Assembly (NCBI GenBank): GCA_015065425.1
Contig: SVQH01000002.1
Span: 39,521 to 103,520, forward strand
Source of the DNA: Oscillospiraceae bacterium
GTDB taxonomy: Bacteria > Bacillota > Clostridia > Oscillospirales > Acutalibacteraceae
DNA length: 64,000 nt
Direction: 5' to 3'
Shown here: piece by piece, positions 1 through 64,000 of the stretch
Position numbering within the stretch: the first letter of the stretch is position 1
Layout of the letters: each line of letters starts with the position of its first letter
The notes under the pieces: model-generated
The model's input: only the letters and a program-made list of their open reading frames with translations
Told to the model about the DNA's origin: nothing
Databases searched by the model: none
Position numbers and translations under genes: made by a program

Positions 1-14
1 AACCGATAGGTTTA

Positions 15-65
15 ATATCACTTTCGCAAAGCGAAAATATCACGCTGCCAAAAGCAGCATATCAC
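15..65. repeat. ATATCAC-punctuated hairpin repeat
   Basis: ATATCAC occurs three times at an exact 22-bp period (15-21, 37-43, 59-65). Each interval is filled by a short perfect hairpin: TTTCGC/GCGAAA with an AAA loop (22-36) and GCTGC/GCAGC with a CAAAA loop (44-58). The stem sequences differ while the punctuation is constant, so this is a modular repeat and not a simple tandem. A related arrangement lies at 30512-30588. It is probably a dispersed intergenic element; its function is unknown. Confidence 0.7.
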
Positions 66-80
66 TATACAGACAAAAAG

Positions 81-116
81 AAAGAGAAGACTCGTTGTAA
101 AGCGAATCTTCTCTTT
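81..116 (+). terminator. Probable intrinsic terminator of an upstream gene
   Basis: AAAGAGAAGACTCG (81-94) pairs with CGAATCTTCTCTTT (103-116) with one mismatch around an 8-nt loop, and a TTTTCTG tract follows. It would end a plus-strand transcript entering from outside the window. The following 117-272 stretch holds no gene that I can support. Confidence 0.55.
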
Positions 117-272
117 TCTGTTGTTAGTGGGTTTGGACTACAGCCCAACCGCTTTTGTACATACAAATGCGATGCCGGTTCTTGATGAAAATTGAAAACT
201 TTCTCAATTCTCCGTTAAGGATAACACTTTTTTTCTGCAGGGTGTTTTTGCATTATTCAGATGATAATTATT

Positions 273-1952
273 TTATTTGAAGAGGTTTCTTAACCATTCG
301 ATTATACTTGCAAAGAAATCGATGATTTTTTCAAAAATACTCTTCTCTTCGTCCTTGTCTGAACCGAGTTCCATGTTGCAGGAATCGCAGTGGTTGTCTT
401 TATTTTCATCCAGATGGTCCGTAGCGGGAAGAATTTCTGTATCGGTTTCGTTACATTTCGTGCAGATGCTGTCAATGTAACCGTCAAGTGAACATGAAGC
501 ATATCTGTATGAAACGGGGGTAAAATCATGACCCTCTGCCTTAAGAACGGTTTCTATAATTTCGTTGCAGACAGAACAGCTGTCAATGATGATGCCGTCT
601 TCTGTGCAGTCGGGAGCCTGATAGGATATGTTTACTATGGAATGGAAGGGGATGCCCTTAAGAAGAGGGTGTTGTGCATGTAAGCTGTTGACAGTCCATG
701 TATTTTCAAAATCCCAGCCCTGATAGCTGTTACGGGATGAAATGGCATTTGTTGTGATTCCTGTTACACCTTCAGAGGAGACTGCGGAAACAAAGGCCTT
801 TGCCTCATTATCACTGTTGTAATAACAACCGCTGACTGCAGCACTTGATACTGCACCTATGGCACCGTCTGTTGCAGAGGCTGCACTGACAGAAGCGGTA
901 AAGAGACATCTTGCTACCTGAGTTTTTGTTGCACTGCCGAAAATGCCGCCTGCAAAGTTCATAGTTGTGGTGACATTTCCTGTGCAGATGCAGTCAGTTA
1001 TGCTGCCGTCTGTGACATAGCCTGCGATGCCGCCTGCATATTCACCTGCAGAAATTACATTACCTGCCTGTAAGCACTGAGATATCTCAGCCTTATTTGC
1101 AATACCTGCAATACCGCCTGCTTTTCCTTCATTTCTTGTGTTGCCGGAAACTGTTCCGCTGTTTTTACAGAATTTAACGGTTCCTTCTGCGATACCTGCA
1201 ATACCACCGTAATTTGAGCTGTATGCATCTATCTTTACGGTGTTTGTGCAGGAGATTATGTCTCCCTTTGAAACACCTGCGATACCGCCGACATTTTTGT
1301 TGGCGAAAATGTAAGAATTGTTTGTACATCCGATTATATCTGCAGCACTGTAACCTGCAATACCGCCGCAGTTTTCATTGTCACAACCGACAGTTGCAGA
1401 GGACAGTGTTTTTGTGTCGGAAACAGTACCCGAAGAGATATATCCTACGATACCGCCGGAATAATTATCGGCATAAACGGAAGCTCCGCCCGTACAGTCT
1501 GTGATGTCTGTGTTTACTGCATAAGCAACTATTGCACCTGCATAGTCGCCGCCTGTAATGTCAAATGTTCCGTTGACACGGAGCTCTGAAATGACAGCAT
1601 TTTCAGTATAACCGAAAAATCCCGCATAAGCAGTATTTACATGAAGTCCCGAAACTGTGTGACCTTCACCGAGGAAAGTACCTCTGAAGGGTGCAGACGG
1701 GTTTCCTATGGGAGTGAAAGCCCCTGAGAAGGTTATATCATCGGTAAGGGTGACGATACAGCCTGAAAAATCGTTTCCGTTGTTTACGGCATCGCTTAAA
1801 GCCGCAATATCATCAGCCGTACTTATGAGATAAGGATCTGCTGATGTGCCGCTTCCCGTTAATTCATCTGCACTTGCCCAGATTACTCCGAGAGTAAAAA
1901 TGAAAACAAGACAAAGAGCAACGCTGAGAAGTTTGTTTGCTTTTCTTTTCAT
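273..1952 (-). CDS. Secreted GLUG-repeat surface protein
   Basis: This 559-residue protein starts with a signal peptide (KRK, then a hydrophobic stretch, cleavage likely after WASA near residue 27). Residues about 100-380 carry roughly nine GLUG-like repeats of the form GGIAGY..xxxI..C.N.G.V, expected to form a beta-solenoid. Residues about 440-530 are Cys-rich, with CxxC pairs and DG/GH motifs of the kind common in clostridial surface proteins. The last ~20 residues form an amphipathic aromatic tail ending EWLRNLFK, closely matching the end of the giant protein at 23779-30435. No LPXTG motif is present. The likely role is an extracellular adhesin or glycan-binding protein. A good RBS (GGAGG) and promoter precede the start. 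Confidence 0.8.
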   Translation of the reverse strand: MKRKANKLLSVALCLVFIFTLGVIWASADELTGSGTSADPYLISTADDIAALSDAVNNGNDFSGCIVTLTDDITFSGAFTPIGNPSAPFRGTFLGEGHTVSGLHVNTAYAGFFGYTENAVISELRVNGTFDITGGDYAGAIVAYAVNTDITDCTGGASVYADNYSGGIVGYISSGTVSDTKTLSSATVGCDNENCGGIAGYSAADIIGCTNNSYIFANKNVGGIAGVSKGDIISCTNTVKIDAYSSNYGGIAGIAEGTVKFCKNSGTVSGNTRNEGKAGGIAGIANKAEISQCLQAGNVISAGEYAGGIAGYVTDGSITDCICTGNVTTTMNFAGGIFGSATKTQVARCLFTASVSAASATDGAIGAVSSAAVSGCYYNSDNEAKAFVSAVSSEGVTGITTNAISSRNSYQGWDFENTWTVNSLHAQHPLLKGIPFHSIVNISYQAPDCTEDGIIIDSCSVCNEIIETVLKAEGHDFTPVSYRYASCSLDGYIDSICTKCNETDTEILPATDHLDENKDNHCDSCNMELGSDKDEEKSIFEKIIDFFASIIEWLRNLFK

Positions 1953-1996
1953 TTTTTATACCTCCGATATGGATAAAAGTATATTTCAACAGAATA

Positions 1997-2025
1997 ATTA
2001 TAATATAAATTTTTAATTAGTGCAA
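1997..2025 (-). promoter_or_regulatory. Promoter of the GLUG protein gene
   Basis: Read on the minus strand, TTGCAC (2020-2025) is followed after 17 nt by a perfect TATAAT (1997-2002). It lies about 45 nt upstream of the start codon at 1952, consistent with a vegetative sigma-A promoter. Confidence 0.65.
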
Positions 2026-2046
2026 GAGGAAAAATATTAATTTATC

Positions 2047-2643
2047 TTATTTATCCTTGAGGCTTACAAGGGATCTTCCGCCGTAAAAATAAGCGTTTGC
2101 CATAAATCTTGCCATTTCTTCCGCATCTACCTTCATTCCGTCATACATCCACTGAATAATGGTTTCCCATATAGCAGAAACTGCAAATGCCGTAAGATAT
2201 CTTTTTGAATCGTTTTCGGGGAAAACCTTTTTTGTATCGGGGATACGTTTCAACAGGCTTTTTTTGATTTTTTTTGCGAGATTGTTGTTCGGGTCGTTTG
2301 ATATGACAAATTTACATATCTTTTCATATTCCTTGCAGAACAGAAGAAAGCGGATGCAGTAATTTGTGAAATCTTCTACGGTGACGAAATTTGCCTGAGG
2401 GATCAGCACTGTCTGTTCAAATACTGTGAATATTTCATCCTGTATCTGCATCATCATATCGTTGATGTCTCTATAATAAAAATAAAAGGTCGAGCGGTTG
2501 ACGTCTGCTGCCTCCGTAAGCTCCTTTACGGTGATTTCGTCAATGCTTTTTTCTTCAAGAAGCTTGAAAAGACATTCTCTCAATATCCGTTTTGTTCTTT
2601 TTACACGTCTGTCTTCTGCTCTGTGTGTTCCGGTTTCAGTCAT
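2047..2643 (-). CDS. TetR-family transcriptional repressor
   Basis: The 198-residue protein has a typical TetR N-terminal helix-turn-helix at about residues 14-60 (RTKRILRECLFKLLEEKS, then ITVKELTEAADVNRSTFYFYY). The C-terminal ligand domain resembles the TetR_C_7/8 (DhaS-like) type. An AGGAGG ribosome site precedes ATG 2643. A perfect 14-bp palindrome sits just downstream of its own -10 box, suggesting autorepression. The divergent neighbour is a GNAT acetyltransferase that shares the intergenic region and may be a second target. The ligand is unknown. Confidence 0.88.
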   Translation of the reverse strand: MTETGTHRAEDRRVKRTKRILRECLFKLLEEKSIDEITVKELTEAADVNRSTFYFYYRDINDMMMQIQDEIFTVFEQTVLIPQANFVTVEDFTNYCIRFLLFCKEYEKICKFVISNDPNNNLAKKIKKSLLKRIPDTKKVFPENDSKRYLTAFAVSAIWETIIQWMYDGMKVDAEEMARFMANAYFYGGRSLVSLKDK

Positions 2644-2674
2644 AATAATTCCTCCTGTGGAATATCAAACAAGC

Positions 2675-2726
2675 GTATGATATCATACTATAGATGTATT
2701 TTAACAAAAATTAGTTAAAAATGCAA
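2675..2726 (-). promoter_or_regulatory. Promoter and palindromic operator of the tetR gene
   Basis: On the minus strand, TTGCAT (2721-2726), a 17-nt spacer and TAAAAT (2698-2703) form the promoter. The perfect palindrome GTATGATATCATAC (2675-2688) falls at about +3 to +16 of the transcript, the usual place for a TetR autoregulatory operator. Binding by this repressor is inferred. Confidence 0.65.
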
Positions 2727-2796
2727 CATTTGTTTAATCAATTATTAAAAAACCATATAAAAAATTTTTGCAGATAACATCTTTTATTGTAAATTA

Positions 2797-2824
2797 TTGC
2801 AAACCTGCAAAAATGTGGTAGAAT
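2797..2824 (+). promoter_or_regulatory. Probable promoter of the GNAT gene
   Basis: TTGCAA (2797-2802), a 16-nt spacer and TAGAAT (2819-2824) lie about 55 nt before ATG 2879. A second -10-like TATAAT follows about ten bases downstream. Confidence 0.5.
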
Positions 2825-2878
2825 AAAACTGTTATAATAACCGTCTCAGCAAAAAGGTTAACAGAAAAGGAGAGTATT

Positions 2879-3475
2879 ATGAGTAGTCTTAAAATGTATA
2901 ATTTTGCCCCTGTTGTAAGGGGACTCAGTCTTCCGAAAGGCTTTTCTGCTGTGCGTTTTTCCTGTGAAGATGACATAAAAGACTGGGTGGACATCTGTTC
3001 TCAGGGACTGATTGACCCTGCCACGGCTTATGAAAGATTTCAGTGTGAGCTTATAAATATTGACGGTCCGAACCCTTACAGAGATACGTATTTTATAGAG
3101 AATTCAGACGGTGAAAGAGTTGCAACCTATACCGTAGTTCCCGATATGTGGAGTACGGGTATGGGCTATATACACATGGTGGCAGTAAAAGAAAAATGCA
3201 GAGGTATGAAGCTCGGCAGTTTTATAGCCGATGATTCTCTGAGAAAGCTTATTGATATCGGCAAGGAAAAAATTTTCCTTCTTACGGGCGATACGAGACT
3301 TCCCGCCCTTGCAACATATATAAAAGCAGGTTTTTTACCCGTCAATTATATAGATGACGCGGGTAAGGATATGGTGCAGAGATGGCAGAATGTGGTAAAC
3401 AATCTCGGACTTCAGAGCCTTATGCTTCTTGATGATGAAGGAAATGAGATGTATGAATTGCACAGCACTCTCTGA
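2879..3475 (+). CDS. GNAT-family N-acetyltransferase
   Basis: The 198-residue protein has the GNAT fold in its second half: beta-4 'GMGYIHMVAV' followed by the acetyl-CoA pyrophosphate-binding motif CRGMKLGSFI (variant of RGxGxG) near residues 105-120, and a C-terminal 'ALATYIKAGF' strand-helix typical of the family. The N-terminal ~45 residues look like an extra substrate-side segment. The acyl acceptor cannot be told from sequence. AAAGGAGAG precedes ATG 2879. It diverges from the TetR gene and may be controlled by it; the next gene (GH30) follows 47 nt later on the same strand. Confidence 0.8.
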   Translation: MSSLKMYNFAPVVRGLSLPKGFSAVRFSCEDDIKDWVDICSQGLIDPATAYERFQCELINIDGPNPYRDTYFIENSDGERVATYTVVPDMWSTGMGYIHMVAVKEKCRGMKLGSFIADDSLRKLIDIGKEKIFLLTGDTRLPALATYIKAGFLPVNYIDDAGKDMVQRWQNVVNNLGLQSLMLLDDEGNEMYELHSTL

Positions 3476-3522
3476 CATTTTGTTCTTTTGCACCAGATAA
3501 ATTATACCGAGGTATATAAAAA

Positions 3523-4893
3523 ATGGAGATAAAACTTGACTTAAGCAGAAAATACGGCATTTTTGAAGGCTTCGGAGCCAGCGGTGCATGGTGGGCTCAG
3601 GAGGTCGGCGGCTGGGAGCATACGGATATTGAAAGCGGAATTTCCGTCCGTGACAGGATATCCGAACTTCTTTACAGCAAGGAAAAGGGAATAGGCCTCA
3701 GAACTTACAGATATAATATCGGAGCAGGTTCTGCTCATTCGGGGAACAGTGACATAGGAAATCCTCTGAGAAGAACCGAAAGCTTTGACAAGGGAAACGG
3801 AGAATATGATTTCAGTCGTGATAAAAATGCGGTATACATGATGAAGCAGGCGGCAAAGGACGGGGCAGATGAGATTATACTGTTCGTAAATTCTCCCGTT
3901 GAAAGACTTACAAAAAACGGTCGGTCGCATCTCGGAAAACGGCAGATAATGAGAGATAATCTCTCCCGTAAAAACTATAGGGCTTTTGCCCGTTACTGTC
4001 TTGATGTCACGGAGCATTTTGTAAAAGAAGGACTTCCCGTAAAGTATCTTTCTCCCGTAAATGAACCTATATGGATATGGAACGGCGGTCAAGAGGGCTG
4101 TCATTATTCTCCCATAAGTGCGGCAAGGGTCATGAAATGCTTTGCAGATGAACTGGCTCAGAGAAAGGCTCTGAAGGATGTAAAGCTTTCAGGTGTGGAA
4201 TCGGGAGATTTACGCTGGTTCAATAAGTCCTATACCCGTGCTCTTATGCATTATAAAAGTGTCAGGGAAAAAATTGATGCCGTTGATGTTCATTCATATT
4301 GTCTGCCCCTTCCCATTCCTCTTCCCGGCTTCAACGACAGAGTAGCTTTTATCAGGAGATACAGAAAATGGCTGGATAAGCATTATCCCGGGCTTGAAGT
4401 AAAAATGAGTGAATGGTGTCACATGCAGGGAGGACGTGATAAGAGCATGGCATCGGCACTTGTTATGGCAAATGTGATTTATGAGGATATATCAATTCTT
4501 AATGTATCCTCATGGCAGCACTGGATAGCCGTATCCGAAGTGGATTACTGTGACGGGCTTATTTACATAAATCTTGAAGATAAAAGCTTTGAGATGACAA
4601 AGCGTTATTACGTAACGGGTAATTTTTCAAAATATATCCCCTTCGGTGCTGAAAAAACGGGGGTAATATGTGAGGATAAGGACCTTAAGGCTCTCGCTTT
4701 CTGCAAAGACGGAGAAAAAGTGCTTGTTATAATAAATGATACGGATAAAACCAAAAAGATTACTCTTTCCGACATGAAAAACGGTGGACAGATTATTATT
4801 ACCGATGAAAATAATGGCCTTACGCATAAAACACTTTATGAAAATACCGTTGACATATCCGCAAAAAGTGTCAGTACGGTGATATTTGAATAA
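3523..4893 (+). CDS. GH30-family glycoside hydrolase
   Basis: This 456-residue protein is a retaining (beta/alpha)8 hydrolase of the GH30 type (glucosylceramidase / beta-1,6-glycanase group). The opening 'FEGFGASGAWWAQ' and 'TYRYNIGAGS' are family hallmarks. The acid/base is E181 in VNEP and the nucleophile E297 in MSEW, both present. A short C-terminal beta-sandwich follows from about residue 370. There is no signal peptide, so it should act in the cytoplasm on imported oligosaccharides. The exact linkage specificity is not readable; beta-1,6-galactanase or xylan-active subtypes are possible. AGG lies upstream of the ATG. The gene ends at a bidirectional terminator shared with coaBC. Confidence 0.85.
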   Translation: MEIKLDLSRKYGIFEGFGASGAWWAQEVGGWEHTDIESGISVRDRISELLYSKEKGIGLRTYRYNIGAGSAHSGNSDIGNPLRRTESFDKGNGEYDFSRDKNAVYMMKQAAKDGADEIILFVNSPVERLTKNGRSHLGKRQIMRDNLSRKNYRAFARYCLDVTEHFVKEGLPVKYLSPVNEPIWIWNGGQEGCHYSPISAARVMKCFADELAQRKALKDVKLSGVESGDLRWFNKSYTRALMHYKSVREKIDAVDVHSYCLPLPIPLPGFNDRVAFIRRYRKWLDKHYPGLEVKMSEWCHMQGGRDKSMASALVMANVIYEDISILNVSSWQHWIAVSEVDYCDGLIYINLEDKSFEMTKRYYVTGNFSKYIPFGAEKTGVICEDKDLKALAFCKDGEKVLVIINDTDKTKKITLSDMKNGGQIIITDENNGLTHKTLYENTVDISAKSVSTVIFE

Positions 4894-4941
4894 AAAAATT
4901 GTACCATACATCTTTTACACGGATGTATCGGTACAATTTTT
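4894..4941. terminator. Bidirectional terminator between GH30 and coaBC
   Basis: AAAAATTGTACC (4894-4905) pairs with GGTACAATTTTT (4930-4941), and the inner ATACATC/GATGTAT extends the stem. A and T tracts on both sides allow termination in both directions between two convergent genes. Confidence 0.8.
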
Positions 4942-4949
4942 ATGTTTTA

Positions 4950-6143
4950 TCATTTTAATCTGAGCTTCAGAAGCTTTGTGAAAATTTCATCCGCTGCTTG
5001 TTCCTTTGACATAAGGGGCAGCTGTGTCTCATCCTCTTTCGTTATCATCGTTATTACATTTGTGGATGTCCCGAAGCCTGCACCTTCAACTTTGAGATTG
5101 TTGGCACATATCATATCAAGATTTTTCTTTTCAAGCTTTTTTCTTGAATTTGCAATAAGGTCCTTTGTTTCCATTGAAAAACCGCAGAGTGTCTGACCTT
5201 CTTTTTTGTTTTCGCCGAGGTATTTCAGAATATCGTCCGTTCTGTCAAGTTCAATAACGGCATCTGCATCAGTCTTTTTTATTTTATCCGCTGCAACAGT
5301 TTTCGGTCTGTAATCGGCAACAGCGGCAGCTTTTACTATGATGTCTGCATCTGAGTATTCCTTTACTTTTTCAAACATATCCTTTGCACTGCCTATATGA
5401 ACGGTGTTTACAAACAGAGGGTCTGAAAGTGTGTCCGAGCCTGTTACGAGTGTTACCTCTGCTCCTCTCATTGCGGCACACTTTGCAAGGGCATAGCCCA
5501 TTTTCCCCGTGGAATGATTGGTTATATATCTTACGGGGTCAATGTCTTCTTTGGTGGCACCTGCCGTAACAAGAACTCTGAGTCCTTTCATATCTTTTTC
5601 TTTTGATATACCGTGAATAACGCTTTCAAGAAGTGTTGCGGGGGATGGAAGCTTTCCTTTGCCCGTGTCTCCGCAGGCAAGCCTGCCCGAATCGGGGGTA
5701 ATTATCTCCCAGCCGTATTTCCCGAGAGCGGCAATATTGTCCTGAGTTACGGGATTTTCATACATCCTTGTATTCATTGCGGGAGCGATTATTTTTTTGC
5801 AGTTGCAGGCAAGAGCAGTTGATGTTAGCATATCGTCTGCAATGCCGTGAGCAAGCTTTGCAATGACATTTGCAGTGGCAGGAGCGATAATGAGACAATC
5901 GGCTTTTCCCGAAAGAGAAATATGAGGTATTTCCGTGCCTGAGTCCTTGTCAAAAATGTCCGTGTGTACTTTGTTGCCCGTAAGAGCTTCAAATGTCAGA
6001 GGAGTCATGAATTCGAGTGCTCCCTTTGTCATTATCACATGAACATCGCAGTTCTGTTTTATGAGAAGTGAGGTAAGCTCAGCCGCTTTATAGCAGGCGA
6101 TGCCTCCCGTTATTCCTAAAAGTACGGTTTTTCCCGTGAGCAT
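4950..6143 (-). CDS. coaBC: Bifunctional phosphopantothenoylcysteine decarboxylase/synthetase CoaBC (Dfp)
   Basis: The 397-residue protein makes 4'-phosphopantetheine from 4'-phosphopantothenate, cysteine and CTP. The N-terminal FMN-dependent CoaC half shows 'LLGITGGIACYKAAEL', the PAMNTRM substrate motif and the 'ACGDTGKGKLP' flap. The C-terminal CoaB half shows 'YITNHSTGKMGYALA' and the KIKK CTP-site region. I place the start at ATG 6143 (MLTGKTVLL), because GGGAGG sits just before it; the frame stays open to 6188 but that extension lacks an RBS. An ECF transporter and coaX diverge from it, together forming a coenzyme A module. Confidence 0.93.
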   Translation of the reverse strand: MLTGKTVLLGITGGIACYKAAELTSLLIKQNCDVHVIMTKGALEFMTPLTFEALTGNKVHTDIFDKDSGTEIPHISLSGKADCLIIAPATANVIAKLAHGIADDMLTSTALACNCKKIIAPAMNTRMYENPVTQDNIAALGKYGWEIITPDSGRLACGDTGKGKLPSPATLLESVIHGISKEKDMKGLRVLVTAGATKEDIDPVRYITNHSTGKMGYALAKCAAMRGAEVTLVTGSDTLSDPLFVNTVHIGSAKDMFEKVKEYSDADIIVKAAAVADYRPKTVAADKIKKTDADAVIELDRTDDILKYLGENKKEGQTLCGFSMETKDLIANSRKKLEKKNLDMICANNLKVEGAGFGTSTNVITMITKEDETQLPLMSKEQAADEIFTKLLKLRLK

Positions 6144-6257
6144 AAAAATACCTCCCGATGAATAATATTCACTGAATAAATTATACAAAAATAATCGTTA
6201 TTTGTAAATACATTTACTAAACAAGGAAAGAAAAAATAAGGAAAAGACACAAAAAAC

Positions 6258-6286
6258 TTGCATTTTACATAGTCACTTTGTATAAT
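6258..6286 (+). promoter_or_regulatory. Promoter of the ECF-coaX operon
   Basis: TTGCAT (6258-6263), a 17-nt spacer and a perfect TATAAT (6281-6286). The expected start near 6293 leaves a ~125-nt leader before ATG 6419. Confidence 0.75.
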
Positions 6287-6292
6287 GGATGT

Positions 6293-6418
6293 GTAAGAAT
6301 CGCAAAAATCTTTGCCGATGCACCTTATCGGGCGTCAGGCAGAAAAGAGAGTATGCGGTACTTAAAACCGTAATTTGCGTTGTATCGGTTTTTCTGAACA
6401 GCAGCAGGAGGGAAAAAT
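6293..6418 (+). other. Structured 5' leader of the ECF transporter gene, riboswitch or attenuator candidate
   Basis: The long untranslated leader contains CCGAT/ATCGG (about 6315-6331). It also has two mutually exclusive pairings for one ACCG segment: with CGGT at 6356-6359, or AAAACCG (6364-6370) with CGGTTTT (6386-6392), the latter followed by T. The arrangement resembles a weak terminator/antiterminator switch. It does not match the THF, TPP or other vitamin riboswitch consensus sequences I know. The ligand and function are inference only. Confidence 0.35.
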
Positions 6419-7105
6419 ATGAATATGAAAAAAAGAAATGATAAGGTAAGACAGCAGGTAATTCTGGCTCTTTTTACTGCAATAGTTTTGCTTCTGGCTT
6501 TTACTCCTATCGGTCTTATAGATCTTCCGATAATAAAGGCTACGATACTGCATGTTCCCGTTATTATCGGTTCAGTTATTTTAGGCCCCAAAAAGGGTGC
6601 ATTTCTCGGCTTTGTGTTCGGACTTTCAAGTATAATAAAGAACAGTATTGCACCGAGCCTTCTTTCTTTTGCTTTTACTCCCTTTGTGCCCCTTCCCGGA
6701 CTTCAGAAGGGAAGTTTTCTCTCGATACTTATATGTTTTTTACCGAGAATTCTTGTAGGCGTGACTCCCTATTATACGGTGAAGGGCATTGAGCTTCTCG
6801 TTGAAAAAGTCTTCAGAAAGAGAAATCAGGGTATAAGAAGTGCGGCAACCACTGTGGCAGCCGTTGTCGGTGCTTTTACAAATACTGTTCTTGTTATGGG
6901 AATGATATATCTTTTCTTCAAGGATGCTTATGCTGCCGCAAACAATATACCCGTTGAGACCGTACTTACCGTGGTTCTCGGAGTTGTGGGAACAAACGGT
7001 GTTCCCGAAGCCATAGCGGCGGCAGTTATTACCACGCCCGTATGTCTTGCACTCGATAAAGTGCTCGGTGTGAAAACCGGCGGAAAATCAGCGGTAACAA
7101 AATGA
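6419..7105 (+). CDS. ECF transporter S-component, probably pantothenate
   Basis: This 228-residue membrane protein has about six hydrophobic helices and the conserved opening of the PF12822-type substrate-binding subunit ('LALFTAIVLLLAFTPIGLI', then 'GPKKGAFLGFVFGLSS'). It binds a vitamin and works with the shared EcfA/A'/T module, which is not encoded nearby. Because its stop overlaps coaX (ATGA) and coaBC diverges next door, pantothenate is the most likely substrate; folate or another vitamin cannot be excluded by sequence alone. GCAGGAGGG precedes ATG 6419. A weakly charged C-terminal tail follows residue 215. Confidence 0.82.
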   Translation: MNMKKRNDKVRQQVILALFTAIVLLLAFTPIGLIDLPIIKATILHVPVIIGSVILGPKKGAFLGFVFGLSSIIKNSIAPSLLSFAFTPFVPLPGLQKGSFLSILICFLPRILVGVTPYYTVKGIELLVEKVFRKRNQGIRSAATTVAAVVGAFTNTVLVMGMIYLFFKDAYAAANNIPVETVLTVVLGVVGTNGVPEAIAAAVITTPVCLALDKVLGVKTGGKSAVTK

Positions 7106-7848
7106 TATATGCAGTAGATATAGGCAATACTAATATATGTGTTGCAGGATTTGAAAAAGAATACGAACCCGTTTTTATAAAGAATTATCCTGACAATCTT
7201 TATCATTCCTCCGGGGAACTTGTCAAGGCTCTGAGAGAATTACCCACAGAACCTGAGGGAGCTGTTCTTTGTTCTGTTGTTCCTGCTCTTACGCCTTTGG
7301 CAAAAACAGCTCTTGATGAGATAACGGGCGGAAATGTTGTTGTCATTGACAGCGGTTTCAATGACGGATTGAGACTTTCAGGCTATGACAGACATAAACT
7401 CGGCAATGACAGAGTAGCGGATATGACTGCCGTAAAATCTCTTTACCCGGTTCCTGCCGTAATATTTGATATGGGGACAGCCACTACGGTTTCCGTAATA
7501 GACCGCGAGGGTGTATTTGTCGGCGGTATGATACTGCCGGGGCTCGGGCTTTCCGTAAATGCACTGTCATCGGGAACTGCACTTCTTCCCGGAATAAAGC
7601 CGTATCAGCCAAATTCTCTTTTGGGACAGGATACGGTGTCGTGCATAAACAACGGTGTGATATATTCTCAGGCTTCTTCCATTGAGGGTATATGTGCAAG
7701 AGTTGAAGATGAATTCGGTGAAAAAATAACTGCCGTTGTGACGGGAGGGGCGGCAAAATTTATCCTTCCCGTATGTAAAAGGCAGGTAATATATGATGAA
7801 CACCTTTTACTTAAAGGCTTGAAAATATTATATGATAACAGAAAATGA
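7102..7848 (+). CDS. coaX: Type III pantothenate kinase
   Basis: The 248-residue CoaX phosphorylates pantothenate with ATP, the first committed step of CoA synthesis. The ASKHA-fold motifs are intact: 'AVDIGNTNICVAGF' (phosphate-1), 'GNDRVADM' (pantothenate site), 'DMGTATTVSVID' (phosphate-2) and 'GGMILPGLGLS'. The length is normal for the family. The start overlaps the stop of the ECF gene by 4 nt (ATGA), implying translational coupling of vitamin uptake and activation. A hairpin terminator overlaps its stop codon. Confidence 0.95.
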   Translation: MIYAVDIGNTNICVAGFEKEYEPVFIKNYPDNLYHSSGELVKALRELPTEPEGAVLCSVVPALTPLAKTALDEITGGNVVVIDSGFNDGLRLSGYDRHKLGNDRVADMTAVKSLYPVPAVIFDMGTATTVSVIDREGVFVGGMILPGLGLSVNALSSGTALLPGIKPYQPNSLLGQDTVSCINNGVIYSQASSIEGICARVEDEFGEKITAVVTGGAAKFILPVCKRQVIYDEHLLLKGLKILYDNRK

Positions 7849-7877
7849 TCCCTTTTCTTTCCGAAAAGGGGTCTTTT
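7847..7877 (+). terminator. Terminator after coaX
   Basis: GATCCCTTTTC (7847-7857) pairs with GAAAAGGGGTC (7863-7873) with one G-U pair, followed by TTTT. The hairpin overlaps the coaX stop and ends before the CCA enzyme's ATG 7892. Confidence 0.6.
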
Positions 7878-7891
7878 CGGAAGAAGGCATA

Positions 7892-9223
7892 ATGACAAGG
7901 GAACAGACTGTTAAAGAAATTGCCCGAAAAATAGCCGCACAGGGCGGCAGAGCCTATTATGTGGGCGGCTTTGTCCGTGACAGGCTTCTCGGCATTGAAA
8001 ATAAGGATATTGATATTGAAGTACACTCGGTTGATGTGCAGAGTCTTCGGAAAATTTTATCCGAAGCGGGAGAAATTCTCGAAATGGGCGAGTCCTTCGG
8101 GATTTTTTCTCTGAAAGGCTTCGATATTGATATTGCCATGCCCAGAAGCGAGGCGGTAACGGGCAGAGGACACAGAGATTTTGCAATAAGTGTCGATCCG
8201 TTTATCGGAACAAAAAAAGCGGCAGAAAGAAGAGATTTTACCGTAAATGCTCTTATGGAGGATGTGCTTACAGGGGAGATTATCGATCATTTCGGAGGAA
8301 AAAATGACCTGAAAAATAAAATACTGCGTCATGTGAATGACAGCAGCTTCCCCGAGGATCCTCTGAGAGTTCTTCGCCTTGCCCGGTTTTCTGCAAGGTT
8401 CGATTTTTCGGTGGCTGAGGAAACAAAGGAGCTTTGCAGGCATATAGATTTATCCTCTCTTTCAAAAGAAAGGATAGAAGGGGAGATGAAAAAAGCTTTG
8501 ATGAAAGCTGAAAAGCCGTCCGTTTTTTTTGAAGTGTTAAGAGAAGTGAACGGTCTTGACTACTGGTTTCCCGAAATAAAAAAACTCATAGGGCTTCCTC
8601 AGAATCCTGTTTTTCATCCCGAAGGGGATGTGTGGGTACACACCATGATGGTGCTGGATACAGGTGCTTTATACAGAGAAAAAACAAGCGAACCGTATTA
8701 TTTTATGCTCTCGTGTCTTTGTCATGACCTCGGAAAAATAATTTCTACCGAGGAGATTGACGGAGTTATACATTCTTATGAGCATGAGAAACGCGGCATT
8801 AGTCTCATAAAGGATTTTCTCGGCAGAATAACAAATGAAAAAGAGCTTATTTCCTATGTTCTCAATATGACGTTGCTTCACATGAAGCCCTTTGTTATGA
8901 CAAGAGCAGGGTCGTCCGTAAAATCCGTGAATAAGCTTTTTGATGAAAGTATTGCCCCCGAAGACCTTATTTATCTTTCATCCTGTGACAATTTCGGAAG
9001 ACATGATGATATACAAAAAGAGCTGCTCGAAAAATATGAAGTATATAAAGAGTATATGTCCCGACCCTTTGTTCAGGGAAAAGACCTTATAGAAGCAGGA
9101 CTTGTGCCGAATAAGAGTTTTTCTGAAATTTTAGCCTATGCACATAAGCTGAGACTTGCAGGAATAAAAAAAGAAAGTGCCCTGAAACAGACACTTTCTT
9201 ATGCAAGAAAATTTAAGAAATAA
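7892..9223 (+). CDS. cca: CCA tRNA nucleotidyltransferase with HD domain
   Basis: This 443-residue enzyme adds or repairs the 3' CCA of tRNA. The class II polymerase-beta domain shows 'YYVGGFVRDRLLG', the catalytic DIDIE motif, 'RRDFTVNALMED' and the 'EDPLRVLRLARFSARF' template-binding helix. A C-terminal HD phosphohydrolase domain is marked by 'HTMMVLD' and 'CLCHDLGK' near residues 250-290. I chose ATG 7892 (RBS GGAAGAAGG) rather than the in-frame ATG 7832, which would lie inside coaX and ahead of a terminator hairpin. Confidence 0.9.
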   Translation: MTREQTVKEIARKIAAQGGRAYYVGGFVRDRLLGIENKDIDIEVHSVDVQSLRKILSEAGEILEMGESFGIFSLKGFDIDIAMPRSEAVTGRGHRDFAISVDPFIGTKKAAERRDFTVNALMEDVLTGEIIDHFGGKNDLKNKILRHVNDSSFPEDPLRVLRLARFSARFDFSVAEETKELCRHIDLSSLSKERIEGEMKKALMKAEKPSVFFEVLREVNGLDYWFPEIKKLIGLPQNPVFHPEGDVWVHTMMVLDTGALYREKTSEPYYFMLSCLCHDLGKIISTEEIDGVIHSYEHEKRGISLIKDFLGRITNEKELISYVLNMTLLHMKPFVMTRAGSSVKSVNKLFDESIAPEDLIYLSSCDNFGRHDDIQKELLEKYEVYKEYMSRPFVQGKDLIEAGLVPNKSFSEILAYAHKLRLAGIKKESALKQTLSYARKFKK

Positions 9224-9233
9224 AACACATAAA

Positions 9234-10763
9234 TTATGATTTATTATCAGGGAACACGGGATAAGTTCTTCTGTACAGGGAATTGATTTTTTTGAAATAA
9301 GCCGTATCCACGCTGTCGATGGTATCTTTTGTTGTGCGGTATCTCCAGTTTTTTTCGGGAACGCCCGGAATGTTCATTCTTGCATCGCTTCCGAAGCCGC
9401 ACATGTCCTGGAAAGCAATGACAGCAGTGTTTGATGAGGATTTCCACACGGCTTCAATAATTTTACGGCAGCTTTCCGAATGGAATCCTCCGTCTCCCCA
9501 GTTGTTACCCGTAAAGCCCACATAATCGAGAGCAAATGCTCTCTCTTTTTCGTTTGCTTCCCACAGCCATCCGAGAAGGGTATTGTTGTCGTGAGTGCCG
9601 CAGTAGTTCACGGAATTTATCACCGTGTTGTGAGGCATGTGGAGTGAATCTCCGTCAGGCTCAAAGCCGAACTGTACGACCTTCATTCCGGGGAAGCCCG
9701 AGTCTGCAAGAAGCTTTGTTACGTCCTCACCGAAAATGCCGAGATCTTCTGCAATTATGGGAAGGTCTCCGAAGGTCTTTTTTATTTCATTGAACAGCTT
9801 CATGCCGGGACCTGTTATCCATTCGCCGTTTTTTGCCGTCTTTGATGAAGCGGGTATTTTCCAGTAGGATGCAAAGGCTCTGAAATGGTCAATTCGTACA
9901 CAGTCATAAGTCTTGAAACACTGCTTTATACGGGACAGCCACCATTTGTAGCTGTCCTTTTCCATATATTCCCAGTTGTAAAGGGGATTTCCCCATAACT
10001 GACCGTCCTCGGAAAAGTAGTCGGGGGGACAGCCTGCAACAGCTTCGGGCTTCAGTGTTTCTTTGTCTATCTGAAACTGTGCAGTGTCAGCCCATACGTC
10101 GGCAGAGTCCATTGCAACATATATGGGCATATCTCCGATAATTGCTATACCTTTTTTGTTTACATAAGCTTTTATTTCGTTCCACTGCTTAAAGAAGATG
10201 TACTGGGTGAATTTCCAGAAGGCACAGTCTTCTTCAAATTCACGGCGGTGGTTTTTTGCTGTTTTATAACGGGAATATTTCTCATCCCATTCCCACCAGG
10301 GCTTGTCGTTGTGTTTTTCTTTCAGTGCCATAAACAGAGAAAAATCAGCAAGCCAGGGATTTTCTTCGGAGAAAGTGCGTACTTCCTCGGCAATTTCGGA
10401 AGAGATTCGTGAAAAAGCCTTTTTCAGAAGCTTCATCCTTTTTTCGGAAGCAAATTCGTAATCGGCTGTATAAGGTGAGCCTGTATATATGTTTTCTTCA
10501 TATTCTTCCCGTGTGCAAAGTCCGTCTTTATATAAGGCTTTGGGGTCAATAAAAAGGATGTTCCCCGCAAAGGCTGAAGCTGAACAGTAAGGGGAGTTAG
10601 CTTTATCCACGGGGTTGAAGGGAAGCACCTGCCAGTAACCGAAATTCATTTCGTGAAGTTTGTCTGCAAAATACATGCAGTTTTCGTCAAATACTCCGAT
10701 TCCGTATTCTGACGGAATCGTTGAGATGTGCATGAGCACACCTGCTGCTCTGTTTTTTAACAT
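9234..10763 (-). CDS. malQ: 4-alpha-glucanotransferase (amylomaltase), GH77
   Basis: The 509-residue MalQ transfers alpha-1,4-glucan segments between maltodextrins. Catalytic motifs are present: 'CVRIDHFRAF' with the nucleophile Asp, 'IIAEDLG' with the acid/base Glu and 'GTHDNNTLLGW' with the third carboxylate. 'RAAGVLMHISTIPSEYGIG' and 'VLPFNPVDKANSPYCSASAFAGN' are typical N-terminal substrate motifs. The start is set at ATG 10763, preceded by AAAGGATAA; upstream in-frame codons to 10829 lack an RBS. It diverges from the GH3 glycan operon. Confidence 0.94.
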   Translation of the reverse strand: MLKNRAAGVLMHISTIPSEYGIGVFDENCMYFADKLHEMNFGYWQVLPFNPVDKANSPYCSASAFAGNILFIDPKALYKDGLCTREEYEENIYTGSPYTADYEFASEKRMKLLKKAFSRISSEIAEEVRTFSEENPWLADFSLFMALKEKHNDKPWWEWDEKYSRYKTAKNHRREFEEDCAFWKFTQYIFFKQWNEIKAYVNKKGIAIIGDMPIYVAMDSADVWADTAQFQIDKETLKPEAVAGCPPDYFSEDGQLWGNPLYNWEYMEKDSYKWWLSRIKQCFKTYDCVRIDHFRAFASYWKIPASSKTAKNGEWITGPGMKLFNEIKKTFGDLPIIAEDLGIFGEDVTKLLADSGFPGMKVVQFGFEPDGDSLHMPHNTVINSVNYCGTHDNNTLLGWLWEANEKERAFALDYVGFTGNNWGDGGFHSESCRKIIEAVWKSSSNTAVIAFQDMCGFGSDARMNIPGVPEKNWRYRTTKDTIDSVDTAYFKKINSLYRRTYPVFPDNKS

Positions 10764-10822
10764 TTTACCATTATCCTTTGTATAAGTGATTTTAAGAAGT
10801 ATTTTACCACAGTGACTTTTGG

Positions 10823-10851
10823 TTGACAATACATTTTTTTATTGTTATTAT
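10823..10851 (+). promoter_or_regulatory. Promoter of the GH3 glycan operon
   Basis: A consensus TTGACA (10823-10828), a 17-nt spacer and TATTAT (10846-10851). ATG 10892 lies about 35 nt beyond the expected transcript start. Confidence 0.7.
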
Positions 10852-10891
10852 AAATTATAAACAAAATTATTCATTTTGGGGGATTTGCATT

Positions 10892-12913
10892 ATGCTTAAT
10901 GACAAAAAATACAGACTTTCCTTTACAGCAGAAGCTGAGAAGCTTGTTGAGCAGATGAGCCTTCGGGAAAAGGTCGTTCTTCTGGCGGGACACTGTAAAT
11001 GGTATCAGAGTATGGGTATCGGAAGTTATAATTCTTTTCCTTACGGGGCCGGCGGTAATGACAGACTCGGTATTTCTCAGATGCTGTTCTGTGACGGCCC
11101 CAGAGGTTGTGTCAGCGGAAATTCCACCTGTTTCCCCGTTACCATGGCAAGAGGTGCAACATTTGACCCTGAGCTTGAAGAAAGGGTAGGCAACGCCATT
11201 GCAAAGGAGATAAGAGCAAACGGCGGTAACTTTTTCGGCGGTGTCTGCATAAATGTTCCTTATAATCCGGGCGGCGGCAGAAGTCAGGAGACCTTCGGTG
11301 AAGACAGTGTTCATATAGGAAAAATGGCATCTGCACTGGTAAAAGGTGTACAGGATGAAAGTGTAATTGCATGTATAAAGCATTTTGCTTTCAACAGTAT
11401 GGAAAATTCCCGTTTCTGGGTTAATATCAATGCTGACAAGAGAACAGAAAGAGAGATATATCTCCGCCATTTCAAAGAATGTATAGATGCAGGTGCGGCT
11501 GCTGTAATGAGTTCATACAACAGATATCGGGGACATTTCAACGGAGCCAATAATTATCTTCTGAGAGATGTCTTAAAAGGTGAATGGGATTTTGACGGAT
11601 TTGTAGTTTCTGACTTTTTCTTCGGACTTCATAACACGTCGGGCGGCATGAATGCCGGTCTTGATGTGGAAATGAACATAAGGAGGAAATATACTTACGG
11701 CAATATAAAACGGGCACTTAAAAAAGGTAAAATTACGGAAAATCAGATAAATGAAGCCTCTGTCAGAATTGTAAGAACCATACTTGCTGCCGAAAACGCA
11801 AAGGGCGACAGGGAATATCCGAAGGAGCTTATTGCCTGTGAAGAGCATATAGCACTCGCAAAGGAAGTTGCAGACAAGAGTATAACGCTCATAAAAAATG
11901 AAAACGGACTTCTTCCCCTTGATGTAAATAAAATCAGAAGCATAGCCCTTGTCGGCGACCTTGCAGATGAGGAAAACATCGGTGATAACGGTTCAAGTCA
12001 GGTGCATCCTCCCTATATAAAAACCGTAAAGCAAGCTATTGAAGAAAATTATCCCGAGGCACACATGACATATATTCCCACTGCCGAAGTAAAAGACCGT
12101 CATTATATAATACAGCATGCAGATGCAGTTATACTTGTATGCGGAATGAAGCATTCCGACGAGGGTGAGTATATAGTTGTAATAGGCGGAGACAGAAAAG
12201 AGCTGGGACTTAAGAAAAAAGAAGTCAGTATGATAAAGGAAGTGGCAGAACTCAATAAAAATACCGCTGTTGTGCTCATGGGCGGCAATATGATAAGAAT
12301 GAGTGAATGGCACGGGGGGGTAAGTGCCGTACTGATGGCTTATTATCCCGGTATGGAGGGCGGTACCTCCATTGCCGATGTCATTTTCGGAAAAGTGAAT
12401 CCCGGAGGAAAGCTTCCTTTCGTAATCGGTAAAAAGGACAGTGATTTCCCCGAGGTAAGATGGCAGGCTTTAGAGCAGTATTACGGTTATTATCACGGCT
12501 ACAAAAAACTGCTTCGTGACAACAAAACCGAGGATTATCCCTACGGCTTCGGACTTTCATATACTGATTTCCGCATTTCCGAGCCTGTGATGTCACATAT
12601 CGACAAGGATACGGCAGTTTTTACTGTTGATGTAAAAAATATCGGTTCCCGTGAAGGCAGTGAGACAGTGCAGCTCTATATAGGATATGCAAACAGTGCC
12701 GTAGAAAGACCCGTAAGAGAGCTTCGTGACTTCAGGCGTGTTTATCTCGGTGCAGGTGAGAGTGCACAGGTAAAGCTTTCAGTCAGAAAGGCAGACCTCT
12801 CCTACTACGGAGAAAACGGCTTCACTGAAGAAGATATTACATATATTGCATACATCGGCAATTCGGAAAAGGATGCAAGAGAACACAGAACAGAGTTTGA
12901 ATTCAGTTTATGA
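10892..12913 (+). CDS. GH3 beta-glucosidase-like hydrolase
   Basis: This 673-residue GH3 protein has the N-terminal TIM barrel (KH motif at K163-H164; nucleophile D241 in VVSDF), the alpha/beta sandwich domain and a C-terminal fibronectin III-like domain ('VFTVDVKNIGSREGSETVQLY'). No signal peptide is present, so it probably cleaves imported beta-linked oligosaccharides inside the cell. The usual SDW is SDF here, a conservative change. ATG 10892 is supported by GGGGGA seven bases upstream; the longer frame to 10823 overlaps the promoter. It heads a four-gene operon with 8-17-nt spacings. Confidence 0.9.
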   Translation: MLNDKKYRLSFTAEAEKLVEQMSLREKVVLLAGHCKWYQSMGIGSYNSFPYGAGGNDRLGISQMLFCDGPRGCVSGNSTCFPVTMARGATFDPELEERVGNAIAKEIRANGGNFFGGVCINVPYNPGGGRSQETFGEDSVHIGKMASALVKGVQDESVIACIKHFAFNSMENSRFWVNINADKRTEREIYLRHFKECIDAGAAAVMSSYNRYRGHFNGANNYLLRDVLKGEWDFDGFVVSDFFFGLHNTSGGMNAGLDVEMNIRRKYTYGNIKRALKKGKITENQINEASVRIVRTILAAENAKGDREYPKELIACEEHIALAKEVADKSITLIKNENGLLPLDVNKIRSIALVGDLADEENIGDNGSSQVHPPYIKTVKQAIEENYPEAHMTYIPTAEVKDRHYIIQHADAVILVCGMKHSDEGEYIVVIGGDRKELGLKKKEVSMIKEVAELNKNTAVVLMGGNMIRMSEWHGGVSAVLMAYYPGMEGGTSIADVIFGKVNPGGKLPFVIGKKDSDFPEVRWQALEQYYGYYHGYKKLLRDNKTEDYPYGFGLSYTDFRISEPVMSHIDKDTAVFTVDVKNIGSREGSETVQLYIGYANSAVERPVRELRDFRRVYLGAGESAQVKLSVRKADLSYYGENGFTEEDITYIAYIGNSEKDAREHRTEFEFSL

Positions 12914-12925
12914 TTTTGGTGTAGT

Positions 12926-13945
12926 ATGAAAAAAAATGATTTTTCTCCCGATGAGTTTTTTAAGGATTTGTATAATAACAGACCTTGTCCTTATGAAAAC
13001 ATAAAGGACAGTGATATTACCGTTAAAAGCAGAGATATAAAGGAAGAATTAAAAAAGGTTTTTGCTTTGGATAATATTCCCGGAAAAACAGAGGAACTGA
13101 CAACACATATCCTCAAAGAAGAAAAAAGAAAGAACTATATTATCAGAACATTTTCTGTTGAAATCTGTAAAAACTGGAATATGCTCTGTTATCTTCTTGT
13201 GCCTGAAAAGCCTTCCTTGTACGGCGTGGTAGCAGTTCCCGGACACGGCTACGGGGTCAGGCAGATTATAAGACAGGGAAAAAACGGAAAATACAGAAAA
13301 ATAAATTTCTTTGATAATTACCAGAAAAATTTTGCTGAAGAACTGGCTTTGAGAGGTAACACAGTCATTGCCTTTGAGCCTGTTGCCTTCGGAAAAGCGA
13401 GATTAAAAAAGGACAGCAGAAAGCCTTTTTATATTTCATCCTGTGAGACGGTTTCCATGCATTCGTTGATGTACGGTTTTTCTGCCGCCTCTCTTCGGGT
13501 ATATCAGGCAATAAGATGCATTGATATACTCCAAAAAGAGGGTCTGTCCCGTTTCGGAATAATGGGTATTTCCGGCGGAGGACTTGTGTCGCTTTATACA
13601 TCCCTGCTTGACGACAGAATTGAAAAGACCGTGATATCGGGATACGTAAATACCTTCGGGAAAAGTGTGCTTTCTATGTGGCACTGTCCCGATAATTATA
13701 TTCCCGCACTTCTGAGAGTGGGAGATATGTATGATTTTGCCGCAGCACTTGCACCGAAAAAGCTTCTTATTGAATGCGGGAAAAAAGATAAGCTTTTTCC
13801 CGTTGATGCGTCTTCCGAAGCCATTGAAAAGATTGCTGAGGTATATGAAAAGCTCGGTGTCAGGGATAATTTTAAGTACGACGTGCATGAGGGAAAACAT
13901 CAGGTATCGGGTCGTTTGTCCTTTGATTTTTTCAATGAAATATAG
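12926..13945 (+). CDS. Alpha/beta-hydrolase esterase (acetyl-xylan-esterase / dienelactone-hydrolase-like)
   Basis: The 339-residue protein shows an oxyanion-hole strand 'GVVAVPGHGYG' and the nucleophile elbow GISGGG with S216; the closing His is in 'HEGKHQVSG'. It resembles the large alpha/beta-hydrolase group that includes acetyl-xylan esterases and glucuronoyl or feruloyl esterases. It lacks a signal peptide. The gap from the GH3 gene is only 12 nt and the RBS is weak (TTTTGGTG), suggesting coupling. Deacylation of oligosaccharides taken up for the neighbouring hydrolases is the most likely job, inferred from context. Confidence 0.75.
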   Translation: MKKNDFSPDEFFKDLYNNRPCPYENIKDSDITVKSRDIKEELKKVFALDNIPGKTEELTTHILKEEKRKNYIIRTFSVEICKNWNMLCYLLVPEKPSLYGVVAVPGHGYGVRQIIRQGKNGKYRKINFFDNYQKNFAEELALRGNTVIAFEPVAFGKARLKKDSRKPFYISSCETVSMHSLMYGFSAASLRVYQAIRCIDILQKEGLSRFGIMGISGGGLVSLYTSLLDDRIEKTVISGYVNTFGKSVLSMWHCPDNYIPALLRVGDMYDFAAALAPKKLLIECGKKDKLFPVDASSEAIEKIAEVYEKLGVRDNFKYDVHEGKHQVSGRLSFDFFNEI

Positions 13946-13962
13946 TTTCGGAGGGAGAATAT

Positions 13963-14850
13963 ATGCGTGAATTCATATTCGGTACGGATTGGTGGACGGA
14001 TTGCGATGACCTGGCGGCAATGAGAATACTTCTCCGTGCTCATAAGGAAGGTAAAATAAAGCTTCTCGGAGTGGGAATAAATGCCTGTATGGAGTTTTCC
14101 GTTCCTTCTGTTGACGGTTTTATAGCACTTGAGGGAGTCACGGACATCCCTCTCGGAATTGACCTTAAAGGTACCGATTTCGAGGGGACACATCTGAAAT
14201 ATCAGAAAAATCTTGCCCCGTTTTCCGTAAATTATAAAAAGAATGAGGATGCAGAGGATGCAGTAAAACTTTACAGACGCTTACTTCGTGATTGCGAAGG
14301 CAAAGTTGAGATAGTTGAAGTGGGTTTTCTTCAGGTCTTTGCTGAGCTGCTTCTGAGTAAGCCGGATGAAATATCCGAAAAAACAGGGCTTGAACTCGTC
14401 CGTGAAAAGGTGAAAAAAGTCTGGGTAATGGCAGGTAAATGGGACGAACAGGGCGGAAAAGAACACAATTTCTGTAATAATCACCGTTCAAGAACAGGCG
14501 GTGAAATATTTTGCCGTCTGTGTCCCGTTTCCGTGACATTTTTAGGCTTTGAAGCAGGGGAAAATGTCATTTCGGGAAACGAGCTTTCAGATGACGACTT
14601 TTTATATAAAAGCTTCTGTGACCACGGAAGCAGTAAGGGCAGATGTTCATGGGATCCCTTAACGGCACTTCTTGCTGTTACGGGGGATGAAAAAAGTGCA
14701 GGATATGACTATGTACAGGGCAGAGCTTCCGTGGATGAAATCGGAGGCAGAAATTATTTTACGGCTGATGAAAAGGGTCCGCACAGATATGTAATTCCCT
14801 TATATGACAGCAAGTATTATCAGGATAAAATAAATGAAATTATCAACTGA
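13963..14850 (+). CDS. Inosine/uridine nucleoside-hydrolase-like protein
   Basis: This 295-residue protein begins with 'FIFGTDWWTDCDDLAAMRIL', a variant of the DTDxGxDDAxA calcium-binding motif of nucleoside N-ribohydrolases. The C-terminal 'GRCSWDPLTALLAV' matches the family's conserved D-P segment. The first Asp cluster differs from true nucleosidases (WWTDCDD), so the substrate could be another N- or O-riboside. It sits within a glycan-degradation operon (17 nt after the esterase, 8 nt before the GH-A protein), which is unusual for nucleoside salvage. RBS GGAGGGAG precedes the ATG. Confidence 0.75.
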   Translation: MREFIFGTDWWTDCDDLAAMRILLRAHKEGKIKLLGVGINACMEFSVPSVDGFIALEGVTDIPLGIDLKGTDFEGTHLKYQKNLAPFSVNYKKNEDAEDAVKLYRRLLRDCEGKVEIVEVGFLQVFAELLLSKPDEISEKTGLELVREKVKKVWVMAGKWDEQGGKEHNFCNNHRSRTGGEIFCRLCPVSVTFLGFEAGENVISGNELSDDDFLYKSFCDHGSSKGRCSWDPLTALLAVTGDEKSAGYDYVQGRASVDEIGGRNYFTADEKGPHRYVIPLYDSKYYQDKINEIIN

Positions 14851-14858
14851 GGTGTTCT

Positions 14859-17309
14859 ATGAAAAAGTATCAGAAAGTTTTGTTGAGCTTGCTTATTATT
14901 ACTGTCTGTGCCGTGGCTTTTGCCTTTGGTATATTTGCAAAGCTTGCCGTACCTACCGTTACGGTTGATTTTTCGTCTCAGTCTGAGCTTACGGGAAGGG
15001 CTTCGGGATTTTTATACGGTTTCGCTGAGGATGATATCCCCACAGCGGAAATAGCCGAGAGTATCGGTATAAACAGCCTTGCAACAAAGACTGCAGGGGG
15101 ACTTCAGCATCCCATAGGCGATGTGAGAAATGTTTCGGAAACATTTCTTTCGGCAGGCGGTGAAATGCTCATGGTATATACTCAGGATATGTATGATACA
15201 TGGTATTATCAGCTTGATTCTCTCCCTGAATATAACGAAAAGGTGAAAACTACTGTCAGCGAAATGGCATCTTCTCCCTATGCTGACAGTCTTGTTTACT
15301 GTATATATAACGAAATGGACAACGGTGCGTGGCTGGGGAATTTTTGGGAAGAGGAAAACCGTTATAAATTTTATGATGCGTGGAAGGAAACTTATGGTAT
15401 AGTAAAAGAAATCGACCCCAATGCAAAAATTGCGGGGCCGGGACATTGCGGTTATAATTATGATTTTATAAAGGAATTTTTATCATATTGCAAAGAAAAT
15501 GACTGTCTGCCCGAAGTAGTGGTCTGGCATGAATTGAGTGACCAATCAATTTATTGGATGAAGGATAATTTCAACGGATATTATTCCATCTGTGATGAAC
15601 TGGGTATTGAAAGACTTCCCGTATGTATTTCCGAATACGGACTTATGAAAACAAACGGTATTCCCGGTGAGAGTGTAAAATGGATAGCAAGACTCGAAAA
15701 GCAGGATGCTTACGGTTGTGTGGCTTATTGGAGACTTGCAAATAATCTTTCGGACACAGTGGCAGATGATGTGACTCCCAACAGTAATTACTGGGTATAT
15801 AATTTCTATGCAAAAATGAAGGGAAAAGAACTTGCCACTGAGGAATGGGATCTGTTTAATTCAAACATCGGAAACTGGCTCAAAGGTAAATATCCCCTTA
15901 TGAATAAGGGCTTTATCGCTCTTGCTTCTTACGACGAAGCGGAAGAAAAGTTTTATATTATGACAAGCGGCAGTGAGATGAACGGTAAAATCAAGATTGA
16001 AAATCTTAAGGACAGTACATTTTCCAACGGCGATAAAGTTAAAATTGAAATAAGCAGCGTAAATTTCAGAGGGCTCGGCGGTGAGGTGATTTCCCCCACT
16101 GAGGAATCGGTAATAAGCACCACCGTAAAAAACAATTCCATTACCTTCAGAACTCCTGTTGACAATAAGGAACAGGCATTTTTCATTGAAATTACAAAGG
16201 GAGAAGCTGAAAACAGAGTATATTTTTCGGATGTGACGAGAATTGAAGCCGAAAATGGCGAAGTGTCGGGCACTGCTTATGTTTCTGATGAATGTGCATA
16301 CAGTATAAGCGGGGGCGGAATTGTAAGAGATATCAATATTGATTCATCGGTAAGCTTTAGTTATAAATCGAAAAATGAAGGAAAATATGTTATCAGTCTC
16401 ATATATGCCAATGGGTCCGATGACAGTACAGAGGTTGATGTTACGGTAAACGGAAAAATCCATTCCGTTATCTGTCCTTCCACGCTTAAAAATGACTGCA
16501 CGGAAGTTGTAAGTCTTTATGCAGAGTGCAGTAAGGGAAAAAATGATATTGTAATTTCCGCAAGGGATGATAAGATGATAAGTCTTGATTTAATAGAAAT
16601 CAGTCCTCTTAAAGAAAACGAGGTTTACTTTGAAAAACTTATGTCAAGAAATGTGTCTTCCGATGAAAATGCATATTATTCCATAATGCCGACAGACGGT
16701 TACTATAAGCTTTCGGGACTTTCCGATAATAAGCAAGTCATTATAAACGGTATTACACTTGAAGATGATACAGACAGTATTTTCTATTTTTCACGGGGAT
16801 ATAACAAAATAGTCCTTCCCGACGGAGTTACTTTTACGGAAGTTGAAGCTGTTGAAAACACCGAAAACAGTATAATTATCACACCCGACGATGTAATTTA
16901 TAACTCAGGTGCAAAATCGGAAGAGGATAACAATACTTCAACGGGTAAACACATAGGATGGATAAGCTCGGAAACGGGCGGAAATGTTGAATTTACCGTA
17001 AATGTCCCCGAAGCCGGATATTATTCCTTTACCGTAGAATATGCCAATAACGAAAAGGGCGGTTATCACGATTATAATGTTGATCTTGTGGAAAGATATA
17101 TCACAGTTTCCGTAAACGGTGAAAACACCGGAAATCATTTTTTCAGAAGTACATATTCATGGGATAATTACAAAACGAAAACCATAATATTGAGTCTTTC
17201 CGCAGGGGAAAACAAAATCATTCTTTCAAATGACGGAAGCTACAGCTTCAACAATAATGTTACTTATGCTCCCGATATCGGAAGCATAACCATAAGCAAA
17301 ACAGCATAA
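14859..17309 (+). CDS. Membrane-anchored GH-A hydrolase with two CBM-like modules
   Basis: The 816-residue protein has an N-terminal hydrophobic segment (residues 7-30) acting as signal or anchor. Residues about 35-330 form a GH-A TIM barrel of the GH39-like kind, with putative acid/base E152 (YNEMD) and nucleophile E259 (SEYG). A beta-sandwich follows to about 450. Two beta-sandwich modules resembling CBM35/CBM6 begin near 465 ('TRIEAENGEVSGTA') and 670 ('VIYNSGAKSEEDN', then 'VEFTVNVPEAGYYSFTVEY'). It is the only exported member of its operon, so it likely makes the first extracellular cut in the glycan. Exact family membership is uncertain. Confidence 0.75.
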   Translation: MKKYQKVLLSLLIITVCAVAFAFGIFAKLAVPTVTVDFSSQSELTGRASGFLYGFAEDDIPTAEIAESIGINSLATKTAGGLQHPIGDVRNVSETFLSAGGEMLMVYTQDMYDTWYYQLDSLPEYNEKVKTTVSEMASSPYADSLVYCIYNEMDNGAWLGNFWEEENRYKFYDAWKETYGIVKEIDPNAKIAGPGHCGYNYDFIKEFLSYCKENDCLPEVVVWHELSDQSIYWMKDNFNGYYSICDELGIERLPVCISEYGLMKTNGIPGESVKWIARLEKQDAYGCVAYWRLANNLSDTVADDVTPNSNYWVYNFYAKMKGKELATEEWDLFNSNIGNWLKGKYPLMNKGFIALASYDEAEEKFYIMTSGSEMNGKIKIENLKDSTFSNGDKVKIEISSVNFRGLGGEVISPTEESVISTTVKNNSITFRTPVDNKEQAFFIEITKGEAENRVYFSDVTRIEAENGEVSGTAYVSDECAYSISGGGIVRDINIDSSVSFSYKSKNEGKYVISLIYANGSDDSTEVDVTVNGKIHSVICPSTLKNDCTEVVSLYAECSKGKNDIVISARDDKMISLDLIEISPLKENEVYFEKLMSRNVSSDENAYYSIMPTDGYYKLSGLSDNKQVIINGITLEDDTDSIFYFSRGYNKIVLPDGVTFTEVEAVENTENSIIITPDDVIYNSGAKSEEDNNTSTGKHIGWISSETGGNVEFTVNVPEAGYYSFTVEYANNEKGGYHDYNVDLVERYITVSVNGENTGNHFFRSTYSWDNYKTKTIILSLSAGENKIILSNDGSYSFNNNVTYAPDIGSITISKTA

Positions 17310-17319
17310 ATCATTGATA

Positions 17320-17359
17320 AACAGGCTTAGTTTTACTTGTCGGTAAAACTAAGCCTGTT
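17320..17359. terminator. Strong hairpin between convergent genes
   Basis: A perfect 17-bp stem, AACAGGCTTAGTTTTAC (17320-17336) with GTAAAACTAAGCCTGTT (17343-17359), closes a 6-nt loop. No T tract follows directly, but TTTTT comes 11 nt later. It separates the glycan operon from the Fe-S genes. Confidence 0.65.
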
Positions 17360-17386
17360 GAATTTCGGGTTTTTGAGTTGGTTTAA

Positions 17387-18310
17387 TCAGTTTAAGAAGC
17401 CCTGAATTATTATTTCTTCTGCTTCTTCGGGGGTCATTCCGAAGGTCATGAGTTTCAGAAGCTGTTCGTTGTTAATTCTGCCTATGGCGGCTTCGTGGAT
17501 AATTGCGGCATCTGCGTGATTGGCTGCAATTTCAGGTATGGATCGAATGCCTGCATTGTCCATAATTATGGAATCGCATTGCACATGAGCCGAGCAGGGG
17601 GCATTGCCTACAGCCTTGGGATAGAACACCTGTTTAGAATTATCCTTTGCTACGGAACGGGATATTATCTGTGCTGAGGCACCTTCGCCGTTAAGCTCAA
17701 TAGTCATATCGGAATCTGCCGTCTGTTCTCCGTGGGTCATAAGGCGTTCGGTTACTATAAATTTTGCATTTTCGCCCAGCTTTGCAACGGTGTTTCTCTT
17801 TGTGGAGTCAACTCCCTTAATCTGTACTGTTTCCATTTCGCATACGGAGTTTTCTTCCATGAAAACGACTGTTTCGGGATTGAGCACTTTTTCTCCCGTG
17901 CCGTCCCCTTCGCCGTAGTGCTTTTCTATATAAGTTATTTTTGCATTTTTTCCTATGAAGAAACGGTGTATGCCGTCATGACGGCTTTCATTACAGCCTG
18001 AATTGTGTATTCCGCAGCCTGCAATTATTGTCACATCAGCATTTTCACCGATGTAAAAATCGTTGTATACCTTGTCTTGTACACCTTCCTCGGTGATGAT
18101 AACGGGGATGTATATATTTTCGCCTTTTGTGTCGGGAAGTACTGTAATATCAATGCCGGGCTTGTCGGTTTTGTTGGTTATCTGAACTTTTTCGGTAGTG
18201 CTTCTCTCCACTCCTGCACCGTTTTTTCTTATGTTATAAGAGGCACCTGCAGGCATGGCTGAAAAATCGGATATTTTATCAAGTAAGTTTTTTTCTGTAA
18301 TATTAAGCAT
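17387..18310 (-). CDS. SufB/SufD-like Fe-S scaffold of a minimal SUF system (SmsB-like)
   Basis: This 307-residue protein is a shortened member of the SufB/SufD beta-helix family. The core signature is 'AHVQCDSIIMDNAGIRSIPEI' in two adjacent parts, followed by 'IIHEAAIGRI'; the long SufB N-terminal region is missing. ATG 18310 overlaps the upstream sufC stop by 8 nt and has the RBS AGAGGTGA. Only SufC and this one scaffold are present, without SufS, SufU or SufD, which matches the two-gene SMS (SufCB-like) systems of anaerobes. It probably builds Fe-S clusters in the cytoplasm as a complex with SufC. Confidence 0.85.
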   Translation of the reverse strand: MLNITEKNLLDKISDFSAMPAGASYNIRKNGAGVERSTTEKVQITNKTDKPGIDITVLPDTKGENIYIPVIITEEGVQDKVYNDFYIGENADVTIIAGCGIHNSGCNESRHDGIHRFFIGKNAKITYIEKHYGEGDGTGEKVLNPETVVFMEENSVCEMETVQIKGVDSTKRNTVAKLGENAKFIVTERLMTHGEQTADSDMTIELNGEGASAQIISRSVAKDNSKQVFYPKAVGNAPCSAHVQCDSIIMDNAGIRSIPEIAANHADAAIIHEAAIGRINNEQLLKLMTFGMTPEEAEEIIIQGFLN

Positions 18311-19040
18311 TGTTATCACCTCTTAAAGAACATTTGCTGTCAAATTCTCCCAGAAGTGTGGGGAGTATTTCCTGTTTTGTGCCGTAAGAGCGTATTTTTC
18401 CGTCGGCAATTACGAGAATGTCATCTGCAAGCTGCATTATTCTCTCCTGATGGGAGATTATCATGACGCTTTCATTTCTGTCTGCAGCCATATCTCTGAA
18501 GGATTGAACAAGCATTGAAAAGCTCCACAGGTCAATACCTGCTTCGGGTTCGTCATATATTGCAAGTCCCAGCTCTCTTGCCATGAGAGTTGCAATTTCA
18601 ATTCTTTTTACTTCACCGCCTGAAAGGGAGGAGTCCACCTCACGGTTTAAGTAGTCCATGGAACAAAGCCCCACCTTTGTAAGGTAAGAACAGCACTCAT
18701 TTTCAGGAAGAGGAGAGCCGTGTGCAAGAGATAAAAGCTTTCTTACGGTAAGTCCCTTGAAACGGGGCGGCTGCTGGAAAGCATAGCCTATACCGAGCTT
18801 TGCTCTTTCGGTTATGGAAAGATTTGTTATATCTGTTCCGTTATATATTATCTGTCCCTTAGTGGGCTTTTCAATACCCATTATAAGACGGGCAAGTGTG
18901 GACTTGCCGCCGCCGTTGGGGCCTGTTATTACAAGGAATTTTCCGTCTTCCAGAGTAAAGGAAACGTCCTCAATTATTTCAAGATTACCGTCTTTTCCTG
19001 AGTCTTTTACGGTGAATCCTATATTTTTAACTTCTAACAT
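18303..19040 (-). CDS. sufC: SufC-like Fe-S assembly ABC ATPase (SmsC-like)
   Basis: This 245-residue soluble ABC ATPase has Walker A 'GPNGGGKSTL', a Q-loop ('GYAFQQPPRF'), signature 'SLSGGEVKRIEIA' and Walker B 'LAIYDEPEAGID', which is the SufC form of the motif. It energises cluster assembly on the downstream SufB-like scaffold, with which it overlaps by 8 nt. A DUF1294 gene ends 9 nt upstream in the same direction. Confidence 0.93.
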   Translation of the reverse strand: MLEVKNIGFTVKDSGKDGNLEIIEDVSFTLEDGKFLVITGPNGGGKSTLARLIMGIEKPTKGQIIYNGTDITNLSITERAKLGIGYAFQQPPRFKGLTVRKLLSLAHGSPLPENECCSYLTKVGLCSMDYLNREVDSSLSGGEVKRIEIATLMARELGLAIYDEPEAGIDLWSFSMLVQSFRDMAADRNESVMIISHQERIMQLADDILVIADGKIRSYGTKQEILPTLLGEFDSKCSLRGDNNA

Positions 19041-19049
19041 AGTTTTCTC

Positions 19050-19322
19050 CTAAAACAAATAAGTAAATGCCAGATAAATTGCTGTATGTAAAAGCATTAT
19101 CCCCGGCAGTCCCCACATAAACTTTCTGTGCCGTGTTTTGTGATGAATAAGCTTCATTGTGACAAATTCAGGGAGAGCACCGCCAAGTAATGCCACCGTT
19201 ATAAGTGTCTTTTCAGACACTCTTTTTCTTTTTTTCTTTCCTTTTTTGCGTTTTGATGCCTTCTTGTCATATACAGTAAGAATTACCGCAACAAGCGAAA
19301 TTATGAGCAGATAGTAAATCAT
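19050..19322 (-). CDS. DUF1294 small membrane protein
   Basis: The 90-residue protein has two or three hydrophobic helices flanking a lysine/arginine-rich loop (residues about 20-35) and the DUF1294 pattern 'ALLGGALPEFVTMKLIHHKTRHRKF'-type, here split by charged residues. Function is unknown for the family. I start it at ATG 19322, which overlaps the stop of the GH5 gene as ATGA; a further 7 in-frame codons upstream would lie inside that gene. Confidence 0.78.
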   Translation of the reverse strand: MIYYLLIISLVAVILTVYDKKASKRKKGKKKRKRVSEKTLITVALLGGALPEFVTMKLIHHKTRHRKFMWGLPGIMLLHTAIYLAFTYLF

Positions 19323-20785
19323 AACTCTACTTTTACGATACACTCACCTTTTCCTGCATATACCTGGAGAATTCCGCCTTCCTTCATAACATAAGATTTT
19401 GTTGACCATATCTTTTTCGGTTCTGAGGGAAGGTATATGAGAGTAGGTGCTTTTATTGTGGATGAGCCTGTATAAGTAAGAGTGAATACCTTTTCTTTTC
19501 TGTCATAAGAATATTTCTTAATTTCACCTGCAACTGCTATGGGCATGGGACGGCAGATAATATCCATTATTTTGCTGTTTTCAAAATCTTCATAATAGTG
19601 CCAGTATGTGTGGCTCCATTTGTTTGAGTCGAATTTTTCTATAAGATGCTCGAGTGCGGGATATTCATCACTTCCGGGAACCATTCCTCCCCATTCGCCT
19701 ACGAGTACGGGTACATTCATTCTTTCCTGAGTTCTCTTATGTTCATCGAAAATGAAATCTACTCTGTAGGGACTTGCATTGTTTGTAAGGGGAGTGTCAA
19801 CTGTGATGTCATAGCCGTGGGGGGAGAAAAGATGGTTTTCTTCTCTTTCTCCGTTTTTGTATATAATTCTCGGAACACTGCAGGGAATTCCGAGATTTGA
19901 GTAATAGCAGTTTTCGGAAATTATGATACCTGTTTCGTCTGCTTTTCTTATGGCTTCTGCTGCAGCCACGAGGAAGGGATAATATCTCTTTGTGTCAAAT
20001 TCAAAGAGCATATCCTTTGCATTTTCAATTATTTTATTGTATACCTTAGGGTCGTCTGCAACACTGAGCATTGCCATAACATCCTTATGCATGGCATTTG
20101 TGATAAGATTCTTTCTGTCAACACGTTTGTTGAAAAGTATGGTTTCCACGCCGTTTCTGACAAGATTTCTGAATATCTTTCCTCCGGGAGAACCGGGGAA
20201 GGGTTCATTCATCACGTCATAGCCTATAATGGCTTCTGAGTCTTTGAGATAGTTTACCGTGTATGTGAGCATATCACAATAGCGGTCCCGCATACCCCTG
20301 CCGTCAATTTCGGCATTGTTCCAGAAATCATCAAATGCTTCGTGAATATCTTTGTGGAAGAAATAACCTTCAGCCCATATCAAAATAGGGTCTTTTCTCT
20401 TTTTTGTATGAGTACATGCCCATTTGGGTGCACCGTCTCCTGGGGCTGAACAGAAATGACTGAAAAGGTCCTGATGCCAGTCTACAAATACATATATTTC
20501 ATACTTTTCGCACAGTTTAAGAACTTCCTTGTATCCGTCAAGATATTCGTTATTGTATTCACCGGGCTGAGGTTCTATACCTGCCCATGTAAGACCGAGT
20601 CTTATGATGTTTACACCTTTGCTCTTAAGTGCTTTCAGTCTTTCTTCGGTAATGTGTGTCTGATATCTGATGACACCGTCTTCGTCAGCATCCACACCTT
20701 TATAAACAAAGTTGAGTCCGTTAAAAATTCTCTCTCTTCCGTATTCATCAACAAGTCTTTTGCCGCAAACAGAAATAGTGTTCAT
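19319..20785 (-). CDS. GH5 endoglycoceramidase-like hydrolase
   Basis: This 488-residue TIM-barrel hydrolase carries the GH5 acid/base E194 in 'GYDVMNEPFPG' and the nucleophile E364 in 'VLVGEWGG'. 'YVFVDWHQDLFS' and 'SENCYYSNLGIP' resemble the GH5_27/28/29 endoglycosylceramidase group, and a C-terminal beta-sandwich follows from about residue 405. No signal peptide is present, so substrates would be imported glycosides or sterol/lipid glucosides. ATG 20785 is chosen because GAGGTGAG precedes it; the reading frame's first codon (GTG 20794) lies within that RBS. Confidence 0.83.
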   Translation of the reverse strand: MNTISVCGKRLVDEYGRERIFNGLNFVYKGVDADEDGVIRYQTHITEERLKALKSKGVNIIRLGLTWAGIEPQPGEYNNEYLDGYKEVLKLCEKYEIYVFVDWHQDLFSHFCSAPGDGAPKWACTHTKKRKDPILIWAEGYFFHKDIHEAFDDFWNNAEIDGRGMRDRYCDMLTYTVNYLKDSEAIIGYDVMNEPFPGSPGGKIFRNLVRNGVETILFNKRVDRKNLITNAMHKDVMAMLSVADDPKVYNKIIENAKDMLFEFDTKRYYPFLVAAAEAIRKADETGIIISENCYYSNLGIPCSVPRIIYKNGEREENHLFSPHGYDITVDTPLTNNASPYRVDFIFDEHKRTQERMNVPVLVGEWGGMVPGSDEYPALEHLIEKFDSNKWSHTYWHYYEDFENSKIMDIICRPMPIAVAGEIKKYSYDRKEKVFTLTYTGSSTIKAPTLIYLPSEPKKIWSTKSYVMKEGGILQVYAGKGECIVKVEL

Positions 20786-20860
20786 AAAACTCACCTCATA
20801 AATTAATATATTGTCATTTTAATATTAACATTAATAAATGGCAATGTCAACAAAAACAAA

Positions 20861-20893
20861 AAAGAACAAAAAGCACAGGGCTTTCTGTTCTTT
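20861..20893 (-). terminator. Terminator of the 35-residue peptide gene
   Basis: Read on the minus strand, AAAGAACAGAAAGC pairs with GCTTTTTGTTCTTT (14 bp with one G-U pair) and is followed by TTTTG. It lies just after the small gene at 20901-21008. Confidence 0.7.
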
Positions 20894-20900
20894 ATTGTAA

Positions 20901-21008
20901 TTAAAATGCTGAAACTATTGAGGCTATCATTACCGATGCCGCAAATACACCTGAGATAAGTGCTGCCGAAAAGATTTCCCATCTGTTCGACTCTATAAAG
21001 CGTTTCAT
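20901..21008 (-). CDS. Small single-pass membrane peptide, 35 residues
   Basis: A short frame encodes MKRFIESNRW, then a hydrophobic helix (IFSAALISGVFAASVMIAS) and a short tail. It has its own promoter, an RBS (GGAGAAAG) seven bases before ATG 21008 and a dedicated terminator, all in the right order, which argues that it is real. I recognise no family. It could be a regulatory small membrane protein or a toxin-like peptide; the positive N-terminus suggests N-in topology. Confidence 0.55.
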   Translation of the reverse strand: MKRFIESNRWEIFSAALISGVFAASVMIASIVSAF

Positions 21009-21070
21009 AAAACTTTCTCCGTTCTGCCGTATACGGCAAATATATATAAAGCATTCATAATGCTGAGAGC

Positions 21071-21099
21071 ATAATACTACTAAAAAGTGCGTTTGTCCA
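21071..21099 (-). promoter_or_regulatory. Promoter of the small membrane peptide gene
   Basis: On the minus strand, TGGACA (21094-21099), 17 nt and TATTAT (21071-21076). A short inverted repeat AGCATT/AATGCT lies in the leader just downstream. Confidence 0.5.
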
Positions 21100-21189
21100 T
21101 GTCTTTTCGGTGACAAAAAGTTACAGTTTTCAGCTTTTTTGTAACAAAAAATAATGTCGAATAAAATTACCTGTTTTATATATAATATT

Positions 21190-21219
21190 TTGTATAAAAT
21201 GCCAAATATGTTGTACAAT
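21190..21219 (+). promoter_or_regulatory. Promoter of the Coat-F-like gene
   Basis: TTGTAT (21190-21195), 18 nt and TACAAT (21214-21219), about 25 nt before ATG 21244. Confidence 0.5.
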
Positions 21220-21243
21220 ATATATGAAAGGAGTTATGAAAAT

Positions 21244-21693
21244 ATGGATTTTACGGAAAAAGAAAGAAACATGCTCGAGGAACTTAAAAGTCATGAAAAG
21301 CTGTGTATAGAAAAGTATAAAAGACACGCTGAAAGTGCCCATGATGAACAGCTTAAAAGCCTGTTTCAGGGACTCTCAGCGGAGGAATCGGAGCATCTGG
21401 ACTCCCTTGAACAGATATCAAGCGGAACAGTGCCGCCCATTAACGGGGCAGAAAAGCCTCTGCCCGTGTTTACTGCGAAATATAAGGCAATGCTCTGTCC
21501 CGAAAAAAGTGCCGATATGTACCTGTGTAACGATTTACTGTCCGGGGAAAAACAGGTGTCCCACTTATATGATACTGCAACATTTGAATTCCGTGACAAA
21601 AATGTGAGGGATTTTCTCAATCATATACAGAAGGACGAACAGAATCACGGAAAAATTATTTATGATTATATGACGGCAAACGGAATGTATTAA
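21244..21693 (+). CDS. Coat-F-like ferritin-fold spore protein
   Basis: The 149-residue protein is mostly helical with ferritin-like pairs 'ELKSHEKLCIEKYKRHA', 'EESEHLDSLEQI' and 'IQKDEQNHGKIIYDYM', matching the Coat F / spore-coat-associated family of Clostridia. Glu/His positions could bind metal but are not a full diiron set that I can confirm. ATG 21244 is preceded by AAAGGAG nine bases upstream; the longer frame to 21154 overlaps the promoter. It suggests a spore-former or a recent descendant. Confidence 0.7.
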   Translation: MDFTEKERNMLEELKSHEKLCIEKYKRHAESAHDEQLKSLFQGLSAEESEHLDSLEQISSGTVPPINGAEKPLPVFTAKYKAMLCPEKSADMYLCNDLLSGEKQVSHLYDTATFEFRDKNVRDFLNHIQKDEQNHGKIIYDYMTANGMY

Positions 21694-21729
21694 ATTAATC
21701 TATAAGTGAATTTGCATTAAGTATTTGTA

Positions 21730-21761
21730 GGGGAGGTGTTCGCCATGGCGAATGTCTCCCC
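21730..21761. repeat. Palindromic intergenic hairpin
   Basis: GGGGAG (21730-21735) and CTCCCC (21756-21761) enclose the perfect palindrome TTCGCCATGGCGAA. It looks like a REP/MITE-like element or transcription barrier between Coat-F and hipA, which end toward each other. It has no T tract. Confidence 0.5.
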
Positions 21762-21778
21762 GTTAAATTATGATTTTG

Positions 21779-23068
21779 TTAGTATGCTAAAAAATTTTTA
21801 ATATTCTCAAAACTGTATTCTGACATATCTGCTTTCCGGGCGAAGTCTTCCCATTTTGAAATTGAATTCAAAACCTGTTCTATACATTTTAACGCGTCTG
21901 TTTTTTTTATGCCTGCAGCTTTTGCTGTCTGCAACAAGTCTTCTTTAGTTATGTTATCAGATTTTCCGTTGATAAGCATTTGATGAGCTTTTACCCATAT
22001 ACTGTCTTTTCTGTAGGAAAAAGTTACATCATAAGCAGGCGATAAGGACCATACCCCTTTTTTGTCCATGAGGAAAGAAATATTTTTAGTGTGGTCATCG
22101 TAGTTTTTTGCATATTCATTGAATATCATACGCTTGAAGAGCTGTAAAGAATCACTGTAAGGAAGGCGTAATTGCTTCATTACCGTAAATGCCTCTTCGT
22201 AAGAATGTATTCTCGGGGAATTGAAATCCATGTGTGCCAATGCACATAAAGTTTGCATGTGAATTTTCTCGCCCTTTTCTCCTTTTCTGTCGAATCGCTT
22301 TGTAATAAAGTGAGCACTGCCGTTTTCTTTATATAAACGGCATTCGCTCATTACGAGACCTGCTTCAAGAGCCATTAAATAATAAGCATATTCTGTTTTT
22401 GTATATTCTGCGTAATCAGGTGTGGTATCTTTATCTTTGTTGTTTCTGATGTTATCAAATTTGAGTAACCAATATTCATATCCTTTGCCTGCATCAATTT
22501 GTCCTGAGCGTATATCATTGGTTTCTTTGTTCCATGCAATAAGGGTTTTTGCTCTTGCACCACCGACAGATGAACCGCATTCCATTAACTGTGCCATCAG
22601 ATTATCATTTTTTTGTATATGAAGTTGTTTCTTTTCAGACAGGATTTCAGATGCTAATTTTGTTAATTCATCAATATTTACTGTTTCGTTTATGCCTGTA
22701 AATTCTGCTGAAGGTTCATATTCCAAAGCTCCCATGCCTCTTTTTCCCGTGTAGCACAGTCTTTCAATGACAGACAGACTTTCTGCGGTTCTTCCTTGAC
22801 TTTCCAGATACCTTTTTATAACGATATTACCGAATTTGTCAGGAAGTGAATCTGCAACCATACCGGGTAATCCGTGAAAAGTATGCTCAGGTAAAGAAGG
22901 AAATGAGTAGGTACGTGATGATAACGGCATTTTTATGGGGGAAATTTCAATATTACTTCCGATAAAATCATCATCATACTGAAAACCTATGATACCGTTT
23001 TCATTCTGATGAAGATAGCCGACAGTAGTACCCCACATTCTGACGCGAACTGTGTTTACCCTTTTCAT
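21779..23068 (-). CDS. hipA: HipA-type serine/threonine kinase toxin
   Basis: This 429-residue protein has the HipA N-terminal domain (residues 1-120), the phosphate-binding loop 'SSVGGARAK' (166-174) and the C-terminal kinase core 'NYDDHTKNISFLMD' (322-335) followed by 'LSPAYDVTF' with the metal-binding D347. All catalytic residues appear intact, so it should be active. HipA kinases phosphorylate glutamyl-tRNA synthetase or other targets and slow growth. The hipB stop overlaps its start by 4 nt (ATGA), the usual antitoxin-first order. Confidence 0.92.
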   Translation of the reverse strand: MKRVNTVRVRMWGTTVGYLHQNENGIIGFQYDDDFIGSNIEISPIKMPLSSRTYSFPSLPEHTFHGLPGMVADSLPDKFGNIVIKRYLESQGRTAESLSVIERLCYTGKRGMGALEYEPSAEFTGINETVNIDELTKLASEILSEKKQLHIQKNDNLMAQLMECGSSVGGARAKTLIAWNKETNDIRSGQIDAGKGYEYWLLKFDNIRNNKDKDTTPDYAEYTKTEYAYYLMALEAGLVMSECRLYKENGSAHFITKRFDRKGEKGEKIHMQTLCALAHMDFNSPRIHSYEEAFTVMKQLRLPYSDSLQLFKRMIFNEYAKNYDDHTKNISFLMDKKGVWSLSPAYDVTFSYRKDSIWVKAHQMLINGKSDNITKEDLLQTAKAAGIKKTDALKCIEQVLNSISKWEDFARKADMSEYSFENIKNFLAY

Positions 23069-23421
23069 GTTTCGTTTTCCCCCTCATCTTCACCCCAAAC
23101 CCAGTCATTGCCGGATGCTTTGTTAGTGGGTCTTGCACGTTTTTTTGCTGCTTTTTCTTCAAACATTGCTTTATAGTCAGGTTGCAGCTCAGGAATTAAA
23201 ATATTTAAGTTTTCAAGAAGACCAAACTCGTTTAAGATTTTAACAAGATTTGAAAATTTTAGATCATCGCCGCTTTCTATCCGGGCAACTGTTTTGGTTG
23301 AAATACCGCATTTTTGGGCAAGGTCAGATTGTGTAATGTTCAATGAAATACGGTATTGTTGAATGCGATTCCCTAATTCTGATAATATATCTTTATTATT
23401 ACATATTCCTGTGATTTTCAT
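23065..23421 (-). CDS. hipB: HipB-like XRE antitoxin
   Basis: The 118-residue protein carries an XRE helix-turn-helix at about residues 15-70 ('LGNRIQQYRISLNITQSDLA', then 'CGISTKTVARIESGDD'). The C-terminal tail is charged and Trp-containing (GNDWVWGEDEGE), consistent with a flexible toxin-contacting end. It precedes hipA with an ATGA overlap. CAGGAGG lies before ATG 23421. A near-perfect 26-bp palindrome overlapping its promoter -35 is the likely operator. Confidence 0.88.
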   Translation of the reverse strand: MKITGICNNKDILSELGNRIQQYRISLNITQSDLAQKCGISTKTVARIESGDDLKFSNLVKILNEFGLLENLNILIPELQPDYKAMFEEKAAKKRARPTNKASGNDWVWGEDEGENET

Positions 23422-23459
23422 AAAGCCTCCTGAAGATAATCAGTCAGATTTGTATGTTT

Positions 23460-23502
23460 ATTGTATCAAAACAAGCATAATAAGTCAAGTTTGACTTATT
23501 AT
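23460..23502 (-). promoter_or_regulatory. hipBA promoter and palindromic operator
   Basis: ATAATAAGTCAA (23477-23488) and TTGACTTATTAT (23491-23502) form 12-bp perfect arms around a 2-nt centre. On the minus strand TTGACT (23483-23488), 17 nt and TACAAT (23460-23465) form the promoter, so the -35 box lies inside the palindrome. Binding by HipB would block RNA polymerase. Confidence 0.75.
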
Positions 23503-23778
23503 TTTTTTTATCTTTTCTATAATGTATTCCCGAAAATGTTATGAATATGCATTTGTACTAAAAACTGAAATATAAATTTTTTTCAGCCGGAAAAAGAGAC
23601 GGACTGCGTTTTATTGTGATTTTTACTAAATATCTTCTATTTATTTTTATATATAGGCATATATATTATATTTGCAATTTGTGTTTTTGTGTGCTAAAAT
23701 TGTTACCGTATAAGTATAATTCTATCTTTGTACCCCGGTTTTTAAGAATCAGGGGGCAGAAAAGGAGAGAACAAAACT
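23503..23778. other. Intergenic region before the giant surface protein
   Basis: I see no gene here. The stretch is AT-rich and holds a perfect TATAAT at 23715-23720 with no good -35 at 16-18 nt, so expression of the downstream gene may need an activator. AAAAGGAGAG precedes ATG 23779. Confidence 0.45.
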
Positions 23779-26700
23779 ATGAAAAAAACCAAAATGACAA
23801 CAAAGGCTTTGTCAATGTTCCTTGCTGTTATCATGCTCTTTACCATGATATCGGTAGGTATCATGGTGCCTGACACAAAGATTGAAGCCGAGGCTGCAAC
23901 TGTGGGTGAGACATATACTGTCACCACCATTGCACAGATAAATGATGCTATCGCGAAGGCAAATACAGCCGGTGCCGATGTCATCACCACAATTAAGCTC
24001 GGTGCCACTATTAATCATAAAGGTGCTCTCGGTAAGCTTACAGAGATTTCTACCGGTAATATTTTGTTTGATTTGTCCGGTTTTAATTTTTTGGTAACAT
24101 ATAGTGCAAGAACGAATACGACAAGCTCAAACACAACCTATCAGATTCCTTCGGAAAATGCAAATCAATACCATGACGGAAATCAGACGCTTCCGAATGC
24201 GTTGATTACTGTAGGTGCATCAGGTGCTTTGCAAATAATTAATTCAAAATCTGCCAATACAAGTTATATACAGGTAATTGCACAATTTGAAGATGATGAT
24301 TCGGCAGGTACTCCCCGACATCAGACATCTGCGAGTCTTATTCGCAGTGCAGGTAAGCTTATTATCGGTGATATGAACAACAGTACTTATAACACTTTTG
24401 TTCTTTCTACTCATTCTTCCACAAGAATGACGAACACCTCAAATCCTTGGGGAAGTAACGGTGAAAAAGGTGCTTCTGCAAATGCACAGACTATTCTTAT
24501 TGACGGCAGTGATGCAGTATTCAAGATGTACGGCGGTACCGTTCAGGCTTCGGGTACATCAAGATTCCGCAGAACGAAAGAATCTTATCTGATTGTTTAT
24601 CCTCTTAACATAAATAATTGTTATTCCGCAGAAATCTACGGCGGTAATATAAATATTCCTAATCTTTCCGGTAGTGATGCAAACGGGATTTCTTATGATG
24701 CCACAGGTGTTTCAAACACAAGAGGAGACAATGCTCATAACTCCGACGTTTTCAGTATTTCTGCTATAAGAAGTAACTCTCCTTATGTCTACATATTTAA
24801 TGTAAAATCGAATGTCAGAGCAAGCTCCGGCTCAGACTCCGGTGACGATGATAATGTCAGATTCTATGCAAGTAACATTTATTCCACAAGTGATGCCAAC
24901 GCTGCTCATGTTTACGGCGGTGATTTCAGTTACAACGGAAGCTCCGATACCGGAAATGCACCTGCATATATTGACGGTTATATCGCAAGAGGTCCTTACA
25001 AATTAGCAAATGCCGGAGATATTAATCTGTCTTCTCCCAGTGCATCAAATTTCGGATACAAAGAAATACATAAAAAAGATGACAGTAATTCGCAAATTGT
25101 TTATACGACTTTTATCGGCGATAATCAAACTGCTGAGAATGGCATTGATATGTTCTCTTATAATACCTTCCGTCAGTATCTTGCACAGTATGGAACGGCA
25201 CTCGATATTTATCACGGTACTTCCATAATGACAACAAACGGTGATGCTTCAGCTGAAGTCGGTTCAACAAATTATCTACGTAACGGTTATAAGCATACCG
25301 GCTGGCAAGGTAAGACACATCCCGGTGCTGCTTACGAAGAAAAAAATAAAACTCCTGCAGCGGCAGGTATCACAGGCGGCGGCTCTCTTTTTCTTGCTCC
25401 CGTTTGGGAAGAAAATGTATATACGATAACTTACGACTGGAACGATGCTGACGGTGCTTCAAAGGTTACGGACACATCTTCCTGCGGTACTACTTATGAC
25501 AGGGCTCAATCCACATACAGTATCACTTCTACAAGCACACTCGGAGCTCCTGTCCGTCATGGTTATAACTTTACCGGTTGGGAAGTTACACAGTATGAAT
25601 ATCCCACAACTGACACCAAAAAGCCCTGGTCTCTTGCTACATATCCTGCAGGTTTTTCTCTTAACGGCAGAAACGGTCATTTATGGCTTAAGGCACATTG
25701 GGAAGCCGTTCCCTATACCGCAACATTCAATCTGAACGGCGGTAATATTGCAGGTGCAACTGAGAATATTACAGAAGCATATAATGTTAACAAGACATTC
25801 CGGTTCCCTCAGAACGTGCAGAAAGATTATTATACATTTGACGGTTATTTCAAGGTAACAACAGCCGACGGCTCATGGGCTGCCAATAACACTCTTTATG
25901 CAGCAGGAGATGTGTCAACTCTCGGTTCTTACGGTAATCCTACATTTACCGCACAGTTTACTCCCATTCAGTATACTGTTACTTATGATTCAAACCTCGG
26001 TTCATCTGTTGATGATGAAAGCGTAAAGTCTTATAATGTTGAAAGCACTAACGTTCTTCCCGCAGTTACAAGAACAGGTTATCATTTTGTCGGCTGGCGT
26101 CCCGTTTCTTCAAACGGTTCCTGGTCAGGTGCAAAGACATATCCTGCAGGCTTCTCCTTTAAGGATATGTACGGAGATGTAACTCTCAAGGCTGAATGGG
26201 AAAGTGCAACTTACAACCTCAAACTTGAGCTTGATGCGACAGAAAGCATTGCAGGGGCAACAGAATATAACTACGCTTATGCCAACTCTCTTGAAATAAG
26301 CAACCCCGCAAAGACAGGCTATAAGTTTATAGGCTGGAAAGTAATTTCTGCTCCCGATGCAGGTACAACCTGGATAATCGGTGAAAACTTCGCTCCCGAC
26401 TCCGTAACGGATACCAATGTTACAATTCCTGCAAACAGAATAGGCTCAGTAACGCTTAAACCTATGTGGGAAACAGTTTCTTACACTGTATTCTTCAATG
26501 CAAACGGCGGTCAGGGATGTGAGTCTTTAATCTTCGATATTGAAGACAGCTTCTCTCTTCCCTCAACCACAAAGAAGGGTTATTCCTTCGCAGGTTGGTC
26601 AGTTTCCGAAAACGGCGGTAACTGGACTGCTTCAAGCTATGCTGGCGGACAGACCGTAACGGGCATGTACGGAGACGTAACACTTGTAGCAAACTGGGAA

Positions 26701-29700
26701 AGAGCAAATTATGTCGTATCTCTTAATCCCGATGGCGGCACTGTTTCTTCTGCTGCACTCAGCTATAACTTTGAAACAATAGTAAATCTTCCGGTACCTG
26801 CAAAAACAGGTTATTCCTTCACAGGCTGGAAGGTAACTGCTATGGATGTCGGTGCTTCATGGGTTCTTGATACTGTTTATACAGATGCACTTCCCGCAGG
26901 ACAGTACGGAAATGTAACTCTCACGGCACAGTGGGAGCACACAGCATATAATATCCACTTTGTATCATCAGGCTCCACTCCTTCTGACCTTAAATATTAC
27001 ATTGACTCTGAAAGCTTTAACCTTCCCGCTTCATCTTATCCCGGATTTAACTTCCTTCACTGGAATGTGACGACTCCCGCAGGTAACTGGGAAATGAACG
27101 AAAAGGTTTATACCAATACCGATATTACGGGAAAATACGGCAATGTAACTCTTAACGCAGTATTTGAAGCAATTCCCTACACTATTACTTATAAATATGA
27201 TGAAACAAGCAGTAAAGTAGTAGACTACGATATGTCCACCCCCGTTACTCTTGATACCTATGGAAAGGCAGGATATACATTCGGCGGTTGGAAGGTTGAC
27301 TCTGTGGAAAACGGTGCAGGCTGGTCAGGCACATATCAGCCCGGCGAATATACCGCAGGTGAGCGTTACGGTAATGTAGTTCTTACTCCCGTTCTCACTC
27401 CCATTGAGTATGAAATAACATTCATCCCCAACGGCGGTACACCTTATGCAAATCTCTCTTATACTGTTGAATCAGAGGAGTCTCTTCCCACACCTGAAAG
27501 AACAGGTTATGACTTCGCAGGCTGGCTCGTTACAGTCGGCGGCGGCAGTTGGACAGAAAATGAAACCGTAAACGGCGGTACTGCTGTTGCAGGTGAGTAC
27601 GGTAATGTAACACTTACAGCACAGTGGACTCCCAAGAAGTATACTATTACATGGGAGACAGGAAACGGTACTTATACAACTGAAGGAGAATACGGACTTC
27701 TTCCCGATTATTCAACGGTTGATACAAGTAAAGCTCCCGATGCACAGTACACATATACCTTCACAGGCTGGTCCCCCGCACTTTCCGCTGTTTCAGGCGA
27801 AGCCACTTATACTGCACAGTACAGCAAAACATTAAACTCTTACACTGTTACATGGATATATGAAACAGACGAAACCTCAGGTGCAAAGAGTGAAACTGCA
27901 ACATATAACTACGGCGAGCATCCCGTATTCAACGGCGGTGCAAACCCTGAAAAGACATCTTCAACAGGTTTGTATTACAGATTTGTCGGCTGGAAAGACG
28001 TCAACGGAAATTATCTCACAGATGCTACGGTTGTAACAGGAAATGCTACCTATACTGCAGAGTTCAAAGAGGTTGCAGCTCCCAGAACCGTTACATGGAT
28101 AATTGACGGTGTCAGATATGATACCTTATGGGGTGTTGAAGAAACACCTGTTTACGCAGGTACTCCCATAAAGCCCGACGCTGACGGTATGAAGTACACC
28201 TTCTCACACTGGACACCCGAAATAGTTAAGGTTGAGGCAAATAAAGATTACACATATACTGCAGTATTTACAGAAATCGCTCAGACTTATACTGCAACCT
28301 TTGATACTGACGGCGGAACTGTAAGCGGCAATACAGAGGTAGAATACACTAAAAATACTGACCTTTCCTTGCCTCGTCCTGAAAAAGCAGGGTACACATT
28401 TACAGGCTGGCGTGTTATCACAAGTGACGGAACCTGGGCTGTTAATGAGTTTATTACTGTTTCAACATATTCCGGCCGTTGGGGTAATGTAAGCTTCAAG
28501 GCTGAATATACACCTACAGAATATACCATTAAGGTAGAAGCAGACGACGGTACAACACCCGAATATAAGTATACTATTGAAAGCACCGATACACTTCCCG
28601 CATTTACTAAGGACGGTTTCGTGCTTTCAGGCTGGATGATAGTCTCTGCAGAAGGCAACTGGATAGCCGGTGATACTGTAGCAACAGACAAGGTACTCAC
28701 AGGTATGTACGGTGATGTTACAATCCATCCCTTATGGACAGCAAAGCTTTATAAGATAAATTGGGTAAGCGGAGACACAGTTCAGACAGTCGAATTCAAG
28801 TTCGGTGATCCCACGGTAACATATCCTCCCATTACAAAGGCAGGCTACACAGCCGCATGGGATAAAGAAGTTCCCGCAATCATGCCCGCAGAGGACCTTA
28901 CATTTACAGCTGTTTATACACCTATTCAGTATTACTTAAGATTTAACACAGCCGGCGGCAGTGCAGTAGAAAATTTCTATTATGATATTACGTCAGACGG
29001 CGTTCTTCCCACTCCCGTAAGAGACGGTGCAACATTTAAGGGCTGGAAGGTATCGGCAGGTACAGGCAGTTGGATAAAGAACACTGTATATGAGGGCGGT
29101 ACATCTCTTAAGGGTATGTACGGTAACATAACTCTTACAGCTGTATGGGAAATTGAGCTTCACACAGTTACATGGGTAGCAGGTGATATTACCAAGGTTA
29201 CAAAGTGGTATCACGGTGCAACACCTTCCTTTGACGGTATACCTTCCAAATCTCCCGATGAATTTAATTCTTATGTATTTGCAGGCTGGGATAAGGAAAT
29301 CGTAACAGTTACGGAAGATGTTACATATACAGCTTTATTTGAAGCAACCGAAAGACTTTATCTTGTAAAATGGAATGTTGACGGTCATATCGCAGAAGAG
29401 AAGCAGTATAAGTACGGCGATACTCCCGTTTTCGGCGGTGAGACTCCCACAAGACCTTCAACTGTTGAATTTGACTTTACATTTGCAGGCTGGTCACCTG
29501 AAATCAGCAAGGTAACAGGTGATGTAACATACATTGCAATGTTTGATGTATTTACAAAGCTTCAGGGACTCAGAGTAGATAAGGCAGCAGTCTTCCTTAA
29601 GATAGGTGAAGAAGCTGTTGTTACAGCAACCATTTCTCCCTCAACAGCATCAAATAAGGATGTTGAATGGATATCTTCTGATGAATCTGTTGCAGTTGTA

Positions 29701-30435
29701 GATGAAATGGGCAGAATTACTGCTGTCGGCACAGGCGATACAGTTATCAGAGTTCAGTCTAAGGACGGTCAGTTCAAGTCTTACTGTGTTGTAAGCGTTG
29801 CTCCCGTTGTAACAGAGTATATTGTTATAACAGCAAACGGCGTTTCAACAACAAGACTTCCCGGCGAAGCAATTCAGCTTTACGCAACCGTTCAGCCCGG
29901 CAATGCAACAAACAAAAATATTACATGGTCTTCAAGTGATACGTCCATTGCAATGGTTGACGAAAACGGTCTCGTAGTATTCGGCGATGTTGCAGGTACG
30001 GCAGTCATTAGTGCAAAGAGTGACGGATATGCAGTAGGTACCATTGAAGTTACCACTACAAAAGACGAAACTCAGATAAATGACTCTGTAAAGACATATA
30101 TGGTAATGTTTGCAAAGTCAACTTCATCTTATATAATTGCGGGTAAAACTTATGAAAGTGTAAGTATTATTTTCGCAGAAGGCGATACTGTAGAATTCCT
30201 TCTTACCGAACCTCATTTCGTAACACTCAACGGTGTCAGAACTGAGAGAGACACTGACGGCGTATTCAGAATCAAGAACATTGATAAGAACTACACCGTT
30301 ATGTCAGTGGAACGTGCAGATGTAGGCTTTGACGATGACAGTAACGAAAAACCCACACAGAAGCTGTCCTTCTTCGACAGACTTAAGGCCTTCTTCAGAA
30401 GCATCGTAGAATTCTTCAGAAACCTTTTTAATTAA
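23779..30435 (+). CDS. Giant secreted InlB/Flg_new-repeat protein with BIG2 domains
   Basis: The 2218-residue protein has a signal peptide (residues 1-38, ending IEAEAA). Residues about 40-480 look like a beta-helix. About 19 tandem Listeria-Bacteroides (InlB B / Flg_new) repeats of 70-80 residues follow to about 1930, recognised by the YxFxGW core and the closing 'YGNVTLTAQW' strand; several later copies are shorter ('TWS.PALSAVSGEATYTA' type). Two BIG2 Ig-like domains follow ('ISPSTASNKDVEWISSDESV' and 'VQPGNATNKNITWSSSDTS'). The C-terminus is an amphipathic aromatic tail ending FFRNLFN, shared with the GLUG protein at 273-1952. No LPXTG motif or transmembrane anchor is present. It is probably an adhesin or cell-surface structural protein. 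Confidence 0.88.
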   Translation: MKKTKMTTKALSMFLAVIMLFTMISVGIMVPDTKIEAEAATVGETYTVTTIAQINDAIAKANTAGADVITTIKLGATINHKGALGKLTEISTGNILFDLSGFNFLVTYSARTNTTSSNTTYQIPSENANQYHDGNQTLPNALITVGASGALQIINSKSANTSYIQVIAQFEDDDSAGTPRHQTSASLIRSAGKLIIGDMNNSTYNTFVLSTHSSTRMTNTSNPWGSNGEKGASANAQTILIDGSDAVFKMYGGTVQASGTSRFRRTKESYLIVYPLNINNCYSAEIYGGNINIPNLSGSDANGISYDATGVSNTRGDNAHNSDVFSISAIRSNSPYVYIFNVKSNVRASSGSDSGDDDNVRFYASNIYSTSDANAAHVYGGDFSYNGSSDTGNAPAYIDGYIARGPYKLANAGDINLSSPSASNFGYKEIHKKDDSNSQIVYTTFIGDNQTAENGIDMFSYNTFRQYLAQYGTALDIYHGTSIMTTNGDASAEVGSTNYLRNGYKHTGWQGKTHPGAAYEEKNKTPAAAGITGGGSLFLAPVWEENVYTITYDWNDADGASKVTDTSSCGTTYDRAQSTYSITSTSTLGAPVRHGYNFTGWEVTQYEYPTTDTKKPWSLATYPAGFSLNGRNGHLWLKAHWEAVPYTATFNLNGGNIAGATENITEAYNVNKTFRFPQNVQKDYYTFDGYFKVTTADGSWAANNTLYAAGDVSTLGSYGNPTFTAQFTPIQYTVTYDSNLGSSVDDESVKSYNVESTNVLPAVTRTGYHFVGWRPVSSNGSWSGAKTYPAGFSFKDMYGDVTLKAEWESATYNLKLELDATESIAGATEYNYAYANSLEISNPAKTGYKFIGWKVISAPDAGTTWIIGENFAPDSVTDTNVTIPANRIGSVTLKPMWETVSYTVFFNANGGQGCESLIFDIEDSFSLPSTTKKGYSFAGWSVSENGGNWTASSYAGGQTVTGMYGDVTLVANWERANYVVSLNPDGGTVSSAALSYNFETIVNLPVPAKTGYSFTGWKVTAMDVGASWVLDTVYTDALPAGQYGNVTLTAQWEHTAYNIHFVSSGSTPSDLKYYIDSESFNLPASSYPGFNFLHWNVTTPAGNWEMNEKVYTNTDITGKYGNVTLNAVFEAIPYTITYKYDETSSKVVDYDMSTPVTLDTYGKAGYTFGGWKVDSVENGAGWSGTYQPGEYTAGERYGNVVLTPVLTPIEYEITFIPNGGTPYANLSYTVESEESLPTPERTGYDFAGWLVTVGGGSWTENETVNGGTAVAGEYGNVTLTAQWTPKKYTITWETGNGTYTTEGEYGLLPDYSTVDTSKAPDAQYTYTFTGWSPALSAVSGEATYTAQYSKTLNSYTVTWIYETDETSGAKSETATYNYGEHPVFNGGANPEKTSSTGLYYRFVGWKDVNGNYLTDATVVTGNATYTAEFKEVAAPRTVTWIIDGVRYDTLWGVEETPVYAGTPIKPDADGMKYTFSHWTPEIVKVEANKDYTYTAVFTEIAQTYTATFDTDGGTVSGNTEVEYTKNTDLSLPRPEKAGYTFTGWRVITSDGTWAVNEFITVSTYSGRWGNVSFKAEYTPTEYTIKVEADDGTTPEYKYTIESTDTLPAFTKDGFVLSGWMIVSAEGNWIAGDTVATDKVLTGMYGDVTIHPLWTAKLYKINWVSGDTVQTVEFKFGDPTVTYPPITKAGYTAAWDKEVPAIMPAEDLTFTAVYTPIQYYLRFNTAGGSAVENFYYDITSDGVLPTPVRDGATFKGWKVSAGTGSWIKNTVYEGGTSLKGMYGNITLTAVWEIELHTVTWVAGDITKVTKWYHGATPSFDGIPSKSPDEFNSYVFAGWDKEIVTVTEDVTYTALFEATERLYLVKWNVDGHIAEEKQYKYGDTPVFGGETPTRPSTVEFDFTFAGWSPEISKVTGDVTYIAMFDVFTKLQGLRVDKAAVFLKIGEEAVVTATISPSTASNKDVEWISSDESVAVVDEMGRITAVGTGDTVIRVQSKDGQFKSYCVVSVAPVVTEYIVITANGVSTTRLPGEAIQLYATVQPGNATNKNITWSSSDTSIAMVDENGLVVFGDVAGTAVISAKSDGYAVGTIEVTTTKDETQINDSVKTYMVMFAKSTSSYIIAGKTYESVSIIFAEGDTVEFLLTEPHFVTLNGVRTERDTDGVFRIKNIDKNYTVMSVERADVGFDDDSNEKPTQKLSFFDRLKAFFRSIVEFFRNLFN

Positions 30436-30454
30436 CAAAAAATTCCGCTTAGCA

Positions 30455-30490
30455 GGCGTTGTGTTCGTAAGAACACAACGCCGGTTTTTT
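30455..30490 (+). terminator. Terminator of the giant surface-protein gene
   Basis: GGCGTTGTGTTC (30455-30466), loop GTAA and GAACACAACGCC (30471-30482), followed by TTTTTT (30485-30490). A second small CGCC/GGCG hairpin follows immediately. Confidence 0.88.
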
Positions 30491-30511
30491 CGCCTTTCGG
30501 CGAGTTTTATT

Positions 30512-30588
30512 GCTTCACAGTGATATTATGCTTTGCGTAATGTCATTGACCTTCGGTCTGTGTGTGGCGAATAAAATATCACTGAAGC
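30512..30588. repeat. ATATCAC-bounded inverted-repeat element
   Basis: GTGATAT (30520-30526) and ATATCAC (30576-30582) lie within imperfect outer arms GCTTC...GAAGC (30512-30588). Inside are TTATGC/GCGTAA (30526-30540) and GACC/GGTC with a TTC loop (30548-30558). The boundary heptamer is the same as in the 15-65 repeat, pointing to one dispersed hairpin family. Confidence 0.6.
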
Positions 30589-30646
30589 AGAAAACTTCAA
30601 TATAAATATAGTAGTATTTATATATTTCATTTTATTAATATATCGG

Positions 30647-30831
30647 TTGACACAAGTATGAAAAAAGTGTTAAACTGAGATTGCGACTCAGTTTAATAGC
30701 TTCATGTTTTCAGGAAGACCGAAGAAAGCATGATTTTTTACATTTGTAAAAAGTACATGCTCTATTTTGCTTACTTTTGAGGTCTTCTTAAGTAACACTG
30801 AGTCGTGTCAGCAGAGCTATGTATTTTTTTT
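30647..30831 (+). ncRNA. Candidate structured small RNA
   Basis: TTGACA (30647-30652), 18 nt and TAAACT (30671-30676) form a plausible promoter whose start, near 30683, coincides with CGACTCAGT (30684-30692). That segment pairs with ACTGAGTCG (30797-30805). Between them AGCATG/CATGCT and the perfect TTTTTACA/TGTAAAAA form a terminal hairpin, leaving an internal bubble that may also hold GAAGACC/GGTCTTC. A run of eight T at 30824-30831 could end the transcript. No coding frame fits. A 6S-like shape is suggestive only. A competing perfect 10-bp hairpin (30670-30696) overlaps the start. Confidence 0.35.
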
Positions 30832-30881
30832 GCGTAGTTTCGGCTGTGCACTTTTTCTTTTTTTACATATATATTATGTCC

Positions 30882-30945
30882 CGGTTGTTTTGCTGAAAAC
30901 TTCGGAAACGGTTTGCAAAAAACCTTCCGGGCAACATGTATAATG
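30882..30945 (+). promoter_or_regulatory. Shared hairpin-promoter element, copy 1
   Basis: CGGTTGTTTTGC (30882-30893) can pair with GCAAAAAACC (30915-30924). The loop contains CGGAAACGG (30903-30911), itself able to form a GAAA-capped stem. TATAATG starts at 30939, 27 nt after CGGAAACGG. The same order and spacing recur at 35062-35121. TTGCAA would be a -35 box at a long 20-nt spacing, as in activator-dependent promoters. It drives the gene at 31013. Confidence 0.6.
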
Positions 30946-31012
30946 GCATCACAACGGAGGGAAAAGCCATACTGAAAGCATATTTTCAAAATTAATAATC
31001 GGAGGGTATTTT

Positions 31013-33322
31013 ATGTCAGACGCTTCCCAGATCAGCAGAAAAATTGATGAAATCATTGCACAAAGAAAAATAAAGGCACAGGAGCTTAAAGCCCGTAAGG
31101 AATATCTTGCGGAGCTCAAAAGCCTTATGAACAGCGACAATGCACTTGTTATGAAAAACAGGGCAATAAGTGATGAAAAGGTACGTAAAGACTGTGAAGA
31201 AATACTTAAAGATGCTCATTTTTCAATGAGGGTCAAAAAGGAAATTGATGTTGTTGTAAAAAAACTCAACGCAGGTATTTCAAGATTTGAAAGAGACTCT
31301 CTCAATGTTGCCACTGTCGGCAGAGCCCGTCAGGGTAAGAGTACCTTCCTTCAGGCTGTCAGCAATCTCGGAAATGATATAATTCCCGCATTTGATGCAG
31401 GTGACTGTACGGGTGCTGTTTCAATTATCCGTAATGACCCGAGCATTGCCCCGGGACTTGTAAGGGTTGATATAACCTTCCGCACAAAAGAAGAACTTAC
31501 AGGTATTGTCAGAGATTACATCAAGCAGATAGACCCCGATTTTCTCAGCGATGCAAGTATAGAATTTGATGATATCGGTAATGTACCTCTTGCCGAGTTT
31601 GAAAGCAAGATAGGCCGCGGTGATTCAAAGACCACAATTCTTCTTAAGCACTTAAGAAATATTGTTGACGATTTCAACGGCTGCAGTGACAGCTGTTCCC
31701 CGAGCATAAGAGAGCTGTGCGGAGAACCGGGTATTGTACTTACTGACCCTGATGAAATACGCAAGTATGTGGCTCAGAACAACGGTGTCTCGGAAGGAGA
31801 CCCTGAAAGAGAAAATTATTACAGTTATCTTGCCGTGAAAAAGGCAGTAATCAGCTGTCAGTTCCTTGAAAATGTAGGCAAGCTCGTTTTGGTGGATACC
31901 ATAGGTGTAGGAGATACACAGGTAGGTATTGAGGATGCAATGCTTGATACTGTTGACAGTCAGTGTGATGCGGCAATAGTTGTTACAAAGCCCGAAGCAA
32001 GAATAAGAACTCAGGACCAGGATCTTTACGATTCACTGAGAAAGAAATTTAAAGACCGTGATACATCAAAATGGCTGTTCTATCTTGCAAACGAACAGAA
32101 GGGCTTCAATGAAAATGCTATTGACAGCTTTGTAAGTGATGTCCGTGAGAAGAATTTCGCTGTTGCCGACTGTATGAAAATAGACTCCAAAAACCGTGAT
32201 GAAGTCCGTGACGGTTTCCTTATCCCCATGCTTAACAAGCTTATTGCCAATATGGACATCATAGACAGGGATTATATGGCGGAGATAGATGTACTTACAG
32301 CAAAACTCAAACAGAATATTTTAGCTGAATATGATAAATTCCCTGCCCCCAAAAATATGGGTTCACAGGTTCAGATAGGTATTGAAGTAGCTCAGCTGGG
32401 CAAGGAATGCTATAACAAGCTTACGGCAGACCTTGCAAGAGGTGTTGATTTCTGGTACCTTGAAAGAAATAAGCCCAATGCAATACTCTGGAACAGGGTA
32501 AAGGATATACTTGATAATCTTGAAGAAACCCTTCCCGAGGAGGAAAAGCTTCAGGATATGATAGACAGAAGCGGTACTCTTATCGGTGATTATATCTGGA
32601 TGACTCCTCTTAACTATGTCAGAAACAAGATAACAGATCAGTTCATAGCCATTGATAAGCCCATGGAAGAAGAGACTCTCAAATTTAAAAATTCCATGGT
32701 AAAAGAGCTTTACTATTCTCTTAAAAATCTCGGCGGTGAAGATGTGGTGCTTTCCGAGGATGAGGAAGAGGATGAAAATACAGACTATGTAAAATGGCTG
32801 TGGAGCGTTCTTGATCCTCTTATAAAGGATAAACCGAAGTACAGCCAGATACACAGAGCCTTCAAGTTCCTTTATCAGTTTGAATTCAATGTCAGAGCTG
32901 AGCTTATAAGAGAGGTACGCAATCAGCTGGGTATCATAAATCCCATGACTCCCGAATATTATATGCGACCCAATTATATGTTTGCAAAGCACGATGCAGG
33001 TAAGTCAATAAGATTCTATCTTACCTCAAGAATAGCAATACTTGAAGACGGGCTCAGACATTCGCTTTCAAAAATGAACAAGCTTCCCAATCAGGCATTT
33101 TATGCTGCAGCTGAAGAATTTTACGACAGGCTCACATTTGCCAGTGACCTTGATAACGGCACTTTTGTTGATATGGCTGATATATGGGCAGAATTCTTTA
33201 CCGAATACAGTCAGATTCTCTGGGCAGAACAGGTGGATAAGTATAAGGAAATGGATGCTCTTATGGCAGAGTACAAGAATTACCGTGATGCCATAAGTGT
33301 AAAACTTGCATCTTTAATATAA
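31013..33322 (+). CDS. Dynamin-like GTPase
   Basis: This 769-residue protein has an N-terminal coiled coil (residues 1-95) and a dynamin-type G domain. G1 is 'GRARQGKST' (103-111), the switch Thr lies in 'DCTGAVSII' (131-139), G3 is 'LVLVDTIGVGD' (291-301) and a degenerate G4 is 'LANEQKG' (358-364). The C-terminal half is helical and acidic near 580 (SEDEEEDEN), as in stalk regions. No transmembrane helix is present; membrane association would be peripheral. Bacterial dynamins remodel or tether membranes and some act in phage defence. It opens the seven-gene cluster and is 13 nt ahead of a second GTPase. Confidence 0.78.
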   Translation: MSDASQISRKIDEIIAQRKIKAQELKARKEYLAELKSLMNSDNALVMKNRAISDEKVRKDCEEILKDAHFSMRVKKEIDVVVKKLNAGISRFERDSLNVATVGRARQGKSTFLQAVSNLGNDIIPAFDAGDCTGAVSIIRNDPSIAPGLVRVDITFRTKEELTGIVRDYIKQIDPDFLSDASIEFDDIGNVPLAEFESKIGRGDSKTTILLKHLRNIVDDFNGCSDSCSPSIRELCGEPGIVLTDPDEIRKYVAQNNGVSEGDPERENYYSYLAVKKAVISCQFLENVGKLVLVDTIGVGDTQVGIEDAMLDTVDSQCDAAIVVTKPEARIRTQDQDLYDSLRKKFKDRDTSKWLFYLANEQKGFNENAIDSFVSDVREKNFAVADCMKIDSKNRDEVRDGFLIPMLNKLIANMDIIDRDYMAEIDVLTAKLKQNILAEYDKFPAPKNMGSQVQIGIEVAQLGKECYNKLTADLARGVDFWYLERNKPNAILWNRVKDILDNLEETLPEEEKLQDMIDRSGTLIGDYIWMTPLNYVRNKITDQFIAIDKPMEEETLKFKNSMVKELYYSLKNLGGEDVVLSEDEEEDENTDYVKWLWSVLDPLIKDKPKYSQIHRAFKFLYQFEFNVRAELIREVRNQLGIINPMTPEYYMRPNYMFAKHDAGKSIRFYLTSRIAILEDGLRHSLSKMNKLPNQAFYAAAEEFYDRLTFASDLDNGTFVDMADIWAEFFTEYSQILWAEQVDKYKEMDALMAEYKNYRDAISVKLASLI

Positions 33323-33335
33323 GGAGGAAAAAACA

Positions 33336-34394
33336 ATGAAAGAAATACAGGTTTTAATGTTGGGCGGAAAGCGTTGCGGTAAGACTACGGTATTATCCTC
33401 CATGTACGGTGCTGCAAATGTATCTCTTGCAGGAACAGAGCTTTTTCTCAGTGCAGAAATGAATACACAGATTGAACTTGAAAAAGCAAGAAAGAGTATA
33501 GTTGAAAAGATGAAGCAGTTTGAAGAACCTCTTACAAGCTGTGAGGTTGACGACAATGCTACCAATGCAGCAAGAGCATATTCTTTCAGCATAAAGCGAA
33601 AGGGAATTGGTGCGGCAAATGTAACGGGTATTCCTTTTAAGATAATAGATATACCCGGTGAATGGCTTACCAATGAAAATTCATCAAAGGTAAAGACTCT
33701 CATAAAGGACTGCCAGGTAATTATTATAGCCATTGATACACCTTATCTTTTTGCAAAGATGACAGATAAGGGATACGGACAGTATCACGAAAAATATAAT
33801 AAGCCCATTGAAATTACGAACTTTTTCAAGAACACTCTTACAACTGACGATCTTAAGGGCAGAATGATACTCTTTGTGCCCATCAAGTGTGAAAGATATT
33901 ATCACCTTGACAGGTCATCCCACTTAAGACAGTATGGCCGCCGTTATATGAGTGAGGTAGCCGCTGCAGTCGGTGCAGGATACAGAGACCTTATCATGCA
34001 TCTCAGGTCAAATGATGAACTTGTAAATAACTGTACCATAGCTATAACTCCCATATTATCTGCAGGCGGAATAGATTTTATCAGTTTCCGTGAGGACGAG
34101 GAAACGGGAAAGATGGTTTCATATTATCAGCAGCCGGAATTTCTTGATTCAAATGAACTGGGATATAACCCGAAATTCTGTGAGCAGCCGATGATATATA
34201 CACTTGCACACATTCTTCTGCAGACCACTATAGAGGGGCAGAGAAATCCCATGTACAATTCCATGAACGTGGGTATGAATCAGATGCAGATGAAAACTGC
34301 TCTCAATACCATGCGACAGAAAATGAAACGTAACAGCGGTGTAATTGCTCAGGATGACGGATATCTGTTTATTCAGAATCCATACAACCTGTAA
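33336..34394 (+). CDS. Small P-loop GTPase of a conflict-type or signalling family
   Basis: The 352-residue protein starts directly with a P-loop strand: 'VLMLGGKRCGKTTVL' (6-20), G3 'IIDIPGEW' (103-110), and a G4-like 'FVPIKCERYY'. The insert between G1 and G3 is helical (about 45-65). The overall arrangement resembles the 'double-GTPase' (DO-GTPase) proteins described computationally in NTP-dependent conflict systems, but I cannot confirm the family. The C-terminus is Met/Gln-rich (MNVGMNQMQMKT). It is cytosolic, with no membrane segment. GGAGG precedes the ATG; the next gene is 13 nt downstream. Confidence 0.65.
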   Translation: MKEIQVLMLGGKRCGKTTVLSSMYGAANVSLAGTELFLSAEMNTQIELEKARKSIVEKMKQFEEPLTSCEVDDNATNAARAYSFSIKRKGIGAANVTGIPFKIIDIPGEWLTNENSSKVKTLIKDCQVIIIAIDTPYLFAKMTDKGYGQYHEKYNKPIEITNFFKNTLTTDDLKGRMILFVPIKCERYYHLDRSSHLRQYGRRYMSEVAAAVGAGYRDLIMHLRSNDELVNNCTIAITPILSAGGIDFISFREDEETGKMVSYYQQPEFLDSNELGYNPKFCEQPMIYTLAHILLQTTIEGQRNPMYNSMNVGMNQMQMKTALNTMRQKMKRNSGVIAQDDGYLFIQNPYNL

Positions 34395-34407
34395 AAGGGT
34401 AAAACTT

Positions 34408-35058
34408 ATGGAAATATTGTTTTATTGCAGTTATACAAATTCAGCAAAAGGCTTCCTGCTGACGCGACTCAGAGGAGGAAAACTTGAGCCGGTCTCATTG
34501 TCCGGATCGAATGATTCGGGAGAACAGCTTGCAGACCGGTTCTTTTCCTATGATCGCTTTCACATATTATGGCAAGAACTTATGTGCAAAGAAATGCCCG
34601 GAGGACTGCCGGTTTACACCGGCGGATTTTTCGGAATAAGAGAGCTTCAGGGGAAAATTTCGGACAGAAACGGCATATTGAATTTTGCAATAGTCGCGAA
34701 CAGCGGCGGTGAGCTTGCCGCACTCGGAAGGGTCGCTGCGGCGATACTTACGGATATTGAGAAATTTAGAAGTACGGTATTTTCAATGCTTGATATCGGC
34801 GGTGAAGCCGGATATACGATAGAAGCACAGCCATTTATGAAGTATATAAAGCATCTTGAAACTACGGCACCGAAAACCCCGCCGTTTTATTATACTCAGG
34901 AAAAAATGACAGAGACGGATCTTCTCAGGTTTGCTGTTTATGTCAGTTCCTGGGATGATGCAAGGCTTTCGCTGGACTCCCCGGGCTTATTCAGAGACAC
35001 AGTGCCGAAACAAGCTATCAATGAAATCCAATACCGGCAAATTTTAAGGATGAGATGA
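34408..35058 (+). CDS. Unrecognised 216-residue protein of the GTPase cluster
   Basis: I do not recognise this family. The start is ATG 34408 with AAAAGGG upstream; the longer frame to 34345 overlaps the GTPase gene. The protein looks globular alpha/beta: 'MEILFYCSYTNSAKGFLLTRL' at the N-terminus and a glycine-rich 'FAIVANSGGELAALGRVAAAI' strand-helix in the middle. No P-loop, signal peptide or membrane helix is visible. Base and codon use look richer in GC (cgg, ccg, gcg codons) than the neighbours, which hints at a different history. A terminator hairpin follows 3 nt after the stop. By context it might be a GTPase-associated partner. Confidence 0.6.
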   Translation: MEILFYCSYTNSAKGFLLTRLRGGKLEPVSLSGSNDSGEQLADRFFSYDRFHILWQELMCKEMPGGLPVYTGGFFGIRELQGKISDRNGILNFAIVANSGGELAALGRVAAAILTDIEKFRSTVFSMLDIGGEAGYTIEAQPFMKYIKHLETTAPKTPPFYYTQEKMTETDLLRFAVYVSSWDDARLSLDSPGLFRDTVPKQAINEIQYRQILRMR

Positions 35059-35061
35059 GAA

Positions 35062-35121
35062 AATCGGTATTTTGCCTCCGGAAACGGGTTGCAAAATACC
35101 GATTTTTGTTTGAGTATAATG
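35062..35121 (+). promoter_or_regulatory. Shared hairpin-promoter element, copy 2, doubling as terminator
   Basis: AATCGGTATTTTGC (35062-35075) pairs perfectly with GCAAAATACCGATT (35091-35104) and TTT follows, an intrinsic terminator for the first unit. The loop contains CGGAAACGG (35079-35087), and TATAATG begins at 35115, again 27 nt later, as in copy 1. The second unit starts at ATG 35156 with AGGAGG. Termination and re-initiation are therefore packed into 60 bp. Confidence 0.65.
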
Positions 35122-35155
35122 TAAATGTAACGGAAAGTAAACAGGAGGAAAAAAA

Positions 35156-36217
35156 ATGGCAGTCGGAATAATAACCTTACAATTAAAGGAAAAACCCGAA
35201 AAAGAAAAACAGCAACCGCAGATACCCGTTCAGATGCCCGTTGCGGCAGAAGATAATTTCAGTTTCAGCGACAACGAAACTGAATTTTCTCACCTTGACA
35301 GTATTCTTCCTGAATTGGAAGTGGCAGAAGAAGAGCATAATGAATCCGAAATTACCTATCCCGATTATGAAGTGAACGGTACGGTGAATTACGGTGACGG
35401 ACTTGACGAAGTCAGAATCGCAATTATTGCTCCTACAATGATACAGGCAAAAGATTTTGTGTGCAGTATGTATTGCAATATGCTCAGCTTCGTGGAGGGC
35501 AGGGACCTTTCCCTTTATACAAGAGACCATCCCACAATACTTCTTCTCAGCGAAGCAAAGCAGAATCTTGAAATGATGGCAACAAAGCCCGTGGGAACAG
35601 CAATCAGAAATAATCTTACGGAATACAATAACGGAATGCATACAGTAACCGTAGGACAGACGGGAAATCAGACAGTATCATTGGATATACACTTTTTATG
35701 CGGTACTTATTCAGATATGAGTGCTGTTGCGTCGGCAGAGAGTGTAATTGTTCTTCTAAATTTTTATGATGAGAGCATGAGTGCTGAAAATGTTAATTCA
35801 ATGGTATCGATGCTGGGAAACCGTAACATAAATTGGGTAGTATCGGGCTTTGAGGGTGAAAAAATATATTATTCCTCAGATCTCACTTCACCTCCTCCTG
35901 TGGCTCTCAGAAAGAAAATAAAAGAAAAGTTCAATGTGCTTACCAAAAAAGGAGATACCCTTTCTTATGTACAGGCGTACGGAGGACTCATAGTAACGGG
36001 AAGAGAAGAAAATGAACCTGTTTACGGTACTGTCAGAGACTGCCGTGATTATCTTCCCATCGGCTGTGAATATCCTCTTGTGACAGCTTTGTGTGATATT
36101 GCGGAACACAGAAGCAACAAGGGAGCCGCACTTGCACTCATGGAAAACAAAGTTAAAGAAATCACAAAAGCCAAGAGAACTTCTCCTGCATGGAAAGAAA
36201 AATATAAGGAGGCATAA
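35156..36217 (+). CDS. GTPase-fold-like protein lacking a P-loop
   Basis: The 353-residue protein has a disordered acidic N-terminus (residues 1-80). From residue 85, 'VRIAIIAPTMIQAKDFVCSMY' looks like the first strand and helix of a G domain, but the GxxxxGK[ST] motif is absent. 'VSLDIHFLCGTYSD' occupies the place of the DxxG strand and 'NINWVVSGFEGE' that of the G4 strand. I infer a nucleotide-independent pseudo-GTPase; an unrelated alpha/beta fold remains possible. It is the first gene of the second unit, 3 nt before the VWA gene, and probably a cytosolic partner of the two active GTPases. Confidence 0.55.
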   Translation: MAVGIITLQLKEKPEKEKQQPQIPVQMPVAAEDNFSFSDNETEFSHLDSILPELEVAEEEHNESEITYPDYEVNGTVNYGDGLDEVRIAIIAPTMIQAKDFVCSMYCNMLSFVEGRDLSLYTRDHPTILLLSEAKQNLEMMATKPVGTAIRNNLTEYNNGMHTVTVGQTGNQTVSLDIHFLCGTYSDMSAVASAESVIVLLNFYDESMSAENVNSMVSMLGNRNINWVVSGFEGEKIYYSSDLTSPPPVALRKKIKEKFNVLTKKGDTLSYVQAYGGLIVTGREENEPVYGTVRDCRDYLPIGCEYPLVTALCDIAEHRSNKGAALALMENKVKEITKAKRTSPAWKEKYKEA

Positions 36218-36220
36218 GTT

Positions 36221-37438
36221 ATGAAAAGAAAAATATCGATCCCCTTTTTGTTTCCGGGTTTTTTTGCAGGAATCGGTGCTTTGCTGTGCCTTATAGATTA
36301 CAACTTATGTAAGGAATCTGTTATAGGGAGCATATTCTGGGTGACTCAGCTTCTGACAGTTTGCCTTGTGGCAGGTCTTGTAGGACTTGAGGCTGAGCTG
36401 CTTCTCAAGAGAATAAAATATAAGGTGATAAAACGCCGTAATGTTGCTTTGAGTCTTGTTCTTGCAATTCTTGCAGGTGTCGTTCTCGGAGCAGGCGGAC
36501 AGCTTGTTTATGCTCTTGATATTGAAGACTATGAAGATGTGGAAATAATTGATGTTCCCAAGGATGAGAATGCAAATATTGTTTTCCTTGTGGACGCTTC
36601 CGGAAGTATGGCCCCGTTTATGTCGGTTTGTTGTGATGCTGCCGAAAAGCTTCTCATGGGACTTGATGAAAATACAAGTATGCAGATCATGCCTTTTACA
36701 TATTTTGTAAATCCTTCAGATGTATCTGCTATGGTTTCTCTGAATGATGCAGGTAAGCAAAATGTTTCAAATTCGTTGAGGAATATCTTTCTTTCTCCTG
36801 CAGGAACGGATTTTGATCCTGCAATAGTTGAGGCGGGAAATTCTCTTGATGTTCATAAAAAAAATAATTGCCGTTCGGTTATTATAATGCTTTCCGACTG
36901 TATTCCCTCAGACCCTGCTGCCACTCTTACGGACGATGCAAGAGCAGTGCTTTCGCAGAATGATATTGAGTTTTATATAATGCGGATATTATTCAACGGT
37001 ACGGATACCGGCTCTGCAGGCAGTGAAATGATCAATATGGCAGATGAAGTATTTGATATGAACGCACAGCAGGACGGCTCCCTTGATGTGAATGATGTGC
37101 TCAATGCCTTCAGCAGCAGCATAAGTGGCGGCGACACGATGAAAATAACTACAAAATACAGACTTACCATGACTTCCGATATGCTGCCCGGATTCGGAGA
37201 CAGCAATATTTTAAGAGTTCTTCTCAGAACACTTATTTACATATTTTATTCCATTGCGGCAGGTTTTGTATACTACGGTTATAACGGTATAGGACTTCTG
37301 CTTCTTAACGGTGTGCCGGGTATTATTGCTTCTGCAGCATCGCTTATTCATCCTACATTCGGAATTGTGATACTTGTGCTCATGAGCCTCGGAGGCTTTA
37401 CATGGTACAAGGTTGAGGAGGAGTCAAAAAATGTATGA
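36221..37438 (+). CDS. Membrane VWA-domain protein
   Basis: This 405-residue protein has three N-terminal hydrophobic helices (about 8-28, 36-60, 77-101), a VWA domain (about 115-300) with an intact MIDAS DASGS (D125, S127, S129) and partner motifs 'AGTDFDPAI' and 'SDCIPSD', then two or three C-terminal helices ending near residue 398. With three helices on the N-terminal side the VWA domain is probably exposed outside, though topology is not certain. VWA domains bind protein ligands through a metal ion. The stop overlaps the protease gene by 8 nt, so the two are likely made together. Confidence 0.82.
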   Translation: MKRKISIPFLFPGFFAGIGALLCLIDYNLCKESVIGSIFWVTQLLTVCLVAGLVGLEAELLLKRIKYKVIKRRNVALSLVLAILAGVVLGAGGQLVYALDIEDYEDVEIIDVPKDENANIVFLVDASGSMAPFMSVCCDAAEKLLMGLDENTSMQIMPFTYFVNPSDVSAMVSLNDAGKQNVSNSLRNIFLSPAGTDFDPAIVEAGNSLDVHKKNNCRSVIIMLSDCIPSDPAATLTDDARAVLSQNDIEFYIMRILFNGTDTGSAGSEMINMADEVFDMNAQQDGSLDVNDVLNAFSSSISGGDTMKITTKYRLTMTSDMLPGFGDSNILRVLLRTLIYIFYSIAAGFVYYGYNGIGLLLLNGVPGIIASAASLIHPTFGIVILVLMSLGGFTWYKVEEESKNV

Positions 37439-39143
37439 CAGAATAAATAATGTTTGGGTTAGTGAATGTACTGAAAAGGAGCTTACCCGTAAAATTGCAA
37501 ATGCCGATGAGCCCGATTCCCGTGAAATACGGTTTTTAAGAGCAAGTCTTATGCTCTCAAAGCTTGCCGAGGGTAATGAATTTACCGCACAGGCTGTGGC
37601 AGAGACTGAGAAACTTGCAGAAGAGAAATATCCCCCTGCACTTTATGCCATGGCTCAGATGTTTGAATTCGGTTGGGGTGTTGCAAAAGACGAGGAACTG
37701 TGCCTTTTGTGGTACAAAAGAGCAGGTGAGGCGGGATACAGACCCGTGGACGGTTATTTCGGAAAAAATAACGACCGGATAATATATCAGGAAAAAGAAA
37801 AGCCTCATAAGACGGAGAAAAAGAAGAAAAAGTTTCCCGTTAAGCTTGTTGTGATAATTGCAGCGGTTCTTGCGGTGATAATTGCCGCAGCGGGTATAAT
37901 TCTTTCCCTTTTGGGAGCCTCGGAATCTCTTGTGATAAAGGTAAATGAAAATACCGAGCTGAAGTCAACCGTAAGTGCCGAAGAATTTTCCGCAGAGGTA
38001 GGAAAGCTTCTCTCCGAGTATGATACACCTCAGATGATAAGCGGAGAAGTATCAACAAACAGAATTGTATTGAAATTTGACGGAAATAAACTTGACCTTC
38101 GCGATTTTCTTGCTGATAAGGTGGTAAGCCGCGGAAACGGAATTATTGTAATTCAGTTTGCCGATGAAGATGAAGCCCGAAAATGTCTTGAAATTCTCAA
38201 AAATAACAGCAAGGTGATTTTTGCCGAGACCGACGATTATTCGGTGAAGGCAGAGACTATTCCCGAAGAATACTGCTCACTTTCCCCTGTAAATTCCGTA
38301 ATGCCCGGAGACGGATATTATTCATGGGGAGTAAAGGACATGGGACTTGACAAGCTCAGTGAATATGTGAGAGATAATTTCAGTGACAATGAAGTACTTG
38401 TAGCCGTAATTGATACAGGTGCACTTGTGCACAGTGAAAATGCACACAGATATTATGAGGGAATAAACTGTATGATGGGCGGAGATGTTGTTCCGGATGA
38501 ACACGGCACTCATGTTGTGGGTACAGTCCTTGACGGGGCACAGTGCGATAACATAAAAGTAATTAATCTTGATGTGTTCAGCGGCGGAGAAGGTGCATCA
38601 GAACTTTCTGTCAGAAATGCAATGGAGCTTGCTGTTGAAATAGGGGCGGATGTGATAAATCTCAGTCTCGGTGGTCCATGTAATATGATTTCTCATGATT
38701 ATTTTGATGAAGCAGTCGAAAAAGGTGTTGTGTTGGTGGCTGCGGCAGGAAATGATAAAGTTGATATACATGAAACAGATTTCTGTCCGGCACACGTGGA
38801 AAACATAATTACCGTGGGTGCATACAGAATGAATCATGAAATAGCTACAGATTACACAAATTACGGTGCCGGTATAGATGTTTGTGCACCCGGTACCGAT
38901 ATTTACAGTTATTCGGCTGAAGGAGACGGTATTCTGCAAAAGCTTCAGGGTACATCTATGGCATCTCCCCATGTGGCTGCACTTGCAGCACTCTTAAAGG
39001 CAATATCACCCGATATGACACCTGCCGAAGTGCAAGGTGCAATATGCGAATATACAAGAGCATTTACCAATCCAACGGCATACTCTTCAGGTGTTTACGG
39101 TACGGGAGCCCCTGATGCCACGGCTTTTATAGAAGGTTATTGA
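37431..39143 (+). CDS. Membrane-anchored Sel1-subtilase (S8 peptidase)
   Basis: This 570-residue protein combines a cytoplasmic Sel1-like repeat region (residues 67-105, 'PPALYAMAQMFEFGWGVAKD'), a Lys-rich stretch, one transmembrane helix (138-162) and a subtilisin domain. The triad is complete: D328 in 'VAVIDTGA', H358 in 'DEHGTHVVG' and S509 in 'GTSMASPHVAAL', with the oxyanion N in 'AAAGND'. A positive-inside rule places the protease outside the cell. There is no classical signal peptide; residues about 165-290 may be an inhibitory or linker region. ATG 37431 follows GAGGAGG and overlaps the VWA gene. Confidence 0.87.
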   Translation: MYDRINNVWVSECTEKELTRKIANADEPDSREIRFLRASLMLSKLAEGNEFTAQAVAETEKLAEEKYPPALYAMAQMFEFGWGVAKDEELCLLWYKRAGEAGYRPVDGYFGKNNDRIIYQEKEKPHKTEKKKKKFPVKLVVIIAAVLAVIIAAAGIILSLLGASESLVIKVNENTELKSTVSAEEFSAEVGKLLSEYDTPQMISGEVSTNRIVLKFDGNKLDLRDFLADKVVSRGNGIIVIQFADEDEARKCLEILKNNSKVIFAETDDYSVKAETIPEEYCSLSPVNSVMPGDGYYSWGVKDMGLDKLSEYVRDNFSDNEVLVAVIDTGALVHSENAHRYYEGINCMMGGDVVPDEHGTHVVGTVLDGAQCDNIKVINLDVFSGGEGASELSVRNAMELAVEIGADVINLSLGGPCNMISHDYFDEAVEKGVVLVAAAGNDKVDIHETDFCPAHVENIITVGAYRMNHEIATDYTNYGAGIDVCAPGTDIYSYSAEGDGILQKLQGTSMASPHVAALAALLKAISPDMTPAEVQGAICEYTRAFTNPTAYSSGVYGTGAPDATAFIEGY

Positions 39144-39158
39144 TAAAGGAGAATTTTT

Positions 39159-40358
39159 ATGAGTGATGATCAGAAAAAAATGTGGCACTGTAAGATATGC
39201 GGATGTAAGCAGTCCATAACAAATCTCAGTTGTGAATGCTGTAATGCAAATCTCGGACTTTACGGTGAGGTGGTACATACAGAGTCGCCCCCACCGCCTC
39301 CACCGCCCCCACCACCGCCTCCTCCACCACCACCACCACCTCCTCCTCCACCTCCACCACCTCCTCCACCTCCACCACCACCTCCTCCCCCACCTTATCC
39401 GAGCAAGAAAAAAGGTCTTAAAATTGCAGTTGTGCTCACAGTGCTCGTGTTGGTATTCGGCGGTCTTTTTGTGGGTGTCGCAGCGGGTATCTTTTTCCTC
39501 ATAGAGCCTGAGCCTGCTCCTCGTCCTGCAGTTACAACAGAAAAACCTGATGTGTCTTCTGAGAAAGAAGAAGAGCATAATGTGACAGATGCACATTTCG
39601 ATTTTCTTTCTTTTGAGCATTTTGCAAAGGGTTTTGCCGTTGAAGTAGAAAGGGAAAGACTTGATGACGGAATAATTGACGTGTATTATACTATTCCTTC
39701 TGAAGAGTATGATTATCTTGTTGAAGAGTATTGTCAGGCACTTGAAGAATATGAAGGATTTGATTCATGTGATTTTTATTCGGAAATGAATTTTACGGGA
39801 TTTATATATCCTGTTCTCGGTGAAGAATATGAGTTTGTTGTCACTTATGACGGAGAGAAATCAAACCCTTGCCATCTTTGCACAAGTGTGTATGATGCTG
39901 ACGGGCAGCGAATAGTCAATGTGGCTTTTTCCGAAAAATTAAGAGATGTGGGAAAAAACTATGTAACAGCCATGGCAAGCAGCAGTTCTGTAACAGCACC
40001 TTCATTTGCAGATTTTGCAGATGCAGCTCCCGAATACTCAACACAGGATAATATGAATATTTATAAGTATGAAGTGCCTCAGAGTGTAAATAAGTACGTT
40101 GTAGAGGATTATGCTGATAATCTCATTACTTACTATCCGTATACACAGAGCGGTTATAAAGAAATAGATGATGTTTCTTGGAGATGGTTTACATATTCGG
40201 GAAATGATGATGACATATATGCATACAACGGGATTCTCAGTGACGGAACAAAAATGAATAAATGTCATATATACATCTGTTCTTATGTTGAAGACAGTAA
40301 CATTCATGTAAAAATCGGAGTCTCCGAAGATATTTGTATAGAAGAATTTGCGGAATAA
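39159..40358 (+). CDS. Zinc-ribbon, 36-proline, single-pass membrane protein
   Basis: The 399-residue protein begins with a Cys-rich zinc ribbon (C11, C14, C16, C25, C27, C28), followed by Ser43 and 36 uninterrupted prolines (44-79). A basic YPSKKKGLK stretch, one transmembrane helix (about 88-112) and an acidic extracytoplasmic domain (about 120-399) come next. The last part carries two similar 'YxExx..Y' segments but no known motif. The topology puts the ribbon and polyproline in the cytoplasm. Translation of such a run should need EF-P. It closes the cluster, 15 nt after the protease and before a strong terminator. Confidence 0.78.
   Translation: MSDDQKKMWHCKICGCKQSITNLSCECCNANLGLYGEVVHTESPPPPPPPPPPPPPPPPPPPPPPPPPPPPPPPPPPPPYPSKKKGLKIAVVLTVLVLVFGGLFVGVAAGIFFLIEPEPAPRPAVTTEKPDVSSEKEEEHNVTDAHFDFLSFEHFAKGFAVEVERERLDDGIIDVYYTIPSEEYDYLVEEYCQALEEYEGFDSCDFYSEMNFTGFIYPVLGEEYEFVVTYDGEKSNPCHLCTSVYDADGQRIVNVAFSEKLRDVGKNYVTAMASSSSVTAPSFADFADAAPEYSTQDNMNIYKYEVPQSVNKYVVEDYADNLITYYPYTQSGYKEIDDVSWRWFTYSGNDDDIYAYNGILSDGTKMNKCHIYICSYVEDSNIHVKIGVSEDICIEEFAE
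39288..39395 (+). repeat. Polyproline-coding tract of 36 codons
   Basis: 108 nt encode only proline with a mixture of CCC, CCA, CCG and CCT codons, so the DNA is not a simple microsatellite and the proline run itself appears to be selected. On the opposite strand it makes a spurious Trp/Arg-rich frame. Confidence 0.85.
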
Positions 40359-40361
40359 AGT

Positions 40362-40392
40362 AAAACTGCCCCACAGAAAACGGGGCAGTTTT
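40362..40392 (+). terminator. Terminator of the GTPase-protease cluster
   Basis: AAAACTGCCCC (40362-40372) pairs with GGGGCAGTTTT (40382-40392), followed by T residues, four bases after the stop codon. Confidence 0.88.
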
Positions 40393-40410
40393 TATTAAAG
40401 CACATAAAAA

Positions 40411-40433
40411 GCGTCTCACGGCATGTGAAACGC
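40411..40433 (-). terminator. Terminator of gapA
   Basis: On the minus strand GCGTTTCAC pairs with GTGAGACGC around a 5-nt loop and TTTTT follows. It lies 23 nt past the gapA stop. Confidence 0.82.
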
Positions 40434-40455
40434 TTTTTTTGAAAGAAATTATGAA

Positions 40456-41490
40456 TTAAAGTTCAGCAAAGTACTTGATAGTTCTTACCATCTGGCTTGT
40501 GTAGCTGTTTTCATTGTCATACCATGAAACAACCTGAACTTCGTAAAGGTCATCAGCAACCTTAGCAACCATTGTCTGAGTTGCATCGAAGAGTGAACCG
40601 TACTTCATGCCGATTACGTCGGAAGAAACGATTTCGTCTGTGTTGTAGCCGAAGGACTCGGATGCAGCAGCCTTCATAGCAGCGTTGATGCCTTCCTTGG
40701 TTACGTCTGTGCCCTTAACAACAGCTGTAAGGATTGTTGTGGAGCCTGTGGGTACGGGAACTCTCTGTGCGGAACCGATAAGCTTGCCGTTGAGCTCGGG
40801 AATAACAAGACCGATTGCCTTAGCAGCACCTGTGGAGTTGGGAACAATGTTAGCAGCACCTGCTCTTGCTCTTCTCATGTCGCCCTTTCTGTGAGGACCG
40901 TCAAGAATCATCTGGTCGCCTGTGTATGCGTGGATTGTGCTCATGATACCGCTCTGGATGGGAGCATAATCGTTGAGAGCCTTAGCCATGGGAGCGAGAC
41001 AGTTTGTTGTGCAGGAAGCAGCGGAGATGATCTGATCTTCAGCTGTAAGAGTATCTTCGTTTACGGAGAAAACGATTGTCTTGAGGTCGTTGCCTGCGGG
41101 AGCAGAGATAACAACCTTCTTAGCACCTGCATTGATGTGAGCCATGCTCTTGTCCTTGGAGCAGTAGAAGCCTGTGCATTCAAGAACAACGTCAACACCG
41201 ATTTCACCCCAGGGGAGTTCAGCAGCATTTGCCATAGCATAAATTTTAAGAGTCTTGCCGTCAACTGTGATTGTACCTGCTTCATCGTCAGCACTTACAG
41301 TGTGAAGGTTTTCACCAATCTTACCGCAGTAACCGCCCTGAGCTGTATCGTACTTAAGAAGCTGAGCGAGCATTGAGGGCTTTGTAAGGTCATTGATAGC
41401 TACTACTTCGTAGCCTTCTGCACCGAACATCTGACGGAAAGCAAGACGTCCGATTCTGCCGAAACCGTTAATTGCAACTTTAACTGACAT
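40456..41490 (-). CDS. gapA: Glyceraldehyde-3-phosphate dehydrogenase
   Basis: The 344-residue phosphorylating GAPDH has the Rossmann start '[17 protein letters not shown]', the catalytic C160 in '[12 protein letters not shown]', H187 in '[10 protein letters not shown]' and the NAD-favouring 'AINDLT'. Codon use is strongly biased, as expected for an abundant glycolytic enzyme. GGAGGATAT precedes the ATG. It stands alone with its own promoter and terminator, without pgk or tpi. Confidence 0.96.
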
Positions 41491-41544
41491 AATAAATATC
41501 CTCCAATTTTTTCAGAAACTTCTGTTCCTTAATTTTCCATTATT

Positions 41545-41608
41545 ATTATATACAAAATTTACAACTTTTCAAGGCAGTTTGTTAAATTTTTCACCCACTT
41601 GAAAAAGT
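41545..41608 (-). promoter_or_regulatory. gapA promoter with an adjacent inverted repeat
   Basis: On the minus strand TTGAAA (41567-41572), 16 nt and TATAAT (41545-41550). ACTTTTCAAG (41564-41573), overlapping the -35, is mirrored by CTTGAAAAAGT (41598-41608), a possible operator. Confidence 0.55.
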
Positions 41609-41662
41609 TTGGTTAAGTATCATAAAATCACAAAAAAAAGTTTAAATAATTATGCACAATTA

Positions 41663-42628
41663 CTATTTATGAGGGTGATTTACCACATTAACGGGATTGC
41701 CCTCACAAAAAGCTTTTACATTTTCTTCCAGTATTTTCATAAGTCTTACTCTTGTATCGTAAGAAGCCCAGGCGATGTGGGGAGTGATGTATATATTCTT
41801 TGTGTGGAACAAGGGATTTTCAGGTACGGGAGGTTCAACTGAGAGAACATCCACACCTGCTCCTGAGAGTTTCCCGCTGTCAAGAGCTTCTTTTACGGCT
41901 TCCTCATCAAGCTCACCGCCACGGGAGGTATTTACAAGAAATGCTCCGTCCTTCATTTTAGAAATAAAATCACGGTTAACCATTTTTTCCGTTTCGGGAG
42001 TCAGAGGACAGTGAATGGTCACGATATCTGAAGCGGCAAGAAGAGAGTCCCTGTCAACAAAGTCATAGTCTTCGTCCTTATATTTTTCGGGATGAGCTGT
42101 ATGAACGAGCACCTTCATTTCAAATGCCTTTGCAATCTCGGCAACTCTTCTTCCGATTTTTCCGAAACCTATGATGCCTATTGTCTTATCAAGTAATTCT
42201 CTTAAAGGTGCCAGTTGATAGCAGAAATCGGGATACGATGCCCATTCTCCCGAAAGAACGGAATCCGAGTGCAGTCCTATTCTGTTTGCATATTCAAGAA
42301 TAAATGCGAAGGTTTGCTGTGCCACTGCCGAGGCGGAATATGACGGAATGTTTACAACGCTTATACCCTGCTTGTCACAAGCGTCGCAATCGATTATATT
42401 ATATCCCGTAGCAAGAAGTGCTATCATCTTAAGACGGGGAAGCTTTTCCACGGTTTCTCTGCTCATGGGTGTTTTGTTGAGTATTACTATGTCGGCATCT
42501 TTTGCCCGTTCACAGATAGTATTGACGGGGGAACGGTCATATATTGTAAGAGTGCCGTATTTTTTCAGAAAATCCCAGCTGAGATCCCCGGGATTCGCCG
42601 TAACACTGTCAAGAATTACGATATTCAT
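41663..42628 (-). CDS. D-2-hydroxyacid dehydrogenase (hydroxypyruvate/glycerate type)
   Basis: The 321-residue NAD-dependent enzyme has the nucleotide-binding 'IGIIGFGKIGRRVAEIA', 'VNTSRGGELDEEAV' with the catalytic region, and 'ITPHIAWASYDTR' containing the active-site His. Glu lies in 'SVEPPVPENPL'. It resembles glycerate dehydrogenase/hydroxypyruvate reductase rather than SerA, as no ACT domain follows. AAAGGAG precedes the ATG. It is in its own transcription unit upstream of gapA. Confidence 0.87.
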   Translation of the reverse strand: MNIVILDSVTANPGDLSWDFLKKYGTLTIYDRSPVNTICERAKDADIVILNKTPMSRETVEKLPRLKMIALLATGYNIIDCDACDKQGISVVNIPSYSASAVAQQTFAFILEYANRIGLHSDSVLSGEWASYPDFCYQLAPLRELLDKTIGIIGFGKIGRRVAEIAKAFEMKVLVHTAHPEKYKDEDYDFVDRDSLLAASDIVTIHCPLTPETEKMVNRDFISKMKDGAFLVNTSRGGELDEEAVKEALDSGKLSGAGVDVLSVEPPVPENPLFHTKNIYITPHIAWASYDTRVRLMKILEENVKAFCEGNPVNVVNHPHK

Positions 42629-42724
42629 GGCTTATTATCTCCTTTTTTCATTGAATAATTATCAACAGATTAAATTTTAGCATAGTTTTCATAAGTTCGC
42701 AACTTCTTTTAATAATTATTAATA

Positions 42725-42753
42725 TTGACCCTTAAGAAAATTTGTTGTATACT
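42725..42753 (+). promoter_or_regulatory. Promoter of the VTT-protein gene
   Basis: TTGACC (42725-42730), 17 nt and TATACT (42748-42753). The predicted transcript start (about 42759) coincides with an in-frame ATG, so that ATG would be leaderless. Confidence 0.55.
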
Positions 42754-42770
42754 AAAGAATGGTGATTTTT

Positions 42771-43517
42771 GTGATAAAAAAGAAACGCAACCAAAGTACG
42801 CTGTCTAAAATACTTTTGGGTTCTGCCGTGCTCTCTTTCCTGATAGCGGCGGTGCTGACAGGTATACTCATTGCATTACAAATAGACCCCATAAGAGAAA
42901 AATATGATGAATATCTTTATATACTGGAAGATTTTGAACTGAGAGTTGCTGCTCTGAGAAGCAGATGGCTGATTCTTATTGTTATTTTGCTGTTGTTTTT
43001 GCTGAGAAGCCTTTCTATGATGTATCCTTACCCCATGGTATTCATTATTACCGCAATGGTATTTCCTCCCGTTCAGTCATTCATTATTAATATGGCGGGA
43101 ATGGCATTTACATTTGCTTTCAGATATTATACGGGGTATGAAATGGGAGAAGGTACCATAAATTTTGCATTGAAACGGTATCCTGCCGTTTTAAGTGCCA
43201 TGGATGAAGACGGAAGGGGAAATCCCTTGATACTTCTTGCTTTGAGAATGGTGCCGTCTTTGCCGATAAATACCATCAGCCATTTTTACGGGTCTCTTGA
43301 GTATTCTTTTCCCAAATTTATGTTGATATCGCTCGGAGCCTATGTTCCGAAGCTTATATCTTATTCTTTTATAGGAAACAATGTTTACGATCCGTTTTCC
43401 GCAAAGTTTTTCGTGCCGATAATTGTTCTTTGCGTGTTTACGGCAATATGTCTTCTTGTGCTGAGGGCGTTTCTCAGCATTTCAGACAGAATAAAAAACA
43501 GAGAAACAGGAGAATAA
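42771..43517 (+). CDS. VTT-domain (DedA/TVP38-like) membrane protein
   Basis: The protein has a basic N-terminus, about six hydrophobic helices and the VTT-type motif 'LLALRMVPSLPINTISHFYG' near residues 160-180, as in TVP38/TMEM64-family proteins, which are implicated in lipid movement across membranes. I prefer GTG 42771 (RBS GGTGA) because ATG 42759 falls at the transcript start; if the transcript is leaderless, four more residues are added. The galactokinase gene follows 27 nt later. Confidence 0.72.
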   Translation: MIKKKRNQSTLSKILLGSAVLSFLIAAVLTGILIALQIDPIREKYDEYLYILEDFELRVAALRSRWLILIVILLLFLLRSLSMMYPYPMVFIITAMVFPPVQSFIINMAGMAFTFAFRYYTGYEMGEGTINFALKRYPAVLSAMDEDGRGNPLILLALRMVPSLPINTISHFYGSLEYSFPKFMLISLGAYVPKLISYSFIGNNVYDPFSAKFFVPIIVLCVFTAICLLVLRAFLSISDRIKNRETGE

Positions 43518-43544
43518 ATTACTTTTTGAAAGGAAGATAAAACT

Positions 43545-44819
43545 ATGTCAATGCTTGGTGCTGTAAGAAATGAAATTGTTTCAGGAGATTTTGATGAAAG
43601 ACTCAGCCGTCTTTACGGCAGTGATACAGAGAAATCAAGAGCAAGATTTCTCCACATAACCCATCTTTTTGAAGAGAAATTCGGTGACAGAGACGGTATA
43701 CGCTTTTTTTCTGCTCCCGGAAGAACAGAGGTTTGCGGAAATCATACGGACCACAACCACGGTCAGGTTCTTGCCGCTGCCATAAATCTTGATGCGGTTG
43801 CATGTGCAGTAAAGACAGATGACCATTATATAAGAGTGTATTCCGAGAATTATCCCGGAGATATAATCGACATAAATGTACTCGAGCCTCAGATGAACGA
43901 GGTTGAAAAGAGTGCTTCACTCGTAAGAGGTGTTGCTGCAAGATTCAAAGAGCTCGGATATAACATCGGCGGTGTTGACTGTGTGACGGTAAACAATGTG
44001 CTTAAAGGTTCGGGTATGTCATCCTCAGCTTCTTTTGAGGTTCTTGTCGGAACAATACTTAACTATCTTTACAATGACGGAAAAATTTCACCTGTTGAAA
44101 TTGCAAAAATAGCACAGTATGCGGAGAATAAGTTCTTCGGAAAGCCCTGCGGACTTATGGACCAGATGGCTTGCTCAGTCGGTTCTTTCGTGCAGATAGA
44201 TTTCTGCGATCCCGAAAAGCCCGTCATTACACCTGTTGAGTTTGATTTTTCAGCCTGCGGTCATTCTCTTTGTATCGTTGATACAAGGGCAGACCATGCA
44301 GACCTTACTGATGATTATGCTGCCATAAGACGCGAAATGGAAGCAGTTGCAGGTTATTTCGGAAAGTCATGTCTTCGTGAGATAAAAGAAGAGGATGTGC
44401 TTTCAAATGTTGCGGGTATAAAAGAAAAGCTCGGTGAAAGACCCGTTCTCAGAGCCATACATTTCTTTGAGGATAATAAGAGAGTGGAAAAAGAAGCTGA
44501 AGCACTCAGAAAAGGTGATTTTGAAGCCTTCAAAGCACTTACTGTTTCTTCAGGGTATTCTTCTTACATGTATAATCAGAATGTATTTTCTTCATCTGCA
44601 CCTCTTTCTCAGCCCGTATCTCTTGCACTTGCCGTAAGTGAGGTTATTCTTAAAGGCAAGGGTGCATGGCGTGTTCACGGCGGCGGTTTTGCAGGAACAA
44701 TTCAGGCATTCGTACCCGATGAACTTCTTAACGACTATAAAAACAGCATGGAGGCTGTATTCGGCGAGGGCTCATGTTATGTTCTTGCTATAAGACCTTT
44801 CGGAGGAACGGAAGTCTGA
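43545..44819 (+). CDS. galK: Galactokinase
   Basis: The 424-residue GHMP kinase has the galactose-binding signature 'GRTEVCGNHTDHNHG', the ATP loop 'VLKGSGMSSSASFEV' and 'WRVHGGGFAGTIQAF'. 'GKPCGLMDQMACSVGS' is the third GHMP motif. It phosphorylates galactose (possibly N-acetylgalactosamine) to the 1-phosphate. No galT or galE lies nearby, so the Leloir pathway genes must be elsewhere. AAAGGAAG precedes the ATG. Confidence 0.9.
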   Translation: MSMLGAVRNEIVSGDFDERLSRLYGSDTEKSRARFLHITHLFEEKFGDRDGIRFFSAPGRTEVCGNHTDHNHGQVLAAAINLDAVACAVKTDDHYIRVYSENYPGDIIDINVLEPQMNEVEKSASLVRGVAARFKELGYNIGGVDCVTVNNVLKGSGMSSSASFEVLVGTILNYLYNDGKISPVEIAKIAQYAENKFFGKPCGLMDQMACSVGSFVQIDFCDPEKPVITPVEFDFSACGHSLCIVDTRADHADLTDDYAAIRREMEAVAGYFGKSCLREIKEEDVLSNVAGIKEKLGERPVLRAIHFFEDNKRVEKEAEALRKGDFEAFKALTVSSGYSSYMYNQNVFSSSAPLSQPVSLALAVSEVILKGKGAWRVHGGGFAGTIQAFVPDELLNDYKNSMEAVFGEGSCYVLAIRPFGGTEV

Positions 44820-44856
44820 TTTTGTTTCTCACGGCCTTCATAAAAGGTGATAAGCT

Positions 44857-47253
44857 ATGACAGAAGACAGACATATAAGAGCACTTGAACTTGATAAGGT
44901 ACTTGCCATGCTCTCAGACCTTGCATCTATAAAAGACAGCAAGGAAATGGCATTGGAGCTGAAACCCGGCACGGTTCTTTATGATGTTCAGACGCTTATA
45001 AATCAGACAGATGCCGCATACCGGCTTCTGGCTAAATTCGGCGGACCTTCATTCGGTGCCGCCAAGAATGTAAATTCCTCTCTTTCAAGAGCTGCTGCAG
45101 GCGGTGTGCTTACAATGCGTGAGCTTCTTGATATAGGTGAGGTTTTAAGAGTTATCCGTTCTTTGTATGAATGGAGATTTTCACAGCCCGGTGCTGACAG
45201 TTGTCTTGATATCTTTTTCTCCTCTCTTTGTCCGAATAAGATGCTTGAGAGTAATATTTTTACATCCATTCTCAATGAAGAAGAGATGGCTGACAATGCT
45301 TCAAGAGAGCTTGCTGACATAAGAAGAAAAATGAGAAATCAGGCACAGAGTATCCGTGAAAAGCTTGAAGGACTGGTAAGAAGCACACATTATCAGAAAT
45401 TTCTGCAGGATGCAATAATTACTCAGCGTAACGGCAGATTTGTTGTTCCCGTAAAAAATGAGCACAGAGGCGATGTGCCCGGTCTTGTGCATGATACCTC
45501 GGGCTCCGGTGCTACGGTGTTTATTGAACCTATGGCAGTGGTTGAAGCAAACAACGAGATAAGAGTGCTTCAGGGTAAGGAAAGGGAAGAAATTGAAAGA
45601 ATTCTTGCAGAACTTTCCGTTGCCGCAGGCGAATATGCCGATACCATAAAGAGTAATTTTGAGTCTGTTGTTGAACTCAATCTTATTTTTGCAAAAGCAC
45701 AGCTTGCTTATAAAATGAAGGCAAGTGTTCCCGTGCTTAATACTCAGGGAATAACTGAGCTTAAAAAGGCGAGACATCCTCTGCTTGACCCGAAAAAAGT
45801 TGTTGCCACGGATATAAGTCTCGGAGAAGATTTTGACACGTTGGTTATTACAGGTCCCAATACGGGCGGTAAAACCGTATCCATAAAAACCGTGGGACTA
45901 CTTACTCTTATGGCATGCTGCGGTCTTATGATACCCGCAGCAGACAATTCAAGAATTTGTGTTTTCAGCAAAGTATTTGCAGATATCGGTGATGAACAGA
46001 GCATTGAGCAGTCATTGTCCACTTTCTCATCACACATGGTAAACATTGTTGATATACTTAAAAATGCAGACGGTGAAAGTCTTGTGCTTATAGATGAACT
46101 CGGAGCGGGAACTGATCCCGTTGAGGGTGCCGCACTTGCAATAGCCATACTTGAAAGACTTCAGATAAACGGTGCAAAGATAGCTGCCACCACACACTAT
46201 GCGGAGCTTAAGGCTTATGCACTTGAAACACCGAGAGTGCAGAACGGCAGCTGTGAATTTGATGTTTCGTCTCTCAGACCCACTTACAGACTTCTTATAG
46301 GTGTTCCCGGAAGGTCAAACGCATTTGCAATTTCCGAAAGACTCGGAATTGATAAGGAGCTTATCGGGAGAGCAAACGAGTTTGTATCCACAGAAAATAT
46401 AAGATTTGAAAACGTTGTCGATTCTCTTGAAGAATCCCGTCTTCAGATGGAGAAGGAAAAATCTCTGGCTGAAAGCATACGTGCAGAGTATGAGAAAAAA
46501 CTCAGCGATGCTGAAAGAAAACTTCAGGAAGCCGAAAATCTCCGTCAAAAGGAGTATGAAAAGGCTCAGGGTGAGGCACTTAAAATAACGGAAAAGGCGA
46601 GAAGAGAGGCAAATACCCTTCTTATGGAGATAGACAATCTCCGGAAAGAGATGCGAAGCACAAAGGATGCCTCAGAACTTGCGAGAAAAGCAAAACAGGC
46701 AATGAAGAAGGGACTTTCGGACATTGACAGAACCGTTAATCCTGTTACCACATCCTTGTATGAGGATGATGACTATGTTCTTCCGAGAGCTCTTCAGGTG
46801 GGAGATACGGTGCTTCTTGTAGAGTTGGGAAAAGAAGCATCAGTTCTTTCTCTGCCCGATAAAAGACAGCAGGTGGAGGTTCTCTCGGGAGCACTTCGCA
46901 TGCGTGTGAATGTGTCAAAGCTGCGGCTTATTGAGAAAAAGAAGGAGAATAAGCAGAAAACAGCTTCTCTTTCAAGAAACGGTTCTATGGAAGCCCGTCT
47001 TACGGCAAGTGCTGAAAACAGATGCGACCTCAGGGGAATGACCGTTGATGAAGCCCTTCTGACTCTTGACAGCTTCCTTGATTCCATGCTTATGTCCAAT
47101 ATCGGCGAATTTACCGTTATCCACGGCAAAGGAACGGGAGCATTGAGAGCTGCCGTACAAAAGCACCTGAAGGGTAATAAATTTGTAAAAACCTTCCGCC
47201 TCGGAGTCTACGGCGAAGGCGAAAACGGTGTTACTATAGTTACATTGAAATGA
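44857..47253 (+). CDS. mutS2: MutS2 / RqcU, Smr-domain ATPase
   Basis: The 798-residue protein has the MutS-type core and clamp, P-loop 'GPNTGGKTVS' (333-342), Walker B 'LVLIDELGAGTDP', a long coiled coil (about 510-640), the KOW-like linker and a C-terminal Smr domain ('CDLRGMTVDEALLTLD', then 'VIHGKGTGALR'). In Bacillota MutS2 splits collided ribosomes and feeds the RqcH rescue pathway; a role in suppressing recombination has also been proposed. AAAGGTGAT precedes the ATG, 37 nt after galK. Confidence 0.95.
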   Translation: MTEDRHIRALELDKVLAMLSDLASIKDSKEMALELKPGTVLYDVQTLINQTDAAYRLLAKFGGPSFGAAKNVNSSLSRAAAGGVLTMRELLDIGEVLRVIRSLYEWRFSQPGADSCLDIFFSSLCPNKMLESNIFTSILNEEEMADNASRELADIRRKMRNQAQSIREKLEGLVRSTHYQKFLQDAIITQRNGRFVVPVKNEHRGDVPGLVHDTSGSGATVFIEPMAVVEANNEIRVLQGKEREEIERILAELSVAAGEYADTIKSNFESVVELNLIFAKAQLAYKMKASVPVLNTQGITELKKARHPLLDPKKVVATDISLGEDFDTLVITGPNTGGKTVSIKTVGLLTLMACCGLMIPAADNSRICVFSKVFADIGDEQSIEQSLSTFSSHMVNIVDILKNADGESLVLIDELGAGTDPVEGAALAIAILERLQINGAKIAATTHYAELKAYALETPRVQNGSCEFDVSSLRPTYRLLIGVPGRSNAFAISERLGIDKELIGRANEFVSTENIRFENVVDSLEESRLQMEKEKSLAESIRAEYEKKLSDAERKLQEAENLRQKEYEKAQGEALKITEKARREANTLLMEIDNLRKEMRSTKDASELARKAKQAMKKGLSDIDRTVNPVTTSLYEDDDYVLPRALQVGDTVLLVELGKEASVLSLPDKRQQVEVLSGALRMRVNVSKLRLIEKKKENKQKTASLSRNGSMEARLTASAENRCDLRGMTVDEALLTLDSFLDSMLMSNIGEFTVIHGKGTGALRAAVQKHLKGNKFVKTFRLGVYGEGENGVTIVTLK

Positions 47254-47282
47254 TAGTTTGTATTGTCGTAAGAAAAGAGCTT

Positions 47283-47419
47283 CGCCGTACACCTACGGCG
47301 GAATGTTTTCGGATAGTCCATCGCCGAGGGAAGTTTACTTCCCGTTCGGCGGGACATAAAATCTTTTTTACGTCTATAACGTAAAAAACGGGGCTGTATT
47401 CAGTACAGTCCCGTTTTTT
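47283..47419 (+). terminator. Four successive hairpins ending in the mutS2 terminator
   Basis: Stem 1 is CGCCGTA/TACGGCG (47283-47300). Stem 2 is CGCCGA+GGGAAGT with ACTTCCC+TCGGCG (47322-47351). Stem 3 is TTTTTTACGT/ACGTAAAAAA (47364-47388). Stem 4 is CGGGGCTGTA/TACAGTCCCG (47389-47413) followed by TTTTTT (47414-47419), a canonical terminator. Stems 1-3 look like an inserted REP-like element. Confidence 0.75.
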
Positions 47420-47433
47420 CAATATAATTTTAT

Positions 47434-48126
47434 TTATTGTATCAGCATATCTATGAGATATATCACTGCAAGGTGGGTGGGGTAAAAGATATAGAACAGA
47501 AGCTTCAGATTCTTTTTTCCTCTTTTTCCGTTGTAAAGTATAAGAAGGGGAAGAGAGAGGAAGCCGAACCATTGTCTCGGGTTCATGCTCAATGCGAGAA
47601 GTATGAGGAAAACCGATGTGACAATAAGCTTGTGACTTTTCTTCGGGGCAAAATATACTCCCACGGGGAGAAGTACACCGAAAATTCCGTAATCTATGGT
47701 GAAATCAGTTTCGGGAACAAGACGGGGAAGTATTACGCACAGGAATATCACCGCAGAAAACTGAAGTGCCATGAGAAGGGCAGAGGTGAAATTTTTCTTT
47801 TTTCTGAAATTGTCCCCTGCGTATATACAAAGTATTGAAAGCACAAATGTCATAAGTACATTCATGTAAAGAGAGCCTGATGTGAAAAAATATGCACACT
47901 GACAGCCCAGTGCCATTCCTGCCATTATCAGAAGATATTTCTTTTTGTTTTTTGTATATTTACAGCCCTCGGCTATCATATATGAGAATACGGGAAAGGC
48001 AATTCTTCCTATTGTCATGAGAATATCTGCTTCGGGAAAAAGCTGCCTTCCTGCGTGGTCAAGCAGCATTGTGAACATTGCAATGAGTTTTAACTGATTG
48101 TTGTTAAGTCCTTCTTTCAGCTTCAT
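47434..48126 (-). CDS. TraX-like multi-pass membrane protein
   Basis: The 230-residue protein has about seven hydrophobic helices and the PF05857 (TraX) opening 'LKLIAMFTMLLDHAG', then 'IGRIAFPVFSYMIAEGCKYT'. TraX of F plasmid is associated with pilin N-acetylation, and chromosomal homologues may be membrane acyltransferases; the substrate here is unknown. AGGGGG precedes the ATG. There is no plasmid transfer gene nearby. Confidence 0.83.
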   Translation of the reverse strand: MKLKEGLNNNQLKLIAMFTMLLDHAGRQLFPEADILMTIGRIAFPVFSYMIAEGCKYTKNKKKYLLIMAGMALGCQCAYFFTSGSLYMNVLMTFVLSILCIYAGDNFRKKKNFTSALLMALQFSAVIFLCVILPRLVPETDFTIDYGIFGVLLPVGVYFAPKKSHKLIVTSVFLILLALSMNPRQWFGFLSLPLLILYNGKRGKKNLKLLFYIFYPTHLAVIYLIDMLIQ

Positions 48127-48169
48127 ACACTGTTTGCCCCCTTCTTGTTTTAAAATGAAACAAAAGACT

Positions 48170-48198
48170 AAAGGCTGTCCTCTTATGAGACAGCCTTT
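48170..48198 (-). terminator. Terminator of rpmB
   Basis: AAAGGCTGTC (48170-48179) pairs perfectly with GACAGCCTTT (48189-48198); on the minus strand TAGTCTTTTG follows. It lies 28 nt past the rpmB stop. Confidence 0.75.
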
Positions 48199-48225
48199 GT
48201 ATCGTTCTTTAATTTTCTTGTGAAA

Positions 48226-48414
48226 TTAAACAGCTCTTTCAACCTTACCGGAACGCATGCAACGTGTGCAAGCATAAACTCTGCAAGGAGAACCGTTAAC
48301 GATAGCCTTAACTCTTTTTACATTGGGCTTCCAAGTTCTGTTTGATCTTCTGTGTGAGTGAGAAACCTGAATACCGAACTTTACGTCCTTACCGCAAAAA
48401 TCACATTTTGCCAT
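48226..48414 (-). CDS. rpmB: Ribosomal protein bL28
   Basis: This 62-residue protein of the large subunit starts MAKCDFCGKDVKFG and has the zinc-binding form with CxxC near the N-terminus and ACTRC near residue 52. 'HSHRRSNRTWKPNVKRV' is the rRNA-binding core. ATG 48414 follows GGGAGGTG; a three-codon GTG extension overlaps this RBS and is rejected. Confidence 0.96.
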   Translation of the reverse strand: MAKCDFCGKDVKFGIQVSHSHRRSNRTWKPNVKRVKAIVNGSPCRVYACTRCMRSGKVERAV

Positions 48415-48536
48415 GGAGCGCACCTCCCTTTTATTTTCCGGGATAAACCCTAATATCTAAATCAGCAAAAGACATGATAACAGATTATACAAAGAAATGC
48501 AAGTGTTTTTTTAAACTTTTTTTCAAACATGGAAAA

Positions 48537-49775
48537 TTATTTTAGTTCATGTATAAACAAGCCGCTTAAAAGTTTTGGCTCAAACCATGTGGACTTGGGC
48601 GGCATGACATTTCCCGAATCGGCTATTGCCATAAGCTCTGAAAGTGAAGTGGGGAACATGGATATTGCAATTTCAATATCTTCTTTGCATCTTTTTTCGA
48701 GTTCTCCGAGACCTCTTATTCCTCCGACAAAGTCAATTCTCTTGTCGGTTCTCGGGTCATCAATACCGAAAATATCTGAAATTACATATTTCTGAAGTAC
48801 TGATACATCAAGACTTTCAAGTACATTATTTTCGTCGCAAAGTCCTTCTTTCAGTGTCAGCTCATACCATTTACCGTTGCAGTAAAAACCGAATTTATGA
48901 CGTTCGGAAGGGCTTACTGCTACATCTTTTTCGCAGATGTCAAAAATATCGGAAAGCTTCGTGAAAAGTTCATCATCGGAAAGTCCGTTTTTATCCTTGA
49001 GAAGACGGTTGTAGTCCATTATTTTAAGCTCTTCAGCTCTGAATGCGACAGCTAAGAAGAAATTGAATTCCTCTTCCCCCGTATATCCCGGGTTTTCCTC
49101 TCTTCTTTTAAGTGCCACTTTTACTGCTGATGCGGCTCTGTGATGTCCGTCTGCAATATAGAGTGCAGGAATGTCGGCAAAGCCCCCGGAGACTGCTTTA
49201 CAGTCATTTTCATCAGATATTATCCAGACGGTATTTTTTACATTGCCCTCGGAAACGAAATCATATTCCGGGTCAAGTGCAGTATATTTATCAATTATGC
49301 TGTCAATGGCAGCAGTTCTTTTGTATGCAAGGAAAATGGGGCCTGTGTTTGCATTGCAGGTGTCCACATGGCGTATGCGATCTTCTTCTTTGTCTGCACG
49401 GGTGAATTCATGTTTTTTTATTACATTATTAATATAATCATCCACACCTGCACAGCCGACAATACCTGTCTGGCAGATATCTCCCATAATTTGTCTGTAA
49501 ATATAAAAACATGGAGAATCATCCTTTATACATATTCCGTCATCGGAAAGTTTTCTGAGATTTTCCGCCGCTTTTTTATAAACTTCATCCGAATAAAGAT
49601 AAGTGTCAACGGGAAGGTCAACTTCTGCTTTGTCAACATGTATAAATGAATATGGGGCATCCTTGACCTTTTCTCTTGCTTCTTCCGAATTCATGACATC
49701 ATAAGGAAGGGCGGCAACCTGTGAGGCATATTCTTTTTTCGGGCGGACTGCTTTGAAGGGGTTGAATACGGACAT
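48537..49775 (-). CDS. DUF1015 family protein
   Basis: The 412-residue cytosolic protein matches DUF1015 throughout: 'FNPFKAVRPKKEYASQVAALPYDV', 'FYIYRQIMGDICQTGIVGC', 'HEFTRADKEEDRIRH' and 'LYIADGHHRAASAVKVAL'. The last segment resembles a ParB-like GHHR phosphate-binding motif, which suggests a nucleotide or phosphate-transfer activity, but none is assigned here. These genes often sit near serine or hydroxyacid metabolism; here the closest such gene is 6 kb away. It follows the SBP gene by 29 nt on the same strand. Confidence 0.85.
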   Translation of the reverse strand: MSVFNPFKAVRPKKEYASQVAALPYDVMNSEEAREKVKDAPYSFIHVDKAEVDLPVDTYLYSDEVYKKAAENLRKLSDDGICIKDDSPCFYIYRQIMGDICQTGIVGCAGVDDYINNVIKKHEFTRADKEEDRIRHVDTCNANTGPIFLAYKRTAAIDSIIDKYTALDPEYDFVSEGNVKNTVWIISDENDCKAVSGGFADIPALYIADGHHRAASAVKVALKRREENPGYTGEEEFNFFLAVAFRAEELKIMDYNRLLKDKNGLSDDELFTKLSDIFDICEKDVAVSPSERHKFGFYCNGKWYELTLKEGLCDENNVLESLDVSVLQKYVISDIFGIDDPRTDKRIDFVGGIRGLGELEKRCKEDIEIAISMFPTSLSELMAIADSGNVMPPKSTWFEPKLLSGLFIHELK

Positions 49776-49804
49776 TTTTTCACGAACCTTTCTGAATTTT
49801 TTGC

Positions 49805-51412
49805 TTATTGTTTTTCGTTTGTCGCTTTATGAAAATAAAGCTTATCATTACCTGAAAAATATATTACATCTTTTACATCTTTTGTGCATACAAAATATGA
49901 ATTTTCTTCCCATACGGGGAGAATGATGTTTGCCTGCGATATTTCATTTTCCAAAGAAGAATAAACGGACCTGAATGAGGAATCATTTCCTGAATAAAGC
50001 TGAGATAAAAGTTCTGCAGTGTTTTCGGAAGAGTATCCTGTTATGTTATATGGGGAATTTTCAAGGAAGGTACCGAAAAATTCATAAGAACTGTCGGTCT
50101 GTGCAGTTATAGGATAGAATGCTATCTGATATGCACCCGATGATACTGCCTTTTTAACCTCCTCGGAAGTACCTGTTTTAACTGAGAAATTTATTGAAAT
50201 GCCGAGTATTCTCTGCCACTCCTGAAGAAGTCTTCGCATGGCATCCTCGTATTGTGACTCGCATAGAAGAACTACATCCGCTGTTAATATTCCCAGCTCC
50301 TCAAGTCCTTTTTTCAGATGCTGCGGTGCTCCTTTCTCATTAAATGTTATGGGGTGGTAGGCTACGTTTTCGGCTGCCGCACTTGAAGGGACAATGCCGT
50401 TTGCAGCATTTTTTTGTGCATTGCTTGCAACAAGGGTGCAGTCTGTTGCCGCACACAGGGCTTTTCGTATTTCGGCATTGGAGAGAATAGTATCATTAAT
50501 ATTGAAAATAAAACTTCTTGTAACATTGGGAGTCTGTATGACTGTCATGCTCTTTTTAATTTTGAGGTCGGCATAAACGTCTTCGCTTATTACGGCACCT
50601 GAATAATCGTCAGTTTCAAGCACTTCTCTGAGAGTTTCATTATCATCCGTGACATAAAGCCAGATATAGTCGGGCACAGCCACACTTTCTCCCACATAGT
50701 CAGCGGCTTTGTTTATTCTGTAAGAAGTTTCATCAAATCTTGAAAGATAAAACGGACCGTTGGAAAGGGAAAAAGCTATAAGTGTTCCGTATCTGCCTGA
50801 ACATGCATTGAAAAAGACTTCATTGCACGGCATACATAAAGGCTCGGTAAGAACCTCGGGAAAATTACTCTGAGGCTTTGACAGTTTTATTTCAAGGGTG
50901 TATCTGTCAACTGCTCTGACTCCCAGTTCACTTCTGTTCTTATTGCCTGAAAGTATCTCCGGGGCATTTTCGATATTATAAAGCATATAAGACTGATGTG
51001 CTCCCGTCATGGGGTCGCAGGCTCTTTGCAGTGCAAACTTAAAATCATAAGCCGTGACATTCAGCGGGAAATTTTCGGGAAGCTTCCCTTCAAGCTGCTT
51101 TTCGGCATTTGAAGTAAGATGCCACATTGCATCCTCTCTCAGTCTGAATGTATATGTGAGTTTATCGGGAGAAACTGTCCAGCTTTTTGCTGCTCCGTTT
51201 ATTATATTTCCGTTTTCGTCTTTTCTGAGAAGTCCTTCAAAGCAGTTTCTTACAATAATGCTTGCCGTGGTGTCGGAGACTATCTGAGGGTCAAAAGTAA
51301 CTGCGGGACTGTCCACGGCAAAGAAGAGAACCACAGGGTCTTCTGAAGAGCATGATGATAAAATTCCCGTAAGCAGCAGTATTGATAAAAGCAGTGTGCT
51401 TATTCTTTTCAT
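49805..51412 (-). CDS. Orphan family-5 (peptide/nickel type) substrate-binding lipoprotein
   Basis: The 535-residue protein has a lipoprotein signal with the lipobox LSSC (Cys about residue 21) and the SBP_bac_5 fold: 'VVLFFAVDSPAVTFDPQIVSD', 'CFEGLLRKDENGNIINGAAKSW' and a C-terminal 'NIILPVWEENSYF'. It binds oligopeptides or similar ligands outside the membrane. No permease or ATPase gene is adjacent, so it must share a transporter encoded elsewhere or act as a sensor. ATG 51412 is preceded by GGAGAAG; four in-frame codons upstream overlap this site. Confidence 0.87.
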   Translation of the reverse strand: MKRISTLLLSILLLTGILSSCSSEDPVVLFFAVDSPAVTFDPQIVSDTTASIIVRNCFEGLLRKDENGNIINGAAKSWTVSPDKLTYTFRLREDAMWHLTSNAEKQLEGKLPENFPLNVTAYDFKFALQRACDPMTGAHQSYMLYNIENAPEILSGNKNRSELGVRAVDRYTLEIKLSKPQSNFPEVLTEPLCMPCNEVFFNACSGRYGTLIAFSLSNGPFYLSRFDETSYRINKAADYVGESVAVPDYIWLYVTDDNETLREVLETDDYSGAVISEDVYADLKIKKSMTVIQTPNVTRSFIFNINDTILSNAEIRKALCAATDCTLVASNAQKNAANGIVPSSAAAENVAYHPITFNEKGAPQHLKKGLEELGILTADVVLLCESQYEDAMRRLLQEWQRILGISINFSVKTGTSEEVKKAVSSGAYQIAFYPITAQTDSSYEFFGTFLENSPYNITGYSSENTAELLSQLYSGNDSSFRSVYSSLENEISQANIILPVWEENSYFVCTKDVKDVIYFSGNDKLYFHKATNEKQ

Positions 51413-51643
51413 TTTCTTCTCCATTCGGTAAAACTAAGATTATTTCTATTTTATCAGATAATTATGTAATTTTCCATAGTTTGACGAAAGTTTTTTTGTG
51501 TATGGTGCGATAATAAATTTCTTTATTTTTCCTGTAAATTATGATACAATTAATTTTAATAAAATTGTCTTTATTGTTTTATGTAAATCAATCCGGCGGT
51601 TTTATTTCCCCGTTGACTTTTATTGAAATTAAAGAGGTAAAAA

Positions 51644-52906
51644 ATGGATACGGTTTTGCTTGTTCTCGGAATAATTACGGTTTTACTGCTTTTAATTATC
51701 GTAATAAAGCTTTTCAGTGAAAGAAAAGATGCTTCACCCGTTACGGATGAAAAAATAGACAATCTTACTAAAATTACCATGGACGGTTTTGCAGGACAGA
51801 GAAATGACCGCACAGCCTCCGATGAGGCTGTCAGGAATGTGATAGCATCATCTCTCGATTCCATGGGAAATAAAATGGACAGACTTTCAGAAATATCTTC
51901 GGAAGGTCAGATAAATGTTATCAGGGCGTTATCCGACATGAGAGAAAAACTTGATACAACGGGAAGATATCAGACAGATGCCGTTACGCGGGCTGTTGAA
52001 AAGCTTCAGCTGTCAAATGAGAAAAAGCTTGAGGAGATGAGAGTTACCGTTGATGAAAAACTGACTTCAACTCTTACGACCCGTCTTGACTCATCTTTCA
52101 AATCTGTTTCCGAACAGCTGTCCAATGTATATAAGTCTCTTGGTGAAATGAAGGAGCTTTCAACGGGAGTTACTGCACTCAACCGTATTTTTACAAACGT
52201 AAAAACAAGGGGTAACTGGGCGGAAACTCAGCTTGAAGGTATACTTGATCAGATAATTCCCGGTATGTATGTAAAAAATTACCGTTCCGATGATAAAAGG
52301 GATGTGGTTGAGTTTGCAGTTATAATTCCAGAGGCGGACAGTGACAAAAAGACTTATCTTCCCATAGATTCAAAATTTCCCATGGAGGATTATCTGCGGC
52401 TTTGTGATGCGGCGGACAGCGGAGATGCTGAGGGTGTTAAAAATGCAAGAAAGGCACTTGAAACAAGGGTTCTTGCGGAAGGAAAAGCTGTTTCAAAATA
52501 TATTGACCCTCCCTTTACCACCCCCTTTGCTGTGATGTATCTTGCAACAGATTCGCTGTACGCGGAGATAATTTCTTCAAAAGAAAACATAGCTGACCGT
52601 CTTCACGATGAATACGGAGTGCTTCTTGCGGGTCCTTCCACCATAACAGCTCTTTTGTCGTCACTTGCAATGGGCTTTAAGACAGTTGCACTCAATCAGA
52701 AGGCAAATGAGGTCATGGATTTGTTATCGGCTGCAAAGGTGCAGTATGATAAATTCGGAATAGCACTGGATAAGGCAAAGAAAAAGCTTGATGAAGCATC
52801 TTCCAGTATAGATGATGCACAGAAACGCAATTCCATAATTGTTAAAAAATTAAAGGGTGTTGAAGCCATTGATGTCAGTGATGCCGACAGGCTTCTGGAT
52901 ACCTGA
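51644..52906 (+). CDS. rmuC: RmuC-family protein
   Basis: The 420-residue protein has an N-terminal transmembrane helix (4-23), a long coiled coil (about 35-170) and the RmuC nuclease-like core, with 'GNWAETQLEGILDQIIPGMY', 'YLPIDSKFPMEDYLRL' and 'LLAGPSTITALLSSLAMGF'. RmuC limits inversions at short inverted repeats, and the core resembles PD-(D/E)xK nucleases (D-S-K in LPIDSKFP). AGAGG precedes the ATG. The 220-bp upstream gap holds a TACAAT but no clear -35. Confidence 0.92.
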   Translation: MDTVLLVLGIITVLLLLIIVIKLFSERKDASPVTDEKIDNLTKITMDGFAGQRNDRTASDEAVRNVIASSLDSMGNKMDRLSEISSEGQINVIRALSDMREKLDTTGRYQTDAVTRAVEKLQLSNEKKLEEMRVTVDEKLTSTLTTRLDSSFKSVSEQLSNVYKSLGEMKELSTGVTALNRIFTNVKTRGNWAETQLEGILDQIIPGMYVKNYRSDDKRDVVEFAVIIPEADSDKKTYLPIDSKFPMEDYLRLCDAADSGDAEGVKNARKALETRVLAEGKAVSKYIDPPFTTPFAVMYLATDSLYAEIISSKENIADRLHDEYGVLLAGPSTITALLSSLAMGFKTVALNQKANEVMDLLSAAKVQYDKFGIALDKAKKKLDEASSSIDDAQKRNSIIVKKLKGVEAIDVSDADRLLDT

Positions 52907-52925
52907 GAATAAAGGAGAGTATATT

Positions 52926-53867
52926 ATGATAAAATTAGGTCTTGCAGGTACGTGGCATGTTCATTTCGGTGGTTATGTAAGAGAATTCAGCAGCAGAGAC
53001 GATGTGCAGATAACTGCACTTTGGGATCCCGATGAAACTGTTGCAAAAGAGAAAGCCGAGGAAATCGGCTGTGCTTATACCACCGATATTGATGAATTTT
53101 ATGCCATGGATTTTGATGCTGTACAGGTATGTGCCGCAACAAATATCCATAAGGAAGTGCTTATAAAAGCAGCTGAAGCACATAAGCATATTTTTACTGA
53201 AAAGGTTCTTACCGCTTCTTACAGTGATGCACTTGAAGTAAAAGAAGCCGTTGATAAGACCCGAATTAAGTTCTGCATTTCCTTCCCCTGGAGAACCCGT
53301 TCCGATTTCCTGTGGATAAAAGAAGCTTTGGGAAAAGAGATTATCGGTCAGGTGACATATATGAGAATGAGAAATGCTCATGACGGTGTCAGCCGCGGAT
53401 GGCTTCCTCCCTCTTTCCTTGATCCCGTTCCCACCTGCGGCGGTGCCATGATGGATCTCGGTGCCCACGGAATGTACCTTCTCAACTGGCTTATGGGTGA
53501 ACCTGAAAAATGTACAAGCGTATTTACAAACTGTCTTTGTGACAGTGTTGAGGATAACTGTGTTACCGTATTCAGCTATAAAAACGGAGCTATAGGTGTA
53601 AGTGAAACAGGCTTTGTAACGGGAAGAAATCCCTTTGAGCTTGAAATTGCAGGTACCAAGGGCACCATTCTTGCAGGCGGTGTGTTTGATAAGCTCTGCT
53701 ACAACAACGGTGACGGATGGGTTTATCCTGCTCTCGGAAGCGGCAGTAAGTCTGCAATAAACTCTTTCTGTGATGCAATAAACGGGGACGGAGAGCCTCT
53801 TTTCGGTATAGATGACGCCGTGGCTCTTACAAAAACCATGGAAATGGCATATAAGAATATAATCTGA
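52926..53867 (+). CDS. Gfo/Idh/MocA-family oxidoreductase
   Basis: The 313-residue protein has a Rossmann N-terminus ('IKLGLAGTWHVHFGGYVREF', a variant GxGxxG) and the family motif 'FTEKVLT' (EKP position). A C-terminal alpha/beta domain contains 'GGAMMDLGAHGMYLLNWL', where His is the presumed catalytic residue. It likely oxidises or epimerises a sugar or inositol derivative with NAD(P). ATG 52926 follows AAAGGAG; the longer frame to 52857 lies inside rmuC. It precedes the second GH3 gene by 49 nt, a plausible sugar-catabolic pair. Confidence 0.88.
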   Translation: MIKLGLAGTWHVHFGGYVREFSSRDDVQITALWDPDETVAKEKAEEIGCAYTTDIDEFYAMDFDAVQVCAATNIHKEVLIKAAEAHKHIFTEKVLTASYSDALEVKEAVDKTRIKFCISFPWRTRSDFLWIKEALGKEIIGQVTYMRMRNAHDGVSRGWLPPSFLDPVPTCGGAMMDLGAHGMYLLNWLMGEPEKCTSVFTNCLCDSVEDNCVTVFSYKNGAIGVSETGFVTGRNPFELEIAGTKGTILAGGVFDKLCYNNGDGWVYPALGSGSKSAINSFCDAINGDGEPLFGIDDAVALTKTMEMAYKNII

Positions 53868-53916
53868 AAACCATTGAATAATATGGAAAAAATATTCGAA
53901 AAAAAGGAGTTTTAAC

Positions 53917-56364
53917 ATGAAACACAAGGAACTTCTGGCACAGATGACTCTTGAAGAAAAGACTGCTCTTTGCTCGGGCAAGGATTTCTGGCATCTGAAC
54001 GAATGTGAGAGACTGGGACTTAAATCCATAATGGTTTCAGACGGCCCTCACGGACTCAGAAAGCATAATGACAAGAAGGAAAAAACCGATATTATGGGGT
54101 CGGTTCCCGCTGTCTGTTTTCCGACGGCTTCTGCAACTGCCGCTTCATGGGATGAAGACCTCATTTACAGAATGGGGGAGGCTCTCGGAGATGAATGCAG
54201 GGCAGAAAAGGTGTCTGTGCTTCTCGGACCCGGAAATAATATCAAGCGTTCTCCTCTTTGCGGCAGAAACTTTGAATATTTTTCCGAAGACCCCTATCTC
54301 GGCGGTAAAATGGCAGCCTCATTCATAAGAGGTGTACAGTCAAAAGGAATAGGTACATCCCTCAAGCACTTTGCCGCAAACAATCAGGAAACAAGAAGAA
54401 TGACTATTGATACCATTGCAGATGAAAGAACACTGCGTGAAATATATCTTGCTTCCTTTGAAATTGCCGTAAAAGAGGGCAAGCCATGGACAGTTATGAA
54501 TGCTTATAATAAGCTTCTCGGAACTTACTGTGCCGAAAACGAATGGCTGCTGGGTAAGGTGCTTCGTGACGAATGGGGCTTTGACGGTGTTGTTGTTACT
54601 GACTGGGGTGCTGAGAATGAAATTCACAAGGGAATAAAAGCAGGTCAGAATCTTGAAATGCCCGGTTCCAACGGACTCGGAAGCAAAAAACTCTACGATG
54701 CAGTAAAAAACGGTGACCTTTCAGAGGATGAGCTTGACGAAAGAGTGGATGAAATAATAGAGCTCATCATGAAGAGCCAGGAAACACTTGGTGATTATAC
54801 ATATTCCATGGAAGAGCACCATGCACTTGCAAAAGAGGTTGCTCTCGGTTCTATGGTCCTTCTTAAAAATGAGGATAATATACTGCCTCTTGATAAAAAT
54901 GTGCGTATAGCTCTTATCGGTGAAATGGCAGTTTCTCCCCGTTATCAGGGGGCAGGCTCTTCCCAGATAAATGCTCCCAATGTTGACAATGTATATGATG
55001 TCATGCTTTCAAAGAATTACGGTTTTGTCTATGCCAAGGGCTATGACAAGACAAAGGATGTAACGGATATCGAGCTTCTCAGGGAGGCTGTTGAAACTGC
55101 AAAGACATCGGATATCGCAGTGATTTTCTGCGGACTTACAGAGGAATATGAATCTGAAGGCTTTGACCGTGACCATATAAAAATACCCGGAAGCCATAAA
55201 AATCTTATAAAAGCAGTCTCTAAGGCAAATCCCAACACCGTTGTTGTTCTGTCGGGCGGTTCTCCCGTGGAAATGCCGTGGATAAGTTCCGTAAAGGCTG
55301 TTCTTAACGGTTATCTCGGAGGAGAAGCAGGTGCTGCAGCGGCAGTTGAGCTTCTTTACGGTGAAAGTAATCCTTCGGGAAAGCTGGCTGAAACTTATCC
55401 TTTGACAATAAGTGACAATCCCTCTTATAATCGGTTCCCCGGCTCGGTAAAATCTGTGGAATACAGAGAAAGCATATATGTCGGCTACAGATATTACGAC
55501 AAGAGAAATCTTGATGTCTGTTTTCCCTTCGGCTTCGGTCTTTCTTATACGCAGTTTGAATATTCGGATATCAAGCTCTCGAAAAAGAGCATGAAGGATA
55601 CTTCAAGTGTGGATGTCAGCTTCAAGGTGAAAAATACGGGCAAAACCGCAGGTGCGGAAATTGTTCAGCTTTATGTAAAGGATAATGAAAGCACTGTTTT
55701 CCGTCCCGAAAAGGAACTTAAAGGCTTCAGAAAGATATATCTTGATGCCGGTGAAGAAAAAACCGTTACATTTACCCTCGGTAAGCGGGCATTTGCATAT
55801 TATAATGTAAATATACACGACTGGCATGTTGAAACGGGTGATTTCACAATACTTGCAGGTGCATCCTCCCGTGATATCAGGCTTAGTGCAAAGATAAAGG
55901 TTACATCTTCCGAAAGCGATGTTCTTGTTCCCGATTACAGTGAAAATTTGCCCTGTTATTATGAAGGCGATGTTCAGAATGTAAGCGATGAAGATTTTGA
56001 AAAGCTTCTCGGCTATGAGATTCCTTATAAAAATGAGGATGTGAATACGGAGATAACCATTAACAGTGCACTTGAGGATGCTGCAGGAACAAAGGCAGGA
56101 AAGATAATAAACGATCTTCTTCTTTCCGTATTCAAGAGCATGAGTAAGGGTAATCTCTCACAGGAAAAAATGATGACTTCCATGGCACTTCAGATACCTA
56201 TCCGTTGCTTTATTTCAATGAGTATGGGTGTGTTTACTCCCGAAATGGCAGACGGACTTTGTCTTATACTCAACGGCAAAGGTACTATGAAGGGTATAGG
56301 TAAAATAGTTGGCGGTATAGGTGCCGCCGTGGGCAATATCGGAATGCTTCTTAATTCAATATGA
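53917..56364 (+). CDS. GH3 beta-glucosidase with a C-terminal extension
   Basis: The 815-residue protein has the GH3 barrel (K150-H151; nucleophile D229 in VVTDWGA), the sandwich domain and a fibronectin III-like domain ('AEIVQLYVKDNESTVFRPEKEL'). About 115 extra residues follow (700-815), with a Met-rich helical part and a glycine-rich hydrophobic end. No signal peptide is present, so action is probably cytoplasmic. It differs from the GH3 at 10892 in having the SDGPHGLRK N-terminus and the extension. AAAGGAG precedes the ATG. Confidence 0.92.
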   Translation: MKHKELLAQMTLEEKTALCSGKDFWHLNECERLGLKSIMVSDGPHGLRKHNDKKEKTDIMGSVPAVCFPTASATAASWDEDLIYRMGEALGDECRAEKVSVLLGPGNNIKRSPLCGRNFEYFSEDPYLGGKMAASFIRGVQSKGIGTSLKHFAANNQETRRMTIDTIADERTLREIYLASFEIAVKEGKPWTVMNAYNKLLGTYCAENEWLLGKVLRDEWGFDGVVVTDWGAENEIHKGIKAGQNLEMPGSNGLGSKKLYDAVKNGDLSEDELDERVDEIIELIMKSQETLGDYTYSMEEHHALAKEVALGSMVLLKNEDNILPLDKNVRIALIGEMAVSPRYQGAGSSQINAPNVDNVYDVMLSKNYGFVYAKGYDKTKDVTDIELLREAVETAKTSDIAVIFCGLTEEYESEGFDRDHIKIPGSHKNLIKAVSKANPNTVVVLSGGSPVEMPWISSVKAVLNGYLGGEAGAAAAVELLYGESNPSGKLAETYPLTISDNPSYNRFPGSVKSVEYRESIYVGYRYYDKRNLDVCFPFGFGLSYTQFEYSDIKLSKKSMKDTSSVDVSFKVKNTGKTAGAEIVQLYVKDNESTVFRPEKELKGFRKIYLDAGEEKTVTFTLGKRAFAYYNVNIHDWHVETGDFTILAGASSRDIRLSAKIKVTSSESDVLVPDYSENLPCYYEGDVQNVSDEDFEKLLGYEIPYKNEDVNTEITINSALEDAAGTKAGKIINDLLLSVFKSMSKGNLSQEKMMTSMALQIPIRCFISMSMGVFTPEMADGLCLILNGKGTMKGIGKIVGGIGAAVGNIGMLLNSI

Positions 56365-56410
56365 GAAACTTTTAAGAATTGTGTTCTCTTTTTCAGGGGC
56401 ATAAGAAATT

Positions 56411-56454
56411 ATAAATACGGGCTGTTGCTTGAATCCGCAACAGTCCGTATTTAT
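56411..56454. terminator. Bidirectional terminator between GH3 and the sugar kinase
   Basis: ATAAATACGGGCTGTTGC (56411-56428) pairs with GCAACAGTCCGTATTTAT (56437-56454) with one G-U pair. It separates two convergent genes. Confidence 0.78.
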
Positions 56455-56466
56455 AATGTTTTGATA

Positions 56467-57375
56467 TTATAGCATTCCGCCGTGTTTTTCGGTGGAAAGA
56501 GAAGCTATTGTACACGCCTTTTCCGTAATATCGTGTAACATCTCGGAAGATAATTCAGACGGATGAATTCCGCTTTTTGCTGTCAGTGATACTGCGGTTC
56601 CTGCGAATATATCGCCTGCTCCCGTGGTATCAACAGGGGAGACAGGTATGCTGCTGACTGCGTAGCCGCTGCAGTTTCTGTTCCTGAAATAACAGCCGTC
56701 TTTTCCCAGAGTTACAAAGACAAGGGAACACGGGTACTCATTGATAAGTGTTTCAGCCGCTTTTTCATATCCGACGGAAAAAATAAATTCAGCTTCGTCG
56801 GAGCTCATTTTTACAATATCGGCATATTTCATGCCAAGAAGCATGTTTTCTTTTGCTTCTGTTTCACTTTTCCATAAAGGAGCACGGTAATTCGGGTCAT
56901 AGCTTATAAGTTTTTCCTTGCTTTTTGCATAATCTGCCAGTTTCAGGACAGTGCTTTTAGACGGTTGGTCTGTGAAGGACAATGAACCGAAATGAAACAC
57001 GGTGCATCTGTCAATAAGGCTGAGGTCAACCTCTTCATAACGAAGACAGGTGTCTGCACCGGGTTTTCTTGCAAAAGAAAAATTTCTTTCTCCGTCCTTT
57101 GAAAGTGTCACAAAGGCAAGTGTGGTGAATACATTATCATCGCATATTATTCCGCTGACATCAATTTCTTTTGATTTCAGTATATCTGTCAGTTTTTTTC
57201 CGAAGGCATCATTTCCGATTTTGCCGATAAAAGCCGCCTCAAGGCCTGCATTTTTTACGGCAGACAGAAAATTAGCGGGAGCTCCGCCGGGGGCAGCGGA
57301 TAATATCGGCAGACCGAAATCGTTGCAACCTTTTTCAGTAAAATCAATGAGCAGTTCACCTGCGGCACATATCAT
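56467..57375 (-). CDS. PfkB-family sugar kinase (fructokinase-like)
   Basis: The roughly 302-residue ribokinase-fold enzyme shows 'AAGELLIDFTEKG', 'SAAPGGAPANFLSAVKNAGL' (sugar site) and the catalytic 'VDTTGAGDIFAGTAVS' with the anion-hole GAGD. Fructokinase is the closest type. I prefer ATG 57375, which overlaps the folD stop as ATGA; ATG 57390 inside folD is possible but has a poor RBS. Confidence 0.86.
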   Translation of the reverse strand: MICAAGELLIDFTEKGCNDFGLPILSAAPGGAPANFLSAVKNAGLEAAFIGKIGNDAFGKKLTDILKSKEIDVSGIICDDNVFTTLAFVTLSKDGERNFSFARKPGADTCLRYEEVDLSLIDRCTVFHFGSLSFTDQPSKSTVLKLADYAKSKEKLISYDPNYRAPLWKSETEAKENMLLGMKYADIVKMSSDEAEFIFSVGYEKAAETLINEYPCSLVFVTLGKDGCYFRNRNCSGYAVSSIPVSPVDTTGAGDIFAGTAVSLTAKSGIHPSELSSEMLHDITEKACTIASLSTEKHGGML

Positions 57376-58220
57376 AAGTTTCTTTTCCATGCTTCAAGTG
57401 TGTTTTTCATAAGCATTGTAATCGTCATAGGGCCTACTCCTCCGGGGACGGGTGTAATGGCAGCTGCTTTCTCTTTTACTTTTTCAAAATCCACGTCGCC
57501 CGTAACCTTTCCGTCGGGAAGGCGGTTTATGCCTACATCTATAACAACGGCACCTTCTTTTATCATGTCCTCTGTGATAAAGTTTGCCTTGCCTATGGCT
57601 GCTATTACGATATCAGCCTTTTTTACCTGTTCGGGAAGGTTTTCGGTTCTTGAATGGCATATTGTCACCGTAGCATTTTCTCTGAGCATGAGAAGTGCCG
57701 CAGGTTTTCCGACAATATTGCTTCTTCCTACGATAACGCAGTGTTTGCCCGCTGTTTCAATGCCTTCAAATTTCAGCATTTCAACCACACCCGCAGGTGT
57801 GCAGGGAGCAAAGCAGGGCTTCCCTGCAAGAAGATTACCCGTATTTACGGGGGAAAATCCGTCTACATCCTTTTCGGGAGAAATGGCATCTATCACTTTA
57901 TTTTCGTCTATGTGGGAAGGCAGGGGAAGCTGACAGAGTATGCCGTCAACTTCCGTTGTATTATTGAGTCTGTCAATGAGACTCAGGAGTTCTTTTTCGC
58001 TTGTATCTGCGGGCATGGCATATTCATAAGAGTTGAAGCCGCAAATTTCACAGGCTTTTTTCTTGTTGTTTACATATATTTTTGAGGCGGGGTCATCTCC
58101 GACGATTATTACCGCAAGACCGGGCTTTCTTGTGCCTTCGGGTCTGTTTTTTACTGCTTCTGCAGTTTCTGTTCTCAGTATTTCCGAAATTTTCTTTCCG
58201 TCAATGATTTTTGCAGACAT
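57372..58220 (-). CDS. folD: Methylenetetrahydrofolate dehydrogenase/cyclohydrolase FolD
   Basis: This 282-residue enzyme interconverts 5,10-methylene-THF and 10-formyl-THF with NADP. Motifs include 'VGDDPASKIYVNNKKKAC' (catalytic Lys in YVxxK), 'DGILCQLPLPSHID', 'VIGRSNIVGKPAALLM'-type cofactor loop and 'TPVPGGVGPMTITML'. ATG 58220 is preceded by AGGAGTGG; an upstream GTG lies in that site. It is the first gene of a two-gene unit with the sugar kinase. Confidence 0.95.
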   Translation of the reverse strand: MSAKIIDGKKISEILRTETAEAVKNRPEGTRKPGLAVIIVGDDPASKIYVNNKKKACEICGFNSYEYAMPADTSEKELLSLIDRLNNTTEVDGILCQLPLPSHIDENKVIDAISPEKDVDGFSPVNTGNLLAGKPCFAPCTPAGVVEMLKFEGIETAGKHCVIVGRSNIVGKPAALLMLRENATVTICHSRTENLPEQVKKADIVIAAIGKANFITEDMIKEGAVVIDVGINRLPDGKVTGDVDFEKVKEKAAAITPVPGGVGPMTITMLMKNTLEAWKRNL

Positions 58221-58373
58221 AAGTACCACTCCTGAAAAAATTATAGTAATTATTATATAAGCTCGGAAGTTATTTTGTCAATAATTTAGTGACATTGAGA
58301 GCAGTTATTAAGATTTCTTATATACTAATTAATAAACATTTATCAAATTGCCCGGAAATTTGAATGAATATCC

Positions 58374-58437
58374 TTGACTTTTGAAGGTTCTTGTAATATT
58401 ATTCTACTGTCAAAAGAATATACTTTGCCGTATATTC
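58374..58437 (+). promoter_or_regulatory. Promoter and leader hairpin of the liv operon
   Basis: TTGACT (58374-58379), 17 nt and TATTAT (58397-58402). The leader starts with a perfect 8-bp hairpin, GAATATAC/GTATATTC (58416-58437), which may stabilise the mRNA or act as an operator. Confidence 0.65.
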
Positions 58438-58462
58438 AAAAATCCGAACGGAGGAAAAAGAA

Positions 58463-59668
58463 ATGAAAAAGTTTTCAAAAGTAATTGTACTTCTTCTTGC
58501 TCTTTCCATGGTTCTCAGCTTTGCTGCTTGCGGCGGCGGAAATGAAGAGACCACGGCAGGTAATGATGAAGGTACAACAAACAACGGTGCTGCTTTAGAA
58601 TATGACCTTTCCAAAGAAGGCGATTATACAGCAGACAACACAGAATATGTAATCGGTGCTACAGGTCCCCTTACAGGTGACACTGCTTCCTACGGTATTT
58701 CCGTACAGCAGGGTGCTCAGCTTGCTGTTGATGAAATCAACGCTGCAGGCGGTCTTAACGGTGTTAACTTCAAGCTTGACATGAAGGACGACAAGAGCAC
58801 AGCTGCTGATGCTTCTACAGGCTATGACGCTCTTTATGAAGCAGGTATGCAGGCTTCTATCGGTTCTGTTACTTCAGGTTCCGCAGAATCCTTTGCAACA
58901 AGAGCTGACGAAGACGGCGTGTTCTCCCTTACTCCCTCAGCTTCCGCTGACAAGGTAATCAATGCAAGTGACTATGCTTTCAGAGTATGCTTCGGTGACC
59001 CCGATAACGGTATCCTTTCCGCTGAAAAGCTTGCTGCTGAGTATGAGAACATCGGTGTTATTTATGATACATCCGACGCTTACTCTTCAGGTATCTATGA
59101 TGCTTTCAAGGCAAAGATGGCTGAACTTAATGTTACATACATTGAACAGTCCTTCGATGCAGAAAACAACAGAGATTTCTCAACTCAGGTTGAAGCTCTT
59201 AAGGATTGCGATGTTATCTTCCTTCCCATTTACTATACAGAAGCAGGACTTATTGCCAAGGCTTGTGTAGCAAAGGGCTGCGATGCATTCCTTTTCGGTT
59301 GTGACGGTCTTGACGGTGTTGCAGACCAGATTGATGCTACTGTTACAAACAAGATCAGCTATCTTACTCCCTTCGATGTAAAATCCGAAGATGCTAAGGT
59401 TTCTGCTTTCGTAACAGCTTATGAAACAAAGTACGGCTCCAATCCCGACCAGTTCGCTGCTGACGGCTATGATGCAGTTTACGCTATCTTTGAAGCTATG
59501 AAGGCTCTCGGCGTTGACAATGTTAAGGTTGATCCTGCTGAACTCGGTAAAGCTCTTACTGCTCAGTTCACATCTGCTGACTTCTCCTATGAGGGAGTTA
59601 CAGGCGGCATGAAATGGGATACAACAGGTGCTTGTGTTAAGGATCCTATCATTGTTGAACTTCAGTAA
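58463..59668 (+). CDS. livJ: Branched-chain amino-acid-binding lipoprotein (LivJ/LivK type)
   Basis: The 401-residue lipoprotein has the lipobox FAAC (Cys near residue 23), an acidic Thr/Asn-rich linker and a type I periplasmic-binding fold. 'IGATGPLTGDTASYGISVQQGAQLAVDEI' spans two adjacent conserved blocks, and 'SFDAENNRDFSTQVEAL' with 'FAADGYDAVYAI' follow. Codon use is highly biased (gct, aag, ggt), indicating strong expression. It captures Leu/Ile/Val or related amino acids for the permease encoded next. GGAGG precedes the ATG. Confidence 0.93.
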   Translation: MKKFSKVIVLLLALSMVLSFAACGGGNEETTAGNDEGTTNNGAALEYDLSKEGDYTADNTEYVIGATGPLTGDTASYGISVQQGAQLAVDEINAAGGLNGVNFKLDMKDDKSTAADASTGYDALYEAGMQASIGSVTSGSAESFATRADEDGVFSLTPSASADKVINASDYAFRVCFGDPDNGILSAEKLAAEYENIGVIYDTSDAYSSGIYDAFKAKMAELNVTYIEQSFDAENNRDFSTQVEALKDCDVIFLPIYYTEAGLIAKACVAKGCDAFLFGCDGLDGVADQIDATVTNKISYLTPFDVKSEDAKVSAFVTAYETKYGSNPDQFAADGYDAVYAIFEAMKALGVDNVKVDPAELGKALTAQFTSADFSYEGVTGGMKWDTTGACVKDPIIVELQ

Positions 59669-59688
59669 TTAAGTTCTTTCGGAACAAA

Positions 59689-59724
59689 GTATATGCCTGA
59701 GGGAATTTACCCTCGGGCATATAC
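59689..59724 (+). terminator. Hairpin between livJ and livH
   Basis: GTATATGCCTGAGGG (59689-59703) pairs with CCCTCGGGCATATAC (59710-59724) with one G-U pair. There is no immediate T tract, so it probably acts as a partial terminator or 3' mRNA stabiliser that raises binding-protein levels above the permease. A smaller CGGTA/TACCG hairpin with TTTTT follows near 59745-59771. Confidence 0.7.
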
Positions 59725-59821
59725 CTGCATTTGTGCCTTTTTCCGACGGTACGATTTTACCGCCGCTTTTTCATTTTTTTGTATATCTGTTTGAAAAATT
59801 CCGAAGAAAAGGAAAACGATT

Positions 59822-60685
59822 ATGAGTATTTTGTTTGACGGGCTCAGTCTCGGTGCTATATATGCTCTTATAGCTCTCGGCTATACCATGGTTTACGGTA
59901 TCGCCAAAATGCTGAACTTTGCACACGGTGATATTATTATGGTCGGTGCTTATGCAGTATTTGTAACTCTTATTTCGGGCGGACATATTGCACTTGCAAT
60001 AGGTCTTTCCGTAATCATCTGCGTTATTATGGGTGTTGTGGTTGAAAAATTTGCCTATAAACCCCTGAGAGGTGCCTCCCCTCTTGCAGTGCTTATTACC
60101 GCCATTGGTGTGAGTTATCTGTTGCAGAGTATTTCGCAGCTGGTGTTTGGTGCAGAACCTAAAACAGTTACTATTGCTTCTCTCGGGGCGATAACGCTTT
60201 TCGGTGCAAAGATAAGCGTTTCATCAATAGTGACACTTGTTATAGGTGCTGTTATCATGGCAGGTCTTACTGTTTTTGTAAAAAAGACAAGAACGGGCAG
60301 AGCAATGGTGGCTGTTTCCGAAGATAAGGGTGCCGCAATGCTTATGGGCATCAATGTAAATAAGATAATATCAATAACCTTTGCCATAGGTTCGGCTCTT
60401 GCTGCTGCTGCAAGTTTATTCTATCTTATGCAGATTCCTTCCGTTGAACCTACCCTCGGTTCAATGCCCGGTATCAAGGCATTTACGGCTGCTGTTATAG
60501 GTGGTATCGGTTCTATCCCCGGTGCTATGATAGGCGGTGTGCTTTTGGGTGTTATCGAAAAGATATGTCTCAGTGTGCCCGTGTTGGCTCCTTATACCAC
60601 AGCAGTAGAATTTGGTCTGCTCATAGTTATTCTTCTTGTAAGACCCATAGGACTTCTTGGTAAGAAGAGAAGAGAGAAGGTGTGA
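59822..60685 (+). CDS. livH: Branched-chain amino-acid ABC permease LivH
   Basis: The 287-residue inner-membrane permease has about eight helices and LivH-type motifs 'GLSLGAIYALIALGYTMVYGI', 'LNFAHGDIIMVGAY' and the EAA-like 'GGIGSIPGAMIGGVLLGV'. It pairs with LivM (3 nt downstream) and the LivG/LivF ATPases. The start has a GGAAAA site upstream. Confidence 0.95.
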   Translation: MSILFDGLSLGAIYALIALGYTMVYGIAKMLNFAHGDIIMVGAYAVFVTLISGGHIALAIGLSVIICVIMGVVVEKFAYKPLRGASPLAVLITAIGVSYLLQSISQLVFGAEPKTVTIASLGAITLFGAKISVSSIVTLVIGAVIMAGLTVFVKKTRTGRAMVAVSEDKGAAMLMGINVNKIISITFAIGSALAAAASLFYLMQIPSVEPTLGSMPGIKAFTAAVIGGIGSIPGAMIGGVLLGVIEKICLSVPVLAPYTTAVEFGLLIVILLVRPIGLLGKKRREKV

Positions 60686-60688
60686 TTC

Positions 60689-61855
60689 ATGATAAAGTCT
60701 ATATTAAAATCTGATGATTTCAAAATCAAAAACTTTATAAATTATATCGTGATTGCTGCCGCTCTTGTAGTATGTATAATTCTTTTTCAGGCAGGAGAAC
60801 TTAAGACATCTTATGTTAATCTTCTTGTTCAGATAGGCTACAGTATAATTCTTGCCGTATCTCTCAATCTTGTTGTCGGCTTCCTTGGTGAATTGTCCCT
60901 CGGTCATGCAGGTTTTATGTGCGTTGGTGCATATCTCGGTACATTTATATCTATACAATTGTCCGAAGTGATAGAAAGTAAGGTTATATGCCTTCTTATC
61001 AGTATGATATTCGGTGGACTTATAGCAGCTGTTTTCGGCTTCCTTGTAGGTCTTCCCGCTCTTCGTCTTAAGGGTGACTATCTTGCTATTGTTACTCTTG
61101 CCTTCGGTGAGATTGTCAGAACAGTGTTCAAGAATCTTCCCAAGGAGCTTTTCGGCGGAGCTATGGGACTTTCAACAAATGCCGTTAAATTCACAAAGAG
61201 GGATATTCCTCTTTTCATTATCGTATTCATTGTTGTTATTCTGACACTTTTCTTTGTTCAGAATCTGGTCAGAAGTAAACACGGCAGAGCAATTACCGCT
61301 ATTCGTGACAATGAAATAGCAGCAAAGGCTATGGGTATCAATGTAACCTTCTACAAGCTTTTTGTGTTCGTTATTGCCGCTTTCTTTGCAGGTGTTGCAG
61401 GTGTTTTCTACGGTCATTATGCAACTCCCGTTATGTATACATTTTTCTCATACAACTATTCAATCGAAATTCTTGTTATGGTCGTTCTTGGCGGTATGGG
61501 TTCAATTAACGGTTCCATAATTGCCGCAACACTTATTCCGATTATAAATTACAAGCTTCAGGAAAAACTTCCCGGCGACCTTGCCGCACTTAAATTCCTT
61601 ATTTATGCAGTAATTCTTATAGGTATTGTTATCTTCAACAATGCTCCGAAGCTTGCCCCCATCAAGGAACGTCTTTCTGTCAAGGCTCTCATTGCAAAAG
61701 TGACGGCAAAGAACCGTAAGCCTGAGGATATTCTCAACGACCCTGCACACTGGGATAGGATACCTACTAAGATTGCAATGGATGAAGTTCTTTCAACAGA
61801 TATTCAGCCGGGTAATGAATATGTTCCAGATAAACCCGCAAAAGGAGGTAAATGA
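60689..61855 (+). CDS. livM: Branched-chain amino-acid ABC permease LivM
   Basis: The 388-residue permease has about nine helices with the family blocks 'SLNLVVGFLGELSLGHAGFM', 'GDYLAIVTLAFGEIVRTV' and 'MVVLGGMGSINGSIIAA'. A cytoplasmic C-terminal tail of about 55 residues after residue 330 is longer than in E. coli LivM and ends in a basic segment. It lies 3 nt after livH and one base before livG. Confidence 0.95.
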   Translation: MIKSILKSDDFKIKNFINYIVIAAALVVCIILFQAGELKTSYVNLLVQIGYSIILAVSLNLVVGFLGELSLGHAGFMCVGAYLGTFISIQLSEVIESKVICLLISMIFGGLIAAVFGFLVGLPALRLKGDYLAIVTLAFGEIVRTVFKNLPKELFGGAMGLSTNAVKFTKRDIPLFIIVFIVVILTLFFVQNLVRSKHGRAITAIRDNEIAAKAMGINVTFYKLFVFVIAAFFAGVAGVFYGHYATPVMYTFFSYNYSIEILVMVVLGGMGSINGSIIAATLIPIINYKLQEKLPGDLAALKFLIYAVILIGIVIFNNAPKLAPIKERLSVKALIAKVTAKNRKPEDILNDPAHWDRIPTKIAMDEVLSTDIQPGNEYVPDKPAKGGK

Positions 61856-61856
61856 G

Positions 61857-62627
61857 ATGTCTGAAGTAGTACTTAAAACTGAAAATCTCGGAATTTCCTT
61901 CGGCGGACTTAAGGCAGTTCAGGATGTAAATCTTGAGATAAAGAAGAAACAGCTTTACGGTCTTGTAGGTCCCAACGGTGCCGGTAAAACAACGGTATTC
62001 AACCTTCTTACAGGTGTTTATCAGCCCACTACAGGTACATTTTATCTTAACGGTGAAGAGCTTAAGGGCAATACTCAGGAAAAAATTAACCGCAAGGGTA
62101 TTGCAAGAACCTTCCAGAATATAAGACTTTTCAATAATATGAGTGTTATAAGAAATGTTCTTGTAGGACTTCACAATCAGAAAGAATTCAAGTGTAATCC
62201 TTTCGTAAGTCTTTTCAGACTTCCGAAGCATTATAAAAATGAGGATGCCATGCGTGAAAAGGCAAAGGAAATACTTAAAATAGTAGGTCTTTATGAGGAG
62301 AGAAACAATCTTGCCTGCAATCTCCCTTACGGTAAGCAGAGAAAGCTTGAAATTGCCCGTGCACTTGCAACGAGTCCCAAGCTTCTGCTTCTTGATGAAC
62401 CAGCTGCGGGTATGAATCCTCATGAAACAGAGGATCTTATGACAATAGTCAGAAAAATCCGTGATGATTTTGATATGACCATACTTCTTATTGAGCACGA
62501 CATGAAGTTTGTGTCGGGTCTTTGTGATGAAGTTACCGTTCTTAACTTTGGTACTGTTCTTGCTCAGGGCACTGCTCAGGAGGCACTCAATGACCCCGAA
62601 GTTATCAAGGCATACATCGGTGAATAA
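61857..62627 (+). CDS. livG: Branched-chain amino-acid ABC ATPase LivG
   Basis: The 256-residue ATPase has Walker A 'GPNGAGKTTVFNLL', a LivG-type extension ('RTFQNIRLFNNMSVIRNVLV'), the signature 'LPYGKQRKLEIARAL' (LSYGxQ variant) and Walker B 'LLLLDEPAAGMN'. The start is ATG 61857, with AAAGGAGG at 61841-61848; the longer frame to 61773 is inside livM. Confidence 0.95.
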   Translation: MSEVVLKTENLGISFGGLKAVQDVNLEIKKKQLYGLVGPNGAGKTTVFNLLTGVYQPTTGTFYLNGEELKGNTQEKINRKGIARTFQNIRLFNNMSVIRNVLVGLHNQKEFKCNPFVSLFRLPKHYKNEDAMREKAKEILKIVGLYEERNNLACNLPYGKQRKLEIARALATSPKLLLLDEPAAGMNPHETEDLMTIVRKIRDDFDMTILLIEHDMKFVSGLCDEVTVLNFGTVLAQGTAQEALNDPEVIKAYIGE

Positions 62628-62639
62628 GGAGGGAAAACT

Positions 62640-63350
62640 ATGGCATTGCTTGAAGTTAAAGATTTGCAGGTTAATTACGGCGTTATAAGAGCCATAAAGG
62701 GTATTAGCTTTGAAGTAAACGAAGGTGAGATAGTTTCCCTTATTGGTGCAAACGGAGCGGGAAAAACCACTACCATGCAGAGTATTATGGGACTTATTCC
62801 CATAAAAGGCGGAACCGTTACTTATGACGGTAAGGTAATTAATAAAATTCCCGGACATAAGCTCATTTCCATGGGTATGAGTCAGGTTCCCGAAGGAAGA
62901 CGTGTTTTTCAGGAACTGACCGTTTATGAAAATCTTATAATGGGTGCTTATACTCAGAAAAACAAGAAACAGATAAAAGAAGATATTGGAGATATCTATA
63001 CCCGTTTTCCGAGACTCGGTGAGAGAAGAAATCAGATAGCAGGTACTCTTTCGGGCGGTGAGCAGCAGATGCTTGCCATGGGCAGAGCAATGATGAGCCA
63101 TCCGAAGCTCATTATGCTGGATGAACCTTCCATGGGTCTTTCTCCTCTTCTTGTTGATCAGGTTTTTGATATTATCAGGGACTTCCATAAGCAGGGTATG
63201 ACAGTTCTTCTTGTTGAACAGAATGCAAAAAAAGCTCTTTCGGTTTCTGACAGAGCTTATGTGCTTGAGACAGGTGATATTACTTTTTCAGGTGCGGGAG
63301 AAGAGCTTCTCAATAATGAAAGTGTTAAAAAGGCATATCTCGGCGAATAA
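62640..63350 (+). CDS. livF: Branched-chain amino-acid ABC ATPase LivF
   Basis: The 236-residue ATPase has Walker A 'GANGAGKTTTMQ', 'SQVPEGRRVFQELTVYENL' (the LivF signature), 'TLSGGEQQMLAMGRAMM' and Walker B 'LIMLDEPSMGLSP'. It pairs with LivG to drive uptake. It is the last gene of the operon; a terminator follows. Confidence 0.96.
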   Translation: MALLEVKDLQVNYGVIRAIKGISFEVNEGEIVSLIGANGAGKTTTMQSIMGLIPIKGGTVTYDGKVINKIPGHKLISMGMSQVPEGRRVFQELTVYENLIMGAYTQKNKKQIKEDIGDIYTRFPRLGERRNQIAGTLSGGEQQMLAMGRAMMSHPKLIMLDEPSMGLSPLLVDQVFDIIRDFHKQGMTVLLVEQNAKKALSVSDRAYVLETGDITFSGAGEELLNNESVKKAYLGE

Positions 63351-63361
63351 AATATTTCCGT

Positions 63362-63393
63362 AATTCCGTTCATTATTTTGTATGAGCGGAATT
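63362..63393 (+). terminator. Terminator of the liv operon
   Basis: AATTCCGTTCAT (63362-63373) pairs with ATGAGCGGAATT (63382-63393) with one G-U pair, followed by TCTTTTG. It starts 12 nt after the livF stop. Confidence 0.78.
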
Positions 63394-63454
63394 TCTTTTG
63401 TCGTTTTTATACAAAAAATAATATCAATTTTTTTGCTTTAATGATAAAAAAATA

Positions 63455-63484
63455 TTGTTAATATTTACATTAATATGTTATAAT
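63455..63484 (+). promoter_or_regulatory. Promoter of the zinc-ribbon kinase gene
   Basis: TTGTTA (63455-63460), 18 nt and a perfect TATAAT (63479-63484) in a very AT-rich stretch. About 145 nt of untranslated leader would precede ATG 63635. Confidence 0.5.
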
Positions 63485-63634
63485 ATTTTTATATTTATTA
63501 TTATATGTAAAATTTGAGTGTTTTTGTAACGGTAAAAATTATATTACAGATTTTTTTCAATATTCGGTATCATTAAGCTAAAGTTTTTCTCTGATGTTTG
63601 CGGCTTGGTATCTGTAAGAGTGAGGAGGGAAAGG

Positions 63635-64000
63635 ATGTTTTGTCCTGCATGCGGTAAAAATATTGATGATAATGAAGCTTTGTTTTGCCCCGAGTGCGGA
63701 TGTGCACTGAATAGCAGTGCTGCAGAAGTAAAAGGACAGAATGCTTTTCTTTATGACATCAGCAATGTCTGGCCTTCATGGAAGCTTGAAAAACAGTTGG
63801 GTAAAGGGTCTTACGGTGTTGTATACAGTGCCGTAAGAAAAGATTACTGTTTTGAAAGCCGTGCTGCAATAAAGATAATTTCCATTCCTCAGAGCACGGC
63901 AGAGATAGACTCCCTTCGTTCGTAAGGCGTTGACAAAGAGAGTACGAGGAAATATCTCAAAGCGGTCGTAGATGAATTTATCGGTGAAATAGATGTGATG
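63635..64000 (+). pseudogene. Zinc-ribbon Ser/Thr kinase, broken by an in-frame TAA and cut by the window edge
   Basis: ATG 63635 has a strong RBS (GAGGAGGG). Residues 2-24 form a zinc ribbon (CPAC...CPEC) and a Hanks-type kinase starts at about residue 50 with the glycine loop 'LGKGSYGVVYSA' and the VAIK-like Lys in 'AAIKII'. A TAA at 63923-63925 stops the frame after 96 residues, but the same frame continues open to the window end with kinase-like sequence (ESTRKYLKAVVDEFIGEI). The TAA sits where GAA (Glu) would fit, so one G-to-T change could explain it. It is either a recent pseudogene or a sequence error. Confidence 0.7.

Follow-up and report, generated by a model that had tools for sequence, protein, structure and literature searches.

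A dynamin, DO-GTPase and adaptor gene core with different proteases per group looks like an undescribed bacterial membrane alarm or defence system

Three genes form a core whose protease partners vary from group to group and which looks like a membrane alarm or defence system not described before: A encodes a dynamin-like GTPase, B a GTPase of the DO-GTPase2 family and C a small adaptor. The core was found in the window, the whole 64,000-nucleotide stretch of Oscillospiraceae DNA that was analysed, as part of a cluster of seven genes, A to G, whose ORFs are all present on the plus strand. A preliminary description had taken this cluster for a system and not a chance neighbourhood, and a gene-neighbourhood search bears this out: A-F occur in the same order in five other Clostridia loci (six with the window), and G comes next in four of the five relatives, the contig of the fifth ending before it. 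Identity to the window in these relatives is 42–56% for A, 23–37% for D and 26–30% for E; the identity ranges are 42–63% for A and B and 23–39% for C, D and E, with F intermediate at 33–49%. Judging by the fall from A and B to C, D and E, it is as if the outer parts had changed fast.

With A as the sole query, 82 distinct loci were found, and all ORFs of at least 90 amino acids were taken into the neighbourhood counts. Among the 73 loci with at least 3 kb after A, B occurs in 62, C in 55 and both in 55, and the start of B lies less than 100 nt from the stop of A in 50. The pair is missing from 18 of the 73, 11 of which have neither gene and 7 B alone. Omitted from this count were the doubles L020 and L061, nine loci with less than 3 kb after A, the window itself and L003, which was found with B as the query and therefore carried a risk of bias; including the window and L003 gives 64/75 for B, 57/75 for C and 57/75 for both. 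Since B and C stand next to A in 55 of the 73 loci found through A, the widespread unit is the three-gene core A-B-C, which on these counts is a conserved gene core common to distant bacteria. Cultured relatives with the complete core include Calothrix sp. PCC 7103 (L032) and Nonomuraea sp. PA05 (L086). The D-G module (VWA, subtilase, zinc ribbon), in contrast, was observed only within a single clade of A (SH-aLRT 100 in a quick tree) and is the predicted output module of that clade. The proposal that all seven genes form one system thus holds for their co-occurrence in six loci, but they belong to it unequally, as core and clade-specific output.

The gaps from A to G are 13, 13, 97 and 3 nt, an overlap (E/F) and 15 nt; the spacing of 3–15 nt or overlap given in the preliminary description therefore applies inside the two transcription units but not between C and D. 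The element CGGAAACGGNTTGCAAAA, followed by an 18-nt spacer and TATAAT, forms a putative promoter region before A (30903–30944, plus strand; TATAAT at 30939–30944) and another before D (35079–35120, plus strand; TATAAT at 35115–35120), in agreement with the promoter element earlier described as common to both units. In the assembly (2.79 Mb, 95% complete) this 18-mer has only these two sites, at 30903 and 35079, with up to one mismatch allowed, and in the five relatives it was absent among the matches listed for four exact part-motifs over the 260 nt that precede A. A hairpin followed by a U-rich stretch between C and D (35059–35107, plus strand; −27.1 kcal/mol, z −6.5) overlaps the second promoter region and probably acts as a terminator or attenuator of the first transcription unit, A-B-C. 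The cluster is bounded, as had been claimed, by terminator-like hairpins identified in a hairpin scan, one upstream (30455–30482) and one in the interval that separates the cluster from the convergent GAPDH gene (40362–40392, no strand assigned); the region holds 19 terminator-like sites compared with 8.1 ± 3.1 in shuffles.

The seven genes agree with their first description, D included as a P-loop-less GTPase relative. A (31013–33322, plus strand) is a bacterial dynamin-like GTPase of 769 aa with a Pfam Dynamin_N match of 27.9 bits against a cut-off of 27. The AlphaFold2 model (pLDDT 88.1, pTM 0.63) is predicted to fold like a bacterial dynamin, with a dynamin G domain and a long helical stalk. 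The best Foldseek match of this model is SynDLP (E 1.1e-12, TM-score 0.28 over the whole chain), followed by BDLP and IniA; matches to bacterial dynamin-like proteins span E 1e-12 to 1e-8, and LeoA is also found, at E 7.3e-5. The profile of A gives a weak match to Irgb10 (E 0.0007), which carries little weight because the best match of the same search is an apolipoprotein (E 0.0001).

B (33336–34394, plus strand; 352 aa) has an intact P-loop and is assigned by its profile matches to the DO-GTPase2 family (PF19993). The window protein scores 22.8 bits, under the Pfam cut-off of 27, one relative scores 30.4 bits, and 27 of 29 scanned B proteins match PF19993 at E<=0.01. Walker A is kept in 66/66 first-copy B proteins, and the residue after DxPG, at the position of the Walker-B glutamate, is E in 38/66; a conserved Walker-B glutamate is named for DO-GTPases in the available part of PMC7159879. 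D (35156–36217, plus strand; 353 aa) had been described as GTPase-like without a P-loop, which agrees with its match to the B profile (profile-profile probability 97.3%, E 1.9e-11, 234 columns; other profiles at most 0.7%) and with the lack of Walker A in 6/6 D proteins. Plain HMMER with the B profile gave no D match at E<=10, and no Pfam domains were found in D. The profile comparison makes D a pseudo-GTPase, a paralogue of B whose P-loop has been lost.

C (34408–35058, plus strand) is a putative adaptor of 216 aa if translation begins with the ATG at 34408; beginning at a TTG at 34345 would lengthen it into an overlap with B. The window protein has no Pfam family, and its AlphaFold2 model (pLDDT 89.1, pTM 0.87) is a compact alpha/beta domain that retrieves no solved structure from the PDB at E<=0.001 (best 0.013, Foldseek). 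The sequence profile gives a weak potassium-channel match in the PDB (E 0.0052), the remainder being worse. The longin fold has the order b-b-a-b-b-b-a, and the strand and helix order of the predicted model is compatible with longin/roadblock, a likeness of order only; our guess is that C may be a longin/roadblock- or PAS-like GTPase partner. A hydrophobic segment after residue 100 is present in 54/68 C rows (simple hydropathy, doubles included) and absent from window C, and most C relatives in other groups carry this segment near the C terminus. GAP1 was considered as an identity for C and rejected: GAP1 is not in the best 25 of 60 families for 29 C proteins, and comparison with GAP1-N2 gives 0.1% (shallow profile, six GAP1-N2 rows).

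The remaining genes encode the membrane proteins of the window's module. The VWA and protease genes had been said to encode membrane proteins, which is supported, and a simple reading of hydropathy and charge predicts outward domains for both. E (36221–37438, plus strand; 405 aa) has three hydrophobic segments before and three after a VWA domain (33.2 bits, Pfam) with a DASGS motif, and a weak seventh inside the domain, which is read as outside. F (37431–39143 from its first ATG, plus strand; 576 aa from a TTG start at 37413) comprises Sel1, predicted inside, one TM helix and a subtilase S8 domain (Peptidase_S8, E 3.1e-35, Pfam), predicted outside. The Asp/His/Ser triad is present in F of 6/6 loci, the Asp of L013 being read by eye. 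A score of 64.3 bits against the general PADLOC subtilase model indicates an S8 protease only. G (39159–40358, plus strand; 399 aa) has an N-terminal four-cysteine zinc-ribbon-like motif, a polyproline tract, one TM helix and a C-terminal domain of unknown fold, with nothing above a Pfam cut-off; its basic residues, 1 versus 2, give no decision on orientation by charge.

Other partners accompany the core elsewhere. The S8 peptidase is joined to it in six loci, and an M48-like peptidase in four, each with one HExxH copy; three of these four have two further M48-like copies without HExxH. A CHAT peptidase lies immediately upstream of A in 2/3 Nonomuraea loci, near-copies of each other by the tree, and cyanobacterial CHAT matches distant from the core were excluded from the counts. 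In L033 and L084 an AAA_35-HEPN_Swt1 front part is fused to the dynamin. GAP1 was not established for the third genes of L087, L090 and L091 either: Pfam gave no GAP1 matches, and the GAP1-N2 alignment lies in the expected place but has a probability of 1% and E 0.053 (two rows).

The set of seven genes had been thought to match no described system. No description of it was found in the open-access literature; B, however, belongs with the DO-GTPase2 family, which is the GTPase family of conflict systems centred on GTPases that have been published (Kaur et al. 2020, eLife 9:e52696; PMC7159879, available part). Among published kinds the DO-GTPase-GAP1 conflict system comes nearest; in the accessible portion of that article it shares with the cluster a DO-GTPase2 GTPase, two GTPase paralogues per locus (38% of systems; here B and D, the latter P-loop-less in all six loci), zinc ribbons, variable outer components, a partner encoded immediately after the GTPase gene, often with a C-terminal TM segment or variable domain, and in Firmicutes versions a TM protein with an outward VWA. 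It differs in that no GAP1 was detected here, a dynamin is in the core and one GTPase copy is dead; 'dynamin' is absent from the main text of PMC7159879. No GASH or FNIII-repeat component was found in the seven proteins at E<=1 (Pfam). The predicted fold of A is that of bacterial dynamin-like proteins (SynDLP, BDLP, IniA, the Campylobacter DLP pair), but the genes after A encode a DO-GTPase and an adaptor and not a second dynamin. Eleos (LeoA/LeoBC) is a defence system that likewise has a dynamin-like GTPase, with LeoA among the fold matches of A, but the window cluster has no second dynamin gene; since A scores 14.4 bits (E 0.0039) against the PADLOC LeoBC model and the other six proteins match no Leo model at E<=1, a LeoA plus LeoBC pair is lacking. 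The best PADLOC score for A, B, C and relatives was 15.2 bits. F shares its S8 domain with T7SS mycosin and IetS subtilases, but it scores 107 bits against the mycosin model, far below the NCBIfam cut-off of 278.75, and 21.6 bits against IetS (PADLOC), and the seven genes include no ATPase partner family (Pfam). For MoxR-vWA ternary systems, no MoxR or AAA family was found in the seven proteins (Pfam).

We give a probability of about 45% to an envelope-sited GTPase switch that drives an outward-facing protease, in defence against an invader such as phage or in response to envelope damage. A would assemble on the inner face of the membrane at a damaged or invaded site, its GTP cycle serving as the report, and B would pair with D, its dead sister, be held by C and form a switch of two states that A sets. 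Once switched, this complex would act on those tails of the membrane proteins that lie inside, the Sel1 of F and the zinc ribbon of G, whereby the outward subtilase F might be freed or activated, with the VWA protein E as scaffold or substrate gate, and would cleave surface proteins or the envelope of the cell itself. Defence against an envelope-attacking invader (phage) or an emergency response to envelope damage would be the most likely purpose. The linkage of the core is observed in the gene neighbourhoods, and its function is what the sequences suggest; a sensor role and defence itself are what we infer. The defence reading is supported indirectly by relatives in which the core sits with CHAT, M48 or HEPN parts. 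The IRG proteins and GBPs of animals are membrane-acting dynamin-superfamily GTPases of immunity, and they resemble A, by analogy only, as dynamin-superfamily GTPases at membranes. A wider claim, which we hold tentatively and with the odds against it, is a widespread bacterial immune family in which the dynamin senses membrane attack, sets the DO-GTPase/pseudo-GTPase switch via the adaptor and fires exchangeable outputs (S8, M48, CHAT, or AAA-HEPN fused to the dynamin), as a counterpart of the animal dynamin-like immunity GTPases.

The same proteins could instead be a housekeeping or envelope-stress machine, with membrane repair or reshaping as the task of the dynamin, mycosin-like processing of surface or secreted proteins as that of the outward subtilase, and no invader involved. 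This is a serious competitor that we nevertheless doubt. The sub-cut-off mycosin resemblance of F and the giant surface protein gene that adjoins the cluster fit it, as do judgements, in the available parts of two articles, that DO-GTPase systems work near the membrane (PMC7159879) and that a DO-GTPase protein of Gammaproteobacteria is tied to Psp envelope stress (PMC11237479). Near relatives should then commonly have such a system, yet B was found in 0/25 other species of the genus, 11 of them at least 90% complete, and a core that takes varied peptidase or HEPN parts is what conflict systems more typically show. It is quite improbable that A-B-C is a membrane-remodelling set with D-G a separate surface-protease unit that accompanies it in a single clade. 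Such a split would fit the separation of the halves by two promoters and a strong hairpin and the occurrence of the S8 module in one clade of A only, but D is itself a paralogue of B, the promoter element common to both is found nowhere else in the assembly, and six loci share the gene order although identity in A drops to 42%. That unrelated genes came together by chance, for which only the absence of B from near relatives speaks, is scarcely credible and was rejected on the order conserved in six loci and the 55/73 linkage.

If the switch and its wider distribution are real, six bacterial phyla would share a membrane-sited dynamin/DO-GTPase/adaptor switch with outputs swapped between lineages, and bacterial dynamins, known as membrane shapers, would become linked to GTPase-centred conflict systems. 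The system would offer a genetically small case for how an inside GTPase switch turns on an outside protease, and with the active/dead pair B/D the 'double GTPase' idea of Kaur et al. (PMC7159879, available part) could be tested directly. Several findings count against the switch reading, among them the sub-cut-off Pfam score of the window's B, the absence of a GAP1 or solved-structure match for C, the low PADLOC scores of A, B and C and the 18 loci without the pair. The cluster also adjoins the GAPDH gene and the giant surface protein gene, and recognised defence genes are not its neighbours; its GC content of 41.7% is the same as that of its surroundings. One locus that is not among the 73, L080, has B upstream of A.

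A six-row profile of the dynamin-like GTPase (A), the sole query, was run against the genomes of 84,980 species, and the best 80 of 125 confirmed stretches were kept, so that the loci compared here (L-numbers) are a sample of the best A matches. Two more came from the A-profile search of the class, whose third hit, G478, duplicates the contig of L020; removal of doubles left 82 distinct loci found with A. In the 73 best-match loci with at least 3 kb beyond A, the DO-GTPase2-family GTPase (B) lies downstream of A in 62, the small adaptor (C) in 55 and both in 55. The start of B is less than 100 nt from the stop of A in 50 of the 73; B occurs without C in 7 and neither is present in 11. No match to B or C was seen within 6.5 kb upstream of A in these 73 loci. 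The gene linkage is conserved, and this linkage, together with the order of A to F kept in six loci, bears out the proposal of the preliminary description that the cluster is a system. By tree labels the A-B-C trio occurs in Bacillota, Bacteroidota, Cyanobacteriota, Synergistota, Actinomycetota and Pseudomonadota, where individual assignments may be wrong because many of the genomes are metagenome bins; L054, labeled Hyphomicrobiales, falls among cyanobacteria in the tree. Among all 84 rows the sole exception to the absence of B and C upstream of A is a Siphonobacter contig (L080), in which B (8679-9605) lies upstream of A and not downstream.

The single order A-B-C-D-E-F is found in the window, L009, L012, L013, L014 and L015, the last two being near-copies of each other. 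The dynamins of these six loci form one clade (SH-aLRT 100 in a quick tree with long-branch warnings). Identity to the window proteins among relatives of this type is 42–56% for A, 50–63% for B and 33–49% for the Sel1-subtilase F, and 28–39% for C, 23–37% for the P-loop-less B paralogue D and 26–30% for the VWA protein E. A zinc-ribbon protein resembling G follows F in the window, L009, L012, L014 and L015, with short stretches matching the window G in L014 and L015 only; the contig of L013 stops 214 nt beyond F. The E gene is doubled in L009 and L013, and L009, L012 and L015 each carry two G-like genes.

An ORF check and a domain search agreed with the positions and domains first described for all seven genes. 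The gaps, described as 3–15 nt or overlaps, required a sole correction: C and D are 97 nt apart, and this interval has a second promoter-like region as well as a strong hairpin (−27.1 kcal/mol, z −6.5). A hairpin scan also recovered the terminator-like hairpins bounding the cluster, and the promoter element reported as common to both transcription units, CGGAAACGGNTTGCAAAA followed 18 nt on by TATAAT, is present upstream of A and D alike. Its 18-mer has no third copy with up to one mismatch in the genome (2.79 Mb, 95% complete). Both promoter regions share additional letters and each contains the inverted repeat TTTTGC/GCAAAA; we infer a single dedicated regulator serving both units. Upstream of A in the five relatives, the matches listed did not include the element.

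The cluster has the GC content of its surroundings. A search of 59 genomes detected B in one and in none of the 25 other species of the genus, and within the order one genome out of 394 had it, the positive genome being the window's own each time. The A profile matched 4 of 391 genomes of the class including the window's own; some genomes of the genus, order and class sets are incomplete. The ORFs of eight sister stretches around GAPDH gave no match to the cluster genes (blastp, 1e-8, greedily chosen ORFs, a choice that overlooked GAPDH itself in L140 and L141). Directly upstream of the cluster lies a gene for a giant 2218-aa repeat protein (23779-30435). A sister genome (L138, 10105-16941) encodes a 2278-aa protein adjoining GAPDH, 30% identical to it over 471 aa; since a large protein gene stands beside GAPDH in that genome, the site may hold large accessory genes.

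The structure predicted for A (pLDDT 88.1) points to a dynamin fold, the closest solved folds being SynDLP, BDLP, IniA and the Campylobacter pair. TM-scores over the full query are low (≤0.30), which we attribute to the solved multi-domain dynamins being in other states. Pfam DO-GTPase2 matched 27 of the 29 B proteins scanned. Profile comparison related D to B (probability 97.3%, E 1.9e-11), against at most 0.7% for the profiles of A, C, E, F and GAP1; plain HMMER did not detect this kinship. Walker A is kept in all 66 first-copy B proteins and absent from all six D proteins, and B and D are therefore read from their sequences as a putative active/dead GTPase pair. C is predicted to form a compact α/β domain (pLDDT 89.1), with no match judged reliable in Pfam or among solved structures. 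Of 68 C rows, 54 show a hydrophobic segment beyond residue 100; within the window's clade C lacks it, apart from a weak one in L013. In L023 C is fused to WD40, and in L049 to Ig-like He_PIG repeats.

Simple hydropathy and charge counts place the VWA domain of E and the subtilase domain of F outside and the Sel1 part of F inside. For G, the charges agree with this orientation in L012, L014 and L015 and not in the window or L009. The pattern DxSx[ST] occurs in seven of eight E proteins, one of which may be a chance match, and the subtilase catalytic triad is kept in 6/6 F proteins. The window G (39159-40358) has an unbroken proline run (30/30 residues in one stretch), the length of which may vary or reflect assembly.

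The DO-GTPase-GAP1 systems described by Kaur et al. 2020 (PMC7159879) contain two GTPases and transmembrane parts, with outward VWA proteins in the Firmicutes versions. The cluster strongly resembles them in logic. GAP1, their defining part, was tested for and not found in the cluster, which is therefore left outside these systems while being a dynamin-linked variant of their kind. The open-access literature, as far as covered, yielded no report joining dynamin with DO-GTPases. In the proposed mechanism, A would sense membrane damage or entry, its cycle would set the B-D switch via C, and the switch would act on the inner tails of F and G, upon which the outside protease would be released. We favor defense or an envelope emergency as the purpose, with a probability of about 0.45; the main rival, plain envelope maintenance, is a plausible but less probable purpose. 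Where C was not found, a 930–991-aa protein follows B in L087 (13199-16174), L090 (13564-16356) and L091 (13363-16155). Its N terminus aligned weakly with GAP1-N2 in two of the three (E 0.053, probability 1%), and these proteins are a possible bridge to GAP1 systems. The clostridial GAP1-N2 genes used as yardsticks (L100, L103 and L104; 713–729 aa) adjoin, by eye, ABC-transporter-like genes.

The core also occurs with other outputs. In L010, L011 and L017 there are three copies of B, two of C and three M48-like genes each, with HExxH in one M48-like copy per locus and not in the other two; in L010 Pfam calls M48 for the HExxH copy and for neither of the others. A DUF445-like membrane protein gene precedes A in these loci (by Pfam in L010, by eye in L011 and L017). 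L051 has a single M48 gene with HExxH after C. In cyanobacteria, AAA_35 and HEPN_Swt1 precede the dynamin part in a fusion protein (L033, 8267-12178; L084, 8066-11986); the L082 dynamin lacks the AAA-HEPN part. In L033 and L082 the gene after C encodes an AAA protein that also has a VWA domain, and in L084 Pfam saw the AAA part alone; a further AAA protein gene lies upstream of the L084 fusion. Neighbors were picked by eye without a matched control and are therefore leads rather than a finding of enrichment. A CHAT-TPR gene reaches or enters the start of A in two of the three Nonomuraea loci (L003 and L086, near-copies), a WYL regulator gene lies 55 nt upstream of A in L016, and recombinase or transposase genes occur near L010, L014, L015 and L034. 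Near the core of L051, a Bacteroidetes contig, a TIR protein (18367-19557) has a weak match to prokaryotic STING.
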